Assembly (NCBI RefSeq): GCF_000952855.1
Contig: NZ_JSVU01000002.1
Coordinates: 248,001 to 312,000, forward strand
DNA length: 64,000 nucleotides
Direction of reading: 5' to 3'
From: Aequorivita vladivostokensis
Lineage (GTDB): Bacteria; Bacteroidota; Bacteroidia; Flavobacteriales; Flavobacteriaceae
Shown here: piece by piece, positions 1 to 64,000 of the stretch
Position numbering within the stretch: the first letter of the stretch is position 1
Layout: the number at the start of each line of letters is the position of its first letter
Made by a program: the position numbers and the translations under genes
The notes under the pieces: model-generated
Told to the model about the DNA's origin: nothing
Seen by the model: only the letters and a program-made list of their open reading frames with translations
Databases searched by the model: none

Positions 1-2464
1 AAATATCATCTGGAGAAGTAATTTCTGGTCGCCAGTTTCGGAAGAACTCGCCGTCGTCATCCGGAATCAATTTTTCTGAAGATACATCGACAGTAACAGA
101 CACTTTCTTGCCATTCCTTCGTGCATTTTCTGTTTTTTTAGGGCCCACGGGATTATTAGGGTTTTCAATTAGACTACTATCCTTCTTTATAAAAAACCCA
201 TCGTCATCTACCCTAAAGCGTTGTCGCTTCCCTTCTTTCAACATATATTCCTTTTTATATTGAATGACATTTTCGTACATTGACAAAGGTGCAGGGTCGA
301 GTGCGGATTCCGTCCGGCCCGATTTTCCGACTACAGTTTCGATTTCGGGTATGCTTGCCACGGCCATATCCAGTTGCTGTACTACACGTTTGTTCTCTTC
401 AACGCCTGCGTGGGGCATAGAAGTTGGCATCAACAAAAATGAGCCTTCATTGAGTGAGGGCATAAACTCCTTGCCCGTATTTTTGAAAATGATAAAACCA
501 AAAATCAACAAGGCTGTTGGAATGGTCAAGAACAAAAGTCTGTTTGCGAGTGCCCATTTTAAAATTCGGGTATAATATTTTTGGAAAATGGAAAAAACAC
601 CTAAAAGACCAAAGCAGATAATGCCTACAAAAAGTAGATTCCAAAACACGCTTTTATCGACTCCTAAAGGTCGCCAATATTCTGCCAGAAGAAAAACAAT
701 AGCAGCTACGGAAAGGTAGATATTAATAAGGTTTGAGCGTTTGTGGGACACTTTGTCGCGCTGCTTTGCAAATGCCACAAGACCAAATGCAATCAAAATA
801 ACACCTATCCAATGTGCGAAAATTACTGCTATAAACCCAGCCAGAATCAAAAGGCTATTGATACCGTAATTGGTGTTTTTATGAATGTTCCTGTTTTTAA
901 AGAAAATCGCTGCGAATGGCGGAATTATAAAAAGCGCTATGATTATGGATGCTGTAAGCGCAAATGTTTTTGTAAAAGCCAAGGGACGGAACAATTTACC
1001 TTCGGCACCAATCATCGTAAATACAGGGATAAAACTGATGATTGTGGTCATTACGGCAGTCACGATAGCTCCCGAAACTTCTGCCGTGGCGTTGTAAACA
1101 ACAGTGTTTATCGGCAATTTTTTATCATCCTCATCCAGATGCCTGATGATATTCTCTGCCAGAATAATACCCACGTCCACCATTGTGCCAATGGCGATGG
1201 CAATACCCGAAAGTGCCACGATATTTGCATCTACACCAAAGAATTTCATTGCAATAAAAACCATCAGCACTGCAACGGGCAAAAGTCCCGATATTAAAAT
1301 GGACGCCCGAAGGTTGAAAACCATTACGATGATGACCAAAATGGTAATGAGGATTTCCAAAGTCAATGCTTCGTTGAGCGTTCCAAGGGTTTCCTGAATC
1401 AGTTCGGTACGGTCATAGAAAGGAACAATGGTTACTTGTGAAGTTCTACCATCGGCCAGTACTTTTGAAGGTAATCCTTTGCTCAATTCCGCAATCTTTT
1501 CCTTTACATTAGTGATGACTGCCATCGGGTTTGCGCCATAGCGCGCCACAACGACCGCTCCCACAACTTCTGCCCCTTCCTTATCCAAAATGCCACGGCG
1601 GGTGGCAGGACCAAGCGTAACATTGGCAATATCACTAATCTTTATAGACGTGTAATTTTCAGAGGTTACAACGGCGTTTTCAATATCGGCCACAGATTTT
1701 ACATAACCCAGACCACGCACGAGATATTCGGCCTGGTTTATTTCCAAGGTCTGTGCGCCAATATCCCTGTTGCTTTCCTTTACCGATTTTACGACTTGGG
1801 CAAGCCCGATGTTGTATTGGCGCATCAATTCTGGATTGACGTCTATTTGGTATTCCTTGACGTAACCACCGATAGATGCCACTTCTGAAACACCACTGGC
1901 AGATGCCAAGGCATATTTCACATAATAATCCTGAATACTCCGCAATTCTTGTAAATCCCAACCACCTGTAACGTTGCCATCTTTGTCCCGCCCTTCTAGC
2001 GTGTACCAAAATATTTGCCCCAAGCCTGTGGCATCTGGACCCAAAGCTGGATTAACGCCATCTGGCAAAAGACCACTTGGGAGGGAATTGAGTTTTTCGA
2101 GGATTCGGCTTCGGCTCCAGTAGAATTCGATGTCCTCTTCAAAAATGATGTAGATGCTCGAAAAACCGAACATTGAGGAACTGCGGATAGTTTTCACGCC
2201 TGGAATGCCCAATAATGTGGTGGTCAATGGATATGTAATCTGGTCTTCAATATCCTGTGGTGAGCGGCCGTCCCATTTGGTAAACACAATTTGTTGGTTT
2301 TCGCCAATGTCCGGGATGGCATCCACGGCCACAGGGTCACTGGGCAAAAATCCAGTATTCCAATTAAAAGGTGCGTAAACCGTCCCAAAACCCACAAAAG
2401 CAATAAGTATAAGGGCGGCAACGAGTTTGTTTTCTATAAGAAATTTGATGCTTTTATTCAGCAT
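1..2464 (-). CDS. CusA/CzcA-family heavy-metal efflux RND transporter, C-terminal part cut by the window edge
   Basis: Inner-membrane pump subunit of a tripartite HME-RND system that expels monovalent copper/silver or divalent zinc/cobalt/cadmium using the proton gradient. Translation from ATG at 2462-2464 gives 821 in-frame residues up to the edge with no stop. The start MLNKSIKFLIENKLVAAL is typical of the family. An early porter-domain segment contains DAIPDIGENQ and FTKWDGRSPQDIE, and the fourth-helix motif GTMVDVGIILAEN carries the Asp and Glu used in proton relay by HME-RND pumps. A later segment reads GSFLLMPTSMPHAG. The HYC_CC_PP gene lies 103 bases upstream on the same strand, so the two are probably cotranscribed. 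The outer-membrane and adaptor partners should lie to the left, outside the window. Metal specificity cannot be read here; the copper neighbours favour Cu/Ag. Confidence 0.93.
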   Translation of the reverse strand, partial: MLNKSIKFLIENKLVAALILIAFVGFGTVYAPFNWNTGFLPSDPVAVDAIPDIGENQQIVFTKWDGRSPQDIEDQITYPLTTTLLGIPGVKTIRSSSMFGFSSIYIIFEEDIEFYWSRSRILEKLNSLPSGLLPDGVNPALGPDATGLGQIFWYTLEGRDKDGNVTGGWDLQELRSIQDYYVKYALASASGVSEVASIGGYVKEYQIDVNPELMRQYNIGLAQVVKSVKESNRDIGAQTLEINQAEYLVRGLGYVKSVADIENAVVTSENYTSIKISDIANVTLGPATRRGILDKEGAEVVGAVVVARYGANPMAVITNVKEKIAELSKGLPSKVLADGRTSQVTIVPFYDRTELIQETLGTLNEALTLEILITILVIIVMVFNLRASILISGLLPVAVLMVFIAMKFFGVDANIVALSGIAIAIGTMVDVGIILAENIIRHLDEDDKKLPINTVVYNATAEVSGAIVTAVMTTIISFIPVFTMIGAEGKLFRPLAFTKTFALTASIIIALFIIPPFAAIFFKNRNIHKNTNYGINSLLILAGFIAVIFAHWIGVILIAFGLVAFAKQRDKVSHKRSNLINIYLSVAAIVFLLAEYWRPLGVDKSVFWNLLFVGIICFGLLGVFSIFQKYYTRILKWALANRLLFLTIPTALLIFGFIIFKNTGKEFMPSLNEGSFLLMPTSMPHAGVEENKRVVQQLDMAVASIPEIETVVGKSGRTESALDPAPLSMYENVIQYKKEYMLKEGKRQRFRVDDDGFFIKKDSSLIENPNNPVGPKKTENARRNGKKVSVTVDVSSEKLIPDDDGEFFRNWRPEITSPDDI

Positions 2465-2567
2465 AGAATTGATTATTAAGTAATTATAAATCTTGTGAAA
2501 AAGAGATAAACAAGCTGTAATGTCCTAAACAATTTAATGCAGGACTACAGTATTAATTACTTAAAAA

Positions 2568-2987
2568 TCAAATAAGGAAAGTCTGGTCTAAAACTTGAAT
2601 ATCCCTGACCAAGGGAGGAGGTGTATAATCTTTATAGGAATTAAGTTCCGCTTGAGGTTCAACAAACAGAAGTATATAGGTGTGGACAAAAGCAGCAACA
2701 AATAACTGTTGTCCTCTTTCTAACTTGTCAAACGATGTTTTTAAAGTATCCTGACCTTTAATGGTCACTTGCTCATCACTACAGCAATCTTTTTTTGAGA
2801 TATTACATTCTGATGAAAACGCATTGTTTTGTTGAACTTCCATCCCACAAGTTTCAACGTGTCCAAATAAGGAAGAATCCACTAAAGTATCTCCACAATA
2901 ATGACTATCAACAGTAAAAGAAACTGTTGACAATAACACGATAAGTGCCAAGCAAACGGATGATATTTTATGAAAAACTTTTTTCAT
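2568..2987 (-). CDS. HYC_CC_PP family small secreted protein
   Basis: A 139-residue protein with an N-terminal signal or anchor helix (about residues 8-27) and the three signatures that name this Bacteroidota family: HYC near residue 29, KDCCSD near residue 67, and PPP near residue 123. It ends in QTFLI. The conserved Cys and His suggest metal binding in the periplasm or membrane face, but no biochemical role is established that I know of. It is the first gene of the minus-strand unit leading into the CusA-like pump. A good Bacteroidota -7 box (TAACTTTG on the minus strand, 2996-3003) lies just upstream of its ATG. A paralogue diverges from it at 3281. Confidence 0.8.
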   Translation of the reverse strand: MKKVFHKISSVCLALIVLLSTVSFTVDSHYCGDTLVDSSLFGHVETCGMEVQQNNAFSSECNISKKDCCSDEQVTIKGQDTLKTSFDKLERGQQLFVAAFVHTYILLFVEPQAELNSYKDYTPPPLVRDIQVLDQTFLI

Positions 2988-2995
2988 TAATGTTG

Positions 2996-3003
2996 CAAAG
3001 TTA
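2996..3003 (-). promoter_or_regulatory. Bacteroidota -7 box for the HYC_CC_PP-cusA unit
   Basis: The minus strand reads TAACTTTG, a match to TAnnTTTG. It lies 9 bases upstream of the ATG at 2987, implying a very short leader. No convincing -33 element was assigned. Confidence 0.5.
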
Positions 3004-3280
3004 TAAAAAACTTATCTCATTTTGCATATTTAACAATTCTTTTGGAATCTTCAAGTTTTAAAATTGCCTGTTAAGATAGCTAAATATTGTTTGCAAAAAA
3101 AATTCTTTTATAGTTTCCTTTATATGATAAAAATCATATTTCTGTCGAATCTTTAAAAGTATCTTCGCATTAATTAATTTTGCCGTTAATTCATAAAAAT
3201 TTGATATTAAGCTTATTAAGCCGTAGCATATAATCTATAAAAAATTATCAATGTTAGACAAAATTTATTAATTTTATACT

Positions 3281-3703
3281 GTGAAGTCTTTTTTTTCTAA
3301 AATAATATCCTTCTTTTTAGCAGCTTTAATACTGCTTTCTACTTCTTCTTTTACGGTAGATATGCACTTTTGCTGCAATAAACTGGTCGATATGTCTTTG
3401 ATAGGCAAAGCAAAAGTCTGCGCAGAGAAGGTTCAAAAGAAAAAGGAACCTTCAAAACAATGCACTACGCTACAAGAAAAAGATTGCTGTAGTAATCAAT
3501 CTTTTGTAAAAACAGGAGACGAAACCATTAAAAAGGCCAATATTGTACCAGAACCTGAAACGCTGGTTTTCCTAAATACTTTCTTTTATAGCTATATCAA
3601 TCTTTTTGAAGGGTTGGATGATAAAGTAATTTTCTTTGAAACCTATCGGCCGCCACTTCTATCTACAGATATAATTATTCTCAACGAGACTTTTTTAATT
3701 TGA
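3281..3703 (+). CDS. HYC_CC_PP family small secreted protein, second copy
   Basis: A 140-residue paralogue of the divergent protein at 2568-2987, with the same layout: N-terminal hydrophobic segment (residues 6-25), MHFCC in place of HYC near residue 31, KDCCSN near residue 71, a PP motif near residue 126, and the shared ending ETFLI. The start is GTG at 3281, because no ATG precedes the signal-like helix in this frame. The 293 bases between the two copies hold both promoters. It probably acts with the metal-efflux genes, but its function is not established. Sequence drift between the copies suggests old duplication or separate acquisition rather than recent tandem copying. Confidence 0.75.
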   Translation: MKSFFSKIISFFLAALILLSTSSFTVDMHFCCNKLVDMSLIGKAKVCAEKVQKKKEPSKQCTTLQEKDCCSNQSFVKTGDETIKKANIVPEPETLVFLNTFFYSYINLFEGLDDKVIFFETYRPPLLSTDIIILNETFLI

Positions 3704-3892
3704 ATTTCTTCATCGCAGATTAAATTTTATCTGCATTGCTTCCATAGCCAAGGTTTCACTTCTGGCTAACATTTTTGTACCCTGTTTTCCATAACATTGT
3801 ACACCATTGAACAAAACCACACATCGCTAACCCTGTTAGGTTTTAACCTTTCAAATCATTGAGTCAAAACCAATGACAATACATTATATACT

Positions 3893-4474
3893 ATGAGCAA
3901 ACCAAAGGAATTTTGGATTAAAAATATGGTCTGTAATCGCTGCTTAAAAGTAATTCAACAGGAATTACAGCAACTTGGTGTAACGGTACTTTCATTGGAA
4001 TTGGGAAGATTATTGGTAGAAGCACCAAAAAAAAACAACAATGAGATTGTGAATGCTGTAACAACAGTACTCCACGCAAATGATTTTGAAATTGTTGAAA
4101 ACGGAGAAGAAATGCTTGTGGAAAGAATCAAGATTATTCTAATTGAACAATTGCAAGAGTTGCCATTACATTTAAAGTTAAAGACATCCGAACTATTGGC
4201 ATCAAATCTTCATAAGGATTACAAGGCATTGAGCAAGCTTTTTTCTGCCAATGAAAAAACCACCATAGAGAAATACTTTATAAAACTAAAGATTGAAAAG
4301 GTAAAGGAACTCATTCAGCTCAAACAGTATTCGTTTTCCGATATAGGCTATATTTTGGATTACAGTAGCGTCAACCATTTGTCCAGACAGTTTAAAGAAG
4401 TAGTGGGTATGAGTATGACAGACTATAAAAATACAGAAAACTGGAAACGGAATTTTTATGATGAAATTATATAA
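3893..4474 (+). CDS. HMA-like domain fused to an AraC-type DNA-binding half
   Basis: A 193-residue protein. The N-terminal 70 or so residues resemble a heavy-metal-associated ferredoxin-like fold, with MVCNRC carrying a CxxC pair at residues 13-17. The C-terminal segment (about 130-185) matches the second helix-turn-helix of AraC/XylS regulators, around FSDIGYILDYSSVNHLSRQF and MTDYK. It lacks the long ligand domain of classical AraC proteins. The simplest reading is a copper or silver sensor controlling the adjoining efflux and metal-binding genes, with the HMA-like part as sensor. That role is inferred from architecture and neighbourhood, because metal binding and target sites are not visible. 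It has its own gap on both sides (189 and 80 bases). Confidence 0.8.
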   Translation: MSKPKEFWIKNMVCNRCLKVIQQELQQLGVTVLSLELGRLLVEAPKKNNNEIVNAVTTVLHANDFEIVENGEEMLVERIKIILIEQLQELPLHLKLKTSELLASNLHKDYKALSKLFSANEKTTIEKYFIKLKIEKVKELIQLKQYSFSDIGYILDYSSVNHLSRQFKEVVGMSMTDYKNTENWKRNFYDEII

Positions 4475-4554
4475 ATATCAACGAAAGTTGTGCAGATGAC
4501 AACTTAAAGCAATCATTAATTTTATCAAATGAATCAAAATTAACTCAAACAAAA

Positions 4555-5160
4555 ATGAAAAATTTACTTATCACATTAGTATTAATTCCCTTTTTCGGAA
4601 TTGCTCAAACATTGGAAGATTTAGAATATATCTCACCTTTTAACAATAGTGTAGCTGCAATTAAAAAAGGAAACGAATGGGGCTTTATTGACCAAGATGG
4701 TAAGATAATCGTTGATTTTCGAAATGATTTGATACTTACCAAAACAGACAACGGAACTTATCCCATATTCAGTAACGAAAGATGTCTGATTGCACATCAT
4801 AAAGATGGTGTGCTCTACTATGGCTATATAGATAAAACTGGAGAAACTGTCATTACACCGCAATACCTGAATGCCACCATCTTTGAATTTGGTAAGGTAT
4901 TGGCTCTAAAGGTTGAAAAAGAAACCATAGGCTATAACGATATTTTCAAAAAGGACGTGGTAAACTACCATTATTTTGAAGTGGTTATAGATGAAGCAGG
5001 AAAAACCGCTGACCATTTAACTCAATTGGCCATTCATGTCTCGCCCAAAGATAAGAATGATAAAAATCCACCTGCTATTACCTCAAAAATGATTTCGGAG
5101 AATCTAGTAGCAGTTAAAGACAGTAATAAGAAATGGCGTGTTAAAAAAATAGAGCAATAA
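4555..5160 (+). CDS. WG-repeat-containing secreted protein
   Basis: A 201-residue protein with a signal peptide at residues 1-18 (ending GIAQ) and at least two WG-type repeats, visible as NEWGFIDQDGKIIVDF (about 41-56) and YYGYIDKTGETVITPQY (about 88-104). A weaker third copy lies near VVIDEAGK. WG repeats form small beta modules in Bacteroidota surface or periplasmic proteins and usually mediate binding, so no enzymatic role is expected. It follows the HMA-AraC regulator by 80 bases and precedes a gap with an imperfect hairpin, so it may end that short unit. Why it belongs to a metal island is unclear. Confidence 0.7.
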   Translation: MKNLLITLVLIPFFGIAQTLEDLEYISPFNNSVAAIKKGNEWGFIDQDGKIIVDFRNDLILTKTDNGTYPIFSNERCLIAHHKDGVLYYGYIDKTGETVITPQYLNATIFEFGKVLALKVEKETIGYNDIFKKDVVNYHYFEVVIDEAGKTADHLTQLAIHVSPKDKNDKNPPAITSKMISENLVAVKDSNKKWRVKKIEQ

Positions 5161-5237
5161 TGAAAATGTACACAATACATAAAAAATTCAAAAAGATTGA
5201 TGCTTTTTTTAAAATCTGTCAATTAATAGCTGATAAT

Positions 5238-5277
5238 CCATTCCCTCAACTATAGTCATCTAGATTGTTGGGAATGG
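5238..5277 (+). terminator. Weak hairpin after the WG-repeat gene
   Basis: Arms CCATTCC and GGAATGG, extended by CAAC/GTTG across a two-base bulge, enclose a 16-base loop. No clear T-run follows, so it could be an attenuating or processing hairpin instead of a terminator. Confidence 0.35.
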
Positions 5278-5324
5278 GTTTATAAAAATTAAAATAAATG
5301 TTTAACTCAATAAAATAATAAATT

Positions 5325-5792
5325 ATGAAAACACTACTAATTGTTTTATCGGCAATTGGGCTTTTAAGCTTAAACAGTTGCAAACAAGAAACAGACCCAT
5401 TAGCATTAATGGAAAATCCTGAAACCCGCACAGAAGTTTTTAATGCCATTACTAAAAATCACGACTATATGACCGAGTTTATGGAAAGTATGCACGGCAA
5501 CCAACACGCAATGCAAATGATACAGGGCAATAAAAAAATGATGGGCACTATGATGCAAGGAGAAGGAATGCAAATGATGATGAAAGATAGTACGATGATG
5601 CACTCAATGATGAACGGAATGATGAATGACGGCAAAATGATGGGAACAATGATGAAAATGATGCACGAAAAAGGGATGATGAGCGAGGATTGTATGGAAT
5701 CCTGTAAAAATATGATGGGCGAAAAAGGAATGGATATGCAAGGAATGAATATGGATAGCTCAATCAAAGAAGACCATAATGACCATCATTAA
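5325..5792 (+). CDS. Methionine-rich lipoprotein, probable Cu/Ag-binding
   Basis: A 155-residue protein with a lipoprotein signal (LLSLNSCK, Cys at residue 19). Residues 48 onward are packed with MM, MMxxM and MH motifs and end in DHNDHH. Methionine clusters bind Cu(I) and Ag(I) in the periplasm, as in other metal-resistance proteins, so a sequestering or hand-over role is likely. No folded domain is recognisable and the composition makes homology weak evidence. It starts the long rightward gene string running to 25252 and is followed 25 bases later by a His-rich protein. The opposite-strand open frames here are by-products of the ATG-rich repeats. Confidence 0.75.
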   Translation: MKTLLIVLSAIGLLSLNSCKQETDPLALMENPETRTEVFNAITKNHDYMTEFMESMHGNQHAMQMIQGNKKMMGTMMQGEGMQMMMKDSTMMHSMMNGMMNDGKMMGTMMKMMHEKGMMSEDCMESCKNMMGEKGMDMQGMNMDSSIKEDHNDHH

Positions 5793-5817
5793 TGTTTAAC
5801 CATTAAAAACAAAAACA

Positions 5818-6087
5818 ATGAAAAATAATCACTGGATATGGATGGTCATCGGTTGTGGATTACCACTTCTGTTCATCTTTTTCGCACCATCAATAGGTAT
5901 CGGAAGCAGTTCTTCTCTCTTCATATTCATCCTATTTATGTTTGCTTGTCACTTATTTATGCCTCACGGTTCGCATCGTCACGGTGGACATTATCATTCA
6001 CAGAATAGACAAAAAGAACACGAACACAGTAATGAAGTGTCTAAAACAGAACGAAAAGATGAAGGCAAAGAACACCATCACCATTAA
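5818..6087 (+). CDS. Small membrane protein with His-rich tail (DUF2933-like)
   Basis: An 89-residue protein with two hydrophobic helices (about 6-25 and 30-46), followed by a tail rich in histidine (HGSHRHGGHYH near 51-61 and HHHH at the end). Short double-helix proteins of this kind, often called DUF2933, occur in copper islands. The tail would bind metal on one membrane face. It sits between the Met-rich lipoprotein and the HMA chaperone with very small gaps, so cotranscription is likely. Family assignment is by pattern only. Confidence 0.65.
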   Translation: MKNNHWIWMVIGCGLPLLFIFFAPSIGIGSSSSLFIFILFMFACHLFMPHGSHRHGGHYHSQNRQKEHEHSNEVSKTERKDEGKEHHHH

Positions 6088-6097
6088 ATACTAAATA

Positions 6098-6316
6098 ATG
6101 AAACAAAAATTTCAAATAAACGGAATTAGTTGTGGCGGATGTATTGCAAGAGTAAAAAAGACTTTGGAAGAACATCCCAATATAGAAAAAGCAGAGATTT
6201 TCTTGGCACCAAAAGGTGCTGCACTTATCACAATGGATGAAGCACTTTCAGTTGCCGACTTACAAAAGCAACTTGACAGACTCAATGGATATACAATTAT
6301 AGAAATAAACCAATAA
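6098..6316 (+). CDS. CopZ-like heavy-metal-associated (HMA) chaperone
   Basis: A 72-residue single-domain protein with the HMA metal site GISCGGCIARVKK at residues 9-21 (CxxC) and the usual ferredoxin-like length. It would carry Cu(I) in the cytoplasm to the P-type ATPase of this island at 21866. The usual Met before the first Cys is replaced by Ser here. It starts 11 bases after the His-rich gene and continues the same transcription unit. Zinc or another soft metal is possible, but the neighbouring copper genes favour copper. Confidence 0.85.
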   Translation: MKQKFQINGISCGGCIARVKKTLEEHPNIEKAEIFLAPKGAALITMDEALSVADLQKQLDRLNGYTIIEINQ

Positions 6317-6335
6317 CAATCTAAAATTTAAAAAT

Positions 6336-6554
6336 ATGCATTATTACGACGGACATTTTGGAGGAATGCACCTAATATGGTGGATTATATGGGTCATCTT
6401 ACTTGCGTGGATATTTTTTATCCCGGCAGATATCCCTTATCAAAAAACAAAGAAGGACAGCCCACTGGATATTCTTAAAAACCGCTTTGCCAAAGGCGAA
6501 ATATCCAAGGAAGAATTTGAGGAATCAAAAAAGGTTTTAAAATCAGACAACTAA
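6336..6554 (+). CDS. Small membrane protein with SHOCT domain
   Basis: A 72-residue protein: an N-terminal Met/His segment (HYYDGHFGGMH), one membrane helix (about 14-30), then a C-terminal SHOCT motif (SPLDILKNRFAKGEISKEEFEESKKVL in the family pattern, about residues 45-69). SHOCT domains are short oligomerisation modules. Copies of this layout are common beside copper-efflux genes of flavobacteria. Specific function unknown. It is closely spaced with both neighbours. Confidence 0.75.
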   Translation: MHYYDGHFGGMHLIWWIIWVILLAWIFFIPADIPYQKTKKDSPLDILKNRFAKGEISKEEFEESKKVLKSDN

Positions 6555-6571
6555 CTCAAAACTTTAAAATT

Positions 6572-6850
6572 ATGTATCGATTAAACGTAAAAAAACTCGG
6601 ATTTGCTTTTGGTCTTACAGGAGCAATAATTTACTTGGGTTGTATGATAGTAATGACAACAGCAGGACAAGAAGAAACAATAAGCTTTTTTAACAGTTTA
6701 TTACACGGTTTGGATACCACAAGTATTATTAGAATGGACGTGCCATTGCTAGAAGCGTTCTTTGGCATAATACAAACTTTCATTTTAGGATGGCTTATAG
6801 GTGCCTGCATTGGCGCTTTTTATAATGCGCAAATAAAAGTTAAAAAATAA
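6572..6850 (+). CDS. Small two-helix membrane protein (DUF5676-like)
   Basis: A 92-residue protein with two predicted membrane helices (about 9-29 and 62-84) separated by a soluble loop containing SFFNSLLHGLD. The pattern resembles DUF5676 membrane proteins found in metal and stress islands. No catalytic residues are visible and no function is established. It starts 17 bases after the SHOCT gene and lies 18 bases ahead of the lycopene-cyclase-domain gene. Confidence 0.6.
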   Translation: MYRLNVKKLGFAFGLTGAIIYLGCMIVMTTAGQEETISFFNSLLHGLDTTSIIRMDVPLLEAFFGIIQTFILGWLIGACIGAFYNAQIKVKK

Positions 6851-6868
6851 GAAGGTAAAATAGGATTT

Positions 6869-7576
6869 ATGCAGTATGTCTGGTTTATATGGTCGCTAAT
6901 TATTCTCGCACTTTGGGCAATCATCCATTTGTCAAAAAAGGGGTATAGGAAAGAAATGCTTAAAATGAGCCTAATTACTATGCCCTTTGGCTTAACAGAA
7001 CCCTTGTTTGTGCCTGAATATTGGTTTCCCCCATCGTTATTTGATTTGGCCGAAAAAACTGGCTTTGATATAGAAAGTTTAATTTTTTCTTTCGCCATAG
7101 GCGGAATCGGAAATGTACTCTACAACTTTATTTTTAAAAGAGGCTTTGCCGAAATATCTCATAGCGAACGAAACCACAACAGGCATCGGTTGCATATTTA
7201 CATACTTTTTATACCAGCAATCGTCTTCATCATTCTGGCGCTTTTCACCTCACTTAATCATATTTATTGTGGCATCATCGCTTTGTTCATCGGTGGATTG
7301 GCGACACTGTACTGTCGACCAGATTTAAAAGGAAAAATATGGGTCGGGGGAATCTTATTTACGGTATTGTACTTCATTTATTTCGGAAGCATCCTTCCGT
7401 TCTATCCCCAATACGTGGAGCTATACTGGAATCTTGACAACCTGACCCATATTCTTATCCTGGGAATCCCAATTGAAGAATTGCTTTTTGCCTTCACATT
7501 TGGGATGTACTGGTCTGGGTTATACGAACACCTGTATTGGAGAAAGCTTATACACTTAAATAAAGCCCGTAATTAA
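6869..7576 (+). CDS. Lycopene cyclase domain-containing integral membrane protein
   Basis: A 235-residue polytopic protein with about seven hydrophobic segments. Two family signatures show: PEYWFPPSLF (about 49-58), and near the C-terminus GIPIEELLFAFTFGMYWS (about 200-217), which carries the acidic pair seen in CarR/CrtYc-type heterodimeric lycopene cyclases. No carotenoid gene (crtB, crtI, crtE) is visible in the window, so the substrate could be a different polyprenoid or the protein may have a non-cyclase role. It belongs to the same gene string as the copper and stress genes. Confidence 0.75.
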   Translation: MQYVWFIWSLIILALWAIIHLSKKGYRKEMLKMSLITMPFGLTEPLFVPEYWFPPSLFDLAEKTGFDIESLIFSFAIGGIGNVLYNFIFKRGFAEISHSERNHNRHRLHIYILFIPAIVFIILALFTSLNHIYCGIIALFIGGLATLYCRPDLKGKIWVGGILFTVLYFIYFGSILPFYPQYVELYWNLDNLTHILILGIPIEELLFAFTFGMYWSGLYEHLYWRKLIHLNKARN

Positions 7577-7591
7577 TAAAACATTCAGATT

Positions 7592-8053
7592 ATGAAAATA
7601 GTATTAGCAATAGATGGTTCGGATTTTAGCAAGGTTGCCATTAAGGAACTTGCAAAATTTCCATTACCAAAGGATAGTGAAGTTTGCATCATAAACGTTT
7701 ATGAGCATCCTGCTCTGTCAACGCCAGAGCTCATTTCAACTACAGTAACACTTGATGTCTATTACCAAGAGTTTATATCCAATGCACAAAAGTTAGGAGA
7801 AAAAATCATTTCCGAAGCTGTCAAGGTTTTAAAAGAAAAGAATGGCTCGCTTACTATAACATCAAGTGTTGTAAGCGGTCTTCCAAAAAAAGAAATTTTA
7901 GAAAAAGCAGAATCCTTCGATGCCGATTTAATCGTGGTCGGCTCACAAGGGCAAGGCGCATTTTCACGTCTTTTATTGGGTTCTGTATCACAATATTTAG
8001 CAACACACGCCAAATGTTCAGTAATGATTGTGAAAGACAAGGATGCAAAGTAA
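7592..8053 (+). CDS. Universal stress protein, ATP-binding type
   Basis: A 153-residue UspA-fold protein. The start KIVLAIDGSDFS contains the N-terminal Asp used in nucleotide binding. The C-terminal loop GSQGQGAFSRLLLGSVSQYL (about 126-145) fits the G2xG9xG(S/T) ATP-binding signature. Such proteins bind ATP and accumulate under starvation, low oxygen or metal stress. It lies 15 bases after the lycopene-cyclase-domain gene and 34 bases before the NADH dehydrogenase. A second, tandem-domain USP of the island is at 15136. Confidence 0.9.
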   Translation: MKIVLAIDGSDFSKVAIKELAKFPLPKDSEVCIINVYEHPALSTPELISTTVTLDVYYQEFISNAQKLGEKIISEAVKVLKEKNGSLTITSSVVSGLPKKEILEKAESFDADLIVVGSQGQGAFSRLLLGSVSQYLATHAKCSVMIVKDKDAK

Positions 8054-8087
8054 ACTACGGCCAACATCAATGGTATAAAAACTAAAT

Positions 8088-9443
8088 ATGAACGTCAACC
8101 ATTCAAATATTACTATTACAGAATCTGCTTGCAAGATAGCAGATGAAATCTGCTTGCCAGATACTTATTTACCTCGTGTTGTTGTTATAGGTGGCGGGTT
8201 TGCAGGTTTGGCATTGGTTGAAAAACTGAAACACAAAGAAGTGCAGGTGGTACTGATTGACAAAAACAACTTCCACCAGTTTCAGCCATTATTTTATCAG
8301 GTGGCAACAAGTGCTTTGGAGCCTGACAGTATTGTTTTTCCATTTAGAAAACAAATCAATGGCTATAAAAACGTATTGTTTCGTTTGGCTGAAGTCGAGG
8401 AAATCCAACCTTCTACAAACACCATTATAACCAATAAGGGAAATGTTCATTTCGACTATCTCGTATTGGCAACTGGAACAACTACCAATTTTTTTGGTAT
8501 GGACAGTGTCGAGTCCCATAGTCTTGGGATGAAAGACATTCGCGATTCTCTAAATATTCGCCATATGATGCTTCAAAATCTGGAACAAGCTGCAATCACT
8601 TGTGATGATAAAGAACGTGATGCCCTGACAAATTTTGTCATCGTTGGCGGCGGCCCTGCTGGCGTAGAGATGGCAGGCGCTTTGGCTGAATTCTGTAAAT
8701 ACATTCTCCCCAAGGATTATCCAGAATACCCTTCTTCCATTATGAATATTTATTTAATTGAGGCTGTTGGAGAATTGTTGGGTGCAATGTCTGACAAAGC
8801 CTCTTCTAAAACTCTAAAATACTTGAAGGACTTAAAAGTAAAGGTACTATTCAATGAATCGGTAAGTGATTATGACGGCTCTTTAGTCACAACCAAAAGT
8901 GGAAAAACCATTTTAGCCAAAAACCTAATCTGGACGGCGGGTGTTAAAGGACAGTTCCCAAAAGGGATTGATGAAAAACACGTGGTTAGGGGCAATCGCT
9001 TAAAAACCAACTTTTTTTTAATGGTAGAAGGCTACAAAAACATTTTTGCCATAGGCGATATCGCAGCACTTATTTCAAAAGACACTCCAAAAGGACATCC
9101 ACAAGTAGCACAGGCAGCAATTCAACAAGGCAAATGGTTGGGTAATTCATTACTAAAAATTATTAAAGATAAGCCTGTAAAACCTTTCGAATATAAAGAC
9201 AAAGGTTCATTGGCCACAGTAGGAAAACGCAAGGCAGTAGCCGATTTGGGGAAATTCAAATTTGCAGGTTATTTCGCTTGGTTGCTATGGTCAATTGTAC
9301 ACTTATTATCCATAAGCGGATTTAGAAATAGATTGATGGTTGGTTTTAATTGGGCGGTAAGCTATTTCACATATGAAAAGAGCAACCGCCTGATTATTAG
9401 AAATTTTAAACCCAAATCATTAGTAAATGAAACAGAAGAATAA
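8088..9443 (+). CDS. ndh: Type II NADH:quinone oxidoreductase (NDH-2-like FAD protein)
   Basis: A 451-residue flavoprotein expected to oxidise NADH and reduce membrane quinone without pumping protons. Two Rossmann motifs are visible: VVVIGGGFAGLALVEKL near residue 31 for FAD, and FVIVGGGPAGVEMAGAL near residue 184 for NADH. The ATG and FAIGDIAAL (about 320) segments of the family are also present. The C-terminal third includes hydrophobic helices (AWLLWSIVHLLSISG) that attach it to the membrane. A coupling-free NADH oxidase fits a role in keeping redox balance while the ordinary respiratory chain is damaged by metals. It precedes the GAPDH gene by 16 bases, so the two NAD-linked enzymes are probably made together. 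Confidence 0.88.
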   Translation: MNVNHSNITITESACKIADEICLPDTYLPRVVVIGGGFAGLALVEKLKHKEVQVVLIDKNNFHQFQPLFYQVATSALEPDSIVFPFRKQINGYKNVLFRLAEVEEIQPSTNTIITNKGNVHFDYLVLATGTTTNFFGMDSVESHSLGMKDIRDSLNIRHMMLQNLEQAAITCDDKERDALTNFVIVGGGPAGVEMAGALAEFCKYILPKDYPEYPSSIMNIYLIEAVGELLGAMSDKASSKTLKYLKDLKVKVLFNESVSDYDGSLVTTKSGKTILAKNLIWTAGVKGQFPKGIDEKHVVRGNRLKTNFFLMVEGYKNIFAIGDIAALISKDTPKGHPQVAQAAIQQGKWLGNSLLKIIKDKPVKPFEYKDKGSLATVGKRKAVADLGKFKFAGYFAWLLWSIVHLLSISGFRNRLMVGFNWAVSYFTYEKSNRLIIRNFKPKSLVNETEE

Positions 9444-9459
9444 TTTATAAACAATTCAA

Positions 9460-10473
9460 ATGAAAAAAATAGCAGTTATAGGATACGGAGTCATTGGAAA
9501 AAGGGTGGCCGATGCTATCAATCTACAAGACGATATGGAGCTTTCCGGAGTATGTGATATCATAAGCGATTGGCGCATTCAAAATGCCGTAAGAAAAGAG
9601 TACAATATCTACGCAGCAACTGAAGAAGCAGAAAACAAAATGAAATCCGAAGGTATTTCAGTAAAAGGCAATATGCAGGGGCTTTTAGAAAAATCAGACC
9701 TCGTCGTGGATTGTACACCTAAAAAGATTGCGGCTCAAAATGTAGCAATTTATAAAAAACAAAATATCAAATTTATTTTGCACGGAGGCGAAAAACACGA
9801 AACCACAGGTCATTCCTTTAGTGCCGAAAACAACTATAAATCGGCATTAAATTTAGATGCCACAAGGGTTGTTTCCTGCAACACCACCTCTATTTTAAGA
9901 ACATTGACAGCTCTAAAAAGAGCGGATTTATTGGATTATGCCAGAGGCACACTTTTAAGAAGAGCCACAGATCCTTGGGAGAGCCATTTAGGTGGTATTA
10001 TGAATACAATGGTCCCAGAAAAAAACATCCCGAGCCACCAAGGTCCGGATGCTAAAAGTGTAGACCCCGATTTGGATGTCATCACTGCCGCAGTAAAGGT
10101 CCCCCAAACCTTAAGCCATATGCACTACTGGAACGTGAAGTTAAAAAAACAAGCATCTAAAAAAGAAGTGCTAAATGCATTTAAAACGTCAAGCCGTATT
10201 AAATTGATTCGATATGACCAAGGGTTGGTGTCCAACAACACTATTAAGGAAATGTTTTTGGATATGGGAAGACCTTGGGGCGATATGTACGAAGTTGCCC
10301 TTTGGAAAGATATGTTGAAGGTAGTGGGAGATGAACTTTTCTACGCCTACGTAGTCGATAACCAAGCCATTGTAATTCCTGAAACAATCGATGCCATTAG
10401 AGCATTAACTGGAATTGAAACAGATGGCGCAAAATCCATTTCCAAAACCAATGAAAGTTTAGGAATCAAATAA
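9460..10473 (+). CDS. Type II (archaeal-type) glyceraldehyde-3-phosphate dehydrogenase
   Basis: A 337-residue enzyme converting glyceraldehyde-3-phosphate, phosphate and NAD(P) to 1,3-bisphosphoglycerate. It follows the archaeal class, not the usual bacterial GapA: GYGVIGKRVADAI (residues 9-21) for the dinucleotide fold, catalytic Cys140 in VVSCNTTS, and the archaeal stretch from IPSHQGPDAKSVDPDLD through TLSHMHYW. Length also fits archaeal enzymes. Type II GAPDH is uncommon in bacteria and the chromosome surely has an ordinary gapA elsewhere, so this copy looks acquired. It is flanked by NDH-2 (16 bases) and class I aldolase (9 bases). Cofactor preference is not predictable here. Confidence 0.92.
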   Translation: MKKIAVIGYGVIGKRVADAINLQDDMELSGVCDIISDWRIQNAVRKEYNIYAATEEAENKMKSEGISVKGNMQGLLEKSDLVVDCTPKKIAAQNVAIYKKQNIKFILHGGEKHETTGHSFSAENNYKSALNLDATRVVSCNTTSILRTLTALKRADLLDYARGTLLRRATDPWESHLGGIMNTMVPEKNIPSHQGPDAKSVDPDLDVITAAVKVPQTLSHMHYWNVKLKKQASKKEVLNAFKTSSRIKLIRYDQGLVSNNTIKEMFLDMGRPWGDMYEVALWKDMLKVVGDELFYAYVVDNQAIVIPETIDAIRALTGIETDGAKSISKTNESLGIK

Positions 10474-10482
10474 AATTGACTT

Positions 10483-11544
10483 ATGAAAACAGATGAAAAC
10501 ATAACAAAGATTTTAGGAGAAAAAGCATCCTACTATTTGGACCACGTTTGTGAAAAAATAACAAAGGATGAATTGCAAACACCAAGCAAAAACAGTCTCG
10601 ACAAAGTATTTACCAATAGTAACAGAAATCCGCAAGTATTGCGCAGTCTTGCCCAATTGTACAATCACGGAAACATAGGTGGCACAGGTTACTTGAGTAT
10701 TCTTCCTGTTGACCAAGGCATTGAGCATAGTGCTGCTTTCTCATTCTATAAAAACCCAGATTATTTTGACCCAGAGAATATCATCAAATTGGCAATAGAA
10801 GCAGGATGCAATGGAGTGGCTTCAACCTTTGGTGTTTTGGGATTAAATGCAAGAAAATATGCCCATAAAATTCCATTTATAGTGAAGATTAACCACAATG
10901 AACTGCTTACCTATCCCAACAAATATGACCAAACATTATTTGGAAAGGTCAAAGCGGCTTGGGATATGGGAGCGGCTGCAGTAGGTGCTACCATCTATTT
11001 TGGTTCTGAAGAAAGTAATAGACAGCTAAAGGAAATTTCGGAGGCTTTTGAAGAAGCTCACAATTTAGGTATGGCTACCATTTTATGGTGCTATACCCGA
11101 AACGAAGCCTTTAAAACTAAAAAAGAAGATTACCACGCTGCTGCCGATGTAACTGGACAGGCCAATCACTTGGGTGTTACTATTCAGGCAGATATTATTA
11201 AACAAAAATTGCCTACAAACAATTTTGGCTTTAAAGAGATAGGGTTTGGAAAATATGATGATGAAATGTATGATACGTTGACAACAGATCATCCTATTGA
11301 CCTTTGTAGGTTACAAGTAGCCAATTGTTATATGGGTAAAATAGGATTAATTAATTCCGGTGGCGGCTCTAAAGGAGCGTCCGATATAGTGGAAGCGGTT
11401 ACAACAGCCGTAATCAATAAAAGGGCAGGCGGTTCTGGGTTGATAATGGGTCGAAAGGCATTTCAAAAACCCTTTGGTGAAGGGGTTAAATTAATCAATG
11501 CTGTGCAAAGCATCTATTTAGATGAAAAAATAAATATTGCATAA
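10483..11544 (+). CDS. fbaB: Class I fructose-bisphosphate aldolase, FbaB/DhnA type
   Basis: A 353-residue Schiff-base aldolase that cleaves fructose-1,6-bisphosphate to two trioses, or condenses them. It matches the E. coli FbaB pattern over nearly its whole length: [12 protein letters not shown] (about 134-145), [20 protein letters not shown] (about 167-177), [18 protein letters not shown] (about 223-240), [10 protein letters not shown] and [16 protein letters not shown]. Class I enzymes need no metal ion, unlike the zinc-dependent class II FBA usual in bacteria, which makes sense for a cell exposed to toxic metals. It is directly downstream of type II GAPDH and its product feeds it. Confidence 0.93.
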
Positions 11545-11586
11545 TCACTAAACGAGGACATAAAAAAATTGATTCATCTTTTAATA

Positions 11587-12507
11587 ATGACGTTACTATT
11601 CATTTCCATAGTGTTCATTTTACCTGTAGTAGCTATTGCAGGCTATCAGCATTACAAGATTGGTACGCAACCAGCTTATGATGCCAACGAAACGCTCTTG
11701 AATTATGAAATAATAGGTTCTGGAATAAACAAACTCGTTTTGCTGCACGGTTTAACAGGCTCGTTGAATTATTGGAAACGTGAATTAGAAAGCATAACTA
11801 AAACACATTCCTTGCTTTTGATAGACCTTCTAGGCTTTGGTGATTCGCCAAAACCAAAAAGTGATTATTCCTTATCGGTACAACTGCAAGCGTTAGAATT
11901 GATTTTAAAAAAAGAAGGGTTCAATGATGGAAAAACAACTATTGCGGGACATTCAATGGGAGCGATAATTTCATTAGCACTTTTAGAGAAATATGCTCAT
12001 TGGTTCAAGGCAGGAGTTTTTATCGGCATACCTGTTTATAAAGATGCAGATGAATTTAAGAAAGTAATGTCCACACATTCCCTTGTGGATAGGATTTCGT
12101 CAAGTAAATTCTCAAAATACATCTGTATGATTCATCCCATATTTATGTCACGTGCATTCAAACCCGATAACCTAACGGATGAAGTTTATGAAGATGCAAA
12201 AAAGCATCATTGGATGAGTTATTATTATTCGCTCACTGAAGTCATCTTGAAAACAGATTTATATGTGATGGCAAGGAAAATTAAGGATAAAGACGTGCTT
12301 TTTATCCACGGAGAAAAAGACACCACGGCGCCTTTAGAGAATGCCTTAAAATTATCAAGGGAATTTAAAAATGCACACCTGATTACTTCATCGGAAGGAG
12401 ACCATCAATTCTTTTTGAAAGAAGCAGAATTTGTTTGGAACACAATCCAAGGTTTTACTATTTCAGAAAAAAAGTTACAAAAAACCATATCTAATGAACA
12501 CTATTAA
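11587..12507 (+). CDS. Alpha/beta hydrolase, membrane-anchored
   Basis: About 306 residues from ATG at 11587; a TTG at 11569 would add six residues. An N-terminal hydrophobic helix anchors it. The fold shows an oxyanion-hole HGLTGS, nucleophile elbow GHSMGA (about residue 128), acid HGEKDTTAP (about 246) and histidine EGDHQF (about 272), so the Ser-Asp-His triad is complete. The substrate is unknown: an ester, lactone or lipid are all possible. Its 3' end overlaps the PFK gene by 14 bases, implying translational coupling with the glycolytic block and not a chance neighbour. Confidence 0.85.
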   Translation: MTLLFISIVFILPVVAIAGYQHYKIGTQPAYDANETLLNYEIIGSGINKLVLLHGLTGSLNYWKRELESITKTHSLLLIDLLGFGDSPKPKSDYSLSVQLQALELILKKEGFNDGKTTIAGHSMGAIISLALLEKYAHWFKAGVFIGIPVYKDADEFKKVMSTHSLVDRISSSKFSKYICMIHPIFMSRAFKPDNLTDEVYEDAKKHHWMSYYYSLTEVILKTDLYVMARKIKDKDVLFIHGEKDTTAPLENALKLSREFKNAHLITSSEGDHQFFLKEAEFVWNTIQGFTISEKKLQKTISNEHY

Positions 12508-13468
12508 AATTAAACATATAGGCGTATTTACATCTGGAGGTGATAGCCCTGGTATGAACGCTGCTCTGTACGCCATTGCCAAATCCGCTGAAGCAAAGAG
12601 TATAAAAACTAGTGGTTTTCGAAAAGGGTATGAAGGGTTGATAGATGGGGATTTAATATCCTTAAAATCACACGAATTACAAAAGTCATTACACCAAGGT
12701 GGCACTGTCCTAAAAACAGCACGGAGCAAGCGATTTCTGGAACTGGAGGGTCGAAAAAAAGCATTGCAAACCATAAAAGCGAACAACGTAGATGCCCTAA
12801 TTGCTATTGGCGGCGATGGCACATTTAAAGGTCTATTGGCTTTTTCAGAAATATGCGATATCCCATTTATAGGTATTCCAGGAACTATCGACAACGATAT
12901 TTCCGGTACAGATTACACCCTCGGTTTTGATTCCGCAGTAAATACAGCCATTGAAAATATTGATAAAATACGAGATACCGCTGAATCCCACAACCGTGTG
13001 TTCATTGTAGAAGTAATGGGAAGGGATTCAGGCTATATCGCTATTCATTCGGGTTTGATGGTCGGTGCAGATGCCATCCTAATTCCAGAAAGCGGGAAAG
13101 ACTTTATATACCTATTGGACAAGGTTAAAAACTACGATAGCGAAGATGCCTTCCTTGTCGTGGTTTCTGAAGGTGATGAAATAGGTGCTGAACTTGTTTC
13201 CTCAAAAATAAAGGAGGTTAATCCCGATGTCGATTTACGAATCACCAAACTTGGCCACGTACAGCGAGGCGGAAATCCTTCTGCTTTAGATAGAATGTTG
13301 GGAATTAGACTTGGAGTGGCAAGTGTAAACGTCCTTTCAGAAGGTAAAAAGAACGCGATGGTTGGAATTTTGAATAATCAATTGCACCTAACCCCTTTTA
13401 AAGAGGTAGTCAAACAACATCAGGTAAATACTGAATTATATGAACTTTTAGAACTATTTGGGAAGTAA
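12494..13468 (+). CDS. pfkA: ATP-dependent 6-phosphofructokinase
   Basis: A 324-residue PfkA-family kinase making fructose-1,6-bisphosphate, the substrate of the aldolase two genes upstream. The start chosen is ATG 12494 (MNTIKIKHIGVF); an open frame further upstream runs inside the hydrolase gene. Motifs: GVFTSGGDSPGMNA (residues 10-23), GGDGTF, PGTIDND, MGRDSGYIA and HVQRGGNPSALDR. The residues GGDG and PGTIDND mark the ATP-using class, since PPi-dependent enzymes carry GGDD and PKTIDND. It overlaps the hydrolase gene by 14 bases and precedes the D-lactate dehydrogenase by 11 bases. Confidence 0.93.
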   Translation: MNTIKIKHIGVFTSGGDSPGMNAALYAIAKSAEAKSIKTSGFRKGYEGLIDGDLISLKSHELQKSLHQGGTVLKTARSKRFLELEGRKKALQTIKANNVDALIAIGGDGTFKGLLAFSEICDIPFIGIPGTIDNDISGTDYTLGFDSAVNTAIENIDKIRDTAESHNRVFIVEVMGRDSGYIAIHSGLMVGADAILIPESGKDFIYLLDKVKNYDSEDAFLVVVSEGDEIGAELVSSKIKEVNPDVDLRITKLGHVQRGGNPSALDRMLGIRLGVASVNVLSEGKKNAMVGILNNQLHLTPFKEVVKQHQVNTELYELLELFGK

Positions 13469-13479
13469 AATAAAAAGAA

Positions 13480-14478
13480 ATGAAAACAACCATATACAGC
13501 ACACATAAATTCGATAAACCTTCCATTGTAAATGCCAATAATGGAAAGCATCAACTGAATTTTTTAGAATTTCGACTAACAAAGGAAACCGCCTTATTGG
13601 CAGAAGACTCAAAGGCCATAGCACTTTTTTCCAGTGATGACGCCTCTTCGGAAGTGTTGAAGATTTTACACAAGCAGGGCATAAAATTCATCGCTTTACG
13701 CTCGGCAGGTTTTAATCACGTCGATTTAAAAAAAGCATCAGAACTGGGTATAAAAGTGGCTCGTGTGCCAGCATATTCCCCGTATGCAATTGCCGAACAT
13801 ACAATGGCGCTGATACTTGCATTAAATCGAAAATTAATTAAAGCGCACAATAGGGTTCGCGAACAAAACTTTTCATTGAACGGCCTGACTGGTTTCGACC
13901 TCAATGGAAAAACCGTGGGTGTGATTGGAACAGGGAAAATTGGGTCTGTGCTCATAAAAATTCTACACGGATTTGGTTGCAATATTCTTGCTCAAGATAT
14001 TAATGAAGACCAAAATATGATAGATAAATATGGTGTAATCTATACGGATTGTGCAACGCTCTGTAAACACTCCGATATAATAAGCCTGCACATACCATTA
14101 AAAGTTTCAACAAAACACTTGATTGACAAAGAACATATTGCACTTATGAAACCTGGAGTAATGCTCATCAATACCAGTCGTGGCGGATTGGTAGATACCA
14201 AGGCGGTTATCGAAGGATTGAAAACCAAAAAAATTGGCTATTTCGGAATAGATGTTTACGAGGAAGAAGAAGGGTTGTTCTTTGAAGACCATTCTGAAGA
14301 TATTTTGCAAGACGATGTGATTGCACGATTAATGACCTTCAACAATGTATTAATCACAAGCCATCAAGCATTTTTAACCGAAACAGCTATGACCAATATT
14401 GCTGAAACAACCATATATAATCTGGACTGTTTTGAAAAGCAAGTGCGTTCTGGAAACGAAGTCTTTTCGGAAAATTAA
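13480..14478 (+). CDS. ldhA: D-2-hydroxyacid dehydrogenase, probable fermentative D-lactate dehydrogenase
   Basis: A 332-residue NAD-dependent enzyme reducing pyruvate to D-lactate. Motifs: RSAGFNHVDL (about 74-83), YSPYAIAEHTMALIL, GVIGTGKIGS (dinucleotide fold, about 146-155), NTSRGGLVD with the substrate Arg, and DVYEEEEGLFFEDHS (about 255-269), which is characteristic of LdhA-type D-LDH and not of glycerate or phosphoglycerate dehydrogenases. The catalytic His lies in SHQAFLT (about 305). With PFK, aldolase and GAPDH in the same unit it closes a fermentation route that regenerates NAD. Other 2-keto acids remain possible substrates. Confidence 0.87.
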   Translation: MKTTIYSTHKFDKPSIVNANNGKHQLNFLEFRLTKETALLAEDSKAIALFSSDDASSEVLKILHKQGIKFIALRSAGFNHVDLKKASELGIKVARVPAYSPYAIAEHTMALILALNRKLIKAHNRVREQNFSLNGLTGFDLNGKTVGVIGTGKIGSVLIKILHGFGCNILAQDINEDQNMIDKYGVIYTDCATLCKHSDIISLHIPLKVSTKHLIDKEHIALMKPGVMLINTSRGGLVDTKAVIEGLKTKKIGYFGIDVYEEEEGLFFEDHSEDILQDDVIARLMTFNNVLITSHQAFLTETAMTNIAETTIYNLDCFEKQVRSGNEVFSEN

Positions 14479-14496
14479 CAATAACCAAAAATAACA

Positions 14497-15123
14497 ATGT
14501 TAAAAATAATCCTTCTATGGTATAAAACAGTTGCAGCAAAAGCCGCAACAGAAGTGCTGACGCCCAATTTTGAAGATATTGAAATTAAGGCAATCCTCAA
14601 GGGCTATTGGCTACGCTACAATGCGTTGAAAAGGGAGATTAAAAAAGAACCAACTTTTGGAGGAACACTTATGGTTCATCTTGCAGCAATGTCTACGGCT
14701 TTTTATCAAGAATTGACACAAAGAGGGATAAGTAATGCCAAAACCACAAAATACTTTTACGATATCGCTTGGAAGGTCTATAAAATAATGGGTAAGCTAT
14801 CTTGGAATATTACTCGACTAAAGTATCAAAGTAATGCTAAAAGGCTAAAATATGCCACCGAACTGTTTAGGGCATTTCCCTTCAGCAGCCCTTCCTATAA
14901 ATGGGAAAACATTCTTCAACCCGATAGTTCTGTTTGCTTTAATTGCACCAAATGTCCCGTTGCCGAATATTTTGAAACCAAAGGACTGTCCGAGTTCTGT
15001 GTAAATACTTGGTGTGCATTAGACTTTCCATTGGCCGAAATGTGGAATGCTAAATTGGAACGCACAAATAGTATTGCAGGTGGAGCAAAACTTTGTGATT
15101 TTAAATGGAAACCTAATAATTAA
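14497..15123 (+). CDS. L-2-amino-thiazoline-4-carboxylic acid hydrolase-like protein
   Basis: A 208-residue protein whose second half matches the ATC_hydrolase-like family: CFNCTKCPVAEYF (about 146-158), EFCVNTWCALDFPLAEMW (about 168-185), LERTNSIAGGAKLCDFKW (about 188-205). The named enzyme opens the thiazoline ring to cysteine derivatives, but most members, including those in bacterial stress clusters, are uncharacterised. Seven cysteines are present and may bind a metal. An N-terminal helical part (residues 1-130) shows no recognised domain. It follows D-LDH by 18 bases and precedes a USP gene by 12 bases. The enzyme name should be taken as a family label only. Confidence 0.7.
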   Translation: MLKIILLWYKTVAAKAATEVLTPNFEDIEIKAILKGYWLRYNALKREIKKEPTFGGTLMVHLAAMSTAFYQELTQRGISNAKTTKYFYDIAWKVYKIMGKLSWNITRLKYQSNAKRLKYATELFRAFPFSSPSYKWENILQPDSSVCFNCTKCPVAEYFETKGLSEFCVNTWCALDFPLAEMWNAKLERTNSIAGGAKLCDFKWKPNN

Positions 15124-15135
15124 AATTTAAATAAA

Positions 15136-15966
15136 ATGAAAAACATACTCGTACCCACCGATTTCTCTGAAAACTGTATCAAAGCTGCACATTTAGGCAT
15201 TAAAGTGGCCAAACTGTATAAGGCCGAAATACACTTTTTACACCTATTGAAAACCCCTGTAGATTGGGTGAAATTGGATAAGCAAAAGGAAAACAGATAT
15301 CCAGAGACATTAAAAAAAATTGGCAATGCCAGAGCAGCTTTACGAGAACTGGAAAGAACCGCAGAACGTGAAGGATTAAAATGTCGCAGGTTTCTACAAT
15401 TTGATGCTGGACAAGGCGATATTTTAGACCATTCAAATCATTATCACCACGATTTCATCATAACAGGAAGCAGTGGCACCAAGGGGGTCATCCGAGAAAT
15501 AACTGGTAGTAATGTCGAAGAGATTGTTCGAAAAGCAAATGCTCCTGTTATTGTGGTAAAGGATGAACCAGTATCGTTTCCGTTCAAAGACATTGTATTT
15601 GTTTCAGACTTTAAGGAAGATGTCAGTCGACCGTTTCAAGAAGTGCAATCCATTGCTGAAAAATGTGATGCAAAAATCCATCTGTTACGGATTAATACAG
15701 AAACTGACTTCAATAGCATCGAGCAAGGATTAAACCCAATAAAAGAGTTTCTGCAAAAATTTCCATCAGTAAAAAACTATGGGATGGCTGTTTACAATGA
15801 ACCTTCGGTAGAAACGGGAATCAACACGTTTGTAGAACAGCAGCCAACAGATTTAATTGCAATGGTTACACACGGCAAGACAGGGTTTTTAAGTCTATTC
15901 TCTAAAAGCATCGCTGAAGGTGTTACCAATCATTCCACATTACCCGTAATGACAATACATATTTAA
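15136..15966 (+). CDS. Tandem-domain universal stress protein
   Basis: A 276-residue protein with two UspA folds. Domain one (about 1-148) begins KNILVPTDFSENC and has the loop GSSGTKGVIREITGSNVEEI. Domain two (about 152-276) begins FKDIVFVSDFKED and has THGKTGFLSLFSKSIAEGV. The first loop fits ATP binding fairly well; the second is shorter and may not bind nucleotide. Tandem USPs often act as sensors or as partners of metabolic enzymes. It sits between the ATC-hydrolase-like gene (12 bases) and the ATP-cone gene (3 bases). Confidence 0.87.
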   Translation: MKNILVPTDFSENCIKAAHLGIKVAKLYKAEIHFLHLLKTPVDWVKLDKQKENRYPETLKKIGNARAALRELERTAEREGLKCRRFLQFDAGQGDILDHSNHYHHDFIITGSSGTKGVIREITGSNVEEIVRKANAPVIVVKDEPVSFPFKDIVFVSDFKEDVSRPFQEVQSIAEKCDAKIHLLRINTETDFNSIEQGLNPIKEFLQKFPSVKNYGMAVYNEPSVETGINTFVEQQPTDLIAMVTHGKTGFLSLFSKSIAEGVTNHSTLPVMTIHI

Positions 15967-15969
15967 AAA

Positions 15970-16812
15970 ATGGAAAACTCAATTAAAATAGTGAAACACT
16001 CTGGAGATGTAGTTGAATTTGATGTGGACAAACTCATCAATTCACTAAAACGGGCACAGGCAAACGATACCGTGATTAAGCAAATAGTAGCACAAATTGA
16101 GTCTACAATTTACGATGGTATTACTACAAAAAAAATCTACCAAATGGCATTTAAAATGCTTAAAGGTAAATCACGTGTAAGTGCCTCAAAGTACAAACTC
16201 AAAAAAGCCTTGATGGAATTAGGGCCTTCCGGTTTTCCATTTGAAAAATTAGTGGGGAAACTATTGGCACACGAAGGGTTTGAAACAAAGGTTGGTGTGA
16301 TTGTACAGGGCAATTGCGTGCAACACGAAGTAGATGTTATAGCCCAAAAGAATAATTACCATTATATGATTGAGTGCAAATACCATAGCGACCAAGGACG
16401 GTTTTGCAATGTCAAGATTCCCTTGTACATCCATTCACGGTTTTTGGATGTTGAAAAACAATGGGAACATCAAAAAGGTCACGAGGCCAAACTACATAAA
16501 GGCGGTGTGTACACCAATACACGATTTACAACCGATGCGGTGCAATATGGTAAATGTGTTGGATTGTTATTGACAAGCTGGGATTATCCTATGGAAAATG
16601 GTTTAAAAGACAGAATAGACAAGTCTGGATTTCATCCCTTAACAGCATTAACAACTCTGACCAAATCCGAAAAAACAAAATTATTGGATAAAGGAATTGT
16701 ACTCTGCAAAGAGCTTCACGAAAAACCTACTTTATTAAACCAAATTGGAATTGATAAAACAAGACATAAAAAGATTTTGGAAGATTCTGAAGCATTATGC
16801 AAAAACCATTAA
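15970..16812 (+). CDS. ATP-cone domain fused to a PD-(D/E)XK (Mrr-like) nuclease domain
   Basis: A 280-residue protein. Residues 1-88 form an ATP-cone (IKIVKHSGDVVEFDVDKL at the start, YKLKKALMELGP at the end), the nucleotide-sensing module of ribonucleotide reductases and NrdR. Residues 89-200 show a restriction-like nuclease core: HEVDVIAQKNNYHYMIECKY gives the D-x(n)-ExK active site. The last 60 residues may be a helix-hairpin-helix (LLNQIGIDKTRHKKIL). No zinc ribbon is present, so it is not NrdR. A nucleotide-controlled nuclease is the likely activity, but its target (DNA or RNA) is unknown. It starts 3 bases after the USP gene. Confidence 0.8.
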   Translation: MENSIKIVKHSGDVVEFDVDKLINSLKRAQANDTVIKQIVAQIESTIYDGITTKKIYQMAFKMLKGKSRVSASKYKLKKALMELGPSGFPFEKLVGKLLAHEGFETKVGVIVQGNCVQHEVDVIAQKNNYHYMIECKYHSDQGRFCNVKIPLYIHSRFLDVEKQWEHQKGHEAKLHKGGVYTNTRFTTDAVQYGKCVGLLLTSWDYPMENGLKDRIDKSGFHPLTALTTLTKSEKTKLLDKGIVLCKELHEKPTLLNQIGIDKTRHKKILEDSEALCKNH

Positions 16813-16837
16813 AAAATATAATCTTAAAAATAATTAT

Positions 16838-17092
16838 ATGAAAACTAAAGAAACAAAACCACAGAATAACATAGATTTTGAGCCTTTTTACGAAGCATTG
16901 GAGAATGACCCGAAACTACTTGAAGAGGCCTTGGAAATACTATTGGATATGGTAGACTTTGAACCTAAATCCATAAAAAAGGTAGCACTCTATATCAAAG
17001 AGGATTCACGAAACCTATATAAAGAAATAGTAGAATTGAGTAAATCTAACCAAGATAAAGGGAATACACCTTCTTGCTGTGGTGGACTTTAA
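16838..17092 (+). CDS. Small hypothetical protein with C-terminal CC motif
   Basis: An 84-residue acidic, mainly helical protein starting at ATG 16838; the frame is open further upstream but overlaps the previous gene. It ends SCCGGL, a possible metal or redox site. The helical body (PFYEALENDPKLLEEALEIL) has no family I recognise. It lies between the ATP-cone nuclease and the beta-CASP gene with gaps of 25 and 15 bases, so it may be an accessory subunit to either. No function can be assigned. Confidence 0.65.
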   Translation: MKTKETKPQNNIDFEPFYEALENDPKLLEEALEILLDMVDFEPKSIKKVALYIKEDSRNLYKEIVELSKSNQDKGNTPSCCGGL

Positions 17093-17107
17093 ATAAATAG
17101 TACAAAG

Positions 17108-18484
17108 ATGAATAACACTAAAATAAACATTCACTTTCTGGGCGCAGCTGGTACAGTAACCGGCTCAAAATATTTAGTGGATACGGGAGAAAGAAAGATA
17201 TTGATAGACTGCGGACTATTTCAAGGGTTGAAGGAATTGCGCCTTAAAAACTGGGAATATCCACCCGTTGAAGTTTCAGAAATTGATATGGTCTTGCTTA
17301 CCCACGGCCATATGGACCACACAGGGTATTTACCTCGATTGGTAAAACAAGGGTTTAAAGGCCCGATTTACGGCACTAATCCCACTTTGGACATTGCAAA
17401 AATCATTTTGAACGATAGTGCAAAAATCCAAGAGCAGGAAGCCGAACGCGCCAACAAAGAAGGCTATTCCAAACATAGTCCGGCAGAACCGCTTTACGAT
17501 TTAAACGATGTTGAAAAAACCCTTCCACATTTCAAGGGAGTACCACCTGCTCAATGGATGCCATTGATGAAAAATATAAAGGCCAGATTTCAATACAATG
17601 GTCATATTCTCGGTGCCACTTACATCGAGTTGGATATACACGGAAAACGTTTTGTCTTTTCGGGAGATATTGGAAGAACCAATGATTTATTGCTCTACCC
17701 ACCACTAAAACCAAAAAAAGCGGATGTGCTTTTCATTGAATCCACTTATGGCGGAAGATTTCATCCAGATGAAGTAGAAGCACTGCCACAGATTGAAAAA
17801 TTGGTCAACGATACCATCAATAGAGGTGGCAGCCTGTTTATTCCAAGCTTTTCGGTAGAACGTGCCCAATTGATGATGCTCATTTTTTGGAGATTATTAA
17901 AAGAGAACAAAATACCGAAAGTACAAATGATAATGGACAGTCCAATGGGAGCGAATGTACTCGAACTCTTCCACCGTACAAGGGATTGGCACAGATTAGA
18001 GGACAATGAATGTGATGAAATGTGCTCACATTTCACGGTCGTAAGCAGTTATCGTGAAACAATGGAATTAAGAACAGACAACAAACCAAAAATCGTGATT
18101 GCTGGAAGTGGAATGCTTACAGGTGGAAGAATGCTCAACTATCTCGAAACCCAAGCGCAAAACCCAAATAACACCTTACTTTTTGTAGGCTATCAAGCTG
18201 AAGGCACTCGTGGAAGAAAACTATTGGAAGGCGACAAGGAATTAAAAGTGTATGGAAAAACGGTATCCTTTCAAATGGAAGTAGCCGAAATTCAAGGCCT
18301 CTCTGCACACGCAGACCACGCTGAACTTTTGGATTGGATGAGCAAAATAAAAAATAAACCAGCCCGAATTTTTATTGTGCACGGAGAAAAAGAAGGTGCC
18401 GAAGCACTTCAAAAAGGAATAAAGGAAACCTATGGGTGGGATGCGGAAATCCCGCAACTCTACAACATTGAAGAAATAGAATAG
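17108..18484 (+). CDS. Beta-CASP metallo-beta-lactamase-fold RNase-like protein
   Basis: A 458-residue protein with the full MBL plus beta-CASP plus RMMBL layout. Zinc-binding THGHMDHTG is at about 76-84, FSGDIG with the next ligand near 205, IESTYGG at about 224, the beta-CASP insert at about 245-385 with GSGMLTGGR near 344, and LSAHADHAELLDWM (motif C region) near 400. Its start IHFLGAAGTVTGSKYLV is typical of bacterial members resembling archaeal and eukaryotic RNA-processing nucleases. It should cleave RNA endo- or exonucleolytically. Beside an AMP phosphorylase it may supply nucleotides from RNA, which is inference. Confidence 0.9.
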   Translation: MNNTKINIHFLGAAGTVTGSKYLVDTGERKILIDCGLFQGLKELRLKNWEYPPVEVSEIDMVLLTHGHMDHTGYLPRLVKQGFKGPIYGTNPTLDIAKIILNDSAKIQEQEAERANKEGYSKHSPAEPLYDLNDVEKTLPHFKGVPPAQWMPLMKNIKARFQYNGHILGATYIELDIHGKRFVFSGDIGRTNDLLLYPPLKPKKADVLFIESTYGGRFHPDEVEALPQIEKLVNDTINRGGSLFIPSFSVERAQLMMLIFWRLLKENKIPKVQMIMDSPMGANVLELFHRTRDWHRLEDNECDEMCSHFTVVSSYRETMELRTDNKPKIVIAGSGMLTGGRMLNYLETQAQNPNNTLLFVGYQAEGTRGRKLLEGDKELKVYGKTVSFQMEVAEIQGLSAHADHAELLDWMSKIKNKPARIFIVHGEKEGAEALQKGIKETYGWDAEIPQLYNIEEIE

Positions 18485-18505
18485 CTTTTGGAAAAATTAA
18501 AAATT

Positions 18506-20008
18506 ATGGAACAACACTCAAACATATTAAAATATAAGCATCTCGGAATCTATACACAAAACGAGAATGTAGTGTATATGCGTGAAGATTGCCACGTCTG
18601 TGTTTCCGAAGGGTTTGAGGCACTTACCCGAATAAGGATATCCAATGTAACCACATCAATCGTAGCAAGCCTTAATGTTTTAAATTCAGATATTCTGTCA
18701 CCAAATGAAATAGGGCTATCTGATGCTGCTGCGAAAAAACTGAATGTTTCAGAAAATGATACTTTGTACGTTTCACATTTGGAACCTATTGAATCGTTAA
18801 GCCACGTCAGAGCGAAAATCTATAATCAAAAACTGGATTATAAAGCTTATAACGAGATTATAACCGATATCGTGGAAGGCGACTATTCAAACATCCACCT
18901 TTCGGCATTTATAACAGCCTGTGCAGGCGACCGAATGGATATTGATGAGATATCCGACCTTACCAAAGCTATGATAGCTTCCGGAAAGCAACTGGATTGG
19001 AACAAAGAAATCGTAGTCGATAAGCATTGCATTGGCGGATTACCTGGCAATAGAACCACACCATTAGTGGTTGCCATTGTGGCTGCTTACGGGCTTACGA
19101 TGCCAAAAACATCATCGAGAGCTATCACTTCGCCAGCAGGCACAGCTGATACTATGGAAGTAATGACCAATGTTACCCTTTCATTAGAAGAAATAAAAAC
19201 CGTGGTTGAAAAAGAAGGAGGCTGCATTGTTTGGGGCGGTACAGCGCAATTGAGTCCTGCGGACGATATTCTTATTAAAATTGAAAAAGCCTTGGATATT
19301 GATAGCGAAGGACAGCTCATTGCTTCGGTACTTTCAAAAAAAGCTGCGGCAGGTTCAACGCACGTCGTCATTGATATTCCCGTGGGAGAAACCGCCAAGG
19401 TACGTAGTACAGAAATGGCTCAAAAACTAAAAAACCATATGGAAACCGTTGGAACGGCTGTTGGGCTGAATGTAAAAGTTGTTATAACAGATGGCACACA
19501 GCCTGTCGGAAGAGGTATTGGTCCTGCTTTAGAAGCCATCGATATATTGAAAGTTTTAAAAAACGAAGCTGATGCACCAAATGACCTAAAGGAAAGGGCT
19601 TTGACTTTAGCTTCTGAACTATTAGAGCTTTCTGGGAAAGTAGAAAAAGGGAAAGGATTAATAACCGCAAATCAACTTCTCAAATCTGGAAAAGCTTATG
19701 AAAAATTTGTGGCCATTTGCAAAGCACAAGGTCGCTTTTCAAAACCTGTTTTAGCACCTTATAAAATCGAAATTAAAGCCGAAAAGTCAGGAGTTTTAAA
19801 AAGAATTGATAACCGAAAGATTGCAAAACTCGCCAAGCTTTCGGGGGCACCAAACTCAAAGTCGGCAGGGATTCTTTTAAATGTCCATTTAGACGAAAAA
19901 ATTGAAATAGACCAATTGTTATATACAATATATGCAGAATCTCAAGGCGAACTTAATTATGCTTTGGAATATAAAAATAACCACGACGACATCATAACCA
20001 TAATTTAA
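18506..20008 (+). CDS. AMP phosphorylase / thymidine phosphorylase family enzyme (archaeal-type layout)
   Basis: About 500 residues from ATG 18506; an in-frame TTG at 18488 would add six. The length and N-terminal extra domain (residues 1-85) match archaeal AMP phosphorylase and its bacterial relatives, not the 440-residue DeoA. Motifs: KHCIGGLPGNRTTPLVVAIV (about 173-192) for phosphate and ribose binding, SRAITSPAGTADTMEVM (about 203-219). The archaeal enzyme splits nucleoside monophosphates with phosphate to give base and ribose-1,5-bisphosphate. No ribose-1,5-bisphosphate isomerase or RuBisCO is visible here, so the fate of that product is open. PRPP synthetase follows after 5 bases. Confidence 0.85.
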   Translation: MEQHSNILKYKHLGIYTQNENVVYMREDCHVCVSEGFEALTRIRISNVTTSIVASLNVLNSDILSPNEIGLSDAAAKKLNVSENDTLYVSHLEPIESLSHVRAKIYNQKLDYKAYNEIITDIVEGDYSNIHLSAFITACAGDRMDIDEISDLTKAMIASGKQLDWNKEIVVDKHCIGGLPGNRTTPLVVAIVAAYGLTMPKTSSRAITSPAGTADTMEVMTNVTLSLEEIKTVVEKEGGCIVWGGTAQLSPADDILIKIEKALDIDSEGQLIASVLSKKAAAGSTHVVIDIPVGETAKVRSTEMAQKLKNHMETVGTAVGLNVKVVITDGTQPVGRGIGPALEAIDILKVLKNEADAPNDLKERALTLASELLELSGKVEKGKGLITANQLLKSGKAYEKFVAICKAQGRFSKPVLAPYKIEIKAEKSGVLKRIDNRKIAKLAKLSGAPNSKSAGILLNVHLDEKIEIDQLLYTIYAESQGELNYALEYKNNHDDIITII

Positions 20009-20013
20009 AAACT

Positions 20014-20907
20014 ATGAAAACAATATTATTCAGCCTTCCCGGAAATGAAGAACTCACAGAGCTTTTGGCAAAAAAGATGGATGCAGAAATAGGAAAAGCA
20101 ACCTTACGCAAGTTTCCAGATGGGGAATCTTACACACGTATATTATCTGATGTTAAAGACAAATGTGTAGTACTGGTATGCACCTTGCACGAACCAGACA
20201 AAAAACTATTGCCCCTTTATTTTTTAAGCCACACGGCCAAATCATTAGGAGCAATGTGCACCTGTTTAGTCGCACCCTATCTCGCCTATATGCGTCAGGA
20301 CAAAATATTCAATGCAGGCGAAGGTGTTACTTCTGGTTTCTTCGGAAAACTGATTTCAGGTTTTGCCGATAGCATTACCACCGTTGACCCGCACTTACAT
20401 AGAATTAGCTCCTTGGGCGAAGTATATAAAATCCCAAATAAGGTCATTCATGCTGCCGATGCTATTTCAGATTGGATAAAAGAAAACATAGAAAACCCTG
20501 TACTTATAGGTCCAGATTCTGAAAGTGAACAATGGGTTTCCGAGGTTGCTAAAAAAGCAGGAGCACCATTTACGGTATTGCAAAAAGTGCGTCACGGCGA
20601 CCGTGATGTAGAAGTCTCTGTTCCAGATGTGGACAAATACAAGGATGCCACACCTATTTTGGTAGATGATATTATTTCCACAGCGCGAACAATGATTGAA
20701 ACCGTACAACATTTGAAAAAAGCAGGAATGAAACCACCTATATGTGTGGGTATTCACGCAGTTTTTTCAGGAAATGCCTATCAAGATTTATTGGATTCCG
20801 GGGTGGAAAAAATAGTGACTTGCAATACCATCCCGCATCCTTCAAATGGTATTGATTTAAGTGATGTAATGGCAAAAGAAGTTACGAAATTGATGCATCA
20901 TATATGA
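20014..20907 (+). CDS. prs: Ribose-phosphate diphosphokinase (PRPP synthetase)
   Basis: A 297-residue enzyme that makes PRPP and AMP from ribose-5-phosphate and ATP. Motifs: RKFPDGESYTRI (about 29-40), YMRQDKIFNAGEGVTS (about 90-105) flexible ATP loop, DPHLHRI (about 125), and VDDIISTARTM PRPP loop (about 215-225). It is shorter than the usual 310-320 residues and its pattern is closer to archaeal or class III-like forms than to a typical flavobacterial Prs. The chromosome should also carry a standard prs. It lies 5 bases after the AMP phosphorylase and overlaps the next gene by 4 bases (ATGA), so the three are coupled. Confidence 0.88.
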   Translation: MKTILFSLPGNEELTELLAKKMDAEIGKATLRKFPDGESYTRILSDVKDKCVVLVCTLHEPDKKLLPLYFLSHTAKSLGAMCTCLVAPYLAYMRQDKIFNAGEGVTSGFFGKLISGFADSITTVDPHLHRISSLGEVYKIPNKVIHAADAISDWIKENIENPVLIGPDSESEQWVSEVAKKAGAPFTVLQKVRHGDRDVEVSVPDVDKYKDATPILVDDIISTARTMIETVQHLKKAGMKPPICVGIHAVFSGNAYQDLLDSGVEKIVTCNTIPHPSNGIDLSDVMAKEVTKLMHHI

Positions 20908-21548
20908 GAAAAAAAGGCTTCATATTACTATTCATCTTATTCAATATTACAATGAATGGACAAACTGAAATGCTCATTGGGCAGATTTCAGGAAGATTTG
21001 TCATTCGGGAGAATTTTGATGAAAAAGGTGCTTTTCTCAACAAACAAACTTTTGAAGCTGGTAAAACAATGGAGAAAAATGGATATTTTGAAATTGATGT
21101 AATCACAGAATTATTTGACAAAGACAAAAAATCCACCGATAAATATACAACGACCTATCGATGTAAGCCAGATGAAGCCAGTGTAATGGTAATGGCGTTT
21201 CCGTTTTCAAACCCAAAATCAGAAGAAACCGAAATCAATACCATTTCTGCAAATTTTAAAGAGTTGTATGACTTGGAAAACTTGGAAGATATAGAACTTG
21301 AAATGAGTTTTGATTCGGGCTTATTAAATTTTTTCGGTTCAAAAAGCACGATAAAGATTTACGACCGAAAATTAGATAGTAACAAAAAAAAAATTAATTC
21401 AAAAATCAACATTAAGGCCTATGCTTTGGGAATTCGCATTAAGCAACTCAATTATAATGTTTACGAAAAATTAAATGGAAACGGTTTATTGACCTTTCAG
21501 AAATTTACAGAAGAAGATAACAGTTATTTCACAATGACTTATAACTAA
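20904..21548 (+). CDS. Hypothetical secreted protein
   Basis: A 214-residue protein that begins with a signal peptide (KKGFILLFILFNITMNGQ, cleavage near residue 19) and continues as a beta-rich sequence with no recognised domain. Its ATG overlaps the stop of the PRPP synthetase gene by 4 bases, so it is translated with it. The body contains KYTTTYRCKPDEASVMVMAF and a long charged segment but no clear catalytic motif. A periplasmic or outer-membrane-associated role is possible, and no function can be given. Confidence 0.7.
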   Translation: MRKKGFILLFILFNITMNGQTEMLIGQISGRFVIRENFDEKGAFLNKQTFEAGKTMEKNGYFEIDVITELFDKDKKSTDKYTTTYRCKPDEASVMVMAFPFSNPKSEETEINTISANFKELYDLENLEDIELEMSFDSGLLNFFGSKSTIKIYDRKLDSNKKKINSKINIKAYALGIRIKQLNYNVYEKLNGNGLLTFQKFTEEDNSYFTMTYN

Positions 21549-21554
21549 AAACAA

Positions 21555-21848
21555 ATGAAAAATTACGATACACTATCAGAAGCTATTAACGATTTACAGG
21601 CAAGTGAATATCCTTATGATTTTAACTTAAAACCTGAATGCCTGGAATGTGCTTCACTGGAAATTGAGATTCATCCAGAGGATTTCAAAGTAGATAAAAC
21701 CTATCGTTTTGAAGGTATGAGCAGTACCGATGATAATAGCATTTTATACGCCATTTCATCAAAAAACGGAATTAAGGGTCTTTTGGTGGATGCCTACGGC
21801 GTATATGCCGAAAACATTTCTGAAGCAATGCGGAAAAAATTACGATAA
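21555..21848 (+). CDS. Small conserved Bacteroidota protein, sometimes labelled phosphoribosylpyrophosphate synthetase
   Basis: A 97-residue soluble protein with the pattern YDFNLKPECLECASLEIEIHPEDF (about 20-43 in family numbering) and a C-terminal DAYGVYAENISEAM segment. Proteins of this family are common in Bacteroidota, and public annotation often carries the name phosphoribosylpyrophosphate synthetase. It is far too short and has none of the PRPP or ATP loops, so the name is not supported by the sequence. Two cysteines in a CLEC motif could bind metal. It sits two genes after the true PRPP synthetase and 17 bases before the copper ATPase. Confidence 0.7.
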   Translation: MKNYDTLSEAINDLQASEYPYDFNLKPECLECASLEIEIHPEDFKVDKTYRFEGMSSTDDNSILYAISSKNGIKGLLVDAYGVYAENISEAMRKKLR

Positions 21849-21865
21849 CACTTAAATAGAACTAT

Positions 21866-24046
21866 ATGGACAATAACAAAAATCACAAGGACAAAAAAAT
21901 GGACCATTCGAAGATGGACCATTCTAAAATGAATGAAGATAACATCGACCATTCAAAAATGGACCACTCAAAGATGGACCACTCAAAAATGGAAGACCCA
22001 AAATCGGACGACCATAGCAAGATGGACCACAGTAAAATGGACCATTCAAAGATGAAACACGACCACGGAAGCATACCAATGGGTATGGCAGGCCACGACC
22101 ATCATAAGATGATGATTGCCGATTTTAGGAAACGGTTTTGGGTAACCCTTGTACTTACTATTCCCATACTGTTCTTCTCGCCGATGATTCAGGACTTTTT
22201 TGGATATGAGTTTTTGCTTCCCGGAAACCAATATATCCTTTTTGCACTTTCATCCGTAGTTTATTTTTACGGTGGTTGGCCATTTTTAACAGGATTTTGG
22301 TCTGAAGTAAAAAAAGGTGCACCAGGAATGATGACCTTAATAGCAATGGCCATTAGTGTGGCCTATTTTTATAGTTCCGCAACAGTCTTCGGATTGCAGG
22401 GTGTCGATTTTTTCTGGGAACTGGCAACTCTAATCGCTATTATGCTTGTGGGCCATTGGATAGAAATGAAAAGTGTCTTGGGTGCCTCAAAAGCCTTACA
22501 GCTTCTAGTAAGTATGATGCCTGCCGAAGCTCACAGAGTAAAAGGCGATACAATTGAAGATATTTCATTGGAAGATTTATTGAAAGATGATGTGATATTG
22601 GTAAAGCCCGGCGAGAAAGTTCCTGCCGATGGTATCATAATCGAAGGGTCTAGTTATCTGAACGAATCTATGTTAACTGGAGAATCAAAACCAGTAAAAA
22701 AAGAAGAAAAGGATAAAGTAATTGGAGGTTCTGTAAACGGCAATGGCAGCATAAAGGTAAAAGTGGTACATACAGGAAAAGACAGTTATCTCAACAAGGT
22801 TATCACAATGGTTGAGGAAGCACAAAAGACCAAGTCCAAAATGCAAAATCTATCGGATAGAGCAGCAAAGTGGTTGACTTATATTGCCTTGTCTATAGGA
22901 TTTGGTACGTTGGCAGTTTGGTTAATTCTAGGGTTCCCTTTTGTTTATGCATTAGAAAGAATGGTTACCGTTATGGTCATCGCTTGTCCACACGCACTTG
23001 GCCTTGCCATTCCACTTGTAGTTGCGATTTCTACCGCAGTATCTGCTCAAAATGGGCTATTGATTCGTAATAGAACCGCATTTGAGGAATCACGCAAAAT
23101 ATCCACTCTGCTCTTTGACAAAACAGGAACATTGACTAAAGGGGATTTTGGCGTTACCCGAATTGAATCGGTAGATAAAAAATATTCTTCAGATGAAGTA
23201 TTAAGACTTGCAAGTGCCTTGGAACAAAGCTCAGAACATCCTATTGCCGTGGGAATTATTAAAAAAGTGAAAGAAGACAAGGTTGCTATTCCCAATCCTG
23301 AAAACTTTAATGCGATTACAGGTAAAGGTGTAGAGGCAAACGTAGAAGGCAAGCAGGTGAAAGTAGTGAGTCCGGGCTATTTAAGGGATGAAAAAATTAC
23401 CATTCCTGAAGATGCTTATAGTGACGCCGCTGAAACGGTTGTATTTGTATTAATTGAAGGTGCTTTAGCAGGATACATTGCTCTTGCTGATGAAATAAGA
23501 CCTGAATCTGCCGAAGCAATAAGGGTCTTTAAAGAAAACAACATAAAAGTCTTGATGGCAACTGGCGATAACGAAAAAACCGCCAAAGCCGTAAGCGATA
23601 AACTTGGATTGGATGGATATTATGCCGAAGTATTGCCACACCAAAAAGTGGAAATCGTAAAAGAATTGCAAGGTAAAGGAGAATTTGTGGCTATGACGGG
23701 AGATGGCGTTAATGATGCACCTGCTTTGGCACAAGCAAACGTGGGTATTGCCGTAGGTTCGGGAACCGATGTGGCAGCAGAAACAGCAGACATTATTTTG
23801 GTAAACAGTAATCCACAGGATATTGCGAACTTAATTTTATTTGGAAAGGCTACCTACAATAAAATGATTCAGAACTTAATATGGGCAACGGGTTATAACG
23901 TTGTTGCAATACCATTAGCCGCTGGAGTTCTGTATTCTTCAGGATTTGTTTTAGGACCTGCGGTAGGAGCTGTATTTATGAGTTTGAGTACAATTATAGT
24001 GGCCATTAATGCGCAATTATTAAAGCGAAAAATCGGTAAAAAATAA
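21866..24046 (+). CDS. copB: CopB-type copper/silver P-type ATPase with DHSKM-repeat N-terminus
   Basis: A 726-residue P1B ATPase that exports copper or silver from the cytoplasm at the cost of ATP. Residues 12-67 carry eight DHSKM repeats, a His/Met metal-binding array. The core follows: TGES actuator motif (about 271), CPHALGLAIP in the metal-binding helix (about 375), phosphorylated Asp in FDKTGTLT (about 417), HP-type SSEHPIAVG, and GDGVNDAPAL (about 612). CPH is the signature of CopB-type enzymes, preferring Cu(II) or Ag, whereas CopA has CPC. No HMA domain is present, so delivery by the island's CopZ-like protein is uncertain. The MFS gene begins on the base after its stop. Confidence 0.94.
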   Translation: MDNNKNHKDKKMDHSKMDHSKMNEDNIDHSKMDHSKMDHSKMEDPKSDDHSKMDHSKMDHSKMKHDHGSIPMGMAGHDHHKMMIADFRKRFWVTLVLTIPILFFSPMIQDFFGYEFLLPGNQYILFALSSVVYFYGGWPFLTGFWSEVKKGAPGMMTLIAMAISVAYFYSSATVFGLQGVDFFWELATLIAIMLVGHWIEMKSVLGASKALQLLVSMMPAEAHRVKGDTIEDISLEDLLKDDVILVKPGEKVPADGIIIEGSSYLNESMLTGESKPVKKEEKDKVIGGSVNGNGSIKVKVVHTGKDSYLNKVITMVEEAQKTKSKMQNLSDRAAKWLTYIALSIGFGTLAVWLILGFPFVYALERMVTVMVIACPHALGLAIPLVVAISTAVSAQNGLLIRNRTAFEESRKISTLLFDKTGTLTKGDFGVTRIESVDKKYSSDEVLRLASALEQSSEHPIAVGIIKKVKEDKVAIPNPENFNAITGKGVEANVEGKQVKVVSPGYLRDEKITIPEDAYSDAAETVVFVLIEGALAGYIALADEIRPESAEAIRVFKENNIKVLMATGDNEKTAKAVSDKLGLDGYYAEVLPHQKVEIVKELQGKGEFVAMTGDGVNDAPALAQANVGIAVGSGTDVAAETADIILVNSNPQDIANLILFGKATYNKMIQNLIWATGYNVVAIPLAAGVLYSSGFVLGPAVGAVFMSLSTIIVAINAQLLKRKIGKK
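21902..22055 (+). repeat. 15-bp coding repeats encoding DHSKM
   Basis: Eight units of about 15 bases encode Asp-His-Ser-Lys-Met in clusters of two, three and three. Bases vary at synonymous positions, so the array is maintained at protein level and is not a fresh duplication. Confidence 0.85.
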
Positions 24047-25252
24047 ATGGAAAGAAAAGAAGAACTCAACAGGGTATTTTTAATTCTGTTGAGTTTATTT
24101 GTAGTGATGTTGGGCTATGGTATATTATTGCCAACCCTTCCTTACTATACCGAAAGGCTAGCAATAAAGGGCAATCTCGACACCGACCTTATCAACTTCC
24201 ATATTGGATTGCTTACGAGCATCTATCCATTTTTTCAGTTACTATTCGTAGTGGTTTGGGGAAAGCTTTCAGATAAATATGGTCGAAAACCTATAATCAT
24301 TTGTGGACTAATCGGTTTTGTAATTATGCAATTGCTCACTGGTCTTGCCACGTCTCTAACAATGCTTTATGTTGCTCGAATTTTTGGTGGTATTTTCACA
24401 TCAGCAGTTATTCCAGTTAGCAACGCATATTTAAGCGACATTACTTCTGAAAAACGGAGAACAAAAATAATGGCCTGGTCAGGCGTTGCCATTAGCTCTG
24501 GGGTTATTTTTGGCCCTGTCATTGGTGGCTTTCTATCCCAAACTGATATTCATATAAAATATTCTATAGGTCTGCTACATTTAGACCGATTTTCAGTGCC
24601 CTTTTTATTCGTTGCCCTATTAGGATTGATTGTGTTATTCGTTGTGATGAAATGGCTAAAAAACACCGCTCGTGTACATAGGTTAATGACACAAAAAGTG
24701 AGCTTGCGATTCACATTTACCAAATATTTTATTGTATTACTCATACTATCCTTTGTAGCCCAATTTGTTGTGACCTTGTTTGAAACTGTTTTTTCAATCT
24801 ATGGAAAAGATGAATTAGGGTTTAACAGCAAACAGTTGGGTTTAGGTTTTATGCTATGTGGTTCTGTGATGGCCGTTTTACAGCCTGTATTTGCTAGTTA
24901 TGGTGAGAAGTTTTTATCTCCTAAAAAGCAAATTGCCATTGGGTTCCTAATAGCCGGAGTATCCTTGATTGCTTTTCCTTTTTTTACAAGTGAATTCTTG
25001 GTATATGGATTAATCATTATGTTTGCTGCTGGTGGTGCTTTGGTAACGCCAAACTTGTTATCAGCAGTATCATTGACATCTAAAGAAAATACAGGTAGAA
25101 ATATATCCATACAAAGCTCAACAGGTAGCGTAGGTCAGATTTTAGGTCCTGTTGTAGGTACTTGGCTGATTGCAGATAGTTTTTACTATCCGTTTATTAT
25201 AGCTGGATTAATAGTTATAATTTCAATTGGATTAGTCCGATTTGTCACTTAA
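24047..25252 (+). CDS. MFS efflux transporter, TetA/multidrug-like
   Basis: A 401-residue twelve-helix transporter. The first helix reads VFLILLSLFVVMLGYGILLP, motif A is GKLSDKYGRKP (about 72-82), and GVAISSGVIFGPVIGG (about 143-158) forms the antiporter motif C. It therefore looks like a proton-driven drug or metabolite exporter. Its ATG follows the CopB stop with no gap, so expression is tied to copper efflux. The substrate is unknown; a chelated metal, organic acid or antibiotic are all possible. It is the last gene before the island boundary. Confidence 0.85.
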   Translation: MERKEELNRVFLILLSLFVVMLGYGILLPTLPYYTERLAIKGNLDTDLINFHIGLLTSIYPFFQLLFVVVWGKLSDKYGRKPIIICGLIGFVIMQLLTGLATSLTMLYVARIFGGIFTSAVIPVSNAYLSDITSEKRRTKIMAWSGVAISSGVIFGPVIGGFLSQTDIHIKYSIGLLHLDRFSVPFLFVALLGLIVLFVVMKWLKNTARVHRLMTQKVSLRFTFTKYFIVLLILSFVAQFVVTLFETVFSIYGKDELGFNSKQLGLGFMLCGSVMAVLQPVFASYGEKFLSPKKQIAIGFLIAGVSLIAFPFFTSEFLVYGLIIMFAAGGALVTPNLLSAVSLTSKENTGRNISIQSSTGSVGQILGPVVGTWLIADSFYYPFIIAGLIVIISIGLVRFVT

Positions 25253-25324
25253 AACTTTTAAAATTGAAATTCCAAATAAAAAAACTCGTTACAGCTTTAC
25301 TTAAATATAATGAATTATAAATCA

Positions 25325-25347
25325 GGTGCGTAATTCGGTGCGTAATT
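25325..25347 (+). repeat. Tandem direct repeat GGTGCGTAATT near the island end
   Basis: Two exact 11-base copies, GGTGCGTAATT, separated by one base (25325-25335 and 25337-25347), lie about 60 bases inside the island boundary. Short direct repeats in this position are often arm-type integrase or excisionase binding sites, which is an inference. Confidence 0.5.
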
Positions 25348-25404
25348 AGAAATATATTATTTTAATTATTTGATTTTCAATAACTTAATTATTTAAAGAT
25401 AGTT

Positions 25405-25419
25405 CCTCTTTCTCCGCCA
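25405..25419 (+). other. Partial tRNA-Ser 3' end, probable attachment site (attR or attL)
   Basis: The 15 bases CCTCTTTCTCCGCCA match the end of a tRNA-Ser: the T-stem 3' strand, the 7-base acceptor strand TTTCTCC, discriminator G and CCA. There is no tRNA body in the AT-rich sequence upstream, and a strong terminator follows immediately. This is what integration into a tRNA 3' end leaves at the far end of an element. The intact tRNA-Ser is expected at the other end, left of the window. tRNA-Leu is an alternative donor gene. Confidence 0.7.
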
Positions 25420-25453
25420 AAGCCCGTGAACAAGTTGTTCACGGGCTTTTTTA
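25419..25453 (+). terminator. Strong intrinsic terminator after the tRNA remnant
   Basis: A perfect 12-bp stem, AAGCCCGTGAAC and GTTCACGGGCTT, with loop AAGTT is followed by a T-run. It was probably the terminator of the original tRNA-Ser gene and now also ends transcription from the island. Confidence 0.88.
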
Positions 25454-25590
25454 TTTTTCAACTACCCTTTCCATTTCAAATAGTCCATTAAAATTAACTA
25501 AACTTTTTGTTTAACAGTTTTATCAATCTATTAAACGTTTTGTATCTTCACACAATATAAAATGGTGACGACCCTACTAAAAACGATACT

Positions 25591-25755
25591 ATGTTTGGAA
25601 TGTTTAAGAAGAAATCAGAAAAGGAAAAATTGCAGGAGGAATATCAAAAACTCCAAAGTGAATCCTTTAAACTCTCAACAACCAATAGAAAGTTGAGCGA
25701 TCAAAAAGCCTTTGAGGCCGAAGAAGTGATGAAGAAATTGGAAAAACTCAAATAG
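25591..25755 (+). CDS. Small coiled-coil protein, Lacal_2735 family-like
   Basis: A 54-residue protein starting MFGMFKKKSEKEKLQEEYQ, almost wholly charged and helical with heptad-like spacing. The start, size and composition fit the short Lacal_2735-type proteins widely conserved in Flavobacteriaceae. Function unknown. It is 7 bases upstream of the DUF2452 gene, and the pair is followed by a TIGR03643 gene with overlap, so the three form one short operon. It is the first chromosomal gene after the island boundary. Confidence 0.65.
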   Translation: MFGMFKKKSEKEKLQEEYQKLQSESFKLSTTNRKLSDQKAFEAEEVMKKLEKLK

Positions 25756-25762
25756 CTGAATA

Positions 25763-26173
25763 ATGGCCGAAGAGAAAAAACCCGATAACGTAGTTTTCAA
25801 TACAGATACAAATCGTTACGATGCTGCATTAAAACCTTATGCAACTTCCGTGGGTGCGCCGGTGATTACAAGTACCGATACCACCGCTTGGAAAAATAGT
25901 AGCATCAACAAAACCAATCATAAATTAAACGCCAAATACTTGGAACTGAAGGCAGAATATGAAAAAATGACTAAGGAGTTTGAGTATAACAATCTTATTT
26001 TCAATTCGCATTTTAGTTTTGAACCTGTTATTGGCGAAGTTTATCATCTTTATAAAAGGGAAAATGGAAAAAATTTTCTTTCACTCATTGCGCCCGATCA
26101 ATGTAATTTTAATCACCTTGGCAGCTTTTATCTGAACGTCGATCAAACCTGGGAAAAAGTGGATAAACTATGA
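25763..26173 (+). CDS. DUF2452 family protein
   Basis: A 136-residue soluble protein with PDNVVFNTDTNRYDAALKPYATSVGAP at its start in the family pattern, and a C-terminal half with FEPVIGEVYHLYKR and FLSLIAPDQC typical of DUF2452. This family is conserved in Bacteroidota and some proteobacteria. No activity is known to me, and no signal peptide or membrane helix is seen. The stop overlaps the next start by 4 bases (ATGA), so it is translationally coupled to the TIGR03643 protein. Confidence 0.75.
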   Translation: MAEEKKPDNVVFNTDTNRYDAALKPYATSVGAPVITSTDTTAWKNSSINKTNHKLNAKYLELKAEYEKMTKEFEYNNLIFNSHFSFEPVIGEVYHLYKRENGKNFLSLIAPDQCNFNHLGSFYLNVDQTWEKVDKL

Positions 26174-26454
26174 TTGGCGGAGATTTAACAGATAGGCAAT
26201 TGGATCGAATCATCGAAATGGCCTGGGAGGATCGCACGCCTTTTGAAGCCATAGAATTTCAGTTTGGATTCCCCGAGAAGGAAGTCATAAAAATAATGCG
26301 TGGCCATCTAAAAGAAAGTAGTTTCAGGCTTTGGCGCAAACGCGTTAATAGTGGCGTAAGCCAGAAGCATCTCAAAAAAAGAAGTTCTGAAATAAGCCGT
26401 TTTAAATGCTCACGGCAAAAGGCCATTTCCGGAAACAAAATAAGCAAAAGATAG
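26170..26454 (+). CDS. TIGR03643 family protein
   Basis: A 94-residue protein. Residues 5-75 match the TIGR03643 pattern: DRIIEMAWEDRTPFEAIEFQFG, then EKEVIKIMRGHLKESSFRLWRKRV. The layout suggests a helix-turn-helix, probably a nucleic-acid-binding protein, but this is not established. The C-terminal tail is basic. It overlaps the DUF2452 gene by 4 bases. Confidence 0.8.
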   Translation: MIGGDLTDRQLDRIIEMAWEDRTPFEAIEFQFGFPEKEVIKIMRGHLKESSFRLWRKRVNSGVSQKHLKKRSSEISRFKCSRQKAISGNKISKR

Positions 26455-26568
26455 CCCAGCTATTTTTCTAAAATAAATTACCTCTTTCATTTTTAAGGCT
26501 CGCCATAATTAAATATATTTCTGAATCAATTCATCCATTTCAGAATTATACCATCAATACACCGAGCT

Positions 26569-28476
26569 ATGAGCAATTACCATATAAAAAATTTAGAGGA
26601 ATATTTTCAAGTTTATAGAAAGTCAGTAAGAGATCCTGAAAATTTCTGGGAAGAAATTGCTGAGGAAAATTTTATGTGGCGTAAACGCTGGAGTAAGGTG
26701 CTGGAATTCGACCTTTCAAAACCTGAGGTTTCGTGGTATAAAGGCGCAAAACTCAACATTACCGAAAATTGTATAGATCGACATATATATGCACGTGGCG
26801 AAAAAACCGCAATCATTTTTGAACCGAATGACCCTTCCGAAAAAGCGGAACATATAACTTACAAACAACTGCATGAACGGGTATGTAGGCTTGCAAACGT
26901 GCTGCTTGATCATGGGGTAAAGAAAGGCGACCGGGTTTGTATCTATCTACCTATGATTCCTGAGCTGGCGGTTTCATTGTTAGCCTGCGCACGTATTGGC
27001 GCCATACATTCCGTGGTTTTTGCGGGATTTTCTTCCACAGCGCTCTCTACCCGGATTAATGATTCTGATTGCAAAATAGTCATTACCAGTGATGGCTCAT
27101 ACCGGGGCGGAAAAACAATTGATTTAAAAGGCATCGTTGACGAGGCGTTGGAAAACTGCGAAGGCCTAAAAACAGTTTTGGTAGTAAAACGCATCCATTC
27201 TGAAATAGCGATGAAGGAAAACCGCGATAAATGGCTACAACCCCTTTTGGACGAAGCATATCACGACTGTGTGCCGGTGGTTATGGATGCCGAGGACCCG
27301 TTATTTATTCTTTACACTTCCGGAAGCACCGGAAAACCAAAAGGAATGGTACATACCACGGCAGGCTATATGGTCTATACGGCATATACCTTTAAAAATG
27401 TGTTTCAATACCGCGAAAATGATGTGTTTTGGTGTACAGCAGATATTGGCTGGATTACCGGCCATAGTTACATCGTTTATGGGCCTTTGGCTAATGGCGC
27501 AACCACTTTAATGTTTGAAGGTGTTCCCTCCTACCCAGATTTTGGGCGCTTTTGGCAGGTAGTGGAAAAACATAAAGTAACCCAGTTTTATACGGCACCA
27601 ACTGCCATCCGTGCATTGGCTAAGGAACGACTTGATTTTTCCGAAAATTATGATCTTTCCTCACTTAAAATTTTGGGCAGTGTGGGCGAACCTATTAATG
27701 AAGAGGCTTGGCATTGGTATGACGAAAACATCGGAAAGAAAAATTGCCCAATTGTAGATACTTGGTGGCAAACAGAAACTGGCGGCATCATGATTTCTCC
27801 TATTCCTTACTCCACGCCCACCATTCCTACTTATGCCACATTGCCATTGCCCGGTGTGCAACCGGCATTGATGGATGAAAATGGGGAAGAGCTAAAAGGA
27901 AATTTAGTGAGTGGCCGCTTGTGTATTAAATTCCCATGGCCCGGAATGGCGAGGACTATTTGGGGTAATCACGAACGGTATCGCGAAACTTACTTTTCAA
28001 CCTTTGAAAACAAATACTTTACAGGCGACGGCGCTTTGCGTGACAGCACGGGTTATTATCGAATAACGGGCCGTGTAGATGATGTTGTTATTGTTTCAGG
28101 TCATAACTTGGGTACCGCGCCTATTGAAGACGCAATAAATGAACATCCGGCCGTGGCGGAAAGTGCTATTGTGGGCTTCCCACACGATGTAAAAGGAAAT
28201 GCACTCTATGGTTTTGTTATATTAAAAGAAATAGGCGAAAGCAGATTGCACGAAAATCTTCGCAAGGAAATTAACCAGATTATCACGGAACATATTGGCC
28301 CTATTGCCAAGTTGGATAAAATACAGTTTACCACGGGCTTGCCAAAAACCCGAAGTGGTAAAATTATGCGCCGTATTCTCAGAAAGATTGCAGAAAATGA
28401 CACCAGTAATTTAGGCGATATCTCCACGCTACTAGATCCTGAGGTGGTTCAAGATATTATTGACGGAGCCATTTAA
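26569..28476 (+). CDS. acs: Acetyl-CoA synthetase (AMP-forming)
   Basis: A 635-residue ANL-superfamily enzyme that makes acetyl-CoA from acetate, ATP and CoA through acetyl-AMP. Motifs: adenylate loop YTSGSTGKPKGMVHTT (about 249-264), DTWWQTETGG (about 399-408), YFTGDGALRD (about 484) and the regulated lysine motif PKTRSGKIMRR (about 593-603). Length and order match full Acs, so no truncation. It follows the TIGR03643 gene by 114 bases and probably has its own promoter. It allows growth on acetate and recycling of overflow acetate; acetylation at the RSGK lysine is a known control of the family. Confidence 0.96.
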   Translation: MSNYHIKNLEEYFQVYRKSVRDPENFWEEIAEENFMWRKRWSKVLEFDLSKPEVSWYKGAKLNITENCIDRHIYARGEKTAIIFEPNDPSEKAEHITYKQLHERVCRLANVLLDHGVKKGDRVCIYLPMIPELAVSLLACARIGAIHSVVFAGFSSTALSTRINDSDCKIVITSDGSYRGGKTIDLKGIVDEALENCEGLKTVLVVKRIHSEIAMKENRDKWLQPLLDEAYHDCVPVVMDAEDPLFILYTSGSTGKPKGMVHTTAGYMVYTAYTFKNVFQYRENDVFWCTADIGWITGHSYIVYGPLANGATTLMFEGVPSYPDFGRFWQVVEKHKVTQFYTAPTAIRALAKERLDFSENYDLSSLKILGSVGEPINEEAWHWYDENIGKKNCPIVDTWWQTETGGIMISPIPYSTPTIPTYATLPLPGVQPALMDENGEELKGNLVSGRLCIKFPWPGMARTIWGNHERYRETYFSTFENKYFTGDGALRDSTGYYRITGRVDDVVIVSGHNLGTAPIEDAINEHPAVAESAIVGFPHDVKGNALYGFVILKEIGESRLHENLRKEINQIITEHIGPIAKLDKIQFTTGLPKTRSGKIMRRILRKIAENDTSNLGDISTLLDPEVVQDIIDGAI

Positions 28477-28721
28477 GCGAAATTTTTTATTTCCGTAACG
28501 TTTTCAATAAAACCTCCAGTACTTGGCTTTTTTCATATTCTGGAAACATTGCTTCATTGGTTGTGATTTTTTTGAAGCATTTTTTTCCTATTCTCACGAA
28601 TAATTTCCCGAATAAGTACCATCAATTGAAATACGTCAAAAATAAATTGAAATGGATTAGGTTCAACCAAGGGAATTGAATATCTTTAGAATTCTGATAA
28701 TTAATCAATTACAAACTTCTA

Positions 28722-28910
28722 ATGCTCCCCATTATGATTTGGACAACCCTTCTTCTTTTCCTTACGGTGGTAGCTTGTGTCCTGGGTTATTTAGGCTTAG
28801 GATTTGGACCGATTGAACCTGCCAAAATTATATTTTTTGTTTTGGGAACCTTTTTGGTGATTTCGTTTTTTCTGGAAAAACGCAAAAAACGGAAAAAATA
28901 TTACGAATAG
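28722..28910 (+). CDS. Small membrane protein, DUF1328-like
   Basis: A 62-residue protein with two hydrophobic helices (about 3-24 and 32-51) and a strongly basic tail (KRKKRKKYY). The GYLGLGFGPIEPAKIIFFVLG stretch is similar to small stress-related DUF1328 membrane proteins, but the match is loose. It lies in a gene-poor gap between acs and an AraC regulator. A hairpin terminator follows 18 bases after the stop. Confidence 0.55.
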   Translation: MLPIMIWTTLLLFLTVVACVLGYLGLGFGPIEPAKIIFFVLGTFLVISFFLEKRKKRKKYYE

Positions 28911-28928
28911 AATAAACACGCTTCTAAG

Positions 28929-28961
28929 AAAATCGCAACTATCTACCACTTGCGATTTTTT
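28929..28961 (+). terminator. Intrinsic terminator after the small membrane protein
   Basis: Arms AAAATCGCAA and TTGCGATTTT with a short loop and a following T-run (28950-28961). Confidence 0.75.
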
Positions 28962-29097
28962 CATTTAATACCATTGCACAATCGATTATTATGCAATATC
29001 TTACCCAAGCCAATGTAATTGAGTTAAATAAAAAAGTTATTTGTGTTAAAACTTTTTATTTGATAATAGTATTTTGGCACAACCAAACAACCTTTTA

Positions 29098-30117
29098 ATG
29101 AATTCTATACAAGTCAATTCGCTTCCCCTCAAGGATGTAATACGGGACATTGCCAACGTATTTAATATTTCCTATTCCGAAAATTGTGGAGAGTATTTAT
29201 TGAAAATTCCGCCATCAGTGGGTGAAGGCACCATTAGAGGCATCAATTTTGAAGGCGGCCTAGGACTTATTCAGTATGATTGTATGTTCAATGAGGATAT
29301 GGAAATTCATTTTGTGGTAAACCATATTCATCCCTTAAAATTTCTCTACACCGTGGAAGGAATTTTGGAACACAGGTTTGAAAATGAAGATAAACTGCGG
29401 ACCATTGAGCAGTACCAAAACGCCATAGTGGCCAGTAGTAAGCATAACGGCCATGTTCTTTTGTTTAAAAGCAAACGCCACACTACCGTGAACAGTTTGG
29501 AGATAGAAAGGGAAAAATTCCAGATAAAAATGGCGTGCGATATTAACAGTCTGGATGATGAACTGGAACAACTCTTTAAGGATATCAAAGCGAGCGGCGC
29601 CTTTTATTACAGTGGAAACTATAGTTTGGCAATTTCAGACATCTTAAATACTATGTTAGAATTCCAAGCTGAAAATTTTACGCGCAAATTATTTTTGGAA
29701 GGAATGGCTTACCAAATTTTGACCCATCAAATTCTGCAATACCAAGACGATAAAAAGGAAGAGGGAAACCGCACGCTGCTTCGTTCTACTGAACTGAAAC
29801 AAATCAACTCCATTTCAAGTCTTATTGAAGGAAATATCTCTGATGTGCCCACAGTGGAAAACTTGGCCCGGCAAGCTGGGCTCAATATAAACAAATTGCA
29901 GGAGGGTTTTAAGAAACTTTATGGTACCACGGTAAACAATTATGTCCAGAAAACCAGACTGGATACGGCATACAGCCTTTTAACAAAAACCGATCTCAGT
30001 ATTTCTGAAATAGTAAATGCCATAGGACTGAGCAGTAAAAGTTATTTTTCAAAAATATTTAAGGAAAAATATAATATTTCCCCGTCCGACTTCCGAAAGA
30101 AACAGCGCGATAAATAA
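29098..30117 (+). CDS. AraC-family transcriptional regulator
   Basis: A 339-residue regulator from ATG 29098; the open frame continues 24 bases upstream to a TTG, but no support for that start is visible. The C-terminal 100 residues hold the two helix-turn-helix motifs: VENLARQAGLNINKLQEGFK, and ISEIVNAIGLSSKSYFSKIF ending SPSDFRKK. The N-terminal 220 residues have no recognised effector domain, as is usual in flavobacterial AraC proteins. The regulated genes are unknown, and acs upstream is a neighbour but not evidently a target. A bidirectional-looking terminator follows. Confidence 0.87.
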   Translation: MNSIQVNSLPLKDVIRDIANVFNISYSENCGEYLLKIPPSVGEGTIRGINFEGGLGLIQYDCMFNEDMEIHFVVNHIHPLKFLYTVEGILEHRFENEDKLRTIEQYQNAIVASSKHNGHVLLFKSKRHTTVNSLEIEREKFQIKMACDINSLDDELEQLFKDIKASGAFYYSGNYSLAISDILNTMLEFQAENFTRKLFLEGMAYQILTHQILQYQDDKKEEGNRTLLRSTELKQINSISSLIEGNISDVPTVENLARQAGLNINKLQEGFKKLYGTTVNNYVQKTRLDTAYSLLTKTDLSISEIVNAIGLSSKSYFSKIFKEKYNISPSDFRKKQRDK

Positions 30118-30120
30118 AAA

Positions 30121-30160
30121 ACCCCAGTCAAAATAATGATAACTGGGGTTTCCTCTTTTT
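30121..30160 (+). terminator. Intrinsic terminator after the AraC gene
   Basis: Stem ACCCCAGT / ACTGGGGT with a 13-base loop, then TTTCCTCTTTTT. Confidence 0.8.
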
Positions 30161-30273
30161 CATAGCAAATCTTTTGCTTTTGCTAAAATAGGGTAACTTA
30201 TAAAAATTCATTAGCTCAAAAGAATCTTTCATTAACCCAAAATATTCTTTTTTAATTACTTATGGATAATTTA

Positions 30274-30312
30274 AAAAAACCCTTCCCTGCAGCGAGGTTG
30301 GAAAGGGTTTTA
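30274..30312 (-). terminator. Intrinsic terminator for the CsbD-like gene
   Basis: Stem AAACCCTTCC / GGAAAGGGTTT around a 13-base loop, with A- and T-rich flanks. On the minus strand it lies 22 bases after the stop of the gene at 30334-30645. Confidence 0.75.
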
Positions 30313-30333
30313 ATAGTTGATCAAAAAATCCAA

Positions 30334-30645
30334 CTATTTTTTCCAGTGTTGAATTTCATCTTTCAAATCGGCTCTGGACTTGCCTGTTTTGTTCTCTAAT
30401 CGTTTCAAGGTGTCAGAAAACGATTCATCCTTTATTTCAGAGGCATCGACACTTAAGCCGTAGTGCTTGTTAAAATCTGAAGCCACCTGCTCCCACTTCT
30501 GTTTTAAGTAATCTTCATCATCCTTCTCCTTTTCTTCATTATCATCATCGGGATGCTTTACATAGCTTTTTTCATCAGGCTCATTGTGATGTTCACTTTG
30601 TGCACCCTTCCCTACGCTGTGCTTTGGACTATTTTTTTTGCTCAT
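30334..30645 (-). CDS. Charged stress-type protein with CsbD-like C-terminus
   Basis: A 103-residue, highly charged, soluble protein. Residues 1-45 are a disordered, acidic, histidine-containing stretch (SEHHNEPDEKSY). Residues 46-103 resemble CsbD-type general stress domains: YLKQKWEQVASDFNKHYG, then DTLKRLENKTGKSRADLKDEI. CsbD proteins rise under stress in several bacteria, but their mechanism is not known. It stands alone between two terminators with no partner gene. Confidence 0.6.
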   Translation of the reverse strand: MSKKNSPKHSVGKGAQSEHHNEPDEKSYVKHPDDDNEEKEKDDEDYLKQKWEQVASDFNKHYGLSVDASEIKDESFSDTLKRLENKTGKSRADLKDEIQHWKK

Positions 30646-30786
30646 AATCTTTTGATTTTATGCTAATATGCTAAATTATTAAACATTCTTATTAAAAATT
30701 AACGCATATATTCTAAAATTTAATCCATTCATCATAAATTTTAGATATATTTACCAATCTATACAATTTTTATATCCCCACAATTA

Positions 30787-30822
30787 GAAACCCCTTTCTC
30801 ATTGTGTTGATCAAGGGGTTTC
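30787..30822 (-). terminator. Intrinsic terminator below the Gln/Asn-rich small protein
   Basis: Perfect stem GAAACCCCTT / AAGGGGTTTC with a 16-base loop, located 45 bases after the stop at 30868 on the minus strand. The poly-T is weak. Confidence 0.65.
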
Positions 30823-30867
30823 GCATTGTCCGTGTATCGGATCAAAAATTACTTAGATTTTCTTACT

Positions 30868-30984
30868 CTACTCTTCCTCCTCTTCAGGACGGCGTTGGTT
30901 TTGAGGTCTGTTTTGTGGATTCCTCTGCTGATTAGTCTGTTGATTTTGAGGATTCCTTTGCTGATTTTGATTTTGTGTGCTCAT
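30868..30984 (-). CDS. 38-residue Gln/Asn/Arg-rich low-complexity protein
   Basis: The start chosen is ATG at 30982-30984, giving MSTQNQNQQRNPQNQQ followed by two NPQN-type units and an RRPEEEEE end. The frame continues open upstream, but that extension has no resemblance to a protein start. Repeated QNQQRNPQN units imply a disordered, possibly RNA- or membrane-surface-interacting protein. Bacteroidota often carry such short proteins; none has an assigned role to my knowledge. A good terminator follows, which supports that this is a real transcript. Confidence 0.5.
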   Translation of the reverse strand: MSTQNQNQQRNPQNQQTNQQRNPQNRPQNQRRPEEEEE

Positions 30985-31213
30985 AACAATTTTTTTTAAA
31001 TTAATAATGTGGTTTTCTTTTTCACTATTAAAATTAATCCTGCCACAACTACCTTCAGCACAATAAATTCTTAAAATTTTCAATTCGGAACAATTTTTAA
31101 CTATCTATTATCTTAAAAATCGATTTCGTTGGCTTTTCGTTAAGCGATGTGCTTAAAAATGTAGCTTAAAATTTAATACCAAAACCCTTTCATCATAACT
31201 CATTGGCGTTTTG

Positions 31214-31221
31214 TATCTTTG
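31214..31221 (+). promoter_or_regulatory. Bacteroidota -7 box for purB
   Basis: TATCTTTG (TAnnTTTG) lies 19 bases upstream of the purB ATG at 31241. No clear -33 element was assigned. Confidence 0.65.
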
Positions 31222-31240
31222 CGCTTTTAAAGTTTGAACC

Positions 31241-32584
31241 ATGTACACCAATGCATTGCAAGCAATTTCACCGATAGACGGTAGATACGCCTCAAAAACC
31301 AGTAGCCTTATTCCCTATTTCTCTGAAGAAGCGCTCATTCGCTATCGCGTGCAGGTAGAAATTGAATATTTCATTGCTCTGGTGGAATTGGATCTTCCGC
31401 AATTAGCAGATTTTGACAAAACCCAGTTTTCAAAACTTCGGGAGCTTTATCTTGAATTTACCGTGCAGGACGCAGGGAAAATTAAGGAAACCGAAAAGGT
31501 GACCAATCACGATGTTAAGGCAGTAGAATATTTCATAAAAGAAAAATTTGACGCATTAAATCTTCAGAAATATAAAGAATTTATACATTTTGGGCTTACG
31601 TCGCAGGACATCAACAATACCGCCATTCCACTTTCGCTGAAAGATGCCGTGAACAATGTTTACGTTCCACTTTTAATGGACGTGAAAAATAAATTAAAGG
31701 AGCTTTCCGATGAATGGGCCGAAGTTTCCATGCTTGCACGTACCCACGGCCAGCCAGCCTCACCCACACGTTTAGGTAAGGAAATTGAGGTGTTTGTTGT
31801 GCGCATCGAGGAGCAATTTGACTTGATGAACGATATTAAGAGCGCGGCAAAATTTGGAGGCGCAACAGGCAACTTTAACGCGCACAAAGTAGCTTATCCA
31901 GAGATTGATTGGCGAGCCTTCGGAAAGAAATTCGTGCAGGATAGGCTAGGGTTGCATCACTCCTTCCCTACCACGCAGATTGAACATTACGACCATATGG
32001 CCGCACTTTTTGATTGTTTGAAAAGAATCAACAATATTTTGATCGATCTGGATCGTGATATTTGGACGTACGTTTCCATGGATTATTTCAAACAAAAGAT
32101 AAAGAAAGGAGAAGTTGGCTCCAGCGCTATGCCGCATAAAGTGAACCCTATTGATTTTGAAAACAGTGAAGGAAACCTGGGCATTGCGAATGCACTCTTT
32201 GAGCATCTTTCGGCAAAACTTCCGATAAGTAGATTGCAACGTGATTTAACCGACAGTACGGTTTTACGCAATATAGGCGTACCAATCGGGCATACGCTAA
32301 TTGCCTTTTACGCAACGTTGAAAGGATTGAATAAGTTGCTTTTAAACGAACCCAAATTTGCCGAGGATCTTGAAAATAATTGGGCTGTTGTAGCGGAGGC
32401 AATCCAAACCATTCTGCGTCGAGAAGCATACCCAAACCCTTATGAAGCCTTAAAAGGATTGACCCGAACCAATGAGCGAATCAACCAAACTTCTATCGCA
32501 AATTTTATTGAAACTTTGGAAGTACCCGAAAGCGTAAAACAGGAAATGCGCAGTATAACTCCCGCAAATTATACAGGTATTTAA
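31241..32584 (+). CDS. purB: Adenylosuccinate lyase
   Basis: A 447-residue enzyme of the fumarase/aspartase superfamily that acts twice in purine synthesis, releasing fumarate from SAICAR and from adenylosuccinate. Signature SSAMPHKVNPIDFENSEGN (about 291-309) is complete, with the catalytic serine loop. The start MYTNALQAISPIDGRYASK matches E. coli-type PurB, and the histidine of LARTHGQPASPT (about 166-177) is present. It is a single gene with its own promoter; no other pur gene lies adjacent. It is unrelated to the nucleotide enzymes of the island. Confidence 0.96.
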   Translation: MYTNALQAISPIDGRYASKTSSLIPYFSEEALIRYRVQVEIEYFIALVELDLPQLADFDKTQFSKLRELYLEFTVQDAGKIKETEKVTNHDVKAVEYFIKEKFDALNLQKYKEFIHFGLTSQDINNTAIPLSLKDAVNNVYVPLLMDVKNKLKELSDEWAEVSMLARTHGQPASPTRLGKEIEVFVVRIEEQFDLMNDIKSAAKFGGATGNFNAHKVAYPEIDWRAFGKKFVQDRLGLHHSFPTTQIEHYDHMAALFDCLKRINNILIDLDRDIWTYVSMDYFKQKIKKGEVGSSAMPHKVNPIDFENSEGNLGIANALFEHLSAKLPISRLQRDLTDSTVLRNIGVPIGHTLIAFYATLKGLNKLLLNEPKFAEDLENNWAVVAEAIQTILRREAYPNPYEALKGLTRTNERINQTSIANFIETLEVPESVKQEMRSITPANYTGI

Positions 32585-32653
32585 ATGTATCTATCAAAAA
32601 AAGGCTTCAACCAAAATTAGGAAGAAGCCCATTTCAACTATTAATCAACTAAT

Positions 32654-33196
32654 TTAATCCTTAAAAATCTCTCCAAAACCTTCAAGTTTTGAAACATCCA
32701 AATCGCCCCGTTCTGCAGATTTCATAAGTTTCAGCATTTGATCGGGACGCATATTTTCGCCCAATAGCCTGAAAACTGCAAAGCCCCGATTGTCATCACT
32801 TGCAAAAACTATAACCTCATCAATCGCGTCCTCTTCGCCTGTGTATTTTAAGGTGGCGTTCCAATCATTGCTTTTTATCCGGGTAAGTTCTTTGTACTGT
32901 TCCTGATCTAATATATTCTTCAATTCTTGACGCTCCTTTTCATAATCAGCAGTATCGCCCTCAATAATAGGATAGGCTACAACATTCACTTTTTTAATGG
33001 TATTTAATATATCCTTTTCTTCCTGCGTAAAATTGCTGGTGTTTCCTTGGAGCAAGCTGGCGGCAATATCCATTTTTACAAACTTATCATCGTCTTGCTT
33101 TTCAACCAAATACTTTTGCAAGGACTTGTCGCTACAGGAGGTCAACGCTACTAATCCGAGAATTAAAGCCATAAAATATTTTAGTAGTGTTGTCAT
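32654..33196 (-). CDS. DUF4252 lipoprotein
   Basis: A 180-residue lipoprotein (LVALTSCSDK, Cys at 21) of the DUF4252 family, a Bacteroidota-specific periplasmic or outer-membrane protein with a soluble two-layer fold. It is the last gene of a four-gene minus-strand unit (sigma, anti-sigma-like, two DUF4252 proteins), three bases after its paralogue. It is probably part of the regulon controlled by the sigma factor at 34284, but no target was shown. Confidence 0.8.
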   Translation of the reverse strand: MTTLLKYFMALILGLVALTSCSDKSLQKYLVEKQDDDKFVKMDIAASLLQGNTSNFTQEEKDILNTIKKVNVVAYPIIEGDTADYEKERQELKNILDQEQYKELTRIKSNDWNATLKYTGEEDAIDEVIVFASDDNRGFAVFRLLGENMRPDQMLKLMKSAERGDLDVSKLEGFGEIFKD

Positions 33197-33199
33197 AAC

Positions 33200-33742
33200 T
33201 TATTGTTTTTTCTTTTTGTCGATATTCTTCAATTCCTCGCTGCCGGGCACTTTTAGTTCTTCTGTAAGTTTTGAAATTTGTTTTAAATCTATATTTCCCG
33301 TAATGCTCATAATAACCGTCATAGGTTTTCCTTCCACAATGCCATCCATATGCATCAACAGTTCACTTACGTAATTTTCGTTTTTACCTTCCTTGCTGTA
33401 AAATTTAATATTTCTACCATCTTCCTTTACGCGCATCAATTCACCTAAATTCTTGGAACCAGCAATGTATTTTGCCACTGCGGCATCCATTTTTTGCGAA
33501 ACGCCGGGATTGTCGGTAGTGAAAATTTTAATATTGTCCAGATCGTTTACCATTTTTAAATATGCCTGTGCCTCTGGATCGGTAGAGTTAAGGTCCATCT
33601 TGCTCAAAAGTTTGAACATATTTTTGGTTACCACAACAGAGGTTACATCTTTTTCGTTTTCAAAGGAATCAAAGGCGTTCTGTGCCCAAGAAACCATTGG
33701 CGCTATTGCCAGTGCTATTAGTATTGCTATTTTTTTCATCAT
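33200..33742 (-). CDS. DUF4252 secreted protein
   Basis: A 180-residue DUF4252 protein with a cleaved signal peptide (PMVSWAQ, cleavage near 21) and no lipobox, whereas the downstream paralogue is a lipoprotein. Contains FKLLSKMDLNSTDPEAQAYL, typical of the family. The Lys-rich C-terminus (DKKKKQ) is unusual. Gap to the next gene is 3 bases, so the pair is cotranslated. The two paralogues share little beyond the fold pattern. Confidence 0.8.
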   Translation of the reverse strand: MMKKIAILIALAIAPMVSWAQNAFDSFENEKDVTSVVVTKNMFKLLSKMDLNSTDPEAQAYLKMVNDLDNIKIFTTDNPGVSQKMDAAVAKYIAGSKNLGELMRVKEDGRNIKFYSKEGKNENYVSELLMHMDGIVEGKPMTVIMSITGNIDLKQISKLTEELKVPGSEELKNIDKKKKQ

Positions 33743-33859
33743 TTTATTATTTATTGTTTGTTCTATTTTATTGGGTTCAAATGTATTTTATAAGGTATTT
33801 AATTAAGATGTTTTTTAAACTGAAACAATGCTTTTTTCTGAATTCTTCTATTTGATGAA

Positions 33860-34297
33860 CTATTCAAAAATTTTATCTTTAGTTTTTCCAAATTGACCCA
33901 CAAAAGAAAGCTGTTCCGTCCCTTTGTTGAAATTCTCGGAAAGGAGCAACATTGCTTCCTTGCTTTTTTCAAAGGCGGCGAGTGCCTCTTTTTCTTCCTG
34001 GGAATAATTAGGTTGCGAAAAGTAAAAGCTGCCCACTCCAAAAGCTACTACCACCATTGCCGCTACAGCGTACCACCAACTTTTTATGGTTCTTGATTTT
34101 GTATCTGGTAACACAAAGACCTTCGAAGACTTTTCTGCTCTGGCAGCTTTCAAACCTGCGAAGATTGGCTTGTATTGAACCAAATCATCGGCAACCGTTT
34201 TATTGTTGAAATAATCCTGAAGCATTTTTTCTTCAGAAAGACTGGTTTTGCCTTCAAAATAGGCATCCAATAATTGTTTTACTTTAACCGATTCCAT
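33860..34297 (-). CDS. Membrane-anchored anti-sigma-like protein
   Basis: A 145-residue protein with a soluble N-terminal part (residues 1-68, QLLDAYFEGKTSLSEEKMLQDYF, as in cytoplasmic anti-sigma domains), one membrane helix (about 75-92, WYAVAAMVVVAFGVGSFYF) and a periplasmic tail. It overlaps the sigma-factor gene by 14 bases on the same strand. This arrangement is standard for a membrane anti-sigma factor holding an ECF sigma; the function is inferred from architecture and position. Confidence 0.75.
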   Translation of the reverse strand: MESVKVKQLLDAYFEGKTSLSEEKMLQDYFNNKTVADDLVQYKPIFAGLKAARAEKSSKVFVLPDTKSRTIKSWWYAVAAMVVVAFGVGSFYFSQPNYSQEEKEALAAFEKSKEAMLLLSENFNKGTEQLSFVGQFGKTKDKIFE

Positions 34298-34790
34298 ATT
34301 TATAATTTTTTATCATTTCGTCCCTTACAGCTTTACGGGCCCGGGAAAGCGCCACGCGTATCGCGGTTTCGTTACTGTCGAGCATCTGTGCTATTTCTGA
34401 AAACTCAAATTGTTCTACATCCCGCAGTTGAAGCACGATCCGTTGCTGTTCTGGCAAGGTTTCCATTATCCTGAAAACCATTTCCACCCCATCATTTGCC
34501 TCAATCCTTTTTTCAATATTCTCTGAAGTCTGATAATTGCTATGAACGATTTTTAAATTCGAGGCCTGCTTCGATTTTAAACGGTCCAAACAATAATTCT
34601 TTGTCATTGTGATGGCAAAGGCCTCAGGGTTTTTATAGTTTTCAATGTTCTGTTTTCCGTTCCACAATTTTAAAAATACTTCCTGCACGGCATCCTCTGC
34701 TTCATCTTTTGACACCAAAATTCGTTTCGCCAAACGGTATAACTTATCCTTAAAAGGCATTATTACAGTAATAAACTCGGTCTTTTCCAT
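34284..34790 (-). CDS. ECF-type RNA polymerase sigma factor
   Basis: A 168-residue sigma-70 family protein. Region 2 shows DKLYRLAKRILVSKDEAEDAVQEVFLKLW (about 15-43 in pattern), and region 4 shows TLPEQQRIVLQLRDVEQFEFSEIAQML with an HTH (about 115-141). The size fits the ECF group. It heads the operon with the anti-sigma-like gene and DUF4252 genes and is likely autoregulated. The 332-base gap up to the S41 gene shows no clear -7 box for it. Confidence 0.9.
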   Translation of the reverse strand: MEKTEFITVIMPFKDKLYRLAKRILVSKDEAEDAVQEVFLKLWNGKQNIENYKNPEAFAITMTKNYCLDRLKSKQASNLKIVHSNYQTSENIEKRIEANDGVEMVFRIMETLPEQQRIVLQLRDVEQFEFSEIAQMLDSNETAIRVALSRARKAVRDEMIKNYKYGIG

Positions 34791-35122
34791 TTTTTGGTTG
34801 GTTCTTGGTTTGGTGCCGTCTATTTAAATGACGAATGGGTGCTATTTTTGTTACATTGAAATTTTCGTTGGGCATTGACCGTCTAAATAAGGCTGAAATA
34901 TTAGTACTACGAGAGAGAGTCCAATACAAATCTCCCGCGTAGTTTTTTTGATACTTTATCTCCTTCGTAGAGAAAGTCTTATTTATTTTGCCGATGGTTT
35001 CTCGACGATTTAAAATGATATGAAAAGTCTCAAAATAATTTCGACTAAAAAAGCATATTTTTACCACTACAATATAATCCCTAAATTACCTGTTTAAAAA
35101 GAATACCTAAATAAACCTATTT
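34791..35122. other. Intergenic gap between the sigma operon and the S41 peptidase gene
   Basis: A 332-base divergent gap. An open frame on the minus strand covers part of it, but it has no family pattern. I see no RNA gene, repeat or clear promoter box. It must contain the promoters of both flanking genes. Confidence 0.5.
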
Positions 35123-36517
35123 ATGAATAGAAAGATTTTCATTTCCCTTTTAGTTGTTTCCGCACTTTTCGTTTCGTGTTTTGAGGACGCCGATGATAAT
35201 TTCCAGCCGGCCTCTACCATAGATATTCAGAATTTCATCTACCGCGGTCTGAATTATTTCTATCTATATAAAGCAGACACCCCCGAACTAGCAAACGATG
35301 CATTTGCTACCCAAGAAGAACTAAATAACTTCCTGGACAATTACGACACCCCTGAAACACTATTTGATTATTTACTGTCCCCACAGGATCGGTTCAGCAA
35401 TCTATATAGTGATTATACGCTTATAGAGAATGCGCTGAGCGGCATAACCCTTAGTAACGGTATGGAATTCGGCCTGGTTTATTATCCCGATAACAGCAGA
35501 AATGTTTTTGGATATGTACGCTACGTGCTGCCTAATACCGATGCCCAAACCCAAGGATTGGAACGCGGTGATATTTTTACGACTATTGACGGCCAGCAAT
35601 TGAACGAAAACAATTACAATGAGCTACTTTCCCCAGACAGCTATACTGTAGGATTAGCAACTTTTGACGGAACTGATTTTACCTTAACGGGCGAAACAGC
35701 ACTCTTGAACAAAACCCAATACAACGAGAATCCAGTTTATAAGGCGGAAACACTTACCGTCAACGGAACTAAAATTGGCTATTTAATGTATAATGGATTC
35801 ATAAAAGATTATGATACCGAACTAAACAATGCCTTTGCGCAGTTTAAGACAGAGGGAGTGAGTAACCTGGTTTTGGATCTTAGATATAACGGGGGTGGTT
35901 CCGTTGAAACAGCGACAGACCTTGCAAGTATGATTACCGGACAGTTTAATGGGCAGGTATTTTATCAAGAATTTTGGAATGCAGACAGACAGGCCGATTA
36001 TGCTGAAAACGGTCTTTTTGATAATACCATCAGTAATGGAAGTACTATTAACAGTTTGAACCTTTCGCAGGTTTACATTATTACTACCAGAAGAAGTGCC
36101 TCTGCCAGTGAATTGGTTTTAAACGGACTAAAACCTTATATAGATGCCGTTCAAGTAGGAGATACTACCACTGGAAAATTTCAAGCTTCTTTTTTGTTGT
36201 ACGATGCTCCAGCGCCTCAATTTAGCAGAAGCCAGGCCAACCCAAACCATACCTATGCCATGCTTCCCTTGGTCTTTAAAACGGCTAATGCAGCTGGAAA
36301 TACAGATTTCACGGAAGGATTGTTTCCTCAAATTCCATTGCAGGAAAATTATTTCAATCTAGGGCAATTGGGTGACGAAAATGAACCACTGCTGGCTGCG
36401 GCTTTATTCGAAATTGCAGGAAGACCTATGACTTCCCAAAAAGAAGGTCCGCATTTAAAGGAAATTTCAGACAGTAAGGCCTCTTCTCCTCTTTTCGGAA
36501 AAATGATTGGAAACTAG
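35123..36517 (+). CDS. S41-family C-terminal-processing peptidase lipoprotein
   Basis: A 464-residue lipoprotein (LFVSCFED, Cys at 19). Domain order: a PDZ-like region (about 110-180, GLERGDIFTTIDGQ), then the S41 core with LVLDLRYNGGGSVE (about 251-264). The nucleophile serine lies in RRSASASE (about 315-322) and the catalytic lysine in GDTTTGKF (about 341-348). S41 enzymes clip unfolded or tagged proteins at the cell envelope. The non-polar surface and lipid anchor suggest periplasmic or surface action on envelope proteins. It stands alone, ended by a strong hairpin. Confidence 0.87.
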   Translation: MNRKIFISLLVVSALFVSCFEDADDNFQPASTIDIQNFIYRGLNYFYLYKADTPELANDAFATQEELNNFLDNYDTPETLFDYLLSPQDRFSNLYSDYTLIENALSGITLSNGMEFGLVYYPDNSRNVFGYVRYVLPNTDAQTQGLERGDIFTTIDGQQLNENNYNELLSPDSYTVGLATFDGTDFTLTGETALLNKTQYNENPVYKAETLTVNGTKIGYLMYNGFIKDYDTELNNAFAQFKTEGVSNLVLDLRYNGGGSVETATDLASMITGQFNGQVFYQEFWNADRQADYAENGLFDNTISNGSTINSLNLSQVYIITTRRSASASELVLNGLKPYIDAVQVGDTTTGKFQASFLLYDAPAPQFSRSQANPNHTYAMLPLVFKTANAAGNTDFTEGLFPQIPLQENYFNLGQLGDENEPLLAAALFEIAGRPMTSQKEGPHLKEISDSKASSPLFGKMIGN

Positions 36518-36525
36518 TTATTATT

Positions 36526-36573
36526 AAAATGAAGCTCCGTTAAATTTATATAGTTTAACGGAGCTTCATTTTA
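36526..36573. terminator. Strong bidirectional terminator between S41 and the BtuG-like gene
   Basis: A long inverted repeat, AAAATGAAGCTCCGTTAAA / TTTAACGGAGCTTCATTTT, encloses an 8-base loop. It can end the S41 gene from the left and the B12 operon from the right. Confidence 0.88.
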
Positions 36574-36587
36574 TATATGAAAAATTA

Positions 36588-37643
36588 TTACTCGTTAAAA
36601 TAGACGCCGCCGGGTACTATGCCTACCTGAAAATCCTGGATTTGTTGATTGGTTGATAAATCATAAATTTTTAATGAACCTCTGCTCGCAAAGTCATCAG
36701 CGTCCGTTGCGTATAGGAGGCCATCCTTCGCAACCATAGTGTAGAAAAAACCGGCTATAATATCATTTCCGGGTAAGGAAATGGAACTGCTGTTTAACTT
36801 ATAAACGTTTCCATCCAAAGAATAGAAAAAGCTATTACCGTCCATCGTTAGGTTGGTTGGGTGCTCCGTCGTGCCAAAAGTGTATGTATTTAAAACCTGT
36901 CCGTTTGCAAGGTCAATTTCAACGAGCGAACCTGCGGTTTCGTTGCCGGTATAACTTGGGTTTCCGCCACAAAGTACAAACAGTGAACTACCTTTAACAA
37001 CCATTGAGTTCGGAACATCACCCACGGTAATGGTATTTTCCAGGTTGGTACCCGAAATTACAGAAATTAAATTATTTTGACCGTAACCGCCCTGGTGCGC
37101 CACGTAAATTTTATTATTGTAAGTTACCATACGTTCTGGTCCAAAGGCAACAGGAATGGTAGCAGCAATGGTATTGTTGCGCAAATCCACTACCGCCACA
37201 AAATCGTCGCCGTTATCATTGGGGTCGCCCCAATTGGTTACATATCCCCTGTTACCATCTGTTCCCATAAAGTAACGTGGATTGTTAATACCGGTCTTAA
37301 TTGAATCGACCGCTTCAAAGGAATATCTATTGGCAATCATTATTTTGTTTGAATTGTTCACCACTATATATGCATTATCATCTTGAAAACCCATGGATTG
37401 AACAATGTTCCCAAGCTCCGTTCCGTTCACGGTCCTGTAAATATTTTGCGTAACCGTACTGTAATCTTCAGAAATAAAGGTAATGTTGCCACTTCCATTG
37501 CCAAAAGGACCTTCATTGGTTACTAAAATTCCCTTTTCAAACGCCGCCGGCACGTATTCTGGCTGGCTATCGTCATCATTGCTACAAGACACAAAAAATA
37601 GCGCTGTAATTGCTAAAAAAAATACTTTATTCATCATTTTCAT
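36588..37643 (-). CDS. btuG: Surface beta-propeller lipoprotein, BtuG-like cobalamin-binding protein
   Basis: A 351-residue lipoprotein. The lipobox is FVSCSNDDD, followed by Asp-rich residues of the type that sends lipoproteins to the cell surface in Bacteroidota. The rest is repeated 45-residue blades with a YVTNWGDPNDNGDDFVAVVD core. YncE/DUF5074-like seven-blade propellers of this length in Bacteroidota include BtuG, which caps BtuB and binds B12 very tightly. It sits 5 bases downstream of the BtuB-like receptor in the same riboswitch-controlled operon, which gives the assignment. Sequence identity to characterised BtuG could not be measured. Confidence 0.8.
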   Translation of the reverse strand: MKMMNKVFFLAITALFFVSCSNDDDSQPEYVPAAFEKGILVTNEGPFGNGSGNITFISEDYSTVTQNIYRTVNGTELGNIVQSMGFQDDNAYIVVNNSNKIMIANRYSFEAVDSIKTGINNPRYFMGTDGNRGYVTNWGDPNDNGDDFVAVVDLRNNTIAATIPVAFGPERMVTYNNKIYVAHQGGYGQNNLISVISGTNLENTITVGDVPNSMVVKGSSLFVLCGGNPSYTGNETAGSLVEIDLANGQVLNTYTFGTTEHPTNLTMDGNSFFYSLDGNVYKLNSSSISLPGNDIIAGFFYTMVAKDGLLYATDADDFASRGSLKIYDLSTNQQIQDFQVGIVPGGVYFNE

Positions 37644-37648
37644 TTTAA

Positions 37649-39481
37649 TTATATTTTAAGGTTTAAGAATATTTGAATATTTCGTGAAGGCATAGGCCGG
37701 TACGCCACATTTTCATAATAGGTGTTGAAGGCATTTTTGAGTCTGCCGCCAACGGTAAGGTTCGGTTCAAATGGCAGTGCGACCGAAGCGCCAAAATTAA
37801 AAACCGTATAGCCTGCAACACTGCTGCTGTTGTCCGTAGTTGTGTAGGCTTCGCCATTGAACAATCCTTGGGCGTATATTGAAAGTTTTCTAAAATCGTA
37901 AGCCACGGTACCCCCAGCCTTTTGGAACGGCACGTAAATTAGCTGCTTTTTCTTTTCCAAATCCTCTGCCTTGGTATAGGAATAATTCGCGCTAAAATCC
38001 AACGAGTGTTGCGGACCCAATTTTATAAAATAGCCCAGGGTCGCCTCAATTCCATAATTTCGGGTTTCTTGAATATTTATTGGCTCCCATACACTTCCGC
38101 TTATGGGCACCCATTTTATTAAATCTTCGGAAGAAATATAGTAAGCCGCTATGTCAGTCTTCAAATTGCCGAAGGTTATTTCCTGCCCAAGTTCCACTTG
38201 ATAGGAAGTTTCAGGTTGCAGATTACTATTTCCGCCGCCATACCAGTACAAATCGTTAAAGGTGGGAATGCGATAATTCTTTGAGCCATTCACGCGCAGG
38301 GAATAACTTTTTGAAACATCCCATTTCGCATCTGCGGAAAAGAGCCAAGGGTTGTCAAAACCGTTCAGGAATTCTTTCCGAAGATTCAAGCCATAATTAA
38401 AATCCCTTGAAATTTTATGGTTGAACAACAAAACGGCGGCCAGTGTTTTGCGGTGGTTTTCTCCCACATTACTGCCTTGTGCTGTAACATAAGTATATTC
38501 AATCTTGCTATTTATTCGAAATTTTTTAGAGAGCAAAACTTCCGTTTGAAGGCCGCTGATAAAGGTATTTGCACGCCCCTCGTCATAGAGTGGTTTATCA
38601 CTATCGGGAAAATATTTAAACTGTTCAAAAAGATGCGCCGCACTTATTTTCATCTTGAAAACTCCCATTTCCTGCTGGATTTGCCAAAGGTTCCGCGTAG
38701 CAATATCATTGTAGCCATCCTTTCCCACAGTGTTTAAGCTGCCCGAAAAATTCCGATTGTTGTAACTGTACTCAGAATTCCAGGTGGCCACCCCGCGTTT
38801 TAGTTTACGGGCCTCATTAATTTTTGCCGAAAAGCGCAAAAACTCACCGTGTGTATTTTTTTGATTCTTCCCCACATACTCATAATCATTATCGGAACTG
38901 ATAAAATCCACGCCCACGTTCAAATAATGGTCACCCCAAGTTTGAGTTGTACTGGCCGTTCCACCAAGGGTCGCAAAACTCCCGTAAAGCAGGCCAACTT
39001 TAGTACTATGTATTTTTTTGAATGAATACGTATTGTTCAGGTGAATACTTCCGCCCACGGCACCGCTGCCGTATTGCACCCCGCCGCCGCCACTTCTAAT
39101 TGCGATTTCTTCATAATTTAAAGGTGAAATTACATTGAAATCGGTCTGTCCGGTAAATACCGAATTTATATTGATACCATTCCAGATTACGGCAGTCTGA
39201 GCGGCATTGGTTCCGCGGAAAGACGGGGAGGAAACCATTCCAAAACCGTTTTCCTTAAAATATATGTTTGAATTGTAACGTAGCGTCTCGGTAAGTGAAG
39301 TTGCATTTCGCTCAATTAGGGAATCACCCAATTTTTCAAGTTTGAAACCTTTAGAAAAATGTACGAGTTTGGAATCGGTCAACATCACCTCGGGCAACTG
39401 CTGAATACTGTCAAGCTGCGCAAACGCCGAGGCCGTGCACAGAAAAATTGTGAAAAAAATATGGTAACCCTTTAGTTTCAT
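37649..39481 (-). CDS. btuB: TonB-dependent outer-membrane receptor, BtuB-like
   Basis: A 610-residue receptor with a 20-residue signal peptide (ASAFAQ), a TonB-box-like start, a plug domain (about 45-150, with SFRGTNAAQTAVIWNGI and GSGAVGGSIHLNN) and a 22-stranded barrel ending in MPSRNIQIFLNLKI. It has no carboxypeptidase-like N-terminal domain, unlike SusC proteins, and its size is close to E. coli BtuB. The minus-strand leader carries a cobalamin riboswitch, which makes B12 the substrate. It is cotranscribed with the BtuG-like lipoprotein and divergent from the transporter genes. Confidence 0.9.
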   Translation of the reverse strand: MKLKGYHIFFTIFLCTASAFAQLDSIQQLPEVMLTDSKLVHFSKGFKLEKLGDSLIERNATSLTETLRYNSNIYFKENGFGMVSSPSFRGTNAAQTAVIWNGININSVFTGQTDFNVISPLNYEEIAIRSGGGGVQYGSGAVGGSIHLNNTYSFKKIHSTKVGLLYGSFATLGGTASTTQTWGDHYLNVGVDFISSDNDYEYVGKNQKNTHGEFLRFSAKINEARKLKRGVATWNSEYSYNNRNFSGSLNTVGKDGYNDIATRNLWQIQQEMGVFKMKISAAHLFEQFKYFPDSDKPLYDEGRANTFISGLQTEVLLSKKFRINSKIEYTYVTAQGSNVGENHRKTLAAVLLFNHKISRDFNYGLNLRKEFLNGFDNPWLFSADAKWDVSKSYSLRVNGSKNYRIPTFNDLYWYGGGNSNLQPETSYQVELGQEITFGNLKTDIAAYYISSEDLIKWVPISGSVWEPINIQETRNYGIEATLGYFIKLGPQHSLDFSANYSYTKAEDLEKKKQLIYVPFQKAGGTVAYDFRKLSIYAQGLFNGEAYTTTDNSSSVAGYTVFNFGASVALPFEPNLTVGGRLKNAFNTYYENVAYRPMPSRNIQIFLNLKI

Positions 39482-39524
39482 ACTGCAACCTTTATCCCGA
39501 AAGTTTGACGTTTTATGTTATGAA

Positions 39525-39735
39525 TATGGCAGGTCTCCTGGCTTGTCTTTTTGTGCAACCTTCCCATCCGCTATATGCGAACAGTGGTTTTTGAAGCATG
39601 CACGCCCGAAAATACTTCGGGACGACTTACAGTTGCGGGAACAGCTTCGGATTTTAACCGAATTCCCTTTTAAGAGCTTTTTCCGTGGTGGAAAATTGCT
39701 CACCAAAATTCATCGCGAAGATAGTGGTAATTTTT
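39525..39735 (-). promoter_or_regulatory. Cobalamin riboswitch controlling btuB-btuG
   Basis: The minus-strand leader holds the B12 box AGCCAGGAGACCTGCC exactly (39528-39543) and, upstream of it, the conserved block around CCGCAACTGTAAGT. The element ends 46 bases before the btuB ATG. When adenosylcobalamin or a related cobalamin binds, expression of the receptor and lipoprotein is expected to fall. End coordinates are approximate. The plus-strand transport operon does not share it. Confidence 0.92.
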
Positions 39736-39831
39736 GAAGGACTGAAAGGATATTTAACGAAGTTTGTCCTTTAGTTTTTTAACGTTCATAATAGCAAAGG
39801 AAATCAATTAACACTTTCTGAAACTTTGTGA

Positions 39832-39839
39832 TACCTTTG
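39832..39839 (+). promoter_or_regulatory. Bacteroidota -7 box for the btuF-btuC-btuD operon
   Basis: TACCTTTG (TAnnTTTG) lies 28 bases upstream of the ATG at 39868. The expected transcript start falls just past the riboswitch of the divergent operon, so this operon has no B12 riboswitch of its own. Confidence 0.6.
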
Positions 39840-39867
39840 TGCAACTTTGTGTAAAAAACACCCAACA

Positions 39868-41016
39868 ATGCTTTATTTCAAAAAGAACTTCTTCACCCTA
39901 CTTTTTTTCGTAGCCTTTGTTTCCTGTAAAACTGAAACTGAAAAAACTACTGAAATTGCCTATATACCCACGAAAGAGAAGGAAATTAATTACGCCAAAG
40001 GTTTTGAAATAAGCACTTTTGAAGGCTATAAAACCATAACATTGAAAAACCCTTGGCCGGGAACGGACAGGACATTTAAATACGCTTTAATTGAAAAGAA
40101 CACTATCCTTCAAAACCCTGAGGATTACGATGCTGTGGTGGAAGTTCCGGTAAAGCAAATTGTAGTCACCTCCACTACCCATATTCCTTCTTTGGAAATG
40201 TTAAACGAACTGGACGCCTTAATCGGTTTTCCGAATCTGAACTATATTTCTTCGGAAAAAACGCGCCAAAAAATAACCGAGGGAAAAATTGCCGAACTGG
40301 GAAAAAACGAAGATTTGAACACCGAAATTTTGATAGACCTAAATCCCGATGCGGTGATTGGGTTTGCAGTTGACGGAAACAATTCTACCTTTTCAACGCT
40401 TCAGAAATCGGGCATTCCGGTACTTTACAATTCAGATTGGACAGAGACTTCCCCCTTGGGAAAAGCCGAATGGATTAAATTTTTCGGAGCGCTTTTCAAC
40501 AAAGAAAAAGAAGCAGATAGCATTTTCAGAAATATTGAGACCGAATATCTCTCCGCAAAAAAAATAGCTTCCGAAGCCAAGACAACACCCTCCGTAATCA
40601 GTGGTGCAATGTATAAAGATGTGTGGTATATGCCACAGGGCAATAGCTGGGGCGCACAGTTTATAACCGACGCCAATGGCAATTATCTCTGGAGCGACAC
40701 ATCAGGTACGGGCAGTCTTTCCTTAAATTTGGAATCGGTTTTGGAAAAGGGCCACGACGCCGATTTTTGGATTGGGCCCGGCCAGTTCACTTCACTGGAC
40801 GAAATGGAAAACGGGAGTCAGGTTTATACGCAATTTAAGGCGTATAAAACTGGAAACGTATATTCGTACAGCATGAAAAAAGGCCAAACTGGCGGCGTTA
40901 TTTATTATGAATTGGCTCCCAACAGACCTGATTTGGTTTTAAAGGATTTAATAAAAATCTTACATCCAGAACTGTTCCCGGAGCACCAACTTTATTTTTT
41001 CAACAAACTCGATTAA
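39868..41016 (+). CDS. btuF: Periplasmic substrate-binding lipoprotein, BtuF-like
   Basis: A 382-residue lipoprotein from ATG 39868 (LFFVAFVSCKTE); a TTG seven codons upstream is possible but lies too close to the promoter. The protein has the helical-backbone class III binding-protein layout: VVTSTTHIPSLEMLNELD (about 108-125) at the first lobe, a long connecting helix, and QGNSWGAQFITDANG (about 257-271) in the second lobe. B12 is the likely ligand because of the locus, but related proteins bind iron-siderophore or haem. It overlaps the permease gene by one base (TAATG), which supports cotranslation. Confidence 0.8.
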   Translation: MLYFKKNFFTLLFFVAFVSCKTETEKTTEIAYIPTKEKEINYAKGFEISTFEGYKTITLKNPWPGTDRTFKYALIEKNTILQNPEDYDAVVEVPVKQIVVTSTTHIPSLEMLNELDALIGFPNLNYISSEKTRQKITEGKIAELGKNEDLNTEILIDLNPDAVIGFAVDGNNSTFSTLQKSGIPVLYNSDWTETSPLGKAEWIKFFGALFNKEKEADSIFRNIETEYLSAKKIASEAKTTPSVISGAMYKDVWYMPQGNSWGAQFITDANGNYLWSDTSGTGSLSLNLESVLEKGHDADFWIGPGQFTSLDEMENGSQVYTQFKAYKTGNVYSYSMKKGQTGGVIYYELAPNRPDLVLKDLIKILHPELFPEHQLYFFNKLD

Positions 41017-42047
41017 TGCAGGTTAGCCAAACATACAGATTGCAATTTGCGGTGCTCTTTGTCGCTCTCCTCGTGGCATTCTTGATGAATTTAGGAATGG
41101 GATCAGTTTCCATTCCGCTTAACGAAATAATTTCAGTATTTATAGGAAATGGCGCCTCAAAAGAAACCTGGCGTTATATAATTTTTGACTATCGCCTCCC
41201 AAAGGCATTGACGGCGATGCTCGCTGGGGGCGGACTGGCCGTGTCGGGATTGCTGATGCAGACGCTGTTCCGCAATCCCCTGGCCGGACCTTTTGTGTTA
41301 GGGCTGAGCAGTGGAGCAAGTTTGGGAGTTGCTATTTTAATTTTGGGCGCCAGCGCCTTTGGGGGATTTTTCGGAACCCTATTGTTAAGCCAATGGAGCC
41401 TCGTAATAGCTTCGGCATTGGGAAGCTTTTTGGTATTGCTGGCCGTGTTGGCGGTTACCTTCAGAATAAAGGATACTATGGCAATTTTGATTATTGGGTT
41501 AATGTTTGGCAGTGTGACAACAGCGGTGGTTTCGGTTCTTTCCTATTTCAGCAATGCGGAACAATTGCAGCAGTACATTTTTTGGTCTTTCGGAAGTCTG
41601 GGAAACCAGTCGTGGCAGGGCGTTTTGATTCTGACGTTTTGTTTTTTGGCTGGTTTGGCGCTGAGTTTTTTCAGCAGTAAATCTTTAAACGCTTTACTTT
41701 TAGGTGAAAACTATGCCAAAAGTATGGGGCTACACATTAAAAGAACCACTTTTATAATCATTCTCGCAACCAGTATTCTTGCGGGAAGCATTACTGCATT
41801 TGTGGGCCCAATTGCATTTGTGGGATTGGCCGTTCCGCATTTGGTGCGCCAATTTTTTAAAACATCAAATCATTTTGTGCTTTTGCCTGCTGTGCTGCTC
41901 TGCGGAAGTTTATTATTGTTAATTTGCGATACGGTAGCACAATTGCCCTTCAGTGAATTTACGTTGCCCATAAACGCCATCACCTCACTGGTAGGCGCGC
42001 CGGTGGTAATTTGGCTGTTGGTACGCAAACGAAAACTTTTCTTTTAA
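41016..42047 (+). CDS. btuC: FecCD-family ABC permease, BtuC-like
   Basis: A 343-residue membrane subunit with about ten helices. Motifs: GLLMQTLFRNPLAGPFVLG (about 88-106 in family numbering), and FVGPIAFVGLAVPHLVRQF (about 262-280), which contacts the ATPase. As a homodimer it forms the inner-membrane channel. The ATG overlaps the previous stop (TAATG) and its own stop overlaps the ATPase start, so all three are made together. FecCD permeases also carry siderophores; the B12 context decides the label. Confidence 0.83.
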   Translation: MQVSQTYRLQFAVLFVALLVAFLMNLGMGSVSIPLNEIISVFIGNGASKETWRYIIFDYRLPKALTAMLAGGGLAVSGLLMQTLFRNPLAGPFVLGLSSGASLGVAILILGASAFGGFFGTLLLSQWSLVIASALGSFLVLLAVLAVTFRIKDTMAILIIGLMFGSVTTAVVSVLSYFSNAEQLQQYIFWSFGSLGNQSWQGVLILTFCFLAGLALSFFSSKSLNALLLGENYAKSMGLHIKRTTFIIILATSILAGSITAFVGPIAFVGLAVPHLVRQFFKTSNHFVLLPAVLLCGSLLLLICDTVAQLPFSEFTLPINAITSLVGAPVVIWLLVRKRKLFF

Positions 42048-42841
42048 TGGCTTTGGAAGAAAAACATAGTATTTTACAAACGCGAAACCTTGCGGTGGGT
42101 TATTCGAAAAAAGGCGACAATCTTATAATTGCCGATAGAATCAATTTTTCCATTAAAAAAGGGGAATTGGTAGGACTCGTGGGTGCTAATGGAATTGGTA
42201 AATCCACCTTGCTGCGCACATTAACGGGTATGCAGGCTGCTTTAAAAGGTGACGTTTTTTTAAATGGGAAGAATATCTCGGATTATTCCGCTTTCCAACT
42301 CGCAACCCGTTTAAGCGTTGTTTTGACCGAAGCCCCTGCCTCAAAAAACCTGTCGGTGCTGGAGCTGGTTTCCTTGGGCAGACAGCCTTACACAAATTGG
42401 ATGGGTTCACTTTCCGAAGCAGATAAAAAAGCAATTCAAGCTGCGCTGGAAGCAACCGAAACTGCAACCCTTGCAAATAGAAAATGTTTTGAACTGAGCG
42501 ATGGCCAAATGCAGCGGGTGGCGATAGCGAGAGCATTGGCGCAGGACACGCCGTTAATTATTCTAGACGAACCAACAACGCATTTGGATATTTACCACCG
42601 TGCCTATATTCTGAAATTATTGAAAAAGTTAGCCTCGGAAACGCAAAAGACAATTCTTTTTTCGACCCACGAAATAGATTTGGCCATCCAACTTACCGAC
42701 AAGATGCTGGTGATGGCAAAGAATGAAACCTATTTCGATGACCCGTGCCAACTGATTGAGGCCGGACGGTTTGATACATTATTTCCAAAAGAAACTATTG
42801 ATTTCGATGGAAAAACGGGGCGGTTTAAGATAAAAAGTTAA
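42047..42841 (+). CDS. btuD: ABC transporter ATPase, BtuD/FecE-like
   Basis: A 264-residue ATPase from ATG 42047. Walker A is GANGIGKSTLL (about 46-56), the signature LSDGQMQRVAIARALAQ (about 150-166), Walker B LIILDEPTTHLD, and switch His FSTHEIDL. The signature reads LSDGQ instead of LSGGQ. It powers BtuC-like transport from the cytoplasm. The stop of the permease and this ATG share a base (TAATG). It ends the B12 operon; an AT-rich gap follows before rmuC. Confidence 0.83.
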   Translation: MALEEKHSILQTRNLAVGYSKKGDNLIIADRINFSIKKGELVGLVGANGIGKSTLLRTLTGMQAALKGDVFLNGKNISDYSAFQLATRLSVVLTEAPASKNLSVLELVSLGRQPYTNWMGSLSEADKKAIQAALEATETATLANRKCFELSDGQMQRVAIARALAQDTPLIILDEPTTHLDIYHRAYILKLLKKLASETQKTILFSTHEIDLAIQLTDKMLVMAKNETYFDDPCQLIEAGRFDTLFPKETIDFDGKTGRFKIKS

Positions 42842-42959
42842 TTAGTTATACAGGTACTGAGTTAATTGATTCAGTATAACTTCTTATCTTTATCATCAAA
42901 CCAAAACTTTGAAAAATAGTCTTTTTTCAAATTACTCATTAACCTAATAACTTAAAAAA

Positions 42960-44288
42960 TTGAACGAAACTTTTCTATTCCTCTTACTTGCTGCCATTTG
43001 CTTATTAATCGGAGCTTTTTTGGGTAATTATTTTGCCCGTTTAAAGGGTAAAACCGAAACCAGCAAACTGGAAGAACGCCTGGAAAACGCGCAACTGCAA
43101 TCAGAAAAACTGAACGAGCGTTTTGAGACCGCCTTGCGCGAAAAAGAAGAAATCAGGCTGGAAAAGGAGCAGATTAATATGTTGCTCACGCGGCGCAATT
43201 CAGAATTTGAAAATCTTGAAAACCGCAACCGCGAACAGAAAGCAGAGGTTGAAAAACTACAGGAGAAATTTACCAAGGAATTTGAAAATCTTGCCAATAA
43301 AATCCTGGATGAAAAATCCACTAAATTTTCAAAACAGAATAAGGAAAGTCTGGAAATAATTCTGAATCCACTTCAGGAGAAAATAAAAAATTTCGAAAAA
43401 CGCGTGGAAGACACCCATAAGGAAAGTATTGACCGCCACGCAATGTTGCGACAGCAAATTATTGGTTTGAAAGAGCTGAACGAGCAAATGAGCAAGGAGG
43501 CTACAAACTTGACCAAAGCCTTGAAAGGGGATAGCAAAATACAGGGAAATTGGGGCGAATTGGTTTTGGAACGTGTACTCGAAAAGAGTGGTTTGGAAAA
43601 AGACCGTGAATATTTTGTTCAAAACAGTTTCACTACTGATGAGGGGAGGCGTGTATTGCCCGACGTCGTGCTGCACCTTCCGGATAACAAGAAAATGATT
43701 ATAGATTCAAAAGTTTCCCTAGTGGCATATGAGCGTTTTGTAAACGAGGAAGATGAAGACCAAAGGGCCCGTTTCTTAAAAGAGCACGTAACCTCCCTGA
43801 AAAAGCATATTGAGCAACTAAGCGGCAAAAATTATCACACGCTCTACGAAATTGAAAGTCCGGATTTTGTTTTGCTATTTGTTCCTATTGAGCCTGCATT
43901 TGCAGTTGCCATTAATCGGGACAACAATATTTACAACTGGGCTTTTGAGAAAAACATAGTGATTGTTACTCCTTCTACCCTACTGGCAACGTTGCGAACA
44001 GTGGACAGTATGTGGACCAACGAGAAACAACAACAGAATGCTATTGAAATTGCTACACAGGCAGGCAGGCTTTATGACCAATTTGTAAACCTAACCGAAG
44101 ACTTGATAAAAGTAGGCAACCAGTTAAATACCGTAAAAGGCAGTTACGACAGCACAATGGTGAAACTTACCGGAAAAGGAAATTTGATATCCAAGGTAGA
44201 GCGTCTAAAAAAATTAGGTTCCAAGGCGAGTAAGCAGGTAAACGAAAAATTACTGAAAAAAGCGGAGGAAAACTTTGACAACCAATAA
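42960..44288 (+). CDS. rmuC: DNA recombination protein RmuC
   Basis: A 442-residue protein with an N-terminal membrane helix (residues 4-25), a long coiled-coil (about 27-170) and a PD-(D/E)XK nuclease-like core, visible as RVLPDVVLHLPDNKKMIIDSKVS (about 230-252). RmuC is thought to trim DNA ends and limit inversion between short repeats. The start is TTG at 42960: an in-frame stop lies just upstream and the first ATG would remove the membrane helix. It precedes a small membrane protein whose start is just after its stop. Confidence 0.9.
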   Translation: MNETFLFLLLAAICLLIGAFLGNYFARLKGKTETSKLEERLENAQLQSEKLNERFETALREKEEIRLEKEQINMLLTRRNSEFENLENRNREQKAEVEKLQEKFTKEFENLANKILDEKSTKFSKQNKESLEIILNPLQEKIKNFEKRVEDTHKESIDRHAMLRQQIIGLKELNEQMSKEATNLTKALKGDSKIQGNWGELVLERVLEKSGLEKDREYFVQNSFTTDEGRRVLPDVVLHLPDNKKMIIDSKVSLVAYERFVNEEDEDQRARFLKEHVTSLKKHIEQLSGKNYHTLYEIESPDFVLLFVPIEPAFAVAINRDNNIYNWAFEKNIVIVTPSTLLATLRTVDSMWTNEKQQQNAIEIATQAGRLYDQFVNLTEDLIKVGNQLNTVKGSYDSTMVKLTGKGNLISKVERLKKLGSKASKQVNEKLLKKAEENFDNQ

Positions 44289-44295
44289 GAAAGTT

Positions 44296-44664
44296 ATGAA
44301 AAAAGTCCTCGTTATCATCCTTGGCAGCCTTTTGGCATTGTACCTGTTATATTTCGCCTTCGTGTATTTTGTACCGTATAGTGAGGGAACAAGAGCCGGC
44401 GAGCTTATAAAATTTAGTCATAAAGGAGTCCTTGTAAAAACTTGGGAAGGAGAGATTAGCCAGGGCATTAGCGGCGCACAGATATTTTCCTTTTCGGTTT
44501 TGGACCAAGAAAAGGATGTTATTGAAAAATTAAAGGAGTATCAAGGCAGCTATGTAAAGGTAAGCTATGTAGAACGTTTTACGACCTTCTTCTTTTGGGG
44601 TGATACCAAATATTTTATAAACGATGTGGTAAAAGAACAGTCACCGCATTTTAACCGCGAATAG
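44296..44664 (+). CDS. Small membrane-anchored protein, mislabelled 6-phosphogluconate dehydrogenase in some genomes
   Basis: About 122 residues from ATG 44296. An N-terminal membrane helix (about 2-23) precedes a small beta domain containing SEGTRAGELIKFSHKGVLVKTWEGEI (a family pattern, about 30-55) and QGISGAQIFSFSV. It is conserved in flavobacteria, and I recall the dehydrogenase name on relatives, but the protein has no dinucleotide fold. No function is known. It starts 7 bases after the rmuC stop, so the two are cotranscribed. Confidence 0.7.
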   Translation: MKKVLVIILGSLLALYLLYFAFVYFVPYSEGTRAGELIKFSHKGVLVKTWEGEISQGISGAQIFSFSVLDQEKDVIEKLKEYQGSYVKVSYVERFTTFFFWGDTKYFINDVVKEQSPHFNRE

Positions 44665-44673
44665 ATCTGAGCG

Positions 44674-45249
44674 TTATTTTTTTGCTATTTTCAGCGTAGT
44701 CTGTAAATTATTGGATGTCACTTTCACAAAATACAGCCCACTATTCAATCGGCTCATGTCAACTTGGGTCAAAGTGCCTGTACCCTTTCCTTCAGAAACC
44801 AAGGTGCCAAGAACGTTATAGATTTGATAATTATCTATTTTAAAAATAGATGATATAATTAAATCATTTTTAACCGGATTGGGATAGAAATTTAGGTTTT
44901 TCACAAATTTCTCTTCTACGGAAAGTTTCCCGACCACGGTTACTTTTCCTCGCATTAGAGGATTTGATTCATTTTCATATTCCGTAACTCCTCTTTTTTG
45001 AAAAGTGTATGAGAATTCAGTGTTCAAACCATCAAGAGTACCGCTGCCGAAATTTTCACTGCCGTTCGGGAGACTCGTAACGCTTTTTTGGGAACTGTCT
45101 TTCCAGACCCAAATCACAGTATCTCCCACTTCTATGGTGGGGCTTGCAACAGATTCATTTACACCTTGCCCCCAAGCAATTTCAACAACATTCTGACCCG
45201 TCAGAATGTTCATTGTAATAAAACATAAGAACAAAGTAATTTTTTTCAT
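44674..45249 (-). CDS. Secreted cupredoxin-like protein with T9SS sorting domain
   Basis: A 191-residue secreted protein. After a signal peptide (residues 1-18) comes a single cupredoxin-like domain (about 20-105, VEVGDTVIWVWKDSSQKSVTS, plastocyanin pattern), then a C-terminal type A T9SS sorting domain (about 115-191, LNFYPNPVKNDLIISS and GLYFVKV). The usual plastocyanin copper ligands (His, Cys, His, Met) are not all evident: I see no Cys in the fold. It may not bind copper. It would be exported across the outer membrane by T9SS and released or anchored by the sorting domain. Confidence 0.82.
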   Translation of the reverse strand: MKKITLFLCFITMNILTGQNVVEIAWGQGVNESVASPTIEVGDTVIWVWKDSSQKSVTSLPNGSENFGSGTLDGLNTEFSYTFQKRGVTEYENESNPLMRGKVTVVGKLSVEEKFVKNLNFYPNPVKNDLIISSIFKIDNYQIYNVLGTLVSEGKGTGTLTQVDMSRLNSGLYFVKVTSNNLQTTLKIAKK

Positions 45250-45308
45250 AAAAGAATATTTCAGTAGGTTAGTAATCTAATTTACGAAAAAAAATAACAC
45301 AAAATTTA

Positions 45309-48161
45309 TTATTTGCTCAGGTACATCTTTCTTCTCGCGTAGAGGTCGTAAAATGCATCGTCCTTTAAACTATCAATAAAAAGAATACTTTCGCCCGTGC
45401 TCTTCATTTCGGGACCTAGCTGTTTGTTTACATTTGGAAATTTATTGAAACTAAACACTGGCTGTTTTATCGCAAATCCTTCCAACTTAGGATTGAAGTC
45501 GAAATCGGTAACCTTGTTGTGGCCCAGCATTACTTTTGTGGCGTAATTTACGTAAGGTTCTCCGTAGGCTTTCGCAATAAAAGGAACTGTTCGCGAGGCG
45601 CGTGGATTGGCCTCAATAATGTAAACTATATCGTCTTTTATGGCGAACTGAACATTTATGAGTCCAACTGTGTTGAGGGATTTGGCAATTTTCGTGGTAT
45701 GGTCCTTTATTTGTTGCATTACAAATTCCCCTATGTTGAAAGGTGGCAAGGTTGCGTTTGAGTCTCCGGAATGGATTCCGCAGGGCTCAATATGTTCCAT
45801 TATGCCAATAATATATACATTTTCACCATCGCAGATTGCATCTGCCTCGGCTTCAATGGCGCCGTCCAAATAATGGTCCAGCAATAATTTGTTATTCGGA
45901 ATTTTTCGAAGTAAATCTACCACGTGCTCTTCCAATTCCTTTTTGTTGATCACGATTTTCATCCCTTGTCCACCCAAAACATAGGAAGGACGAATCAATA
46001 ACGGAAAGTCAAGCTGGTCTGCAAGTGCAAGTGCTTCTTCAGTGGTTTCTGCCGTTCCAAATTCTGGGTAAGGAATGTTGTTTTCTTTTAAAAGTGTTGA
46101 GAAACTTCCTCGATCTTCGGCTAAATCCAGCGATTTATATGTGGTGCCGATAATATTGATACCGTAACGATCAAGTTTTTCGGCAAGCTTCAAGGCAGTT
46201 TGTCCCCCGAGCTGAACGATAACTCCCTCGGGCTTTTCGTGGCGGATAATATCGTATATGTGTTCCCAAAAAACCGGTTCAAAATATAATTTGTCCGCCA
46301 CGTCAAAATCTGTTGAAACCGTTTCAGGATTACAGTTTATCATTATGGTTTCATAACCACATTCCGCCGCTGCAAGCACTCCGTGGACACAGCAATAATC
46401 AAACTCGATGCCCTGCCCTATCCTGTTGGGACCGGAACCGAGAACGATAATTTTTTTCTTTTCGGTTACTATGCTATCGTTTTCAGAATACGGCTTTTCG
46501 CCCTCAAGCTGCATTTCGTTCTCAAAGGTTGAATAGTAGTACGGTGTTTCCGCCTTAAATTCGGCAGCACAGGTGTCCACCAATTTATAAACGCGCTGGA
46601 TGTTCATCTCCTCACGTTTTTTGTAAACTTGGCTCTCCAGACATTTCAGCATGTGCGCTATCTGACGATCGCCGTAGCCTTTTTGTTTTGCTTCCAACAA
46701 TAATTCCCTAGGAAGGGTTTCCAAGGTATATTTTGAAATTTCCTTTTCCAATAGAAACAATTCTTCATATTGACGAAGGAACCACATATCAATCTTTGTT
46801 ATTTCGTGAATCCTGCTGAGCGGAATGCCAATCTGGATTGCATCATAAATCACAAAAACACGGTCCCAGCTTGCGTTTTTCAGTTTGTCGAGAATTTGCT
46901 CGTAGTTGGTGTAACTTTTCCCGTCGGCACCAATTCCATTTCTTTTGATTTCCAAGGATTGGGTGGCCTTGTGAAGCGCTTCCTGAAAGGAACGGCCAAT
47001 GCCCATCACTTCGCCAACAGATTTCATTTGAAGCCCCAAAGTACGGTCTGATCCTTCAAATTTGTCAAAATTCCAACGTGGGATTTTTACGATTACGTAA
47101 TCCAAAGTAGGTTCAAACAACGCGGAAGTTGACTTTGTAATTTGATTTTTCAATTCATCCAAAGTATAACCAATGGCCAGCTTGGTAGCGATTTTGGCAA
47201 TTGGATATCCCGTTGCCTTTGAAGCCAAAGCTGAAGATCGGGAAACCCGCGGATTGATTTCAATGGCAATTATTTCTTCCTCCTCATCGGGGCTTACCGC
47301 AAACTGAACGTTACAGCCTCCGGCAAAATCGCCAATACTGCGCATCATATGGATGGCCATATCGCGCATTCGCTGGAAAGTGCGGTCGTTTAGTGTCATT
47401 GCGGGGGCCACGGTTATGGAATCGCCCGTGTGGATGCCCATTGGGTCCATATTTTCAATGGTACAGATAATAACAACATTGTCATTTTTATCGCGGAGCA
47501 GCTCTAGTTCATATTCCTTCCACCCCATCATTGCCTTATCGATCATTACTTCGTGTATGGGTGAAATTTCCAAACCGTGCGATAGTAGCTCGTCAAAATC
47601 TTCTTCTCTATAAACGATGGAAGCACCTGCGCCCCCTAAGGTAAAGGATGCCCGGATAACCAATGGAAAGCCAAATTCCTGTGCGATTTCCTTTCCTTGT
47701 AGATAGGAGTTTGCCGTGGCCTGGGGTGCCATTTTCACCCCTATTTTTTCCATCAATTCCCTAAATTCTTCCCTATCTTCTGTAATATTTATTGCGTTGA
47801 TATCAACACCTATCAACTTTACCCCAAAGTCTTTCCAAATTCCCTTTTCGTCTGCCTCAATACACAAGTTGAGCGCTGTTTGCCCGCCCATAGTGGGAAG
47901 CACCGCGTCAATCTGCGGATGTTCTTTCAAGATTTTAACAATCGATTTTGTGGTAAGCGGAAGCAGGTAAATATGATCGGCCATTGACGGATCCGTCATA
48001 ATGGTTGCCGGGTTGCTGTTTATCAAAACGGTTTCTATTCCATCTTCGCGCAGTGAGCGCAGCGATTGTGAACCGGAATAGTCAAACTCACAAGCTTGAC
48101 CAATAACAATAGGCCCAGAGCCAATGATAAGAACAGATTTAATGGAGGGATTTTTAGGCAT
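45309..48161 (-). CDS. carB: Carbamoyl-phosphate synthase large subunit
   Basis: A 950-residue enzyme that makes carbamoyl phosphate for arginine and pyrimidine synthesis from bicarbonate, glutamine nitrogen and two ATP. Two homologous ATP-grasp halves show IGSGPIVIGQACEFDYSG (about 13-30) and LGSGPNRIGQGIEFDYC (about 574-590). The sequence ends after PEMKSTGESILFIDSL, at the place where the allosteric MGS-like domain starts in E. coli CarB (1073 residues), so that domain is absent. This may be the normal flavobacterial length, but UMP and ornithine control of the E. coli type is then not expected. carA is not adjacent. Confidence 0.95.
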   Translation of the reverse strand: MPKNPSIKSVLIIGSGPIVIGQACEFDYSGSQSLRSLREDGIETVLINSNPATIMTDPSMADHIYLLPLTTKSIVKILKEHPQIDAVLPTMGGQTALNLCIEADEKGIWKDFGVKLIGVDINAINITEDREEFRELMEKIGVKMAPQATANSYLQGKEIAQEFGFPLVIRASFTLGGAGASIVYREEDFDELLSHGLEISPIHEVMIDKAMMGWKEYELELLRDKNDNVVIICTIENMDPMGIHTGDSITVAPAMTLNDRTFQRMRDMAIHMMRSIGDFAGGCNVQFAVSPDEEEEIIAIEINPRVSRSSALASKATGYPIAKIATKLAIGYTLDELKNQITKSTSALFEPTLDYVIVKIPRWNFDKFEGSDRTLGLQMKSVGEVMGIGRSFQEALHKATQSLEIKRNGIGADGKSYTNYEQILDKLKNASWDRVFVIYDAIQIGIPLSRIHEITKIDMWFLRQYEELFLLEKEISKYTLETLPRELLLEAKQKGYGDRQIAHMLKCLESQVYKKREEMNIQRVYKLVDTCAAEFKAETPYYYSTFENEMQLEGEKPYSENDSIVTEKKKIIVLGSGPNRIGQGIEFDYCCVHGVLAAAECGYETIMINCNPETVSTDFDVADKLYFEPVFWEHIYDIIRHEKPEGVIVQLGGQTALKLAEKLDRYGINIIGTTYKSLDLAEDRGSFSTLLKENNIPYPEFGTAETTEEALALADQLDFPLLIRPSYVLGGQGMKIVINKKELEEHVVDLLRKIPNNKLLLDHYLDGAIEAEADAICDGENVYIIGIMEHIEPCGIHSGDSNATLPPFNIGEFVMQQIKDHTTKIAKSLNTVGLINVQFAIKDDIVYIIEANPRASRTVPFIAKAYGEPYVNYATKVMLGHNKVTDFDFNPKLEGFAIKQPVFSFNKFPNVNKQLGPEMKSTGESILFIDSLKDDAFYDLYARRKMYLSK

Positions 48162-48183
48162 TTTCGTTTCTTTTTCGGTGCCG

Positions 48184-48191
48184 CAAATTTA
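48184..48191 (-). promoter_or_regulatory. Bacteroidota -7 box for carB
   Basis: Minus strand TAAATTTG (TAnnTTTG), 22 bases upstream of the carB ATG. Confidence 0.6.
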
Positions 48192-48207
48192 CGGCGCATT
48201 AGGGTAT

Positions 48208-48246
48208 AAAAAAAAGGTGTTGCTTAGTTAAACAACACCTTTTATA
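48208..48246 (-). terminator. Intrinsic terminator for rpmH
   Basis: Stem AAAGGTGTTG / CAACACCTTT with an 10-base loop. On the minus strand it is followed by a run of T. It lies just after the rpmH stop and before carB. Confidence 0.85.
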
Positions 48247-48261
48247 TATAATTTATCAACA

Positions 48262-48423
48262 TTACTTTTTGTGACGGGCTTCAGAAGATACAGATAGTCT
48301 CTTTCTGCCTTTCGCTCTGCGGGCAGCCAAAACCTTTCTTCCGTTTACAGAAGCCATACGCTCTCTAAAACCGTGTTTGTTTCTTCTTTTTCTTTTCGAT
48401 GGCTGAAATGTTCTTTTGCTCAT
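48262..48423 (-). CDS. rpmH: 50S ribosomal protein L34
   Basis: A 53-residue, very basic protein beginning [19 protein letters not shown], with [18 protein letters not shown] following, the complete L34 pattern. It is essential for large-subunit assembly. In many bacteria rpmH lies beside dnaA and rnpA at the origin, but here its neighbours are carB and a DUF2892-type gene. It has its own -7 box and terminator, so it is a monocistronic unit. It was too short to stand out on length alone. Confidence 0.96.
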
Positions 48424-48484
48424 TATAGTATTCTTTAACTTCTGTAAATTCTTTGTTCGGTTGACCTTTACTCAAAGTCGGGTG

Positions 48485-48492
48485 CAAAAATA
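48485..48492 (-). promoter_or_regulatory. Bacteroidota -7 box for rpmH
   Basis: Minus strand TATTTTTG, 61 bases upstream of the rpmH ATG, leaving a leader that could hold autogenous control. Confidence 0.6.
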
Positions 48493-48637
48493 CAACAAGT
48501 TTTCACTTAGACAAACCTTTTTTGAAAAATATATAGAATTTTTTTCGATTCAGAATCTCATCAAGTTTAAGGGCTACTTGGTGCAAAATAATTTAACCTG
48601 CAAGTTACAAAATCTTCATAAAAGTGTTTAGATTTTA

Positions 48638-48645
48638 TACCTTTG
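48638..48645 (+). promoter_or_regulatory. Bacteroidota -7 box for the DUF2892-type gene
   Basis: TACCTTTG, 23 bases upstream of the ATG at 48669. Confidence 0.6.
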
Positions 48646-48668
48646 CAGCCCATTGATAAAGACGATAC

Positions 48669-49235
48669 ATGTATAATAAAAATATAAAACTAGTTTTAGC
48701 TGCCTTGGTGCTCGGGGCTGCGGTGTGGCAATTTACCGAAACTAATATCGGCAACGGTATCATGCTAATTTTGCTTTCTTTGATTTTCGTTTTTTTGTAT
48801 TTTAAGAATGAAATCATCCTGCTCGCCTTTCTCCGCCTGCGCAAACAAGATTTTCCCGGCGCCAAAAAATGGTTGGATAAAATTAAGGACCCCAGTGCGG
48901 CACTCGTTCCAAAACAAGAAGGTTATTACAATTATCTGAACGGCCTGATGGTTTCTCAGACCAATATGGTGGAAGCCGAAAAATATTTCAAGAAAGCCGA
49001 AAAATTGGGCTTGAATATGTCTGCGGATATGGCAATGACAAAGTTGAACCTTGCTGGAATTGCAATGACCAAAAACCGCAAACGCGAGGCAGAACAACTC
49101 ATGGCAGAGGCTAAAAGTTTAGATAAGCACAATATGCTGGACGAACAGATAAAGATGATGAAGCAGCAGATGAAAAAGATGGGACAGCCCAGACAGCAGT
49201 TCGGTCGCAGTGGTCGCGGAGGAAGGAGATTCTAA
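48669..49235 (+). CDS. Membrane protein with TPR-like repeats (DUF2892-like)
   Basis: A 188-residue protein with two N-terminal membrane helices (about 7-22 and 29-46, DUF2892-like) and a C-terminal helical region of TPR-type pairs (NYLNGLMVSQTNMVEAEKYFKKAEKL) followed by an Arg/Gly-rich tail (GRSGRGGRRF). The tail may touch nucleic acid or membrane phospholipid. Conserved across flavobacteria, and function is unknown. It has a good promoter. Confidence 0.7.
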   Translation: MYNKNIKLVLAALVLGAAVWQFTETNIGNGIMLILLSLIFVFLYFKNEIILLAFLRLRKQDFPGAKKWLDKIKDPSAALVPKQEGYYNYLNGLMVSQTNMVEAEKYFKKAEKLGLNMSADMAMTKLNLAGIAMTKNRKREAEQLMAEAKSLDKHNMLDEQIKMMKQQMKKMGQPRQQFGRSGRGGRRF

Positions 49236-49326
49236 TTTTTTCCAAATACTATCTTTTGAATTCTGTCTTTAAACGAGATTAAAGACCCTGTCGTCGAATA
49301 ACATCCTGTCAACCAAGTAAATGACC

Positions 49327-49334
49327 TATCTTTG
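49327..49334 (+). promoter_or_regulatory. -7 box that sets the start of the redoxin-like gene
   Basis: TATCTTTG falls inside the first codons of the longer open frame (49321). The transcript therefore begins near 49340, so translation cannot start at 49321 and ATG 49351 is the better start. Confidence 0.6.
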
Positions 49335-49350
49335 GCCAAAGCTTTCGCTT

Positions 49351-50052
49351 ATGGGTAGAAAACTACTTTATCTCTTCTTATTGCTTTCCTTTACAACGCA
49401 ATCACAGATTGGGCAGGGAGATTATTTTTCTGAAGCCATTGGAAAAAACATAAGAAAATACACGAAAAATTCACAAAAGGCCTATGCCGAACACGATTTT
49501 GAACGTGCGGAGTTATTATTCGATTCGCTTATAAACAACGTCATTAACGGAAGCTATCTGGACAATTTTAAGGTACGCAAGCTTTCCGGCAGAAAAATCG
49601 AGCTGTATAAGTTTGAAAAGCCCATTTTTCTGATGACCTATGCCTCCTGGTGCACGCCGGGCGTTGGGGAGATTCCCGCCCTTAACGAGGTAGCCGAAAA
49701 ATATTATAAGGATATTGAATTTGTAATTCTATTTTGGGACACAAAACAGAGCGTTCGAAAATCCTCACGTGAGTATTCAAACAAAATAAATATTGTTTAT
49801 GTGGACGAAAAGGAAAACAAGAACGACCACATTGTTCAAATAATGAAGCACAGCCTCGGTTTCCCCACTTCTTTCTTTATTGATGAAAACAAGCGCATTG
49901 TAGATGTAAGGCGCGGTGTATTGCATCCGTACAATGAAAAATATGAAATTTCATTTGAACTCAACCATAATTCTTTCCTAAACGGAATTTCGCTTCTAAA
50001 AAATTTAGGAGAAGACGACAAAGAGCATTTGGCATCAAAACAAAACCCGTGA
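49351..50052 (+). CDS. Thioredoxin-fold (TlpA/redoxin-like) periplasmic protein with a single active-site Cys
   Basis: About 233 residues from ATG 49351, with a signal peptide MGRKLLYLFLLLSFTTQSQ. The thioredoxin fold is shown by IFLMTYASWCTPGVGEIPALNEV (about 92-115 in pattern) and SLGFPTSFFIDENKRIVDV (about 168-187). The usual WCxxC is WCTPG here, so the second cysteine is replaced by glycine. Without a resolving Cys it cannot act as a normal dithiol reductase; a monothiol or binding role is more likely. A helical region precedes the fold. A bidirectional terminator overlaps its stop. Confidence 0.82.
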   Translation: MGRKLLYLFLLLSFTTQSQIGQGDYFSEAIGKNIRKYTKNSQKAYAEHDFERAELLFDSLINNVINGSYLDNFKVRKLSGRKIELYKFEKPIFLMTYASWCTPGVGEIPALNEVAEKYYKDIEFVILFWDTKQSVRKSSREYSNKINIVYVDEKENKNDHIVQIMKHSLGFPTSFFIDENKRIVDVRRGVLHPYNEKYEISFELNHNSFLNGISLLKNLGEDDKEHLASKQNP

Positions 50053-50070
50053 GAAACACTTCTCACGGGT
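50045..50070. terminator. Bidirectional terminator between the redoxin and lytic transglycosylase genes
   Basis: Stem ACCCGTGAGA / TCTCACGGGT, loop AACACT, T-rich on both strands. It overlaps the last codons of the redoxin-like gene. Confidence 0.8.
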
Positions 50071-50094
50071 CGTAATTTTCACTTAGACATCAAT

Positions 50095-51015
50095 TTATTG
50101 ATAATATCCCTTCTCGGGAATTTCAATAAAGTACTCCTTGCCAGAAGCATTTTTTAAATATGTATCCCGCAACCAAGGATTGTGAAGTTTTAAGATTTTG
50201 TAATTTATTCCGTAAGGTTTTACCCATTCCGACCAATCGTCCACCGGCGTATCCACTTTTACCGTGTAGGTTGGGATATTTGTGTACAAATCTTTTTCCC
50301 TAAAGTTGAAGCCGTATTTTTGGGGATTGTTCATTATCTCCTTTAAGGCCAGAATCCTAAAGACATATCTGCTGGTTTCTGTGTTTAGCAGTAAATCGTA
50401 ATAGCTGGTTTCCTTTTGTCGGTTTATCTGCTTGTTCATTCCGCCCACACCGGCATTATAGGAAGCCGCTGCCATAGTCCAACTCCCAAATTTCTCTTTT
50501 GATTTTTTCAAATATTCGGCCGCTACCATGGTGGCCTTTTCCAAATTGTAGCGTTCGTCCACGTAATCGTTTATTTCAAGGCCGTATTCAAGCCCTGTTC
50601 CCTTCATAAAATGCCAAATGCCCGAAGCCCCGGCTGGCGAACTTTGGTACTCCAAGCCACTTTCGGCTACGGCAAGGTATTTGAAATCGTCTGGCAAGCC
50701 ATATTTTTTCAGCAAAGGTTCAATCTGTGGAAAGTATTTGTTCGCCCTTTTAAAGAGCAGCAGTCCGTTGGATTGCCAATAGGTGTTCACCAACAATTCC
50801 CTATCCATCCGCTCGCGAATATCCGGATTGTGGAGCGGTACGGGCTCTCCTGCAAAATCCATTTTTTCTGGCAATGGCAAAGCATAAACATTATAGTCAT
50901 TGACCAATTTTTTTTCAAAATTCTCATCTGTGGGCGCATCCTGAACCGCGTGGATGCTAAGGGCACTAGCTGTAATTATCAATATGCCCAACCCTATTTT
51001 ACCTATCATTTTCAT
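50095..51015 (-). CDS. Membrane-bound lytic murein transglycosylase (SLT family)
   Basis: A 306-residue periplasmic enzyme with a signal or anchor helix (residues 5-23) and an SLT catalytic domain (about 97-225). Catalytic Glu is in YLAVAESGLEYQSSPAGASG, with ASYNAGVGGMNKQI downstream as in Slt/MltD proteins. It cuts the glycan strand of peptidoglycan to form 1,6-anhydro muropeptides. Unlike MltD it has no LysM repeats and stops soon after the SLT domain, so it is a compact form. Single gene. Confidence 0.88.
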   Translation of the reverse strand: MKMIGKIGLGILIITASALSIHAVQDAPTDENFEKKLVNDYNVYALPLPEKMDFAGEPVPLHNPDIRERMDRELLVNTYWQSNGLLLFKRANKYFPQIEPLLKKYGLPDDFKYLAVAESGLEYQSSPAGASGIWHFMKGTGLEYGLEINDYVDERYNLEKATMVAAEYLKKSKEKFGSWTMAAASYNAGVGGMNKQINRQKETSYYDLLLNTETSRYVFRILALKEIMNNPQKYGFNFREKDLYTNIPTYTVKVDTPVDDWSEWVKPYGINYKILKLHNPWLRDTYLKNASGKEYFIEIPEKGYYQ

Positions 51016-51074
51016 ATCGTCTTATTTTTAATAAAGATACTTATTTCATCAATTCTTAAGTGGTAAAGAATACA

Positions 51075-51734
51075 TTATTCTTCAAAAATATCCAAAAGCT
51101 TTTGTGAAATTTCTCTCCCTCTATTTAGAATCATAATGTGAGTTCCGCCTTTAATAACTTCACATTGGTCAATATATTTTATAGGAAAAACGACGTCTTT
51201 CTCACCATGAATGTGGATTACGTCCTGAAGTTTCTCTTTCTTACCCCAAGTTATCATCTTTTCGAGCGCCCAATCCAAATATTGCTTATCCCGAACGTGC
51301 AAGTATTCCTGATAAAGCGACAGGCGCTTTTTTGTTTTGGGACCGATGGAATATTTCGTCAAATCGTCGGCACTTAAAACCAGACCGGTGGGTATCAATT
51401 TGTAGGCCTTTGTTAAGCTGGCCAATTTCATCCTTCGCGGTAGCTCACTCTTGCTTTTTACACTTGAAATAATAATTAATTTTTTCACCTCCAGAAAATC
51501 ATTCATTTCCTGTGCCACTACCCCACCGAACGAAACCCCAATAAGAATTGGATTCTTTTCCTGTATGCGCCTTGCCATTCTTTCGGCATAGGCTTTTAAG
51601 CTTTCATTTTTTTCGGGAATCAACCATTCCAAAATATGCACTCTATAATTTTCAGGAAACTTAATATTTCGGAAGATCTCTCCTCCCGCGGCCATCCCCG
51701 GTACGAAGTAAATATGTGTTTTTTCAGAATTCAT
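51075..51734 (-). CDS. Alpha/beta hydrolase
   Basis: A 219-residue hydrolase without signal peptide. Motifs: nucleophile elbow GVSFGGVV (about 66-73), HIHGEKDVVFP (about 173-183) supplying the acid, and GGTHIMI (about 196) for the histidine. The early loop FVPGMAAGGEIF forms the oxyanion hole. Substrate unknown. It has a -7 box at 51791-51798 and no partner gene. Confidence 0.82.
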   Translation of the reverse strand: MNSEKTHIYFVPGMAAGGEIFRNIKFPENYRVHILEWLIPEKNESLKAYAERMARRIQEKNPILIGVSFGGVVAQEMNDFLEVKKLIIISSVKSKSELPRRMKLASLTKAYKLIPTGLVLSADDLTKYSIGPKTKKRLSLYQEYLHVRDKQYLDWALEKMITWGKKEKLQDVIHIHGEKDVVFPIKYIDQCEVIKGGTHIMILNRGREISQKLLDIFEE

Positions 51735-51790
51735 AAGTCTTTTGTGAAGAAAATGGCAAAGCCCAAAGATTATTCGTAAATTTACGGGTA

Positions 51791-51798
51791 CAAAGATA
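51791..51798 (-). promoter_or_regulatory. -7 box for the alpha/beta hydrolase
   Basis: Minus strand TATCTTTG, 56 bases upstream of the ATG at 51734. Confidence 0.55.
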
Positions 51799-51985
51799 GA
51801 ATTATATAACCGTTTCTTAACAACTGGAAAATTTCAGTCATAATTTGCTTTGAATACAAACCGAACACCGAAAAGTAGCGTATATAATAATAACTTTTTA
51901 AGGTACCGTATTCCGTATCTTGAAAGTGACCGTTCCATATCACTGCATTCTGAACACCCTTTTTTCAAAATAAAAATGACTCCCA

Positions 51986-52285
51986 ATGATTGAAGATGTA
52001 GAAATTATCGACAACGAGTTTTTGAGACAGTTCGAACTCGAAATTGGCGACAACATGGCCCGCATAGAATATGCTTTGCAGGACCGAAAAATTTTTCTCA
52101 CTAAGTACGAAATGCCCGAGGACCTGGAAGAACAAGGTTTTCGTGAAATCTTCATCAAAGCCGTTTTTGAGGAAGTAAAGAACCGTGGCATTAGCTTGGT
52201 GCCAACAAGCCCAGAAATTGCAGGGTTTATGCGAAAGAACCGTCGGAAATATAAAGATTTGCTTCCTGTGGGCATCAATATTTAG
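51986..52285 (+). CDS. Small GNAT-type N-acetyltransferase (YjdJ/GCN5-like short form)
   Basis: A 99-residue protein whose length and pattern (ARIEYALQDRKIFLTKYEMPEDLEEQGF near the centre, then ALFIKAVFEEVKNRGISLVPTSPEIAGFM-like end) fit the short single-fold GNAT proteins. The acetyl-CoA loop (GxGxA/G) of larger GNATs is not clear, which is usual for this short group. Substrate unknown. It lies 80 bases upstream of an outer-membrane-like protein. Confidence 0.72.
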   Translation: MIEDVEIIDNEFLRQFELEIGDNMARIEYALQDRKIFLTKYEMPEDLEEQGFREIFIKAVFEEVKNRGISLVPTSPEIAGFMRKNRRKYKDLLPVGINI

Positions 52286-52365
52286 AATGAAGGTTTCTCC
52301 AAGGTTTCCGAAATCTTGCAGAAATAAATCCTTAATTCCCTTTTATCCACCAAAGGCCCCTTTAA

Positions 52366-52986
52366 ATGAAATATCTATATAGGTTATTCATTCTTGCTTT
52401 CCTTTTTTCCCAACAAAGCTATGGGCAATTTTGGGAGAATAATTTTATTTATGCAAATGCGGGAATTTCAACCGGCAATTTTCTTGGGGTGGAAGCAGGT
52501 TTCAATTACATAAAGTATGAAAAATTATATTTCGGTCTAAATTATGCGAATCCTTCTGATGAAGCCAAAAACAAACCGGTAGATTATTCTGGAGGTCTGC
52601 TTGGTTCAGACGAAGTAAAAGATATCCACCACTCTTTTAAAGTTTCTTCGGGTTACGTGATAACCTTAAACCCGAAAAAGACCATTAGATTGAACCTGCG
52701 CGGAGGTATAGGAGTGCGCTGGTCTCGAATCGCTACAGACTTTCAACAGCACAGTACGGGAGCGGGCTGGTTTTCCAGCACTACTTATTCGTATGATCGA
52801 GAAAGCAAATATTCAGCAGAAATAACGGTATTTCCAGCGATTGAATTTCCATTGGCAAGAGGCTACGGCCTTTCCTTAGGGCCAACTCTGTCAGTGGCTG
52901 ATGGTCGAACATTTGTTGGCTTAAGTTTAAATAATATTTTTGGAGTGGTAAGAGGAAAGACCAGTGCCAACCCACCTCCCAATTAA
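52366..52986 (+). CDS. Hypothetical outer-membrane beta-barrel-like protein
   Basis: A 206-residue protein with a signal peptide (AFLFSQQSYGQ, cleavage near 20) followed by alternating amphipathic strands, for example AGISTGNFLGVEAGFNYIKY and LSLGPTLSVADGRTFVGLSL. The length would fit an eight-stranded barrel, common in Bacteroidota surface proteins. No motif identifies a ligand. Its end meets mtaB on the opposite strand with a 4-base overlap (52983-52986). Confidence 0.62.
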   Translation: MKYLYRLFILAFLFSQQSYGQFWENNFIYANAGISTGNFLGVEAGFNYIKYEKLYFGLNYANPSDEAKNKPVDYSGGLLGSDEVKDIHHSFKVSSGYVITLNPKKTIRLNLRGGIGVRWSRIATDFQQHSTGAGWFSSTTYSYDRESKYSAEITVFPAIEFPLARGYGLSLGPTLSVADGRTFVGLSLNNIFGVVRGKTSANPPPN

Positions 52987-54320
52987 ACCGGAATGGAGGC
53001 CTGAACTATAGGATCAAACCTCACCAAACCATCCTCGTCAATTTCTGTAAGCGTAATTTCCTGTAAGGTATTTACCAATTCCGGATTCCACGGCGCTTTC
53101 ACTTTTACGTAATTTTCCGTGAAACCGTGGATATAGCCCTCTTTGTTTTCGCCTTCAAAAAGAACGGTACGGGTCGTGCCCAATTGACTTTCATAAAAAG
53201 CCCTTCTTTTTTTTGCTGAAAGACCGCGCAACATTTTACTGCGCTTGTTTCGCACCTTCATCGGCACTACCCCCTCCAATTCAGCGGCGGGCGTATTGTC
53301 CCTTTCGGAATAGGTGAAAACGTGCAAATAGGAAATATCCAACTCGTTCAAAAAATGATAGGTTTCCAAAAACCGCTCATCCGTTTCGCCCGGAAACCCA
53401 ACGATAACATCAACGCCAATGCAGGCGTGCGGCATTACTTCCCGAATTTTTGCAACCCTTTCCACATAAAGTTCGCGCATATAGCGGCGGCGCATCAATT
53501 TTAAAATTTCATTGCTCCCACTTTGCAACGGAATGTGAAAATGCGGTACAAATGTTCGCGACTTTGCCACAAAATCAATGGTTTCGTTTTTCAGCAAATT
53601 GGGTTCTATGGAAGAAATGCGAAGCCGCTCTATACCTTCCACTTCATCCAAAGCTTTTACCAATTCCAGAAAAGTGTGCTCGTGTTTTTTGTTTCCGAAC
53701 TCCCCTTTTCCGTAATCGCCAATGTTTACGCCTGTTAAAACAATTTCCTTTATCCCCTGCGCCGAAATATCGGCGGCGTTCTGCAGCACATTTTCCAATG
53801 TATCGCTTCGTGAAATACCGCGCGCCAAAGGAATGGTGCAATAGGTACATTTATAATCGCAGCCGTCCTGCACTTTAAGAAAAGCCCGTGTTCTATCGCC
53901 AATGGAATAGGAACCCACGTAAAAATCTGCCTCCTCTATTTCGCAGGAATGCACTTCCCCGAAATCATTTTTGGAAAGGTCATTTAGATAATCGGTTATT
54001 TTGAATTTTTCGGTCGCGCCCAAAACAAGGTCAACCCCATCCACATCCGCCAGTTCGTGCGGCTTTAATTGGGCATAGCAACCAACGGCAGCGACAAAGG
54101 CCTTTGGATTTGATTTTTGCGCCTGCTTTACAATGGTCTTAAAACGCTTGTCGGCATTTTCAGTTACGCTGCACGTGTTAATTACGTAGATATCAGCTTT
54201 TTCGGAAAAATCTACACGTTGAAAACCTTCTCCCTCAAAACTTCTTGCAATGGTTGAAGTTTCGCTGAAGTTGAGTTTGCAGCCGAGGGTGTAAAAGGCG
54301 ACTTTTTTTGAAGAATGCAT
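52983..54320 (-). CDS. mtaB: tRNA t6A37 methylthiotransferase MtaB
   Basis: A 445-residue radical-SAM enzyme that adds methylthio to t6A37 of ANN-decoding tRNAs. The start is ATG 54320: the longer open frame would run across the promoter at 54347-54354. N-terminal MTTase cysteines are in TLGCKLNFSE (about 11-20), INTCSVTENAD and AVGCYAQ; the radical-SAM cluster is DGCDYKCTYCTIP (CxxxCxxC, about 151-163). TRAM-type C-terminus follows. It overlaps the outer-membrane-like gene at the 3' end by 4 bases. Confidence 0.93.
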   Translation of the reverse strand: MHSSKKVAFYTLGCKLNFSETSTIARSFEGEGFQRVDFSEKADIYVINTCSVTENADKRFKTIVKQAQKSNPKAFVAAVGCYAQLKPHELADVDGVDLVLGATEKFKITDYLNDLSKNDFGEVHSCEIEEADFYVGSYSIGDRTRAFLKVQDGCDYKCTYCTIPLARGISRSDTLENVLQNAADISAQGIKEIVLTGVNIGDYGKGEFGNKKHEHTFLELVKALDEVEGIERLRISSIEPNLLKNETIDFVAKSRTFVPHFHIPLQSGSNEILKLMRRRYMRELYVERVAKIREVMPHACIGVDVIVGFPGETDERFLETYHFLNELDISYLHVFTYSERDNTPAAELEGVVPMKVRNKRSKMLRGLSAKKRRAFYESQLGTTRTVLFEGENKEGYIHGFTENYVKVKAPWNPELVNTLQEITLTEIDEDGLVRFDPIVQASIPV

Positions 54321-54346
54321 TGTTGTATTTTTGGCAATTGCGATTG

Positions 54347-54354
54347 CAAAAGTA
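54347..54354 (-). promoter_or_regulatory. -7 box for mtaB, which decides its start
   Basis: Minus strand TACTTTTG, 27 bases upstream of ATG 54320, placing the transcript start after the alternative far-upstream start at 54377. Confidence 0.65.
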
Positions 54355-54463
54355 CAAACTAAAAACCACGAATACACGAATTATTTGTTTTGAGATTTTA
54401 CTATTCTAAACCTTAAAGAGCGAATAAACCTATATATTCGTGCATTCGTGGTAAATTTTTTAA

Positions 54464-56083
54464 ATGATTAAAATTCTATCAATTTTCACCGTACTCCTCA
54501 CGCTCCTATCCTGCATCAAAAAGGCAGAATCAGACCGCGACCACCTCGTCTTCCGCTATAACGAACACGGAAACATCCCGACATTAGACCCCGCATTTGC
54601 CCGAAATCCCCAGGCCATTTGGCCAGATAACCAACTTTATAACGGCTTGGTGCAATTGGATGATTCGTTGAATATTAAGCCGGATATCGCCCAAAGCTGG
54701 GTCATTGACGATTCCACAAACACTTACACTTTTTCCCTGCGGAATGATGTATATTTCCATCAAAACGTGGCTTTTGCCAAAATGAACCCGGACGTTCTGC
54801 CCCGCTACACGCGAAAAGTAATAGCATCAGATTTTGTATACAGTTTTGACCGTTTGACGGATGAAAAAGTGGCCTCCTCCGGCAGTTGGGTGATGAATTA
54901 TGTTGAAAAATATTGGGCCGAAGACGACCATACTTTTGCAATCAGATTGAAGCAGCCCTTTCCCGCATTTTTGGGCTTGCTCTCGATGCGCTACTGTTCG
55001 GTGGTGCCGAGGGAAGCAGTGGAATTTTACGGCAATGAATTCCGAAGTAATCCTGTGGGCACGGGACCTTTTCAGTTTAAAATGTGGGAGGAAAACGTAG
55101 AGCTGGTTTTCAGAAAAAATCCGCTGTATTTCGAAAGGGATGAAAACGGAGAAAGGCTTCCCTATTTAGAGGCCGTGGCAATAACATTTTTACCCGATAA
55201 GCAAAGTGAATTTTTGCAGTTTGCCCAGGGCAAGCTCGATTTTATCTCGGGTTTGGACGGCAGCTACAAAGACGAGCTTTTAACCACGCACGGAAAGCTG
55301 CAACCAAAGTACAAAAACTTGGCTTATATGATTACGGGACCGTATTTAAATACGGAATACCTTGGTTTTTTCCTCGGTACAAATACGCCCGAAATAAAAA
55401 GCAAGACCTTGCGAAAGGCCATCAATTACGGTTTCGACCGCCAAAAGATGGTAACCTATCTTCGCAACGGCATGGGCATTCCGGCCATTCACGGTTTTAT
55501 TCCGAAAGGCTTGCCCGGCTATGCTGAAATTGACGGTTACACCTATCAGCCTGAAAAAGCCAAGGAATTGCTTGCACAATATAAAACCGAAACCGGCGAC
55601 ACAAAACCCGAAATTACCATAGGCACCAACAGCCAGTATTTGGATTTATGTGAATATGTACAGCGCGAACTCGAAAAACTCGGGATTGCCGTGACCATAG
55701 ACGTAATGCCGCCTTCCACGCTTCGACAGATGAAAAGCAGCGGCGAGCTGGATATTTTTCGCGCCAGCTGGATTGCCGATTATCCTGATGCTGAAAACTA
55801 TCTATCGCTGTTTTACAGTCCCAACTTCGCTCCCAACGGCCCCAATTATATGCACTTCCGCAATGCTACTTTTGACAGTATTTATGAAAAGGCGCTTACA
55901 ATTTCAAAAATTGAAGAACGGAAAATCCTCTATACGAAAATGGATTCCATTATTGTTGAAGAAGCCCCGGTAGTGCCATTATTTTATGACATGGCGGTTC
56001 GGTTTGTGAATAAAAAAGTGTCGGGTTTGGGAATTAATCCACAGAATTTTTTGGTTTTGAAACACGTGAAAAAGTCGGAATAA
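54464..56083 (+). CDS. ABC-type peptide/nickel substrate-binding lipoprotein (family 5)
   Basis: A 539-residue lipoprotein (LLTLLSCIKK, Cys at 17) of the SBP_bac_5 family. Pattern: IPTLDPAFARNPQAIWPDNQLYNGLVQLD (about 40-68), NPVGTGPFQFKMW near 195, and a late lobe with SGELDIFRASWIADYPDAENYLSLF (about 420-444). It captures oligopeptides or a related ligand. No permease or ATPase genes are adjacent, so it may share a transporter encoded elsewhere. The first 15 bases of the gap show a repeated phrase (CACGAATACACGAATT and TTCGTGCATTCGTGG) with no clear role. Confidence 0.85.
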   Translation: MIKILSIFTVLLTLLSCIKKAESDRDHLVFRYNEHGNIPTLDPAFARNPQAIWPDNQLYNGLVQLDDSLNIKPDIAQSWVIDDSTNTYTFSLRNDVYFHQNVAFAKMNPDVLPRYTRKVIASDFVYSFDRLTDEKVASSGSWVMNYVEKYWAEDDHTFAIRLKQPFPAFLGLLSMRYCSVVPREAVEFYGNEFRSNPVGTGPFQFKMWEENVELVFRKNPLYFERDENGERLPYLEAVAITFLPDKQSEFLQFAQGKLDFISGLDGSYKDELLTTHGKLQPKYKNLAYMITGPYLNTEYLGFFLGTNTPEIKSKTLRKAINYGFDRQKMVTYLRNGMGIPAIHGFIPKGLPGYAEIDGYTYQPEKAKELLAQYKTETGDTKPEITIGTNSQYLDLCEYVQRELEKLGIAVTIDVMPPSTLRQMKSSGELDIFRASWIADYPDAENYLSLFYSPNFAPNGPNYMHFRNATFDSIYEKALTISKIEERKILYTKMDSIIVEEAPVVPLFYDMAVRFVNKKVSGLGINPQNFLVLKHVKKSE

Positions 56084-56147
56084 TTTGTAAATTACAGTTT
56101 AAACTTCAAAAAAGTAAAGAACGGGATTTGGAGGTTCTGCTCTGGCA

Positions 56148-56402
56148 ATGGCACAAACGCTTCGCAATAATGCAAAGCAACTTGTAAAACGTGATAAATA
56201 CTTTGAAAAGGACACTACACCTTTAAATAGTAGCTATGGAAAAATCATCGATTACAAAAAAATGTCCCCCGAACAATTTGAGGCATTCAAACAAAAACTG
56301 CGTCAAAAAGAAATAGAGCGACAAAAACGGCTAACTATTGTCTTTGGAAGCGTTATGATAGTGATTGTTGCAGCCCTGATTTATCTTTTATTTTTTTATT
56401 AA
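56148..56402 (+). CDS. Small membrane protein, C-terminal tail anchor
   Basis: An 84-residue protein with a charged helical front (residues 1-60, rich in Lys/Arg and Gln) and one membrane helix at the end (about 62-84, IVFGSVMIVIVAALIYLLFFY). It looks like a tail-anchored protein. It belongs to no family I recognise. The last four bases overlap the end of the opposite-strand GlmU-like gene, so the two converge. Confidence 0.62.
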   Translation: MAQTLRNNAKQLVKRDKYFEKDTTPLNSSYGKIIDYKKMSPEQFEAFKQKLRQKEIERQKRLTIVFGSVMIVIVAALIYLLFFY

Positions 56403-57574
56403 GCTTTCCGCCATTTGGCCGTTTCCTCAAAAACATGTTCCAAAATCTTGGCGTCCATTTCTGAAAACTCGATGTTTCTTCGGCCCATCACTACTTTTGC
56501 CACTTCAAAAGCCTTGTCGGTTTTATAAGTGGTAAAACCACCGCTTCCGCCCCAACTGAAACTGGGAACAAAATTCCGCGGGAAACCGCTTCCGAAGATA
56601 TTGGCACTCACGCCCACAACCGTTCCGGTATTGAACATGGTGTTGATGCCGCATTTGCTGTGGTCGCCCATCATCAGCCCGCAGAACTGTAATCCGGTTC
56701 TTGCAAAACCTTCGGTTTCATAATCCCAGAGCCGCACTTCGGCGTAGTTGTTTTTTAGGTTGGAATTGTTGGTATCTGCCCCCAAATTGCACCATTCGCC
56801 CACAACGGAATTTCCCAAAAACCCGTCGTGGCCTTTGTTTGAATATCCAAAAATCACCGAATTGTTCACCTCTCCCCCAACCTTGCTGTGCGGGCCAACG
56901 GTGGTATTTGTATAAATCTTGGCACCCATTTTTAAGGTGGAATGTTCGCAAAGCGCAAACGGCCCGCGCACGAATGCGCCTTCCATAATTTCGGCATCTT
57001 TACCTATATATATGGGTCCTTCGGAAGCGTTTAAAGTGCAAAATTCAATTTTCGCGCCTTCTTCTATAAAAATATTTTGAGGGCTTTTTGTCCAAACTCC
57101 TTCGGGAATAGGCTGCGATTTTCTACCCCGGGTGAGCATTTCAAAATCGCGTTTTATCGCCTCGCCATTTTTTGAGAAAATATCCCAGGTGTGCTCTATT
57201 CTCAACACATCGTTGTGGGCATATTGGATTATATCGAAAGTTTCAAAATCTACTTCCTGTCCTTCGGTCGTAAAAAAAGCTATTGGTTCCTCATCAAAAA
57301 AGACCGCCTGGTTTTCCTCCAATCCTTTAATAATATTCGCTAAATTTTCCGAAGGAAGGAAAGACGCATTTATCAAAATATTCTTCTCAAGCTCCAAAAA
57401 AGGATATTTTTCTGAAAGATAGTCTTCGGTAACGGTCGTTGTGGTAAAGCCCAACAAGTGTTCCCACTTTTCGCGAATAGTCAAGATACCCACACGAATA
57501 TCGGCGACGGGGCGTGTAAAAGTGAATGGTAAAAGCTGGTTGCGGACGCTGCCGTCGAAGAGGATGTAATTCAT
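56399..57574 (-). CDS. GlmU-like sugar nucleotidyltransferase family protein
   Basis: A 391-residue protein. The first 90 residues (NYILFDGSVRNQLLPFTFTRPVADIRVGIL) resemble a nucleotidyltransferase start, but the signature GxGTR loop of true GlmU is not seen. The rest, from about 170, is a left-handed parallel beta-helix with hexapeptide repeats (GKDAEIMEGAFVRGPFALC, then GEWCNLGADTNNSNLKNNYAEV). Flavobacterial genomes name this GlmU family protein or putative sugar nucleotidyltransferase. It is probably an acyl- or nucleotidyltransferase of cell-surface sugars. Its 3' end meets the small membrane protein. Confidence 0.82.
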   Translation of the reverse strand: MNYILFDGSVRNQLLPFTFTRPVADIRVGILTIREKWEHLLGFTTTTVTEDYLSEKYPFLELEKNILINASFLPSENLANIIKGLEENQAVFFDEEPIAFFTTEGQEVDFETFDIIQYAHNDVLRIEHTWDIFSKNGEAIKRDFEMLTRGRKSQPIPEGVWTKSPQNIFIEEGAKIEFCTLNASEGPIYIGKDAEIMEGAFVRGPFALCEHSTLKMGAKIYTNTTVGPHSKVGGEVNNSVIFGYSNKGHDGFLGNSVVGEWCNLGADTNNSNLKNNYAEVRLWDYETEGFARTGLQFCGLMMGDHSKCGINTMFNTGTVVGVSANIFGSGFPRNFVPSFSWGGSGGFTTYKTDKAFEVAKVVMGRRNIEFSEMDAKILEHVFEETAKWRKA

Positions 57575-57677
57575 TTTGATTTACGATTTTAGATATTTGA
57601 TTTACGATTTCCTAAAAATCGTAGCTATAAAAATACAAATTCAATATTACTCAAAAATCTACAATCAACAATCGTCT

Positions 57678-57693
57678 CCCGATAACTATCGGG
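57678..57693. repeat. Perfect palindrome CCCGATAACTATCGGG-type element
   Basis: The 16 bases CCCGATAACTATCGGG pair arm to arm (CCCGATA / TATCGGG around AC). Similar TCCCGATAnCTATCGGGA palindromes recur in several flavobacterial genomes in my recollection, so this may be a dispersed short repeat. I see no second copy in this window by eye. Confidence 0.45.
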
Positions 57694-57703
57694 ACTAAAA
57701 TCA

Positions 57704-57731
57704 AAAAGCCCCCGATTTCTCGAAGGCTTTT
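57704..57731 (-). terminator. Intrinsic terminator for rpmE2
   Basis: On the minus strand the stem AAAAGCC / GGCTTTT with a 14-base loop is followed by a T-run. It lies 26 bases after the L31 stop. Confidence 0.7.
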
Positions 57732-57756
57732 CTATGTTTTACTAAAAAAGTGAAGA

Positions 57757-58038
57757 CTATTCTTCAGTTTTAGCTTCTTTAGCCGCAGGTTTTTTAAATT
57801 TGTCGTATTTGTTTTTGAATTTGTCAATACGTCCCGCAGTATCGATAAGTTTTGCTTTTCCGGTATAGAAAGGATGCGAAGAACGTGAAATCTCCATCTT
57901 CACCAAAGGATATTCAACACCATCAACCTCGATAGTCTCCTTTGTATCTGCAGTTGATTTAGTAAGGAAAACGTCTTCATTACTCATATCCTTAAAAGCA
58001 ACTATTCTATAATTTTCTGGGTGGATACCTTTTTTCAT
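57757..58038 (-). CDS. rpmE2: 50S ribosomal protein L31, type B
   Basis: A 93-residue L31 of the type B (zinc-free) class: [20 protein letters not shown] at the start, [28 protein letters not shown] in the centre, and no CxxC zinc pair. A C-terminal tail rich in Lys, Ala and Glu ([11 protein letters not shown]) extends it. Type B forms replace type A during zinc shortage in some bacteria; here it may be the only copy. A -7 box lies at 58094-58101. Confidence 0.94.
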
Positions 58039-58093
58039 CTCTGTAATATTATAATTTAAAATACGCTCTTCCGACCTTTCGGAATTGAGTTTG

Positions 58094-58101
58094 CAAATTT
58101 A
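58094..58101 (-). promoter_or_regulatory. -7 box for rpmE2
   Basis: Minus strand TAAATTTG, 55 bases upstream of the ATG at 58038. Confidence 0.5.
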
Positions 58102-58180
58102 AGTATTAATTGGAAATTAGCAACAAAATTTTCCACTTTTTTAATTCGTTACTAAATCGCCCGCAAATGTAACGTTTTGC

Positions 58181-58188
58181 TATCTTTG
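58181..58188 (+). promoter_or_regulatory. -7 box for the DUF4199-GT2 operon
   Basis: TATCTTTG lies 36 bases upstream of ATG 58225. It also shows that the longer open frame from 58177 cannot be the true start. Confidence 0.65.
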
Positions 58189-58224
58189 TTTACTAACCAA
58201 CCGAACTTAAAAAACAACGTTAAA

Positions 58225-58767
58225 ATGGAAAACCAACCTATTTCAATTAAAAAATCGGCGGTCAACTACGGCCTTATTTTAGGTGCAGTACTTGCGCTTA
58301 TGACTACCCTAATGTATGTTTTAAATCCAGACCTTTTCACAAAATGGTGGGTGGGAATTATTAGTTTCATTATAATTATCGCCTTGGGGATTGTATCCGT
58401 TGCAAAAGCAAAGGGTTTGCTCGGTGGAATAATGAATTTTAAACAAGCGTTTACCGTCTATTTTATAACCGTCGCCATTGGATTGTTGATCAGCACATTG
58501 GTTGGAATTTTAATTTTCAACATCATCGATCCAGATTTAGCAGCTTTTTTACAGGAAAAAACTCTGGAAATGACTGCTGAATTCTTACAAAAACTAGGCA
58601 CTCCTCAAGCTGAAATAGACAAGCAAATGGCAAAAATGGCCGAACAGGATAACTTTGCAATTGGCACGCAACTGAAAAATTACGTATTCAGTCTTGCTTT
58701 TATGAGTGTTATTGGGTTACTTGTTGCACTTATTTTCAAGACAAAAAATCCAAATCCGTTAAACTAA
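58225..58767 (+). CDS. DUF4199 membrane protein
   Basis: A 180-residue membrane protein from ATG 58225 (MENQPISIKKSAVNYG). It has four hydrophobic segments (about 16-34, 42-58, 74-98 and 154-172) and the DUF4199 family layout, with a charged loop of about 50 residues before the last helix. The family is confined mainly to Bacteroidota. It is followed by a GT2 gene with a 3-base gap, a common pairing, which suggests a joint envelope role. Confidence 0.82.
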   Translation: MENQPISIKKSAVNYGLILGAVLALMTTLMYVLNPDLFTKWWVGIISFIIIIALGIVSVAKAKGLLGGIMNFKQAFTVYFITVAIGLLISTLVGILIFNIIDPDLAAFLQEKTLEMTAEFLQKLGTPQAEIDKQMAKMAEQDNFAIGTQLKNYVFSLAFMSVIGLLVALIFKTKNPNPLN

Positions 58768-58770
58768 TTG

Positions 58771-59718
58771 ATGAATATTTCCATCGTCATACCCCTTCTC
58801 AACGAAGAAGAATCGCTAAATGAATTATACCGTTGGATTGCAGAAGTTATGCAATCCAATGGTTTTTTATACGAGCTCATTTTTATTGACGATGGCAGTA
58901 CAGACGGTTCCTGGAAAATTATTGAAAAATTATCCCACGAAAATTCTGAGGTAAAAGGAATCCGTTTTCAGAAGAATTACGGGAAATCGCAAGCGCTGCA
59001 CGCGGGTTTTGCAATGGCGAAAGGCGATGTGACTATTACGATGGATGCCGATCTACAGGACAATCCCGAAGAAATTCCCGAACTCTACAAAATGATTACC
59101 GAAGAAGGTTTCGACCTTGTTTCGGGCTGGAAAAAGAAACGATACGATTCTGTTTTGAGCAAAAACCTGCCTTCAAAACTGTTCAATTATGCTGCACGGA
59201 AAACTTCTGGCGTAAAATTGCACGACTTTAATTGTGGGCTGAAAGCCTATAAAAAGGATGTGGTAAAAACCATTGAGGTCACTGGCGAAATGCACCGCTA
59301 TATTCCGGTGCTTGCCAAAAATGCTGGCTTCAGCAGAATTTCAGAAAAACCTGTTTTGCACCAGGCCCGAAAATACGGAACCACAAAATTTGGCGCCGAA
59401 CGTTTTATCCGCGGGTTTTTAGACTTGATTACCATTTGGTTTTTGTCACGTTTTGGAAAAAGACCGATGCACCTATTTGGCGCTTGGGGCGCATTTATGC
59501 TTTTTGTGGGCTTTTCCTTCGCACTGTTTTTGGGAATCGACAAGCTATTCATCAATCCTTCGGCAAGACTTATTACGGACAGACCTGAATTTTTTATTGC
59601 CCTAATAGCAATGGTTCTGGGATCGCAGCTTTTTCTTGCTGGGTTTTTGGGTGAATTGATCCTTCGAAGCAAAAAAGATTCACGAAACTATATCATTAAA
59701 GAAACTGTCAATCAGTAA
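58771..59718 (+). CDS. GT2 family glycosyltransferase, DPM/GtrB-like
   Basis: A 315-residue enzyme from ATG 58771 (a TTG directly before would add one residue). The GT-A fold shows FIDDGSTDGSW (about 36-46) and MDADLQDNPEEIP (about 92-104). Two C-terminal membrane helices (about 232-255 and 273-293) follow, as in DPM-like enzymes that load sugars on polyprenyl phosphate. The sugar donor is unknown. It follows DUF4199 with a 3-base gap and precedes a separate promoter for the mutase. Confidence 0.9.
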   Translation: MNISIVIPLLNEEESLNELYRWIAEVMQSNGFLYELIFIDDGSTDGSWKIIEKLSHENSEVKGIRFQKNYGKSQALHAGFAMAKGDVTITMDADLQDNPEEIPELYKMITEEGFDLVSGWKKKRYDSVLSKNLPSKLFNYAARKTSGVKLHDFNCGLKAYKKDVVKTIEVTGEMHRYIPVLAKNAGFSRISEKPVLHQARKYGTTKFGAERFIRGFLDLITIWFLSRFGKRPMHLFGAWGAFMLFVGFSFALFLGIDKLFINPSARLITDRPEFFIALIAMVLGSQLFLAGFLGELILRSKKDSRNYIIKETVNQ

Positions 59719-59803
59719 TTGGGGTTTCGGAATCCAAAACATTAGCACTCTTAACAACTCAAACATTAAATCTGGAATCTTGAATTCTCCTTTATTTTAT
59801 TGC

Positions 59804-59811
59804 TATTTTTG
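59804..59811 (+). promoter_or_regulatory. -7 box for the phosphosugar mutase operon
   Basis: TATTTTTG, 17 bases before ATG 59829. Confidence 0.6.
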
Positions 59812-59828
59812 CACTTTAATTGAAACGA

Positions 59829-61544
59829 ATGATTTACGTAGATCCGAAAATTTTAGACCGCGTTAACCAGTGGCTCACCCCTTTTTTTGACGAAAAAACC
59901 CAGCACGAAATTAAGGAAATGATCGCTTACGATCCGGAGGGATTGGAAGACAGTTTTTATAAAAATCTGGAATTCGGTACCGGTGGAATGCGAGGCATCA
60001 TGGGGCTTGGCGACAACCGAATCAATAAATATACTTTAGGAAAAAACACCCAAGGGCTTTCAAATTATTTAAAGAAACAATTTCCAAACCAAGAAATAAA
60101 GGTAGCCATAGCTTACGATTGCCGCCACAACAGCAAGGAATTTGCGAAAGTGGTAGCCGATGTTTTTTCGGCAAACGGAATAAATGTTTTCCTTTTTTCA
60201 GAATTAAGGCCTACTCCAGAGCTGTCTTTTGCTGTCAAACACTTAGACTGTCAAGCAGGAATTGTTTTAACAGCTTCGCACAATCCGCCGGAATACAACG
60301 GTTATAAAGTGTATTGGGAAGATGGCGGACAACTGGTGCCGCCTCAGGATGGCGAGATTATTGCGGAAATAAATTCGCTGAATTACGAAGACATAAAGTT
60401 TGAAGCGAACGAAAATTTAATCCAATTTATAGATTCCGAAGTTGACGAAGCATTCGCAAAAGCTTCAGTTGAAAACGGAACTTTTAATACGCCGGAAGAA
60501 GCAAAAGAGAAGTTGAAAATTGTATTCACTTCGCTTCACGGCACTTCAATTACCATGATTCCAAAGGTTTTGGAACAGGCTGGCTATAAAAATGTTTCCA
60601 TTGTTGAAGAACAGGCAGAACCGAACGGCGATTTCCCAACGGTAAAATCGCCCAATCCCGAAGAACCAGCGGCCTTAAAAATGGCCTTGGAACTCGCCGA
60701 AAAAGAAAATGCAGACATCGTAATTGGCACCGATCCTGACTGTGACCGATTGGGCGTTGCCGTGCGAAATGATAACGATGAAATGGTTTTGCTAAACGGA
60801 AACGAAACGATGGTTTTGATGACGCACTTTTTATTGGAACAATGGAAAAAAGCTGGAAAGTTGAACGGAAAGCAATTTGTGGCCTCCACCATAGTTTCAA
60901 CCCCAATGGTTGAAAAGGTTGCGGTTCATTTCAACGTAAAATATCTGGAAGGGCTTACGGGTTTTAAGTGGATTGCCAAAATGATAAAAGACCATCCCGA
61001 ACTTGAGTTTATTGGCGGTGGCGAGGAAAGTTTCGGCTATTTGGTGGGCGATTTTGTACGCGATAAGGATGCCGTAACCGCTACCCTACTGGCCTGCGAG
61101 ATTGCCGCACAGAAAAAAAATGCTGGCAGCAACATGTTCCAATATTTAAACGAAGTTTACAATGAATACGGAAGCTACCGAGAGCATTTGATTTCAATAA
61201 CGAAAAAAGGAAAACAGGGCGCTGCCGAAATCTCGGCGATGATGAAAAAGCTGCGCGAAAATCCGTTTAAGGAAATTGCGGGCAGCAAAGTAATTCGGAT
61301 GGATGATGTTTTAAAAGGTGAAACCACAGATTTCACAAATCAAAAAACCTTGGCATTAAACCTACCAAAAAGCAACGTTTTAATCTATTATACCGAAGAC
61401 GGCAGCAAAATTGCAGCGCGACCCAGCGGCACCGAACCGAAAATAAAGTTCTACATTAGCGTGAACACTTCCGAAAAGGATAAATTTGAAGCGGTACTTC
61501 AGAAAAAAATTGACGCTATCGCCGCACAACTAAACGTGAGTTAA
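59829..61544 (+). CDS. Phosphoglucomutase/phosphomannomutase-family enzyme
   Basis: About 571 residues from ATG 59829; an in-frame TTG at 59820 gives three more. It moves phosphate between C1 and C6 of hexoses through a phosphoserine. Motifs: TASHNPPEYNGYKVYW (about 147-162, active Ser), GTDPDCDRLGVAV (about 301-313, metal loop), GGGEESFGYL (about 398-407, sugar) and RPSGTEPKIKFYI (about 533-545, phosphate). Length is that of full alpha-PGM (PgcA-like). It supplies glucose-1-phosphate or mannose-1-phosphate for envelope sugars. Its stop and the ABC exporter start share a base (TAATG), so the two are cotranslated. Confidence 0.92.
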   Translation: MIYVDPKILDRVNQWLTPFFDEKTQHEIKEMIAYDPEGLEDSFYKNLEFGTGGMRGIMGLGDNRINKYTLGKNTQGLSNYLKKQFPNQEIKVAIAYDCRHNSKEFAKVVADVFSANGINVFLFSELRPTPELSFAVKHLDCQAGIVLTASHNPPEYNGYKVYWEDGGQLVPPQDGEIIAEINSLNYEDIKFEANENLIQFIDSEVDEAFAKASVENGTFNTPEEAKEKLKIVFTSLHGTSITMIPKVLEQAGYKNVSIVEEQAEPNGDFPTVKSPNPEEPAALKMALELAEKENADIVIGTDPDCDRLGVAVRNDNDEMVLLNGNETMVLMTHFLLEQWKKAGKLNGKQFVASTIVSTPMVEKVAVHFNVKYLEGLTGFKWIAKMIKDHPELEFIGGGEESFGYLVGDFVRDKDAVTATLLACEIAAQKKNAGSNMFQYLNEVYNEYGSYREHLISITKKGKQGAAEISAMMKKLRENPFKEIAGSKVIRMDDVLKGETTDFTNQKTLALNLPKSNVLIYYTEDGSKIAARPSGTEPKIKFYISVNTSEKDKFEAVLQKKIDAIAAQLNVS

Positions 61545-63370
61545 TGAATTATTTCAGAAAAATACTGCGCTATGTTATTCCGTATAAAAAGTATGCGTAT
61601 TTAAATATCTTTTTTAATGTGCTCTACGCACTATTCAGCACCCTATCTTTTTTGGCGCTAATACCGGTGTTGCAGGTTATTTTTAGCGATCAGCGTGAAG
61701 TTGGTCAAGAGCCGGTTTACAATGGCATCACAAAATTAACCACTTACATTCAAGATTCGCTTAACTATCATTTGGTGAAATACATCAATGAATACGGCGA
61801 TTTTAAGGTGTTGCTTTTTATGATAGGATTGATAGTTACGATCTTTCTACTTAAAAACTTGAGCAATTATCTCGCAATGTATTATTCCACTTTTTTGCGG
61901 AATGGCGTGCTAAGAGACCTTCGAAACGATCTGTACAGCAAAGTAATTCAATTTCCGTTAGCCTTTTATTCTGAAAAAAGAAAGGGAGACACCATTTCTC
62001 GCTTAAGTGGCGATGTGGACGAGGTGAAAAACTCGGTTCTTTCCGTTTTGGAAATGATTGTTCGCGAGCCATTGACAATCCTTTTTTCATTGGCAACTAT
62101 GCTATTTATTAGTCCCAAATTAACACTTTTCGTGTTTCTATTTTTGCCGATTTCAGGTTTTTTGATATCGAAAGTTGGAAAGTCGTTGAAAAGAGGTTCG
62201 TTAAAAGTACAGCAAGAGCAGGGTGTTTTCCTTTCAATTCTAGAAGAAACTATGGGTGGACTGCGCATAATAAAAGCTTTTCACGCTGAAAACTTATTTC
62301 AGAAAAAATTTGAAGATAGCAACCAAAGGTTTTACAGACATTCAAATAAGGTAATGAACCGGCAGAACCTCGCTTCGCCTTTAAGCGAGTTATTGGGAAT
62401 TATAACCATTGGAATCCTCTTAATTTATGGGGGCTATTTGGTGTTTGTTGACAGAACGTTGGACGCTAGTTTCTTTCTTGGCTACATAATGTTGGCGTAC
62501 AATATTTTAACACCCGCTAAGGCCATTGCTAAAGCAAGTTATTCTGTTAAACGTGCCGACGGTTCTGCCCAGCGTATTTTAGAATTGCTGGAAGCCGAAA
62601 ACACAATTACCGATATTGAAAACCCAATACAAAAGGAAGGTTTTGACGGACTTATTTCAATCAAAAATATTTCGTTTAAATATGAGGATCAGTACGTTTT
62701 AAAGGACTTTTCACTTGAAATTCCAAAAGGGAAAACCGTTGCCCTCGTGGGCCAATCCGGTAGCGGGAAAAGTACGATTGCAAACCTATTGACACGTTTT
62801 TACGACGTAAACCAAGGCACTATCGAGATTGACGGGGTGGATATAAAAAATATTTCGAAGCAATCGCTGCGGGGCCTAATGGGGATTGTTTCGCAGGATT
62901 CCATTCTTTTTAACGATACGGTGGCGAATAATTTAAAGCTTGGAAAACCACTCGCAACCGATGAAGAATTAAAAGAAGCCGCGGAAATAAGCAACTCTTT
63001 TGAATTTATAAAAGACCTTCCCGAAGGTTTTGAGACCAACATTGGCGACAGCGGTAACAAACTGAGCGGCGGCCAAAAGCAGCGGTTGAGCATTGCCCGA
63101 GCGGTTTTGAAAAACCCGCCGATTATGATTTTGGACGAGGCAACTTCGGCATTGGACACCGAGAGCGAGCGTTTGGTGCAGGATGCCTTGGAAAAAATGA
63201 TGAGAAACCGAACTTCCATCGTTATTGCCCACAGGCTCTCTACCATTCAAAATGCCGATAATATCGTGGTACTCTCCAAAGGAAAAATCGTTGAACAGGG
63301 CAAACATCAAGAACTTTTGGAAAAAAAAGGCGTGTATTACAGTTTGGTGGAAATGCAGTCGTTGGCGTAA
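61544..63370 (+). CDS. MsbA-like ABC exporter (membrane plus ATPase domains)
   Basis: A 608-residue half-transporter that works as a homodimer. The N-terminal 330 residues are a six-helix exporter domain. The ATPase shows GQSGSGKST Walker A (about 407-415), LSGGQKQRLSIARAVL signature (about 507-522) and MILDEATSALD Walker B (about 528-538), with the H-loop IAHRLSTIQ. Fold and length match MsbA or lipid/peptide exporters; lipid A flipping is likely but other lipid-linked substrates cannot be excluded. It overlaps the mutase stop by one base. Confidence 0.9.
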   Translation: MNYFRKILRYVIPYKKYAYLNIFFNVLYALFSTLSFLALIPVLQVIFSDQREVGQEPVYNGITKLTTYIQDSLNYHLVKYINEYGDFKVLLFMIGLIVTIFLLKNLSNYLAMYYSTFLRNGVLRDLRNDLYSKVIQFPLAFYSEKRKGDTISRLSGDVDEVKNSVLSVLEMIVREPLTILFSLATMLFISPKLTLFVFLFLPISGFLISKVGKSLKRGSLKVQQEQGVFLSILEETMGGLRIIKAFHAENLFQKKFEDSNQRFYRHSNKVMNRQNLASPLSELLGIITIGILLIYGGYLVFVDRTLDASFFLGYIMLAYNILTPAKAIAKASYSVKRADGSAQRILELLEAENTITDIENPIQKEGFDGLISIKNISFKYEDQYVLKDFSLEIPKGKTVALVGQSGSGKSTIANLLTRFYDVNQGTIEIDGVDIKNISKQSLRGLMGIVSQDSILFNDTVANNLKLGKPLATDEELKEAAEISNSFEFIKDLPEGFETNIGDSGNKLSGGQKQRLSIARAVLKNPPIMILDEATSALDTESERLVQDALEKMMRNRTSIVIAHRLSTIQNADNIVVLSKGKIVEQGKHQELLEKKGVYYSLVEMQSLA

Positions 63371-63442
63371 CGGATATTAAAAATTCCGTACCAAATTAAA
63401 CCTTTCCGAAATATTTCCGTCATATAACCGATTGCGCAAACA

Positions 63443-63994
63443 ATGGTTGAAGAACAAGAACTGGTAACCGCATTACAGACCGAAGGAGCCAAAGAAGCCG
63501 CCTTTCGGGAATTGGTGGCGCATTACAAGGAACGTCTCTATTGGCAAATCAGGAATATGGTTTTGGACCACGATGATGCCGATGATGTGCTTCAAAACAC
63601 CTTTATAAAAATTTTTAGAAATATCAATTCGTTTAAGGGTGAAAGCAAATTGCACACGTGGATGTATCGCATCGCCGCCAATGAGTCCATCACATTTCTC
63701 AATAAAAAGGCGAAACGCAACAATGTGTCGATTGACAATGTAAAGAGCAATGCGGTGCGCAAATTGGAAACCGACGTATATTTTGAAGGCGACCAACTGC
63801 AACTGCAATTTCAAAAGGCCATCGCAACGCTGCCCGAGAGACAACGATTGATTTTTACAATGAAATATTTTGAGGACCACACCTTTGAGGAACTTTCAGA
63901 AATACTCGAAACCTCGGTGGGCGGACTGAAAAGCAGCTATCACATAGCCGTGAAAAAAATCACGGAATTTATAAAAACAGATGAAACCTTATAA
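63443..63994 (+). CDS. ECF-type RNA polymerase sigma factor
   Basis: A 183-residue sigma-70 family protein. Region 2: WQIRNMVLDHDDADDVLQNTFIKIFRN (about 33-59). Region 4: TLPERQRLIFTMKYFEDHTFEELSEIL (about 132-158), and the final helix AVKKITEFIK. It differs from the sigma at 34284 in sequence. Its stop is downstream of a new start at 63981, so a partner gene follows beyond the right edge. Target genes unknown. Confidence 0.9.
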   Translation: MVEEQELVTALQTEGAKEAAFRELVAHYKERLYWQIRNMVLDHDDADDVLQNTFIKIFRNINSFKGESKLHTWMYRIAANESITFLNKKAKRNNVSIDNVKSNAVRKLETDVYFEGDQLQLQFQKAIATLPERQRLIFTMKYFEDHTFEELSEILETSVGGLKSSYHIAVKKITEFIKTDETL

Positions 63995-64000
63995 TTTAAC
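63981..64000 (+). CDS. Start of a gene overlapping the sigma-factor stop (anti-sigma-like position)
   Basis: ATG at 63981 opens a frame (MKPYNL) that overlaps the sigma stop by 14 bases and runs out of the window. The layout is that of a sigma/anti-sigma pair, and many flavobacterial ECF sigma genes are followed by such a gene. Only six codons are seen, so identity cannot be confirmed. Confidence 0.4.

Follow-up and report, generated by a model that had tools for sequence, protein, structure and literature searches.

An archaeal-type AMP phosphorylase gene linked to a divergent PRPP-synthetase-like gene in bacteria: a candidate outlet for ribose-1,5-bisphosphate

Three adjoining genes of Aequorivita vladivostokensis encode a β-CASP RNase-type protein, an archaeal-type AMP phosphorylase and a divergent PRPP-synthetase-like protein, and the latter two recur as direct neighbours in bacteria of several phyla. 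The parts are of known kinds and their combination is unusual. Counterparts of all three genes are induced at low oxygen in Bradyrhizobium. We tentatively place the trio in a low-oxygen or stress island carried horizontally, as the section that degrades nucleotides; the PRPP-synthetase-like enzyme would take up ribose-1,5-bisphosphate (R15P).

The window, i.e. the whole stretch of 64,000 nucleotides that was analysed (contig NZ_JSVU01000002.1, positions 248,001 to 312,000), carries the three genes as open reading frames on its plus strand, adjacent to each other as an earlier note on this DNA had described (Table 1). For the phosphorylase we preferred the ATG at 18506 over the mechanically chosen TTG at 18488, which results in exactly 500 residues and in gaps of 21 bases (RNase to phosphorylase) and 5 bases (phosphorylase to PRPP-synthetase-like gene). 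The trio is part of a co-directional run that ends at 25252. Intergenic gaps range from −14 to +24 bases in its upstream part and from −4 to +17 bases in its downstream part, and the next gene follows 510 bases further on. The upstream genes have the same order in locus L042 of genome G198 (73–93% identity), where no match to the ATC-hydrolase-like gene was found. The 84-residue protein has no match in Pfam or NCBIfam.

Table 1. Features of the trio and of the surrounding run (positions refer to the window)
Feature	Position	Strand	Basis
β-CASP metallo-β-lactamase-fold RNase-type protein, 458 aa	17108..18484	+	Pfam domains, motifs, solved relative
Archaeal-type nucleoside-5'-monophosphate (AMP) phosphorylase, 500 aa	18506..20008	+	NF003338, solved relatives, grouping
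Divergent PRPP-synthetase-like protein, 297 aa; candidate R15P user	20014..20907	+	NF005537, altered loop
Protein with an ATP cone and an Mrr-like nuclease domain, often found upstream	15970..16812	+	Pfam ATP-cone, Mrr_cat
84-aa protein between ATP-cone gene and RNase gene	16838..17092	+	Found in 11/89 loci
Type II GAPDH, class I aldolase, α/β hydrolase, phosphofructokinase (upstream run)	within 9460..15966	+	Profile families
2-hydroxyacid dehydrogenase-like gene (upstream run)	within 9460..15966	+	Annotation of Pontibacter relative
ATC-hydrolase-like and Usp-like genes (upstream run)	within 9460..15966	+	Profile families
214-aa protein (secreted, judged by eye) and 97-aa protein (downstream run)	within 20904..25252	+	
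P-type ATPase and MFS transporter (downstream run)	within 20904..25252	+	Named by eye and by relatives

Phosphorylases of this type have at least 576 relatives. Among 89 related loci from several phyla that carry the phosphorylase gene, 81 contain the PRPP-synthetase-like gene, and in 75 it lies immediately downstream on the same strand; after removal of 14 near-copies or fragments the values are 69/75 and 63/75. The β-CASP RNase gene is present in 54 of the 89 loci, a P-type ATPase match in 48 and the ATP-cone gene in 28. The gap between phosphorylase and PRPP-synthetase-like gene does not exceed 30 bases in 53 of 61 measured pairs, with an overlap in 39 (start codons chosen mechanically). 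Within Bacteroidota the phosphorylase is rare: 132 of 395 genomes have a match at E <= 1e-30, only four of these reach at least 60% identity (one being a fragment of 305 residues), and the other 128 are 26–34% identical and correspond to the core of the protein. The divergent PRPP synthetase was detected (E <= 1e-50) in 3/395 genomes, the same three that have the whole phosphorylase. Locus L109 has kept phosphorylase, acetate kinase and phosphoketolase without a PRPP-synthetase-like gene, so this gene is not always needed.

The following working of the trio can be proposed. The β-CASP enzyme, judged by its family and motifs, would cut RNA and, together with host RNases, deliver nucleoside monophosphates. 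The phosphorylase would use phosphate to cleave AMP, and probably also CMP and UMP, releasing the base and R15P; these substrates are suggested because the protein clusters with archaeal enzymes of characterised function and lacks an arginine typical of nucleoside enzymes. In the third step, for which no precedent was found, the PRPP-synthetase-like enzyme may consume R15P, most likely by running the usual chemistry backwards, with AMP accepting the 1-phosphoryl group and ADP and ribose-5-phosphate as products; alternatively it may phosphorylate R15P with ATP to PRPP. Ribose-5-phosphate could finally enter sugar-phosphate fermentation through the glycolytic enzymes of the window or, in some other carriers, phosphoketolase and acetate kinase, whose genes are present and whose flux we infer.

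The third protein exceeds the cut-off of the ribose-phosphate diphosphokinase family NF005537 (401 versus 322 bits). With class III PRPP synthetase (1u9y, presumably from M. jannaschii) and housekeeping PRPP synthetases it shares family, ATP, catalytic and ribose-phosphate motifs, including RQD, the catalytic Lys and Arg and the DD of the ribose-phosphate loop (R94, Q95, D96, K191, R193 and D219 in 59/59 island copies, D218 in 58/59). In contrast with these enzymes, all 59 island copies have GPDxESxQW in place of PDxGGxxR, the pyrophosphate loop of PRPP synthetases (PDKGA in archaea), and DPHLHR in place of DLHAxQ. Thus none of the 59 shows the canonical loop with Gly-Gly and Arg: E170, S171, Q173 and W174 are invariant among them, whereas housekeeping-type sequences have Gly170 and Arg174 in 11/11 and Gly171 in 10/11. 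Bradyrhizobium-type proteins are divergent, with 32% identity in one record (B. septentrionale) and, in another, the loop GPDAESEPWV and no DPH motif. All 17 genomes examined, including 16 with an island copy, encode a second, ordinary-looking PRPP synthetase; that of A. vladivostokensis (G000:C1:60769) is 23% identical to the island copy. Because of this second enzyme and the remodelled loop, PRPP supply is probably not the role of the island copy. The earlier note had PRPP rebuilt from ribose-5-phosphate by this enzyme, which is unsupported in that form and leaves the chain from R15P to ribose-5-phosphate broken.

The fate of R15P was indeed the link found missing in the earlier note, and the profile searches agree. 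In four carrier genomes including A. vladivostokensis neither PhnN above its cut-off (best score 49 bits against 156) nor the IF-2B superfamily (PF01008) nor RuBisCO was found. Among 40 other carriers PhnN exceeds the cut-off in six and RuBisCO is present in three, while R15P isomerase (TIGR00511) passes its cut-off in 0/40, with weaker matches in ten. Most of the carrier genomes tested therefore show none of the known R15P users. Loss of the PRPP-synthetase-like gene is not clearly paired with another user: of three tested genomes with a locus lacking it, L085 has RuBisCO but no isomerase, L099 has PhnN, and G002, which contains only a phosphorylase fragment, has no known user; conversely, six of eight genomes with PhnN or RuBisCO keep the gene adjoining the phosphorylase. 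PhnN, the ribose-1,5-bisphosphate kinase of E. coli, would fill the consuming step and belongs to a family different from that of the PRPP-synthetase-like protein. In the archaeal pentose bisphosphate pathway (NMP shunt) of Thermococcus kodakarensis, NMP phosphorylase TK0352 acts together with R15P isomerase and RuBisCO (PMC9700705). The Aequorivita phosphorylase belongs with TK0352 to the long type with an N-terminal extension and R15P is its expected product, but the carriers tested have no isomerase above the cut-off and mostly no RuBisCO, and here the gene is linked to the divergent PRPP-synthetase-like gene and often to the β-CASP RNase gene.

Some generic phosphatase or mutase might act on R15P undetected. 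If such an unlinked enzyme produced ribose-5-phosphate, the island protein might be a real PRPP synthetase for base salvage at low oxygen. This is a serious though rather unlikely alternative, consistent with the NF005537 score and the retained motifs; the second PRPP synthetase, the remodelled loop and presumably the ATP cost of PRPP synthesis at low oxygen argue against it. The more specific form of our own proposal is similarly doubtful: the protein may be a new ribose-1,5-bisphosphate:AMP phosphotransferase (R15P + AMP = R5P + ADP) or a kinase for R15P with no relation to PhnN, and would together with the phosphorylase give bacteria a pentose bisphosphate pathway without RuBisCO, in which ribose as well as a phosphate bond is salvaged from AMP and RNA at oxygen exhaustion.

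Low oxygen enters the argument through Bradyrhizobium diazoefficiens. There, genes of all three families (bll3117-bll3116-bll3115) form a predicted operon that has a putative FixK2 box (PMC9104804, Table 2); their order is phosphorylase, PRPP synthetase, RNase, whereas the RNase gene comes first in Aequorivita. Without fixK2, bll3117 and bll3115 are down 6.6-fold and 30.6-fold (same table). At 0.5% O2 the three genes are up 5.1-, 7.7- and 15.4-fold at the RNA level and by log2 2.1, 4.4 and 2.9 at the protein level (PMC6515984, Table 2); the bacteroid and FixK2-target columns of that table contain a dash for all three, unlike the later PMC9104804. No function is assigned to them in the passages cited here. 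In contrast with the FixK2 dependence reported there, FNR/FixK2-type boxes in the Aequorivita window are not above chance (4 found, 6.2 expected).

Phosphoketolase-type genes occur in 15 of 77 loci (five of the 15 checked against Pfam) and acetate kinase in eight; in L091 and L102 both are located between phosphorylase and PRPP-synthetase-like gene, and in Legionella fallonii phosphoketolase directly follows the trio. At E <= 1e-30, a cut that misses divergent homologues, phosphoketolase was found in 4/43 carriers and not in A. vladivostokensis itself. The idea that the block feeds glycolysis is plausible from gene content only, and a phosphoketolase branch is not apparent in this genome. It is also conceivable, if improbable, that the phosphorylase mainly removes AMP piled up at low ATP, thereby either bringing the energy charge back up or imposing an arrest of growth, with ribose recovery secondary and the upstream ATP-cone nuclease as ATP-sensing switch. 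The Bradyrhizobium induction, the recurring ATP-cone gene and a PPK2-type gene in 5/77 loci (named by eye and by Acidovorax annotation) would fit; the conserved PRPP-synthetase-like gene and the nearby acetate kinase and phosphoketolase genes would be left unexplained.

The phosphorylase passes the cut-offs of the broader family NF003338 (690 versus 434 bits) and TIGR02645 (601 versus 435), in which it is filed, but not that of TIGR03327, ‘AMP phosphorylase’ (488 versus 535). Its closest solved relatives are 4ga4–4ga6 (E 2.3e-98; next PDB family 1.1e-40); the chain of 4ga5, which we take to be the T. kodakarensis enzyme, is 44% identical over 429 aligned positions. Nucleoside enzymes align only from about residue 109 onward, i.e. 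without the N-terminal extension of the roughly 500-residue protein. With the archaeal AMP phosphorylases (only four sequences) it is separated from 11 pyrimidine-nucleoside phosphorylases by a 100/100 split, it shares 27 positions with the archaeal but not the nucleoside enzymes, and it has a gap where all 11 of the latter have the nucleoside-type Arg. By sequence it is thus of the archaeal NMP type and not a classical thymidine phosphorylase, as its 500-residue layout had indicated, and exclusive use of thymidine is unlikely. A thymidine or pyrimidine-nucleoside phosphorylase releasing deoxyribose- or ribose-1-phosphate could account for the missed TIGR03327 cut-off, the name ‘thymidine phosphorylase family’ of plasmid relatives and the single other match in the genome (weak, 21 bits), but is very unlikely given the split, the missing Arg and the shared positions.

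The β-CASP protein scores above the cut-offs of Pfam Lactamase_B, Beta-Casp and RMMBL and has the motifs THGHMDH (65), GH (165), SGD (185) and SAHADH (399), which presumably bind metal. Among solved structures it is closest to RNase TTHA0252 from Thermus thermophilus (E 1.3e-71), which has the same domain layout and motifs and, unlike the protein described here, is not known to be linked to nucleotide catabolic genes. An anti-phage or CRISPR-linked nucleotide-depletion unit is hardly credible: the 399 bits of this protein to type VII CRISPR Cas14 (NF045584) and the weak PADLOC match of the ATP-cone protein to CARF-PD-(D/E)XK nucleases (E 1.2e-6) are opposed by the Cas14 cut-off of 800, by weak or no PADLOC matches of the trio proteins and by the absence from the window of any direct-repeat family of at least 22 bases within 300 bases, i.e. 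of a visible CRISPR array. A chance neighbourhood is ruled out, since phosphorylase and PRPP-synthetase-like gene directly adjoin in 75/89 loci across several phyla; the trio is a recurring unit, and the case named as refuting in the earlier note, a trio seen nowhere else, is excluded.

Bacterial genes of the AMP phosphorylase type are common, and their expected product has no general known outlet. If the PRPP-synthetase-like neighbour is this outlet, it would give a class of mobile low-oxygen islands a defined role in saving energy and would add another R15P chemistry to those of isomerase/RuBisCO and PhnN. Even if it is not, the trio represents a clear, assayable conserved operon without function.

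The three adjacent genes for which an RNA-to-PRPP salvage route had been proposed in the earlier note lie in the window as it had placed them, with gaps of 21 and 5 bases if the ATG at 18506 is taken as the start of a 500-residue phosphorylase. This trio is a genuine module that has been conserved; its enzyme families are known ones, and it is often plasmid-borne. It belongs to a same-strand run, here called the island, in which successive genes are separated by -14 to +25 bases before a gap of 510 bases follows. A foreign composition gives no signal, the GC content of the island being 38.0% vs 36.4 and 40.0% in the rest of the window. Close kin of the island were found by contig scan, among the best 80 of at least 576 relatives, in Luteirhabdus, Arenibacter, Tenacibaculum, Gillisia and Mesonia. 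Two further members of the run deserve mention. One joins an ATP-cone to an Mrr-like nuclease domain, with HEVDVI at 119 and IECKYH at 134; such a gene occurs near the trio in 28/89 loci and its product is possibly an ATP-sensing nuclease. The other overlaps the PRPP-synthetase-like gene by 4 bases and encodes a protein of 214 amino acids that by eye looks secreted, has relatives in 16/89 loci and gave no match in a Pfam search.

Positions of the trio and of the features discussed with it (window coordinates unless a genome or locus is named)
Feature	Position	Strand
Window in its own genome (G000, 3.27 Mb)	G000:C2:248001-312000	
Island (same-strand run)	9460-25252	
ATP-cone/Mrr-like gene	15970-16812	
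Beta-CASP RNase-type gene	17108-18484	+
Archaeal-type NMP phosphorylase gene	18506-20008	+
PRPP-synthetase-like gene	20014-20907	+
Gene of the 214-residue protein	20904-21548	
Acetate kinase ORF of locus L109	L109:5244-6467	

The genome contig scan confirmed at least 576 phosphorylase relatives, of which the best-scoring 80 were retained, which biases all locus counts towards close relatives of the window; nine more loci (six plasmid, three genome) bring the set to 89. First-pass clustering of neighbours covered 77 of them (12 near-copies or fragments were omitted) and lost the phosphorylase itself in 6/77 loci, apparently through preference for long antisense ORFs; adjacency was therefore taken from tblastn. 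The PRPP-synthetase-like gene is present in 81/89 loci and follows the phosphorylase immediately on the same strand in 75, whereas the RNase gene is found in 54/89 (38 times immediately upstream, twice immediately after the PRPP-synthetase-like gene). After subtraction of 14 near-copies or fragments these counts are 69/75, 63/75 and 44/75, respectively. A search of 72,556 plasmid records gave 119 with a phosphorylase match (E ≤ 1e-30) and 101 with a match to the PRPP-synthetase-like protein (E ≤ 1e-40). The full trio is annotated on plasmids of Pontibacter, Criblamydia, Acidovorax, Bradyrhizobium septentrionale, Legionella fallonii and Methylophaga, so the recurrence in unrelated bacteria that the earlier note wished to see checked does exist. 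On a Sphingobium plasmid the RNase does not adjoin the pair of the other two genes, no RNase was seen in a Legionella anisa stretch that ends at the record start, and in a Shinella stretch the PRPP-synthetase-like gene was not found. Of the 395 Bacteroidota genomes, three contain the divergent PRPP synthetase; these three also have the long phosphorylase, of which a fourth genome has a 305-residue fragment. In the set used for the tree, drawn from the best 80 of at least 576 relatives, Luteirhabdus comes closest to the window, followed by copies from the gammaproteobacterium Marinicella (85%) and from a Verrucomicrobia MAG (77%); this points to transfer between phyla.

The first protein of the trio is a beta-CASP metallo-beta-lactamase with Lactamase, Beta-Casp and RMMBL domains (Pfam) and the expected motifs, its best solved relative being RNase TTHA0252. 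The phosphorylase scores over the NF003338 and TIGR02645 cut-offs and below that of the AMP-phosphorylase equivalog TIGR03327. Its best solved relatives are 4ga4-4ga6 (44% identity over 429 aligned positions), presumably the T. kodakarensis enzyme. A tree of 84 rows separates 69 bacterial island phosphorylases (68 of the 71 clustered ones and that of the window) and 4 archaeal ones from 11 nucleoside phosphorylases (usable rows from 10 of 14 loci tried and one PDB chain) with support of 100/100; the island and archaeal groups received 91/96 and 90/63. All 11 nucleoside phosphorylases have an Arg in the 'LRD' stretch, which we take to be the Arg that binds the pyrimidine in E. coli thymidine phosphorylase. 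Its counterpart is missing in the window's enzyme, as it is in the four further rows displayed (two island, two archaeal), while the Ser and Lys that follow are retained. Two loci that are 99.9% alike (L044 and L117, the latter from Sphingobacterium cellulitidis) contain a 305-residue phosphorylase fragment, 87-88% identical to the window's protein, next to which the other trio genes were not found; it is a decayed or broken copy. Universal stress protein genes flank the archaeal AMP phosphorylase on a Natrialba magadii plasmid and also occur near the phosphorylase-PRPP synthetase pair of Sphingobium. According to the parts of PMC9700705 considered, the NMP phosphorylase of T. kodakarensis acts on AMP, CMP and UMP to form ribose-1,5-bisphosphate (R15P), which an isomerase and RuBisCO then use.

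As far as R15P the proposed route thus agrees with the sequences; the rebuilding of PRPP in its last step has become doubtful. All 17 genomes examined encode a PRPP synthetase that shares 21-29% identity with the island one; the island copy itself is present in 16 of them, and judged by sequence the island protein is distinct from this housekeeping enzyme. Ordinary PRPP synthetases have a PDxGGxxR loop, presumably the holder of the PRPP pyrophosphate. Its Gly170 and Arg174 equivalents occur in 11/11 and Gly171 in 10/11 housekeeping-type rows (one human chain and the genes fetched from 10 of the 17 genomes). In 59/59 island copies (58 of the 64 clustered proteins and the window's) the loop reads GPDxESxQW and DLHAxQ is replaced by DPHLHR. 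Outside these 59, the Methylophaga copy retains GPDAESEQWV and DPHLHR, that of B. septentrionale has GPDAESEPWV without the DPH motif, and that of L. fallonii shows DPHLHR with a loop unmatched by the pattern used. The island protein is over the NF005537 cut-off, and its RQD, DD and catalytic Lys/Arg motifs are intact; the activity of human PRS1 depends on Lys194 and Arg196, as given in the part of PMC4363470 considered. It could be a real PRPP synthetase that supplies PRPP for salvage, with R15P left to an unlinked phosphatase or mutase, but the second copy in every genome examined and the altered loop make this rather unlikely.

Known users of R15P were sought as well; the earlier note had advised to look for a PhnN-type kinase or an isomerase elsewhere in the genome. 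Four Bacteroidota genomes, the own one included, carry the long phosphorylase or a fragment of it, and none of the four has RuBisCO, a member of the IF-2B superfamily or a PhnN that scores over cut-off. Among 40 further carrier genomes (hand-chosen from the 80 best loci, mostly named isolates) PhnN over cut-off was found in 6, RuBisCO in 3 and R15P isomerase over cut-off in none, with weaker matches in 10; therefore none of them is a general user. The PRPP-synthetase-like protein is the one enzyme almost always next to the phosphorylase. A trade-off between its gene and PhnN or RuBisCO was at first suggestive, as of the three tested genomes without it at the locus that of L085 has RuBisCO and that of L099 PhnN; no clear one was found. 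Since the third (G002, with the fragment only) has neither, and 6/8 genomes with PhnN or RuBisCO retain the gene, slightly less weight is given to an R15P-consuming role of the protein and slightly more to its being a real PRPP synthetase.

Phosphoketolase-type genes occur in 15/77 loci (5 of the 15 checked) and acetate kinase in 8/77. In the MAG loci L091 and L102 the phosphorylase and the PRPP-synthetase-like gene are separated by genes for acetate kinase and a phosphoketolase-like protein. In L109 an acetate kinase ORF lies between phosphorylase and phosphoketolase; judged by eye, its N-terminal ~23 residues look like the beginning of the PRPP-synthetase-like protein, the rest of that gene being gone. 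As a general partner phosphoketolase is rejected because it is not enriched, with 4/43 carrier genomes vs 48/296 Bacteroidota generally (mostly one family; 9/140 genera) at E ≤ 1e-30, a cut that misses divergent phosphoketolase-like proteins of some loci (PF09364 34-46 bits in 4/5 scanned) and at which the own genome has none. Those of L082, L100, L103 and L113, with good PF03894 and very weak PF09364 scores, are by these profiles a separate subfamily with unassigned activity; an Acidovorax gene from the clustering carries the annotation 'xylulose 5-phosphate 3-epimerase'. A defence role of the trio is dismissed, as PADLOC matches are only weak and the window has no arrays.

Low-oxygen induction of the trio is documented in one species, Bradyrhizobium diazoefficiens, where the orthologous genes for phosphorylase, PRPP synthetase and RNase, bll3117-bll3116-bll3115, are predicted to be one operon, preceded at -74 by a putative FixK2 box (PMC9104804). 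Among the rows of its Table 2 considered, loss of fixK2 lowers bll3117 6.6-fold and bll3115 30.6-fold, bll3116 has no separate row, and the phosphoketolase-acetate kinase pair bll2518-bll2517 is also included. At 0.5% O2 all three proteins and transcripts are up (PMC6515984 Table 2, probably a less strict list), with a dash for these genes in the bacteroid and FixK2-target columns; bll3115 is also named in PMC5017801. Within the open-access literature, the parts of PMC9104804 and PMC6515984 covered assign no function to the trio. FNR/FixK2-type boxes within the window are not above chance, so that we only infer oxygen control for its trio.

When PRPP synthetase runs in reverse, AMP attacks the phosphorus on C1. 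Because the catalytic Lys/Arg are retained and the loop is rewritten in all 59 island copies, the catalytic chemistry seems to be kept and the change to affect the region where the C1 phosphates are expected to bind. With a single phosphate on C1, a reverse-type reaction would be R15P + AMP -> ADP + R5P (ribose-5-phosphate). We therefore tentatively include an R15P-consuming role of the PRPP-synthetase-like protein in the best explanation of the trio, as a possibility somewhat short of an even chance; that it would be specifically a new R15P:AMP phosphotransferase, or an R15P kinase unrelated to PhnN, is unlikely as a stand-alone claim. An outcome of ADP and R5P would fit a pair that probably degrades AMP and adjoins genes of sugar fermentation.
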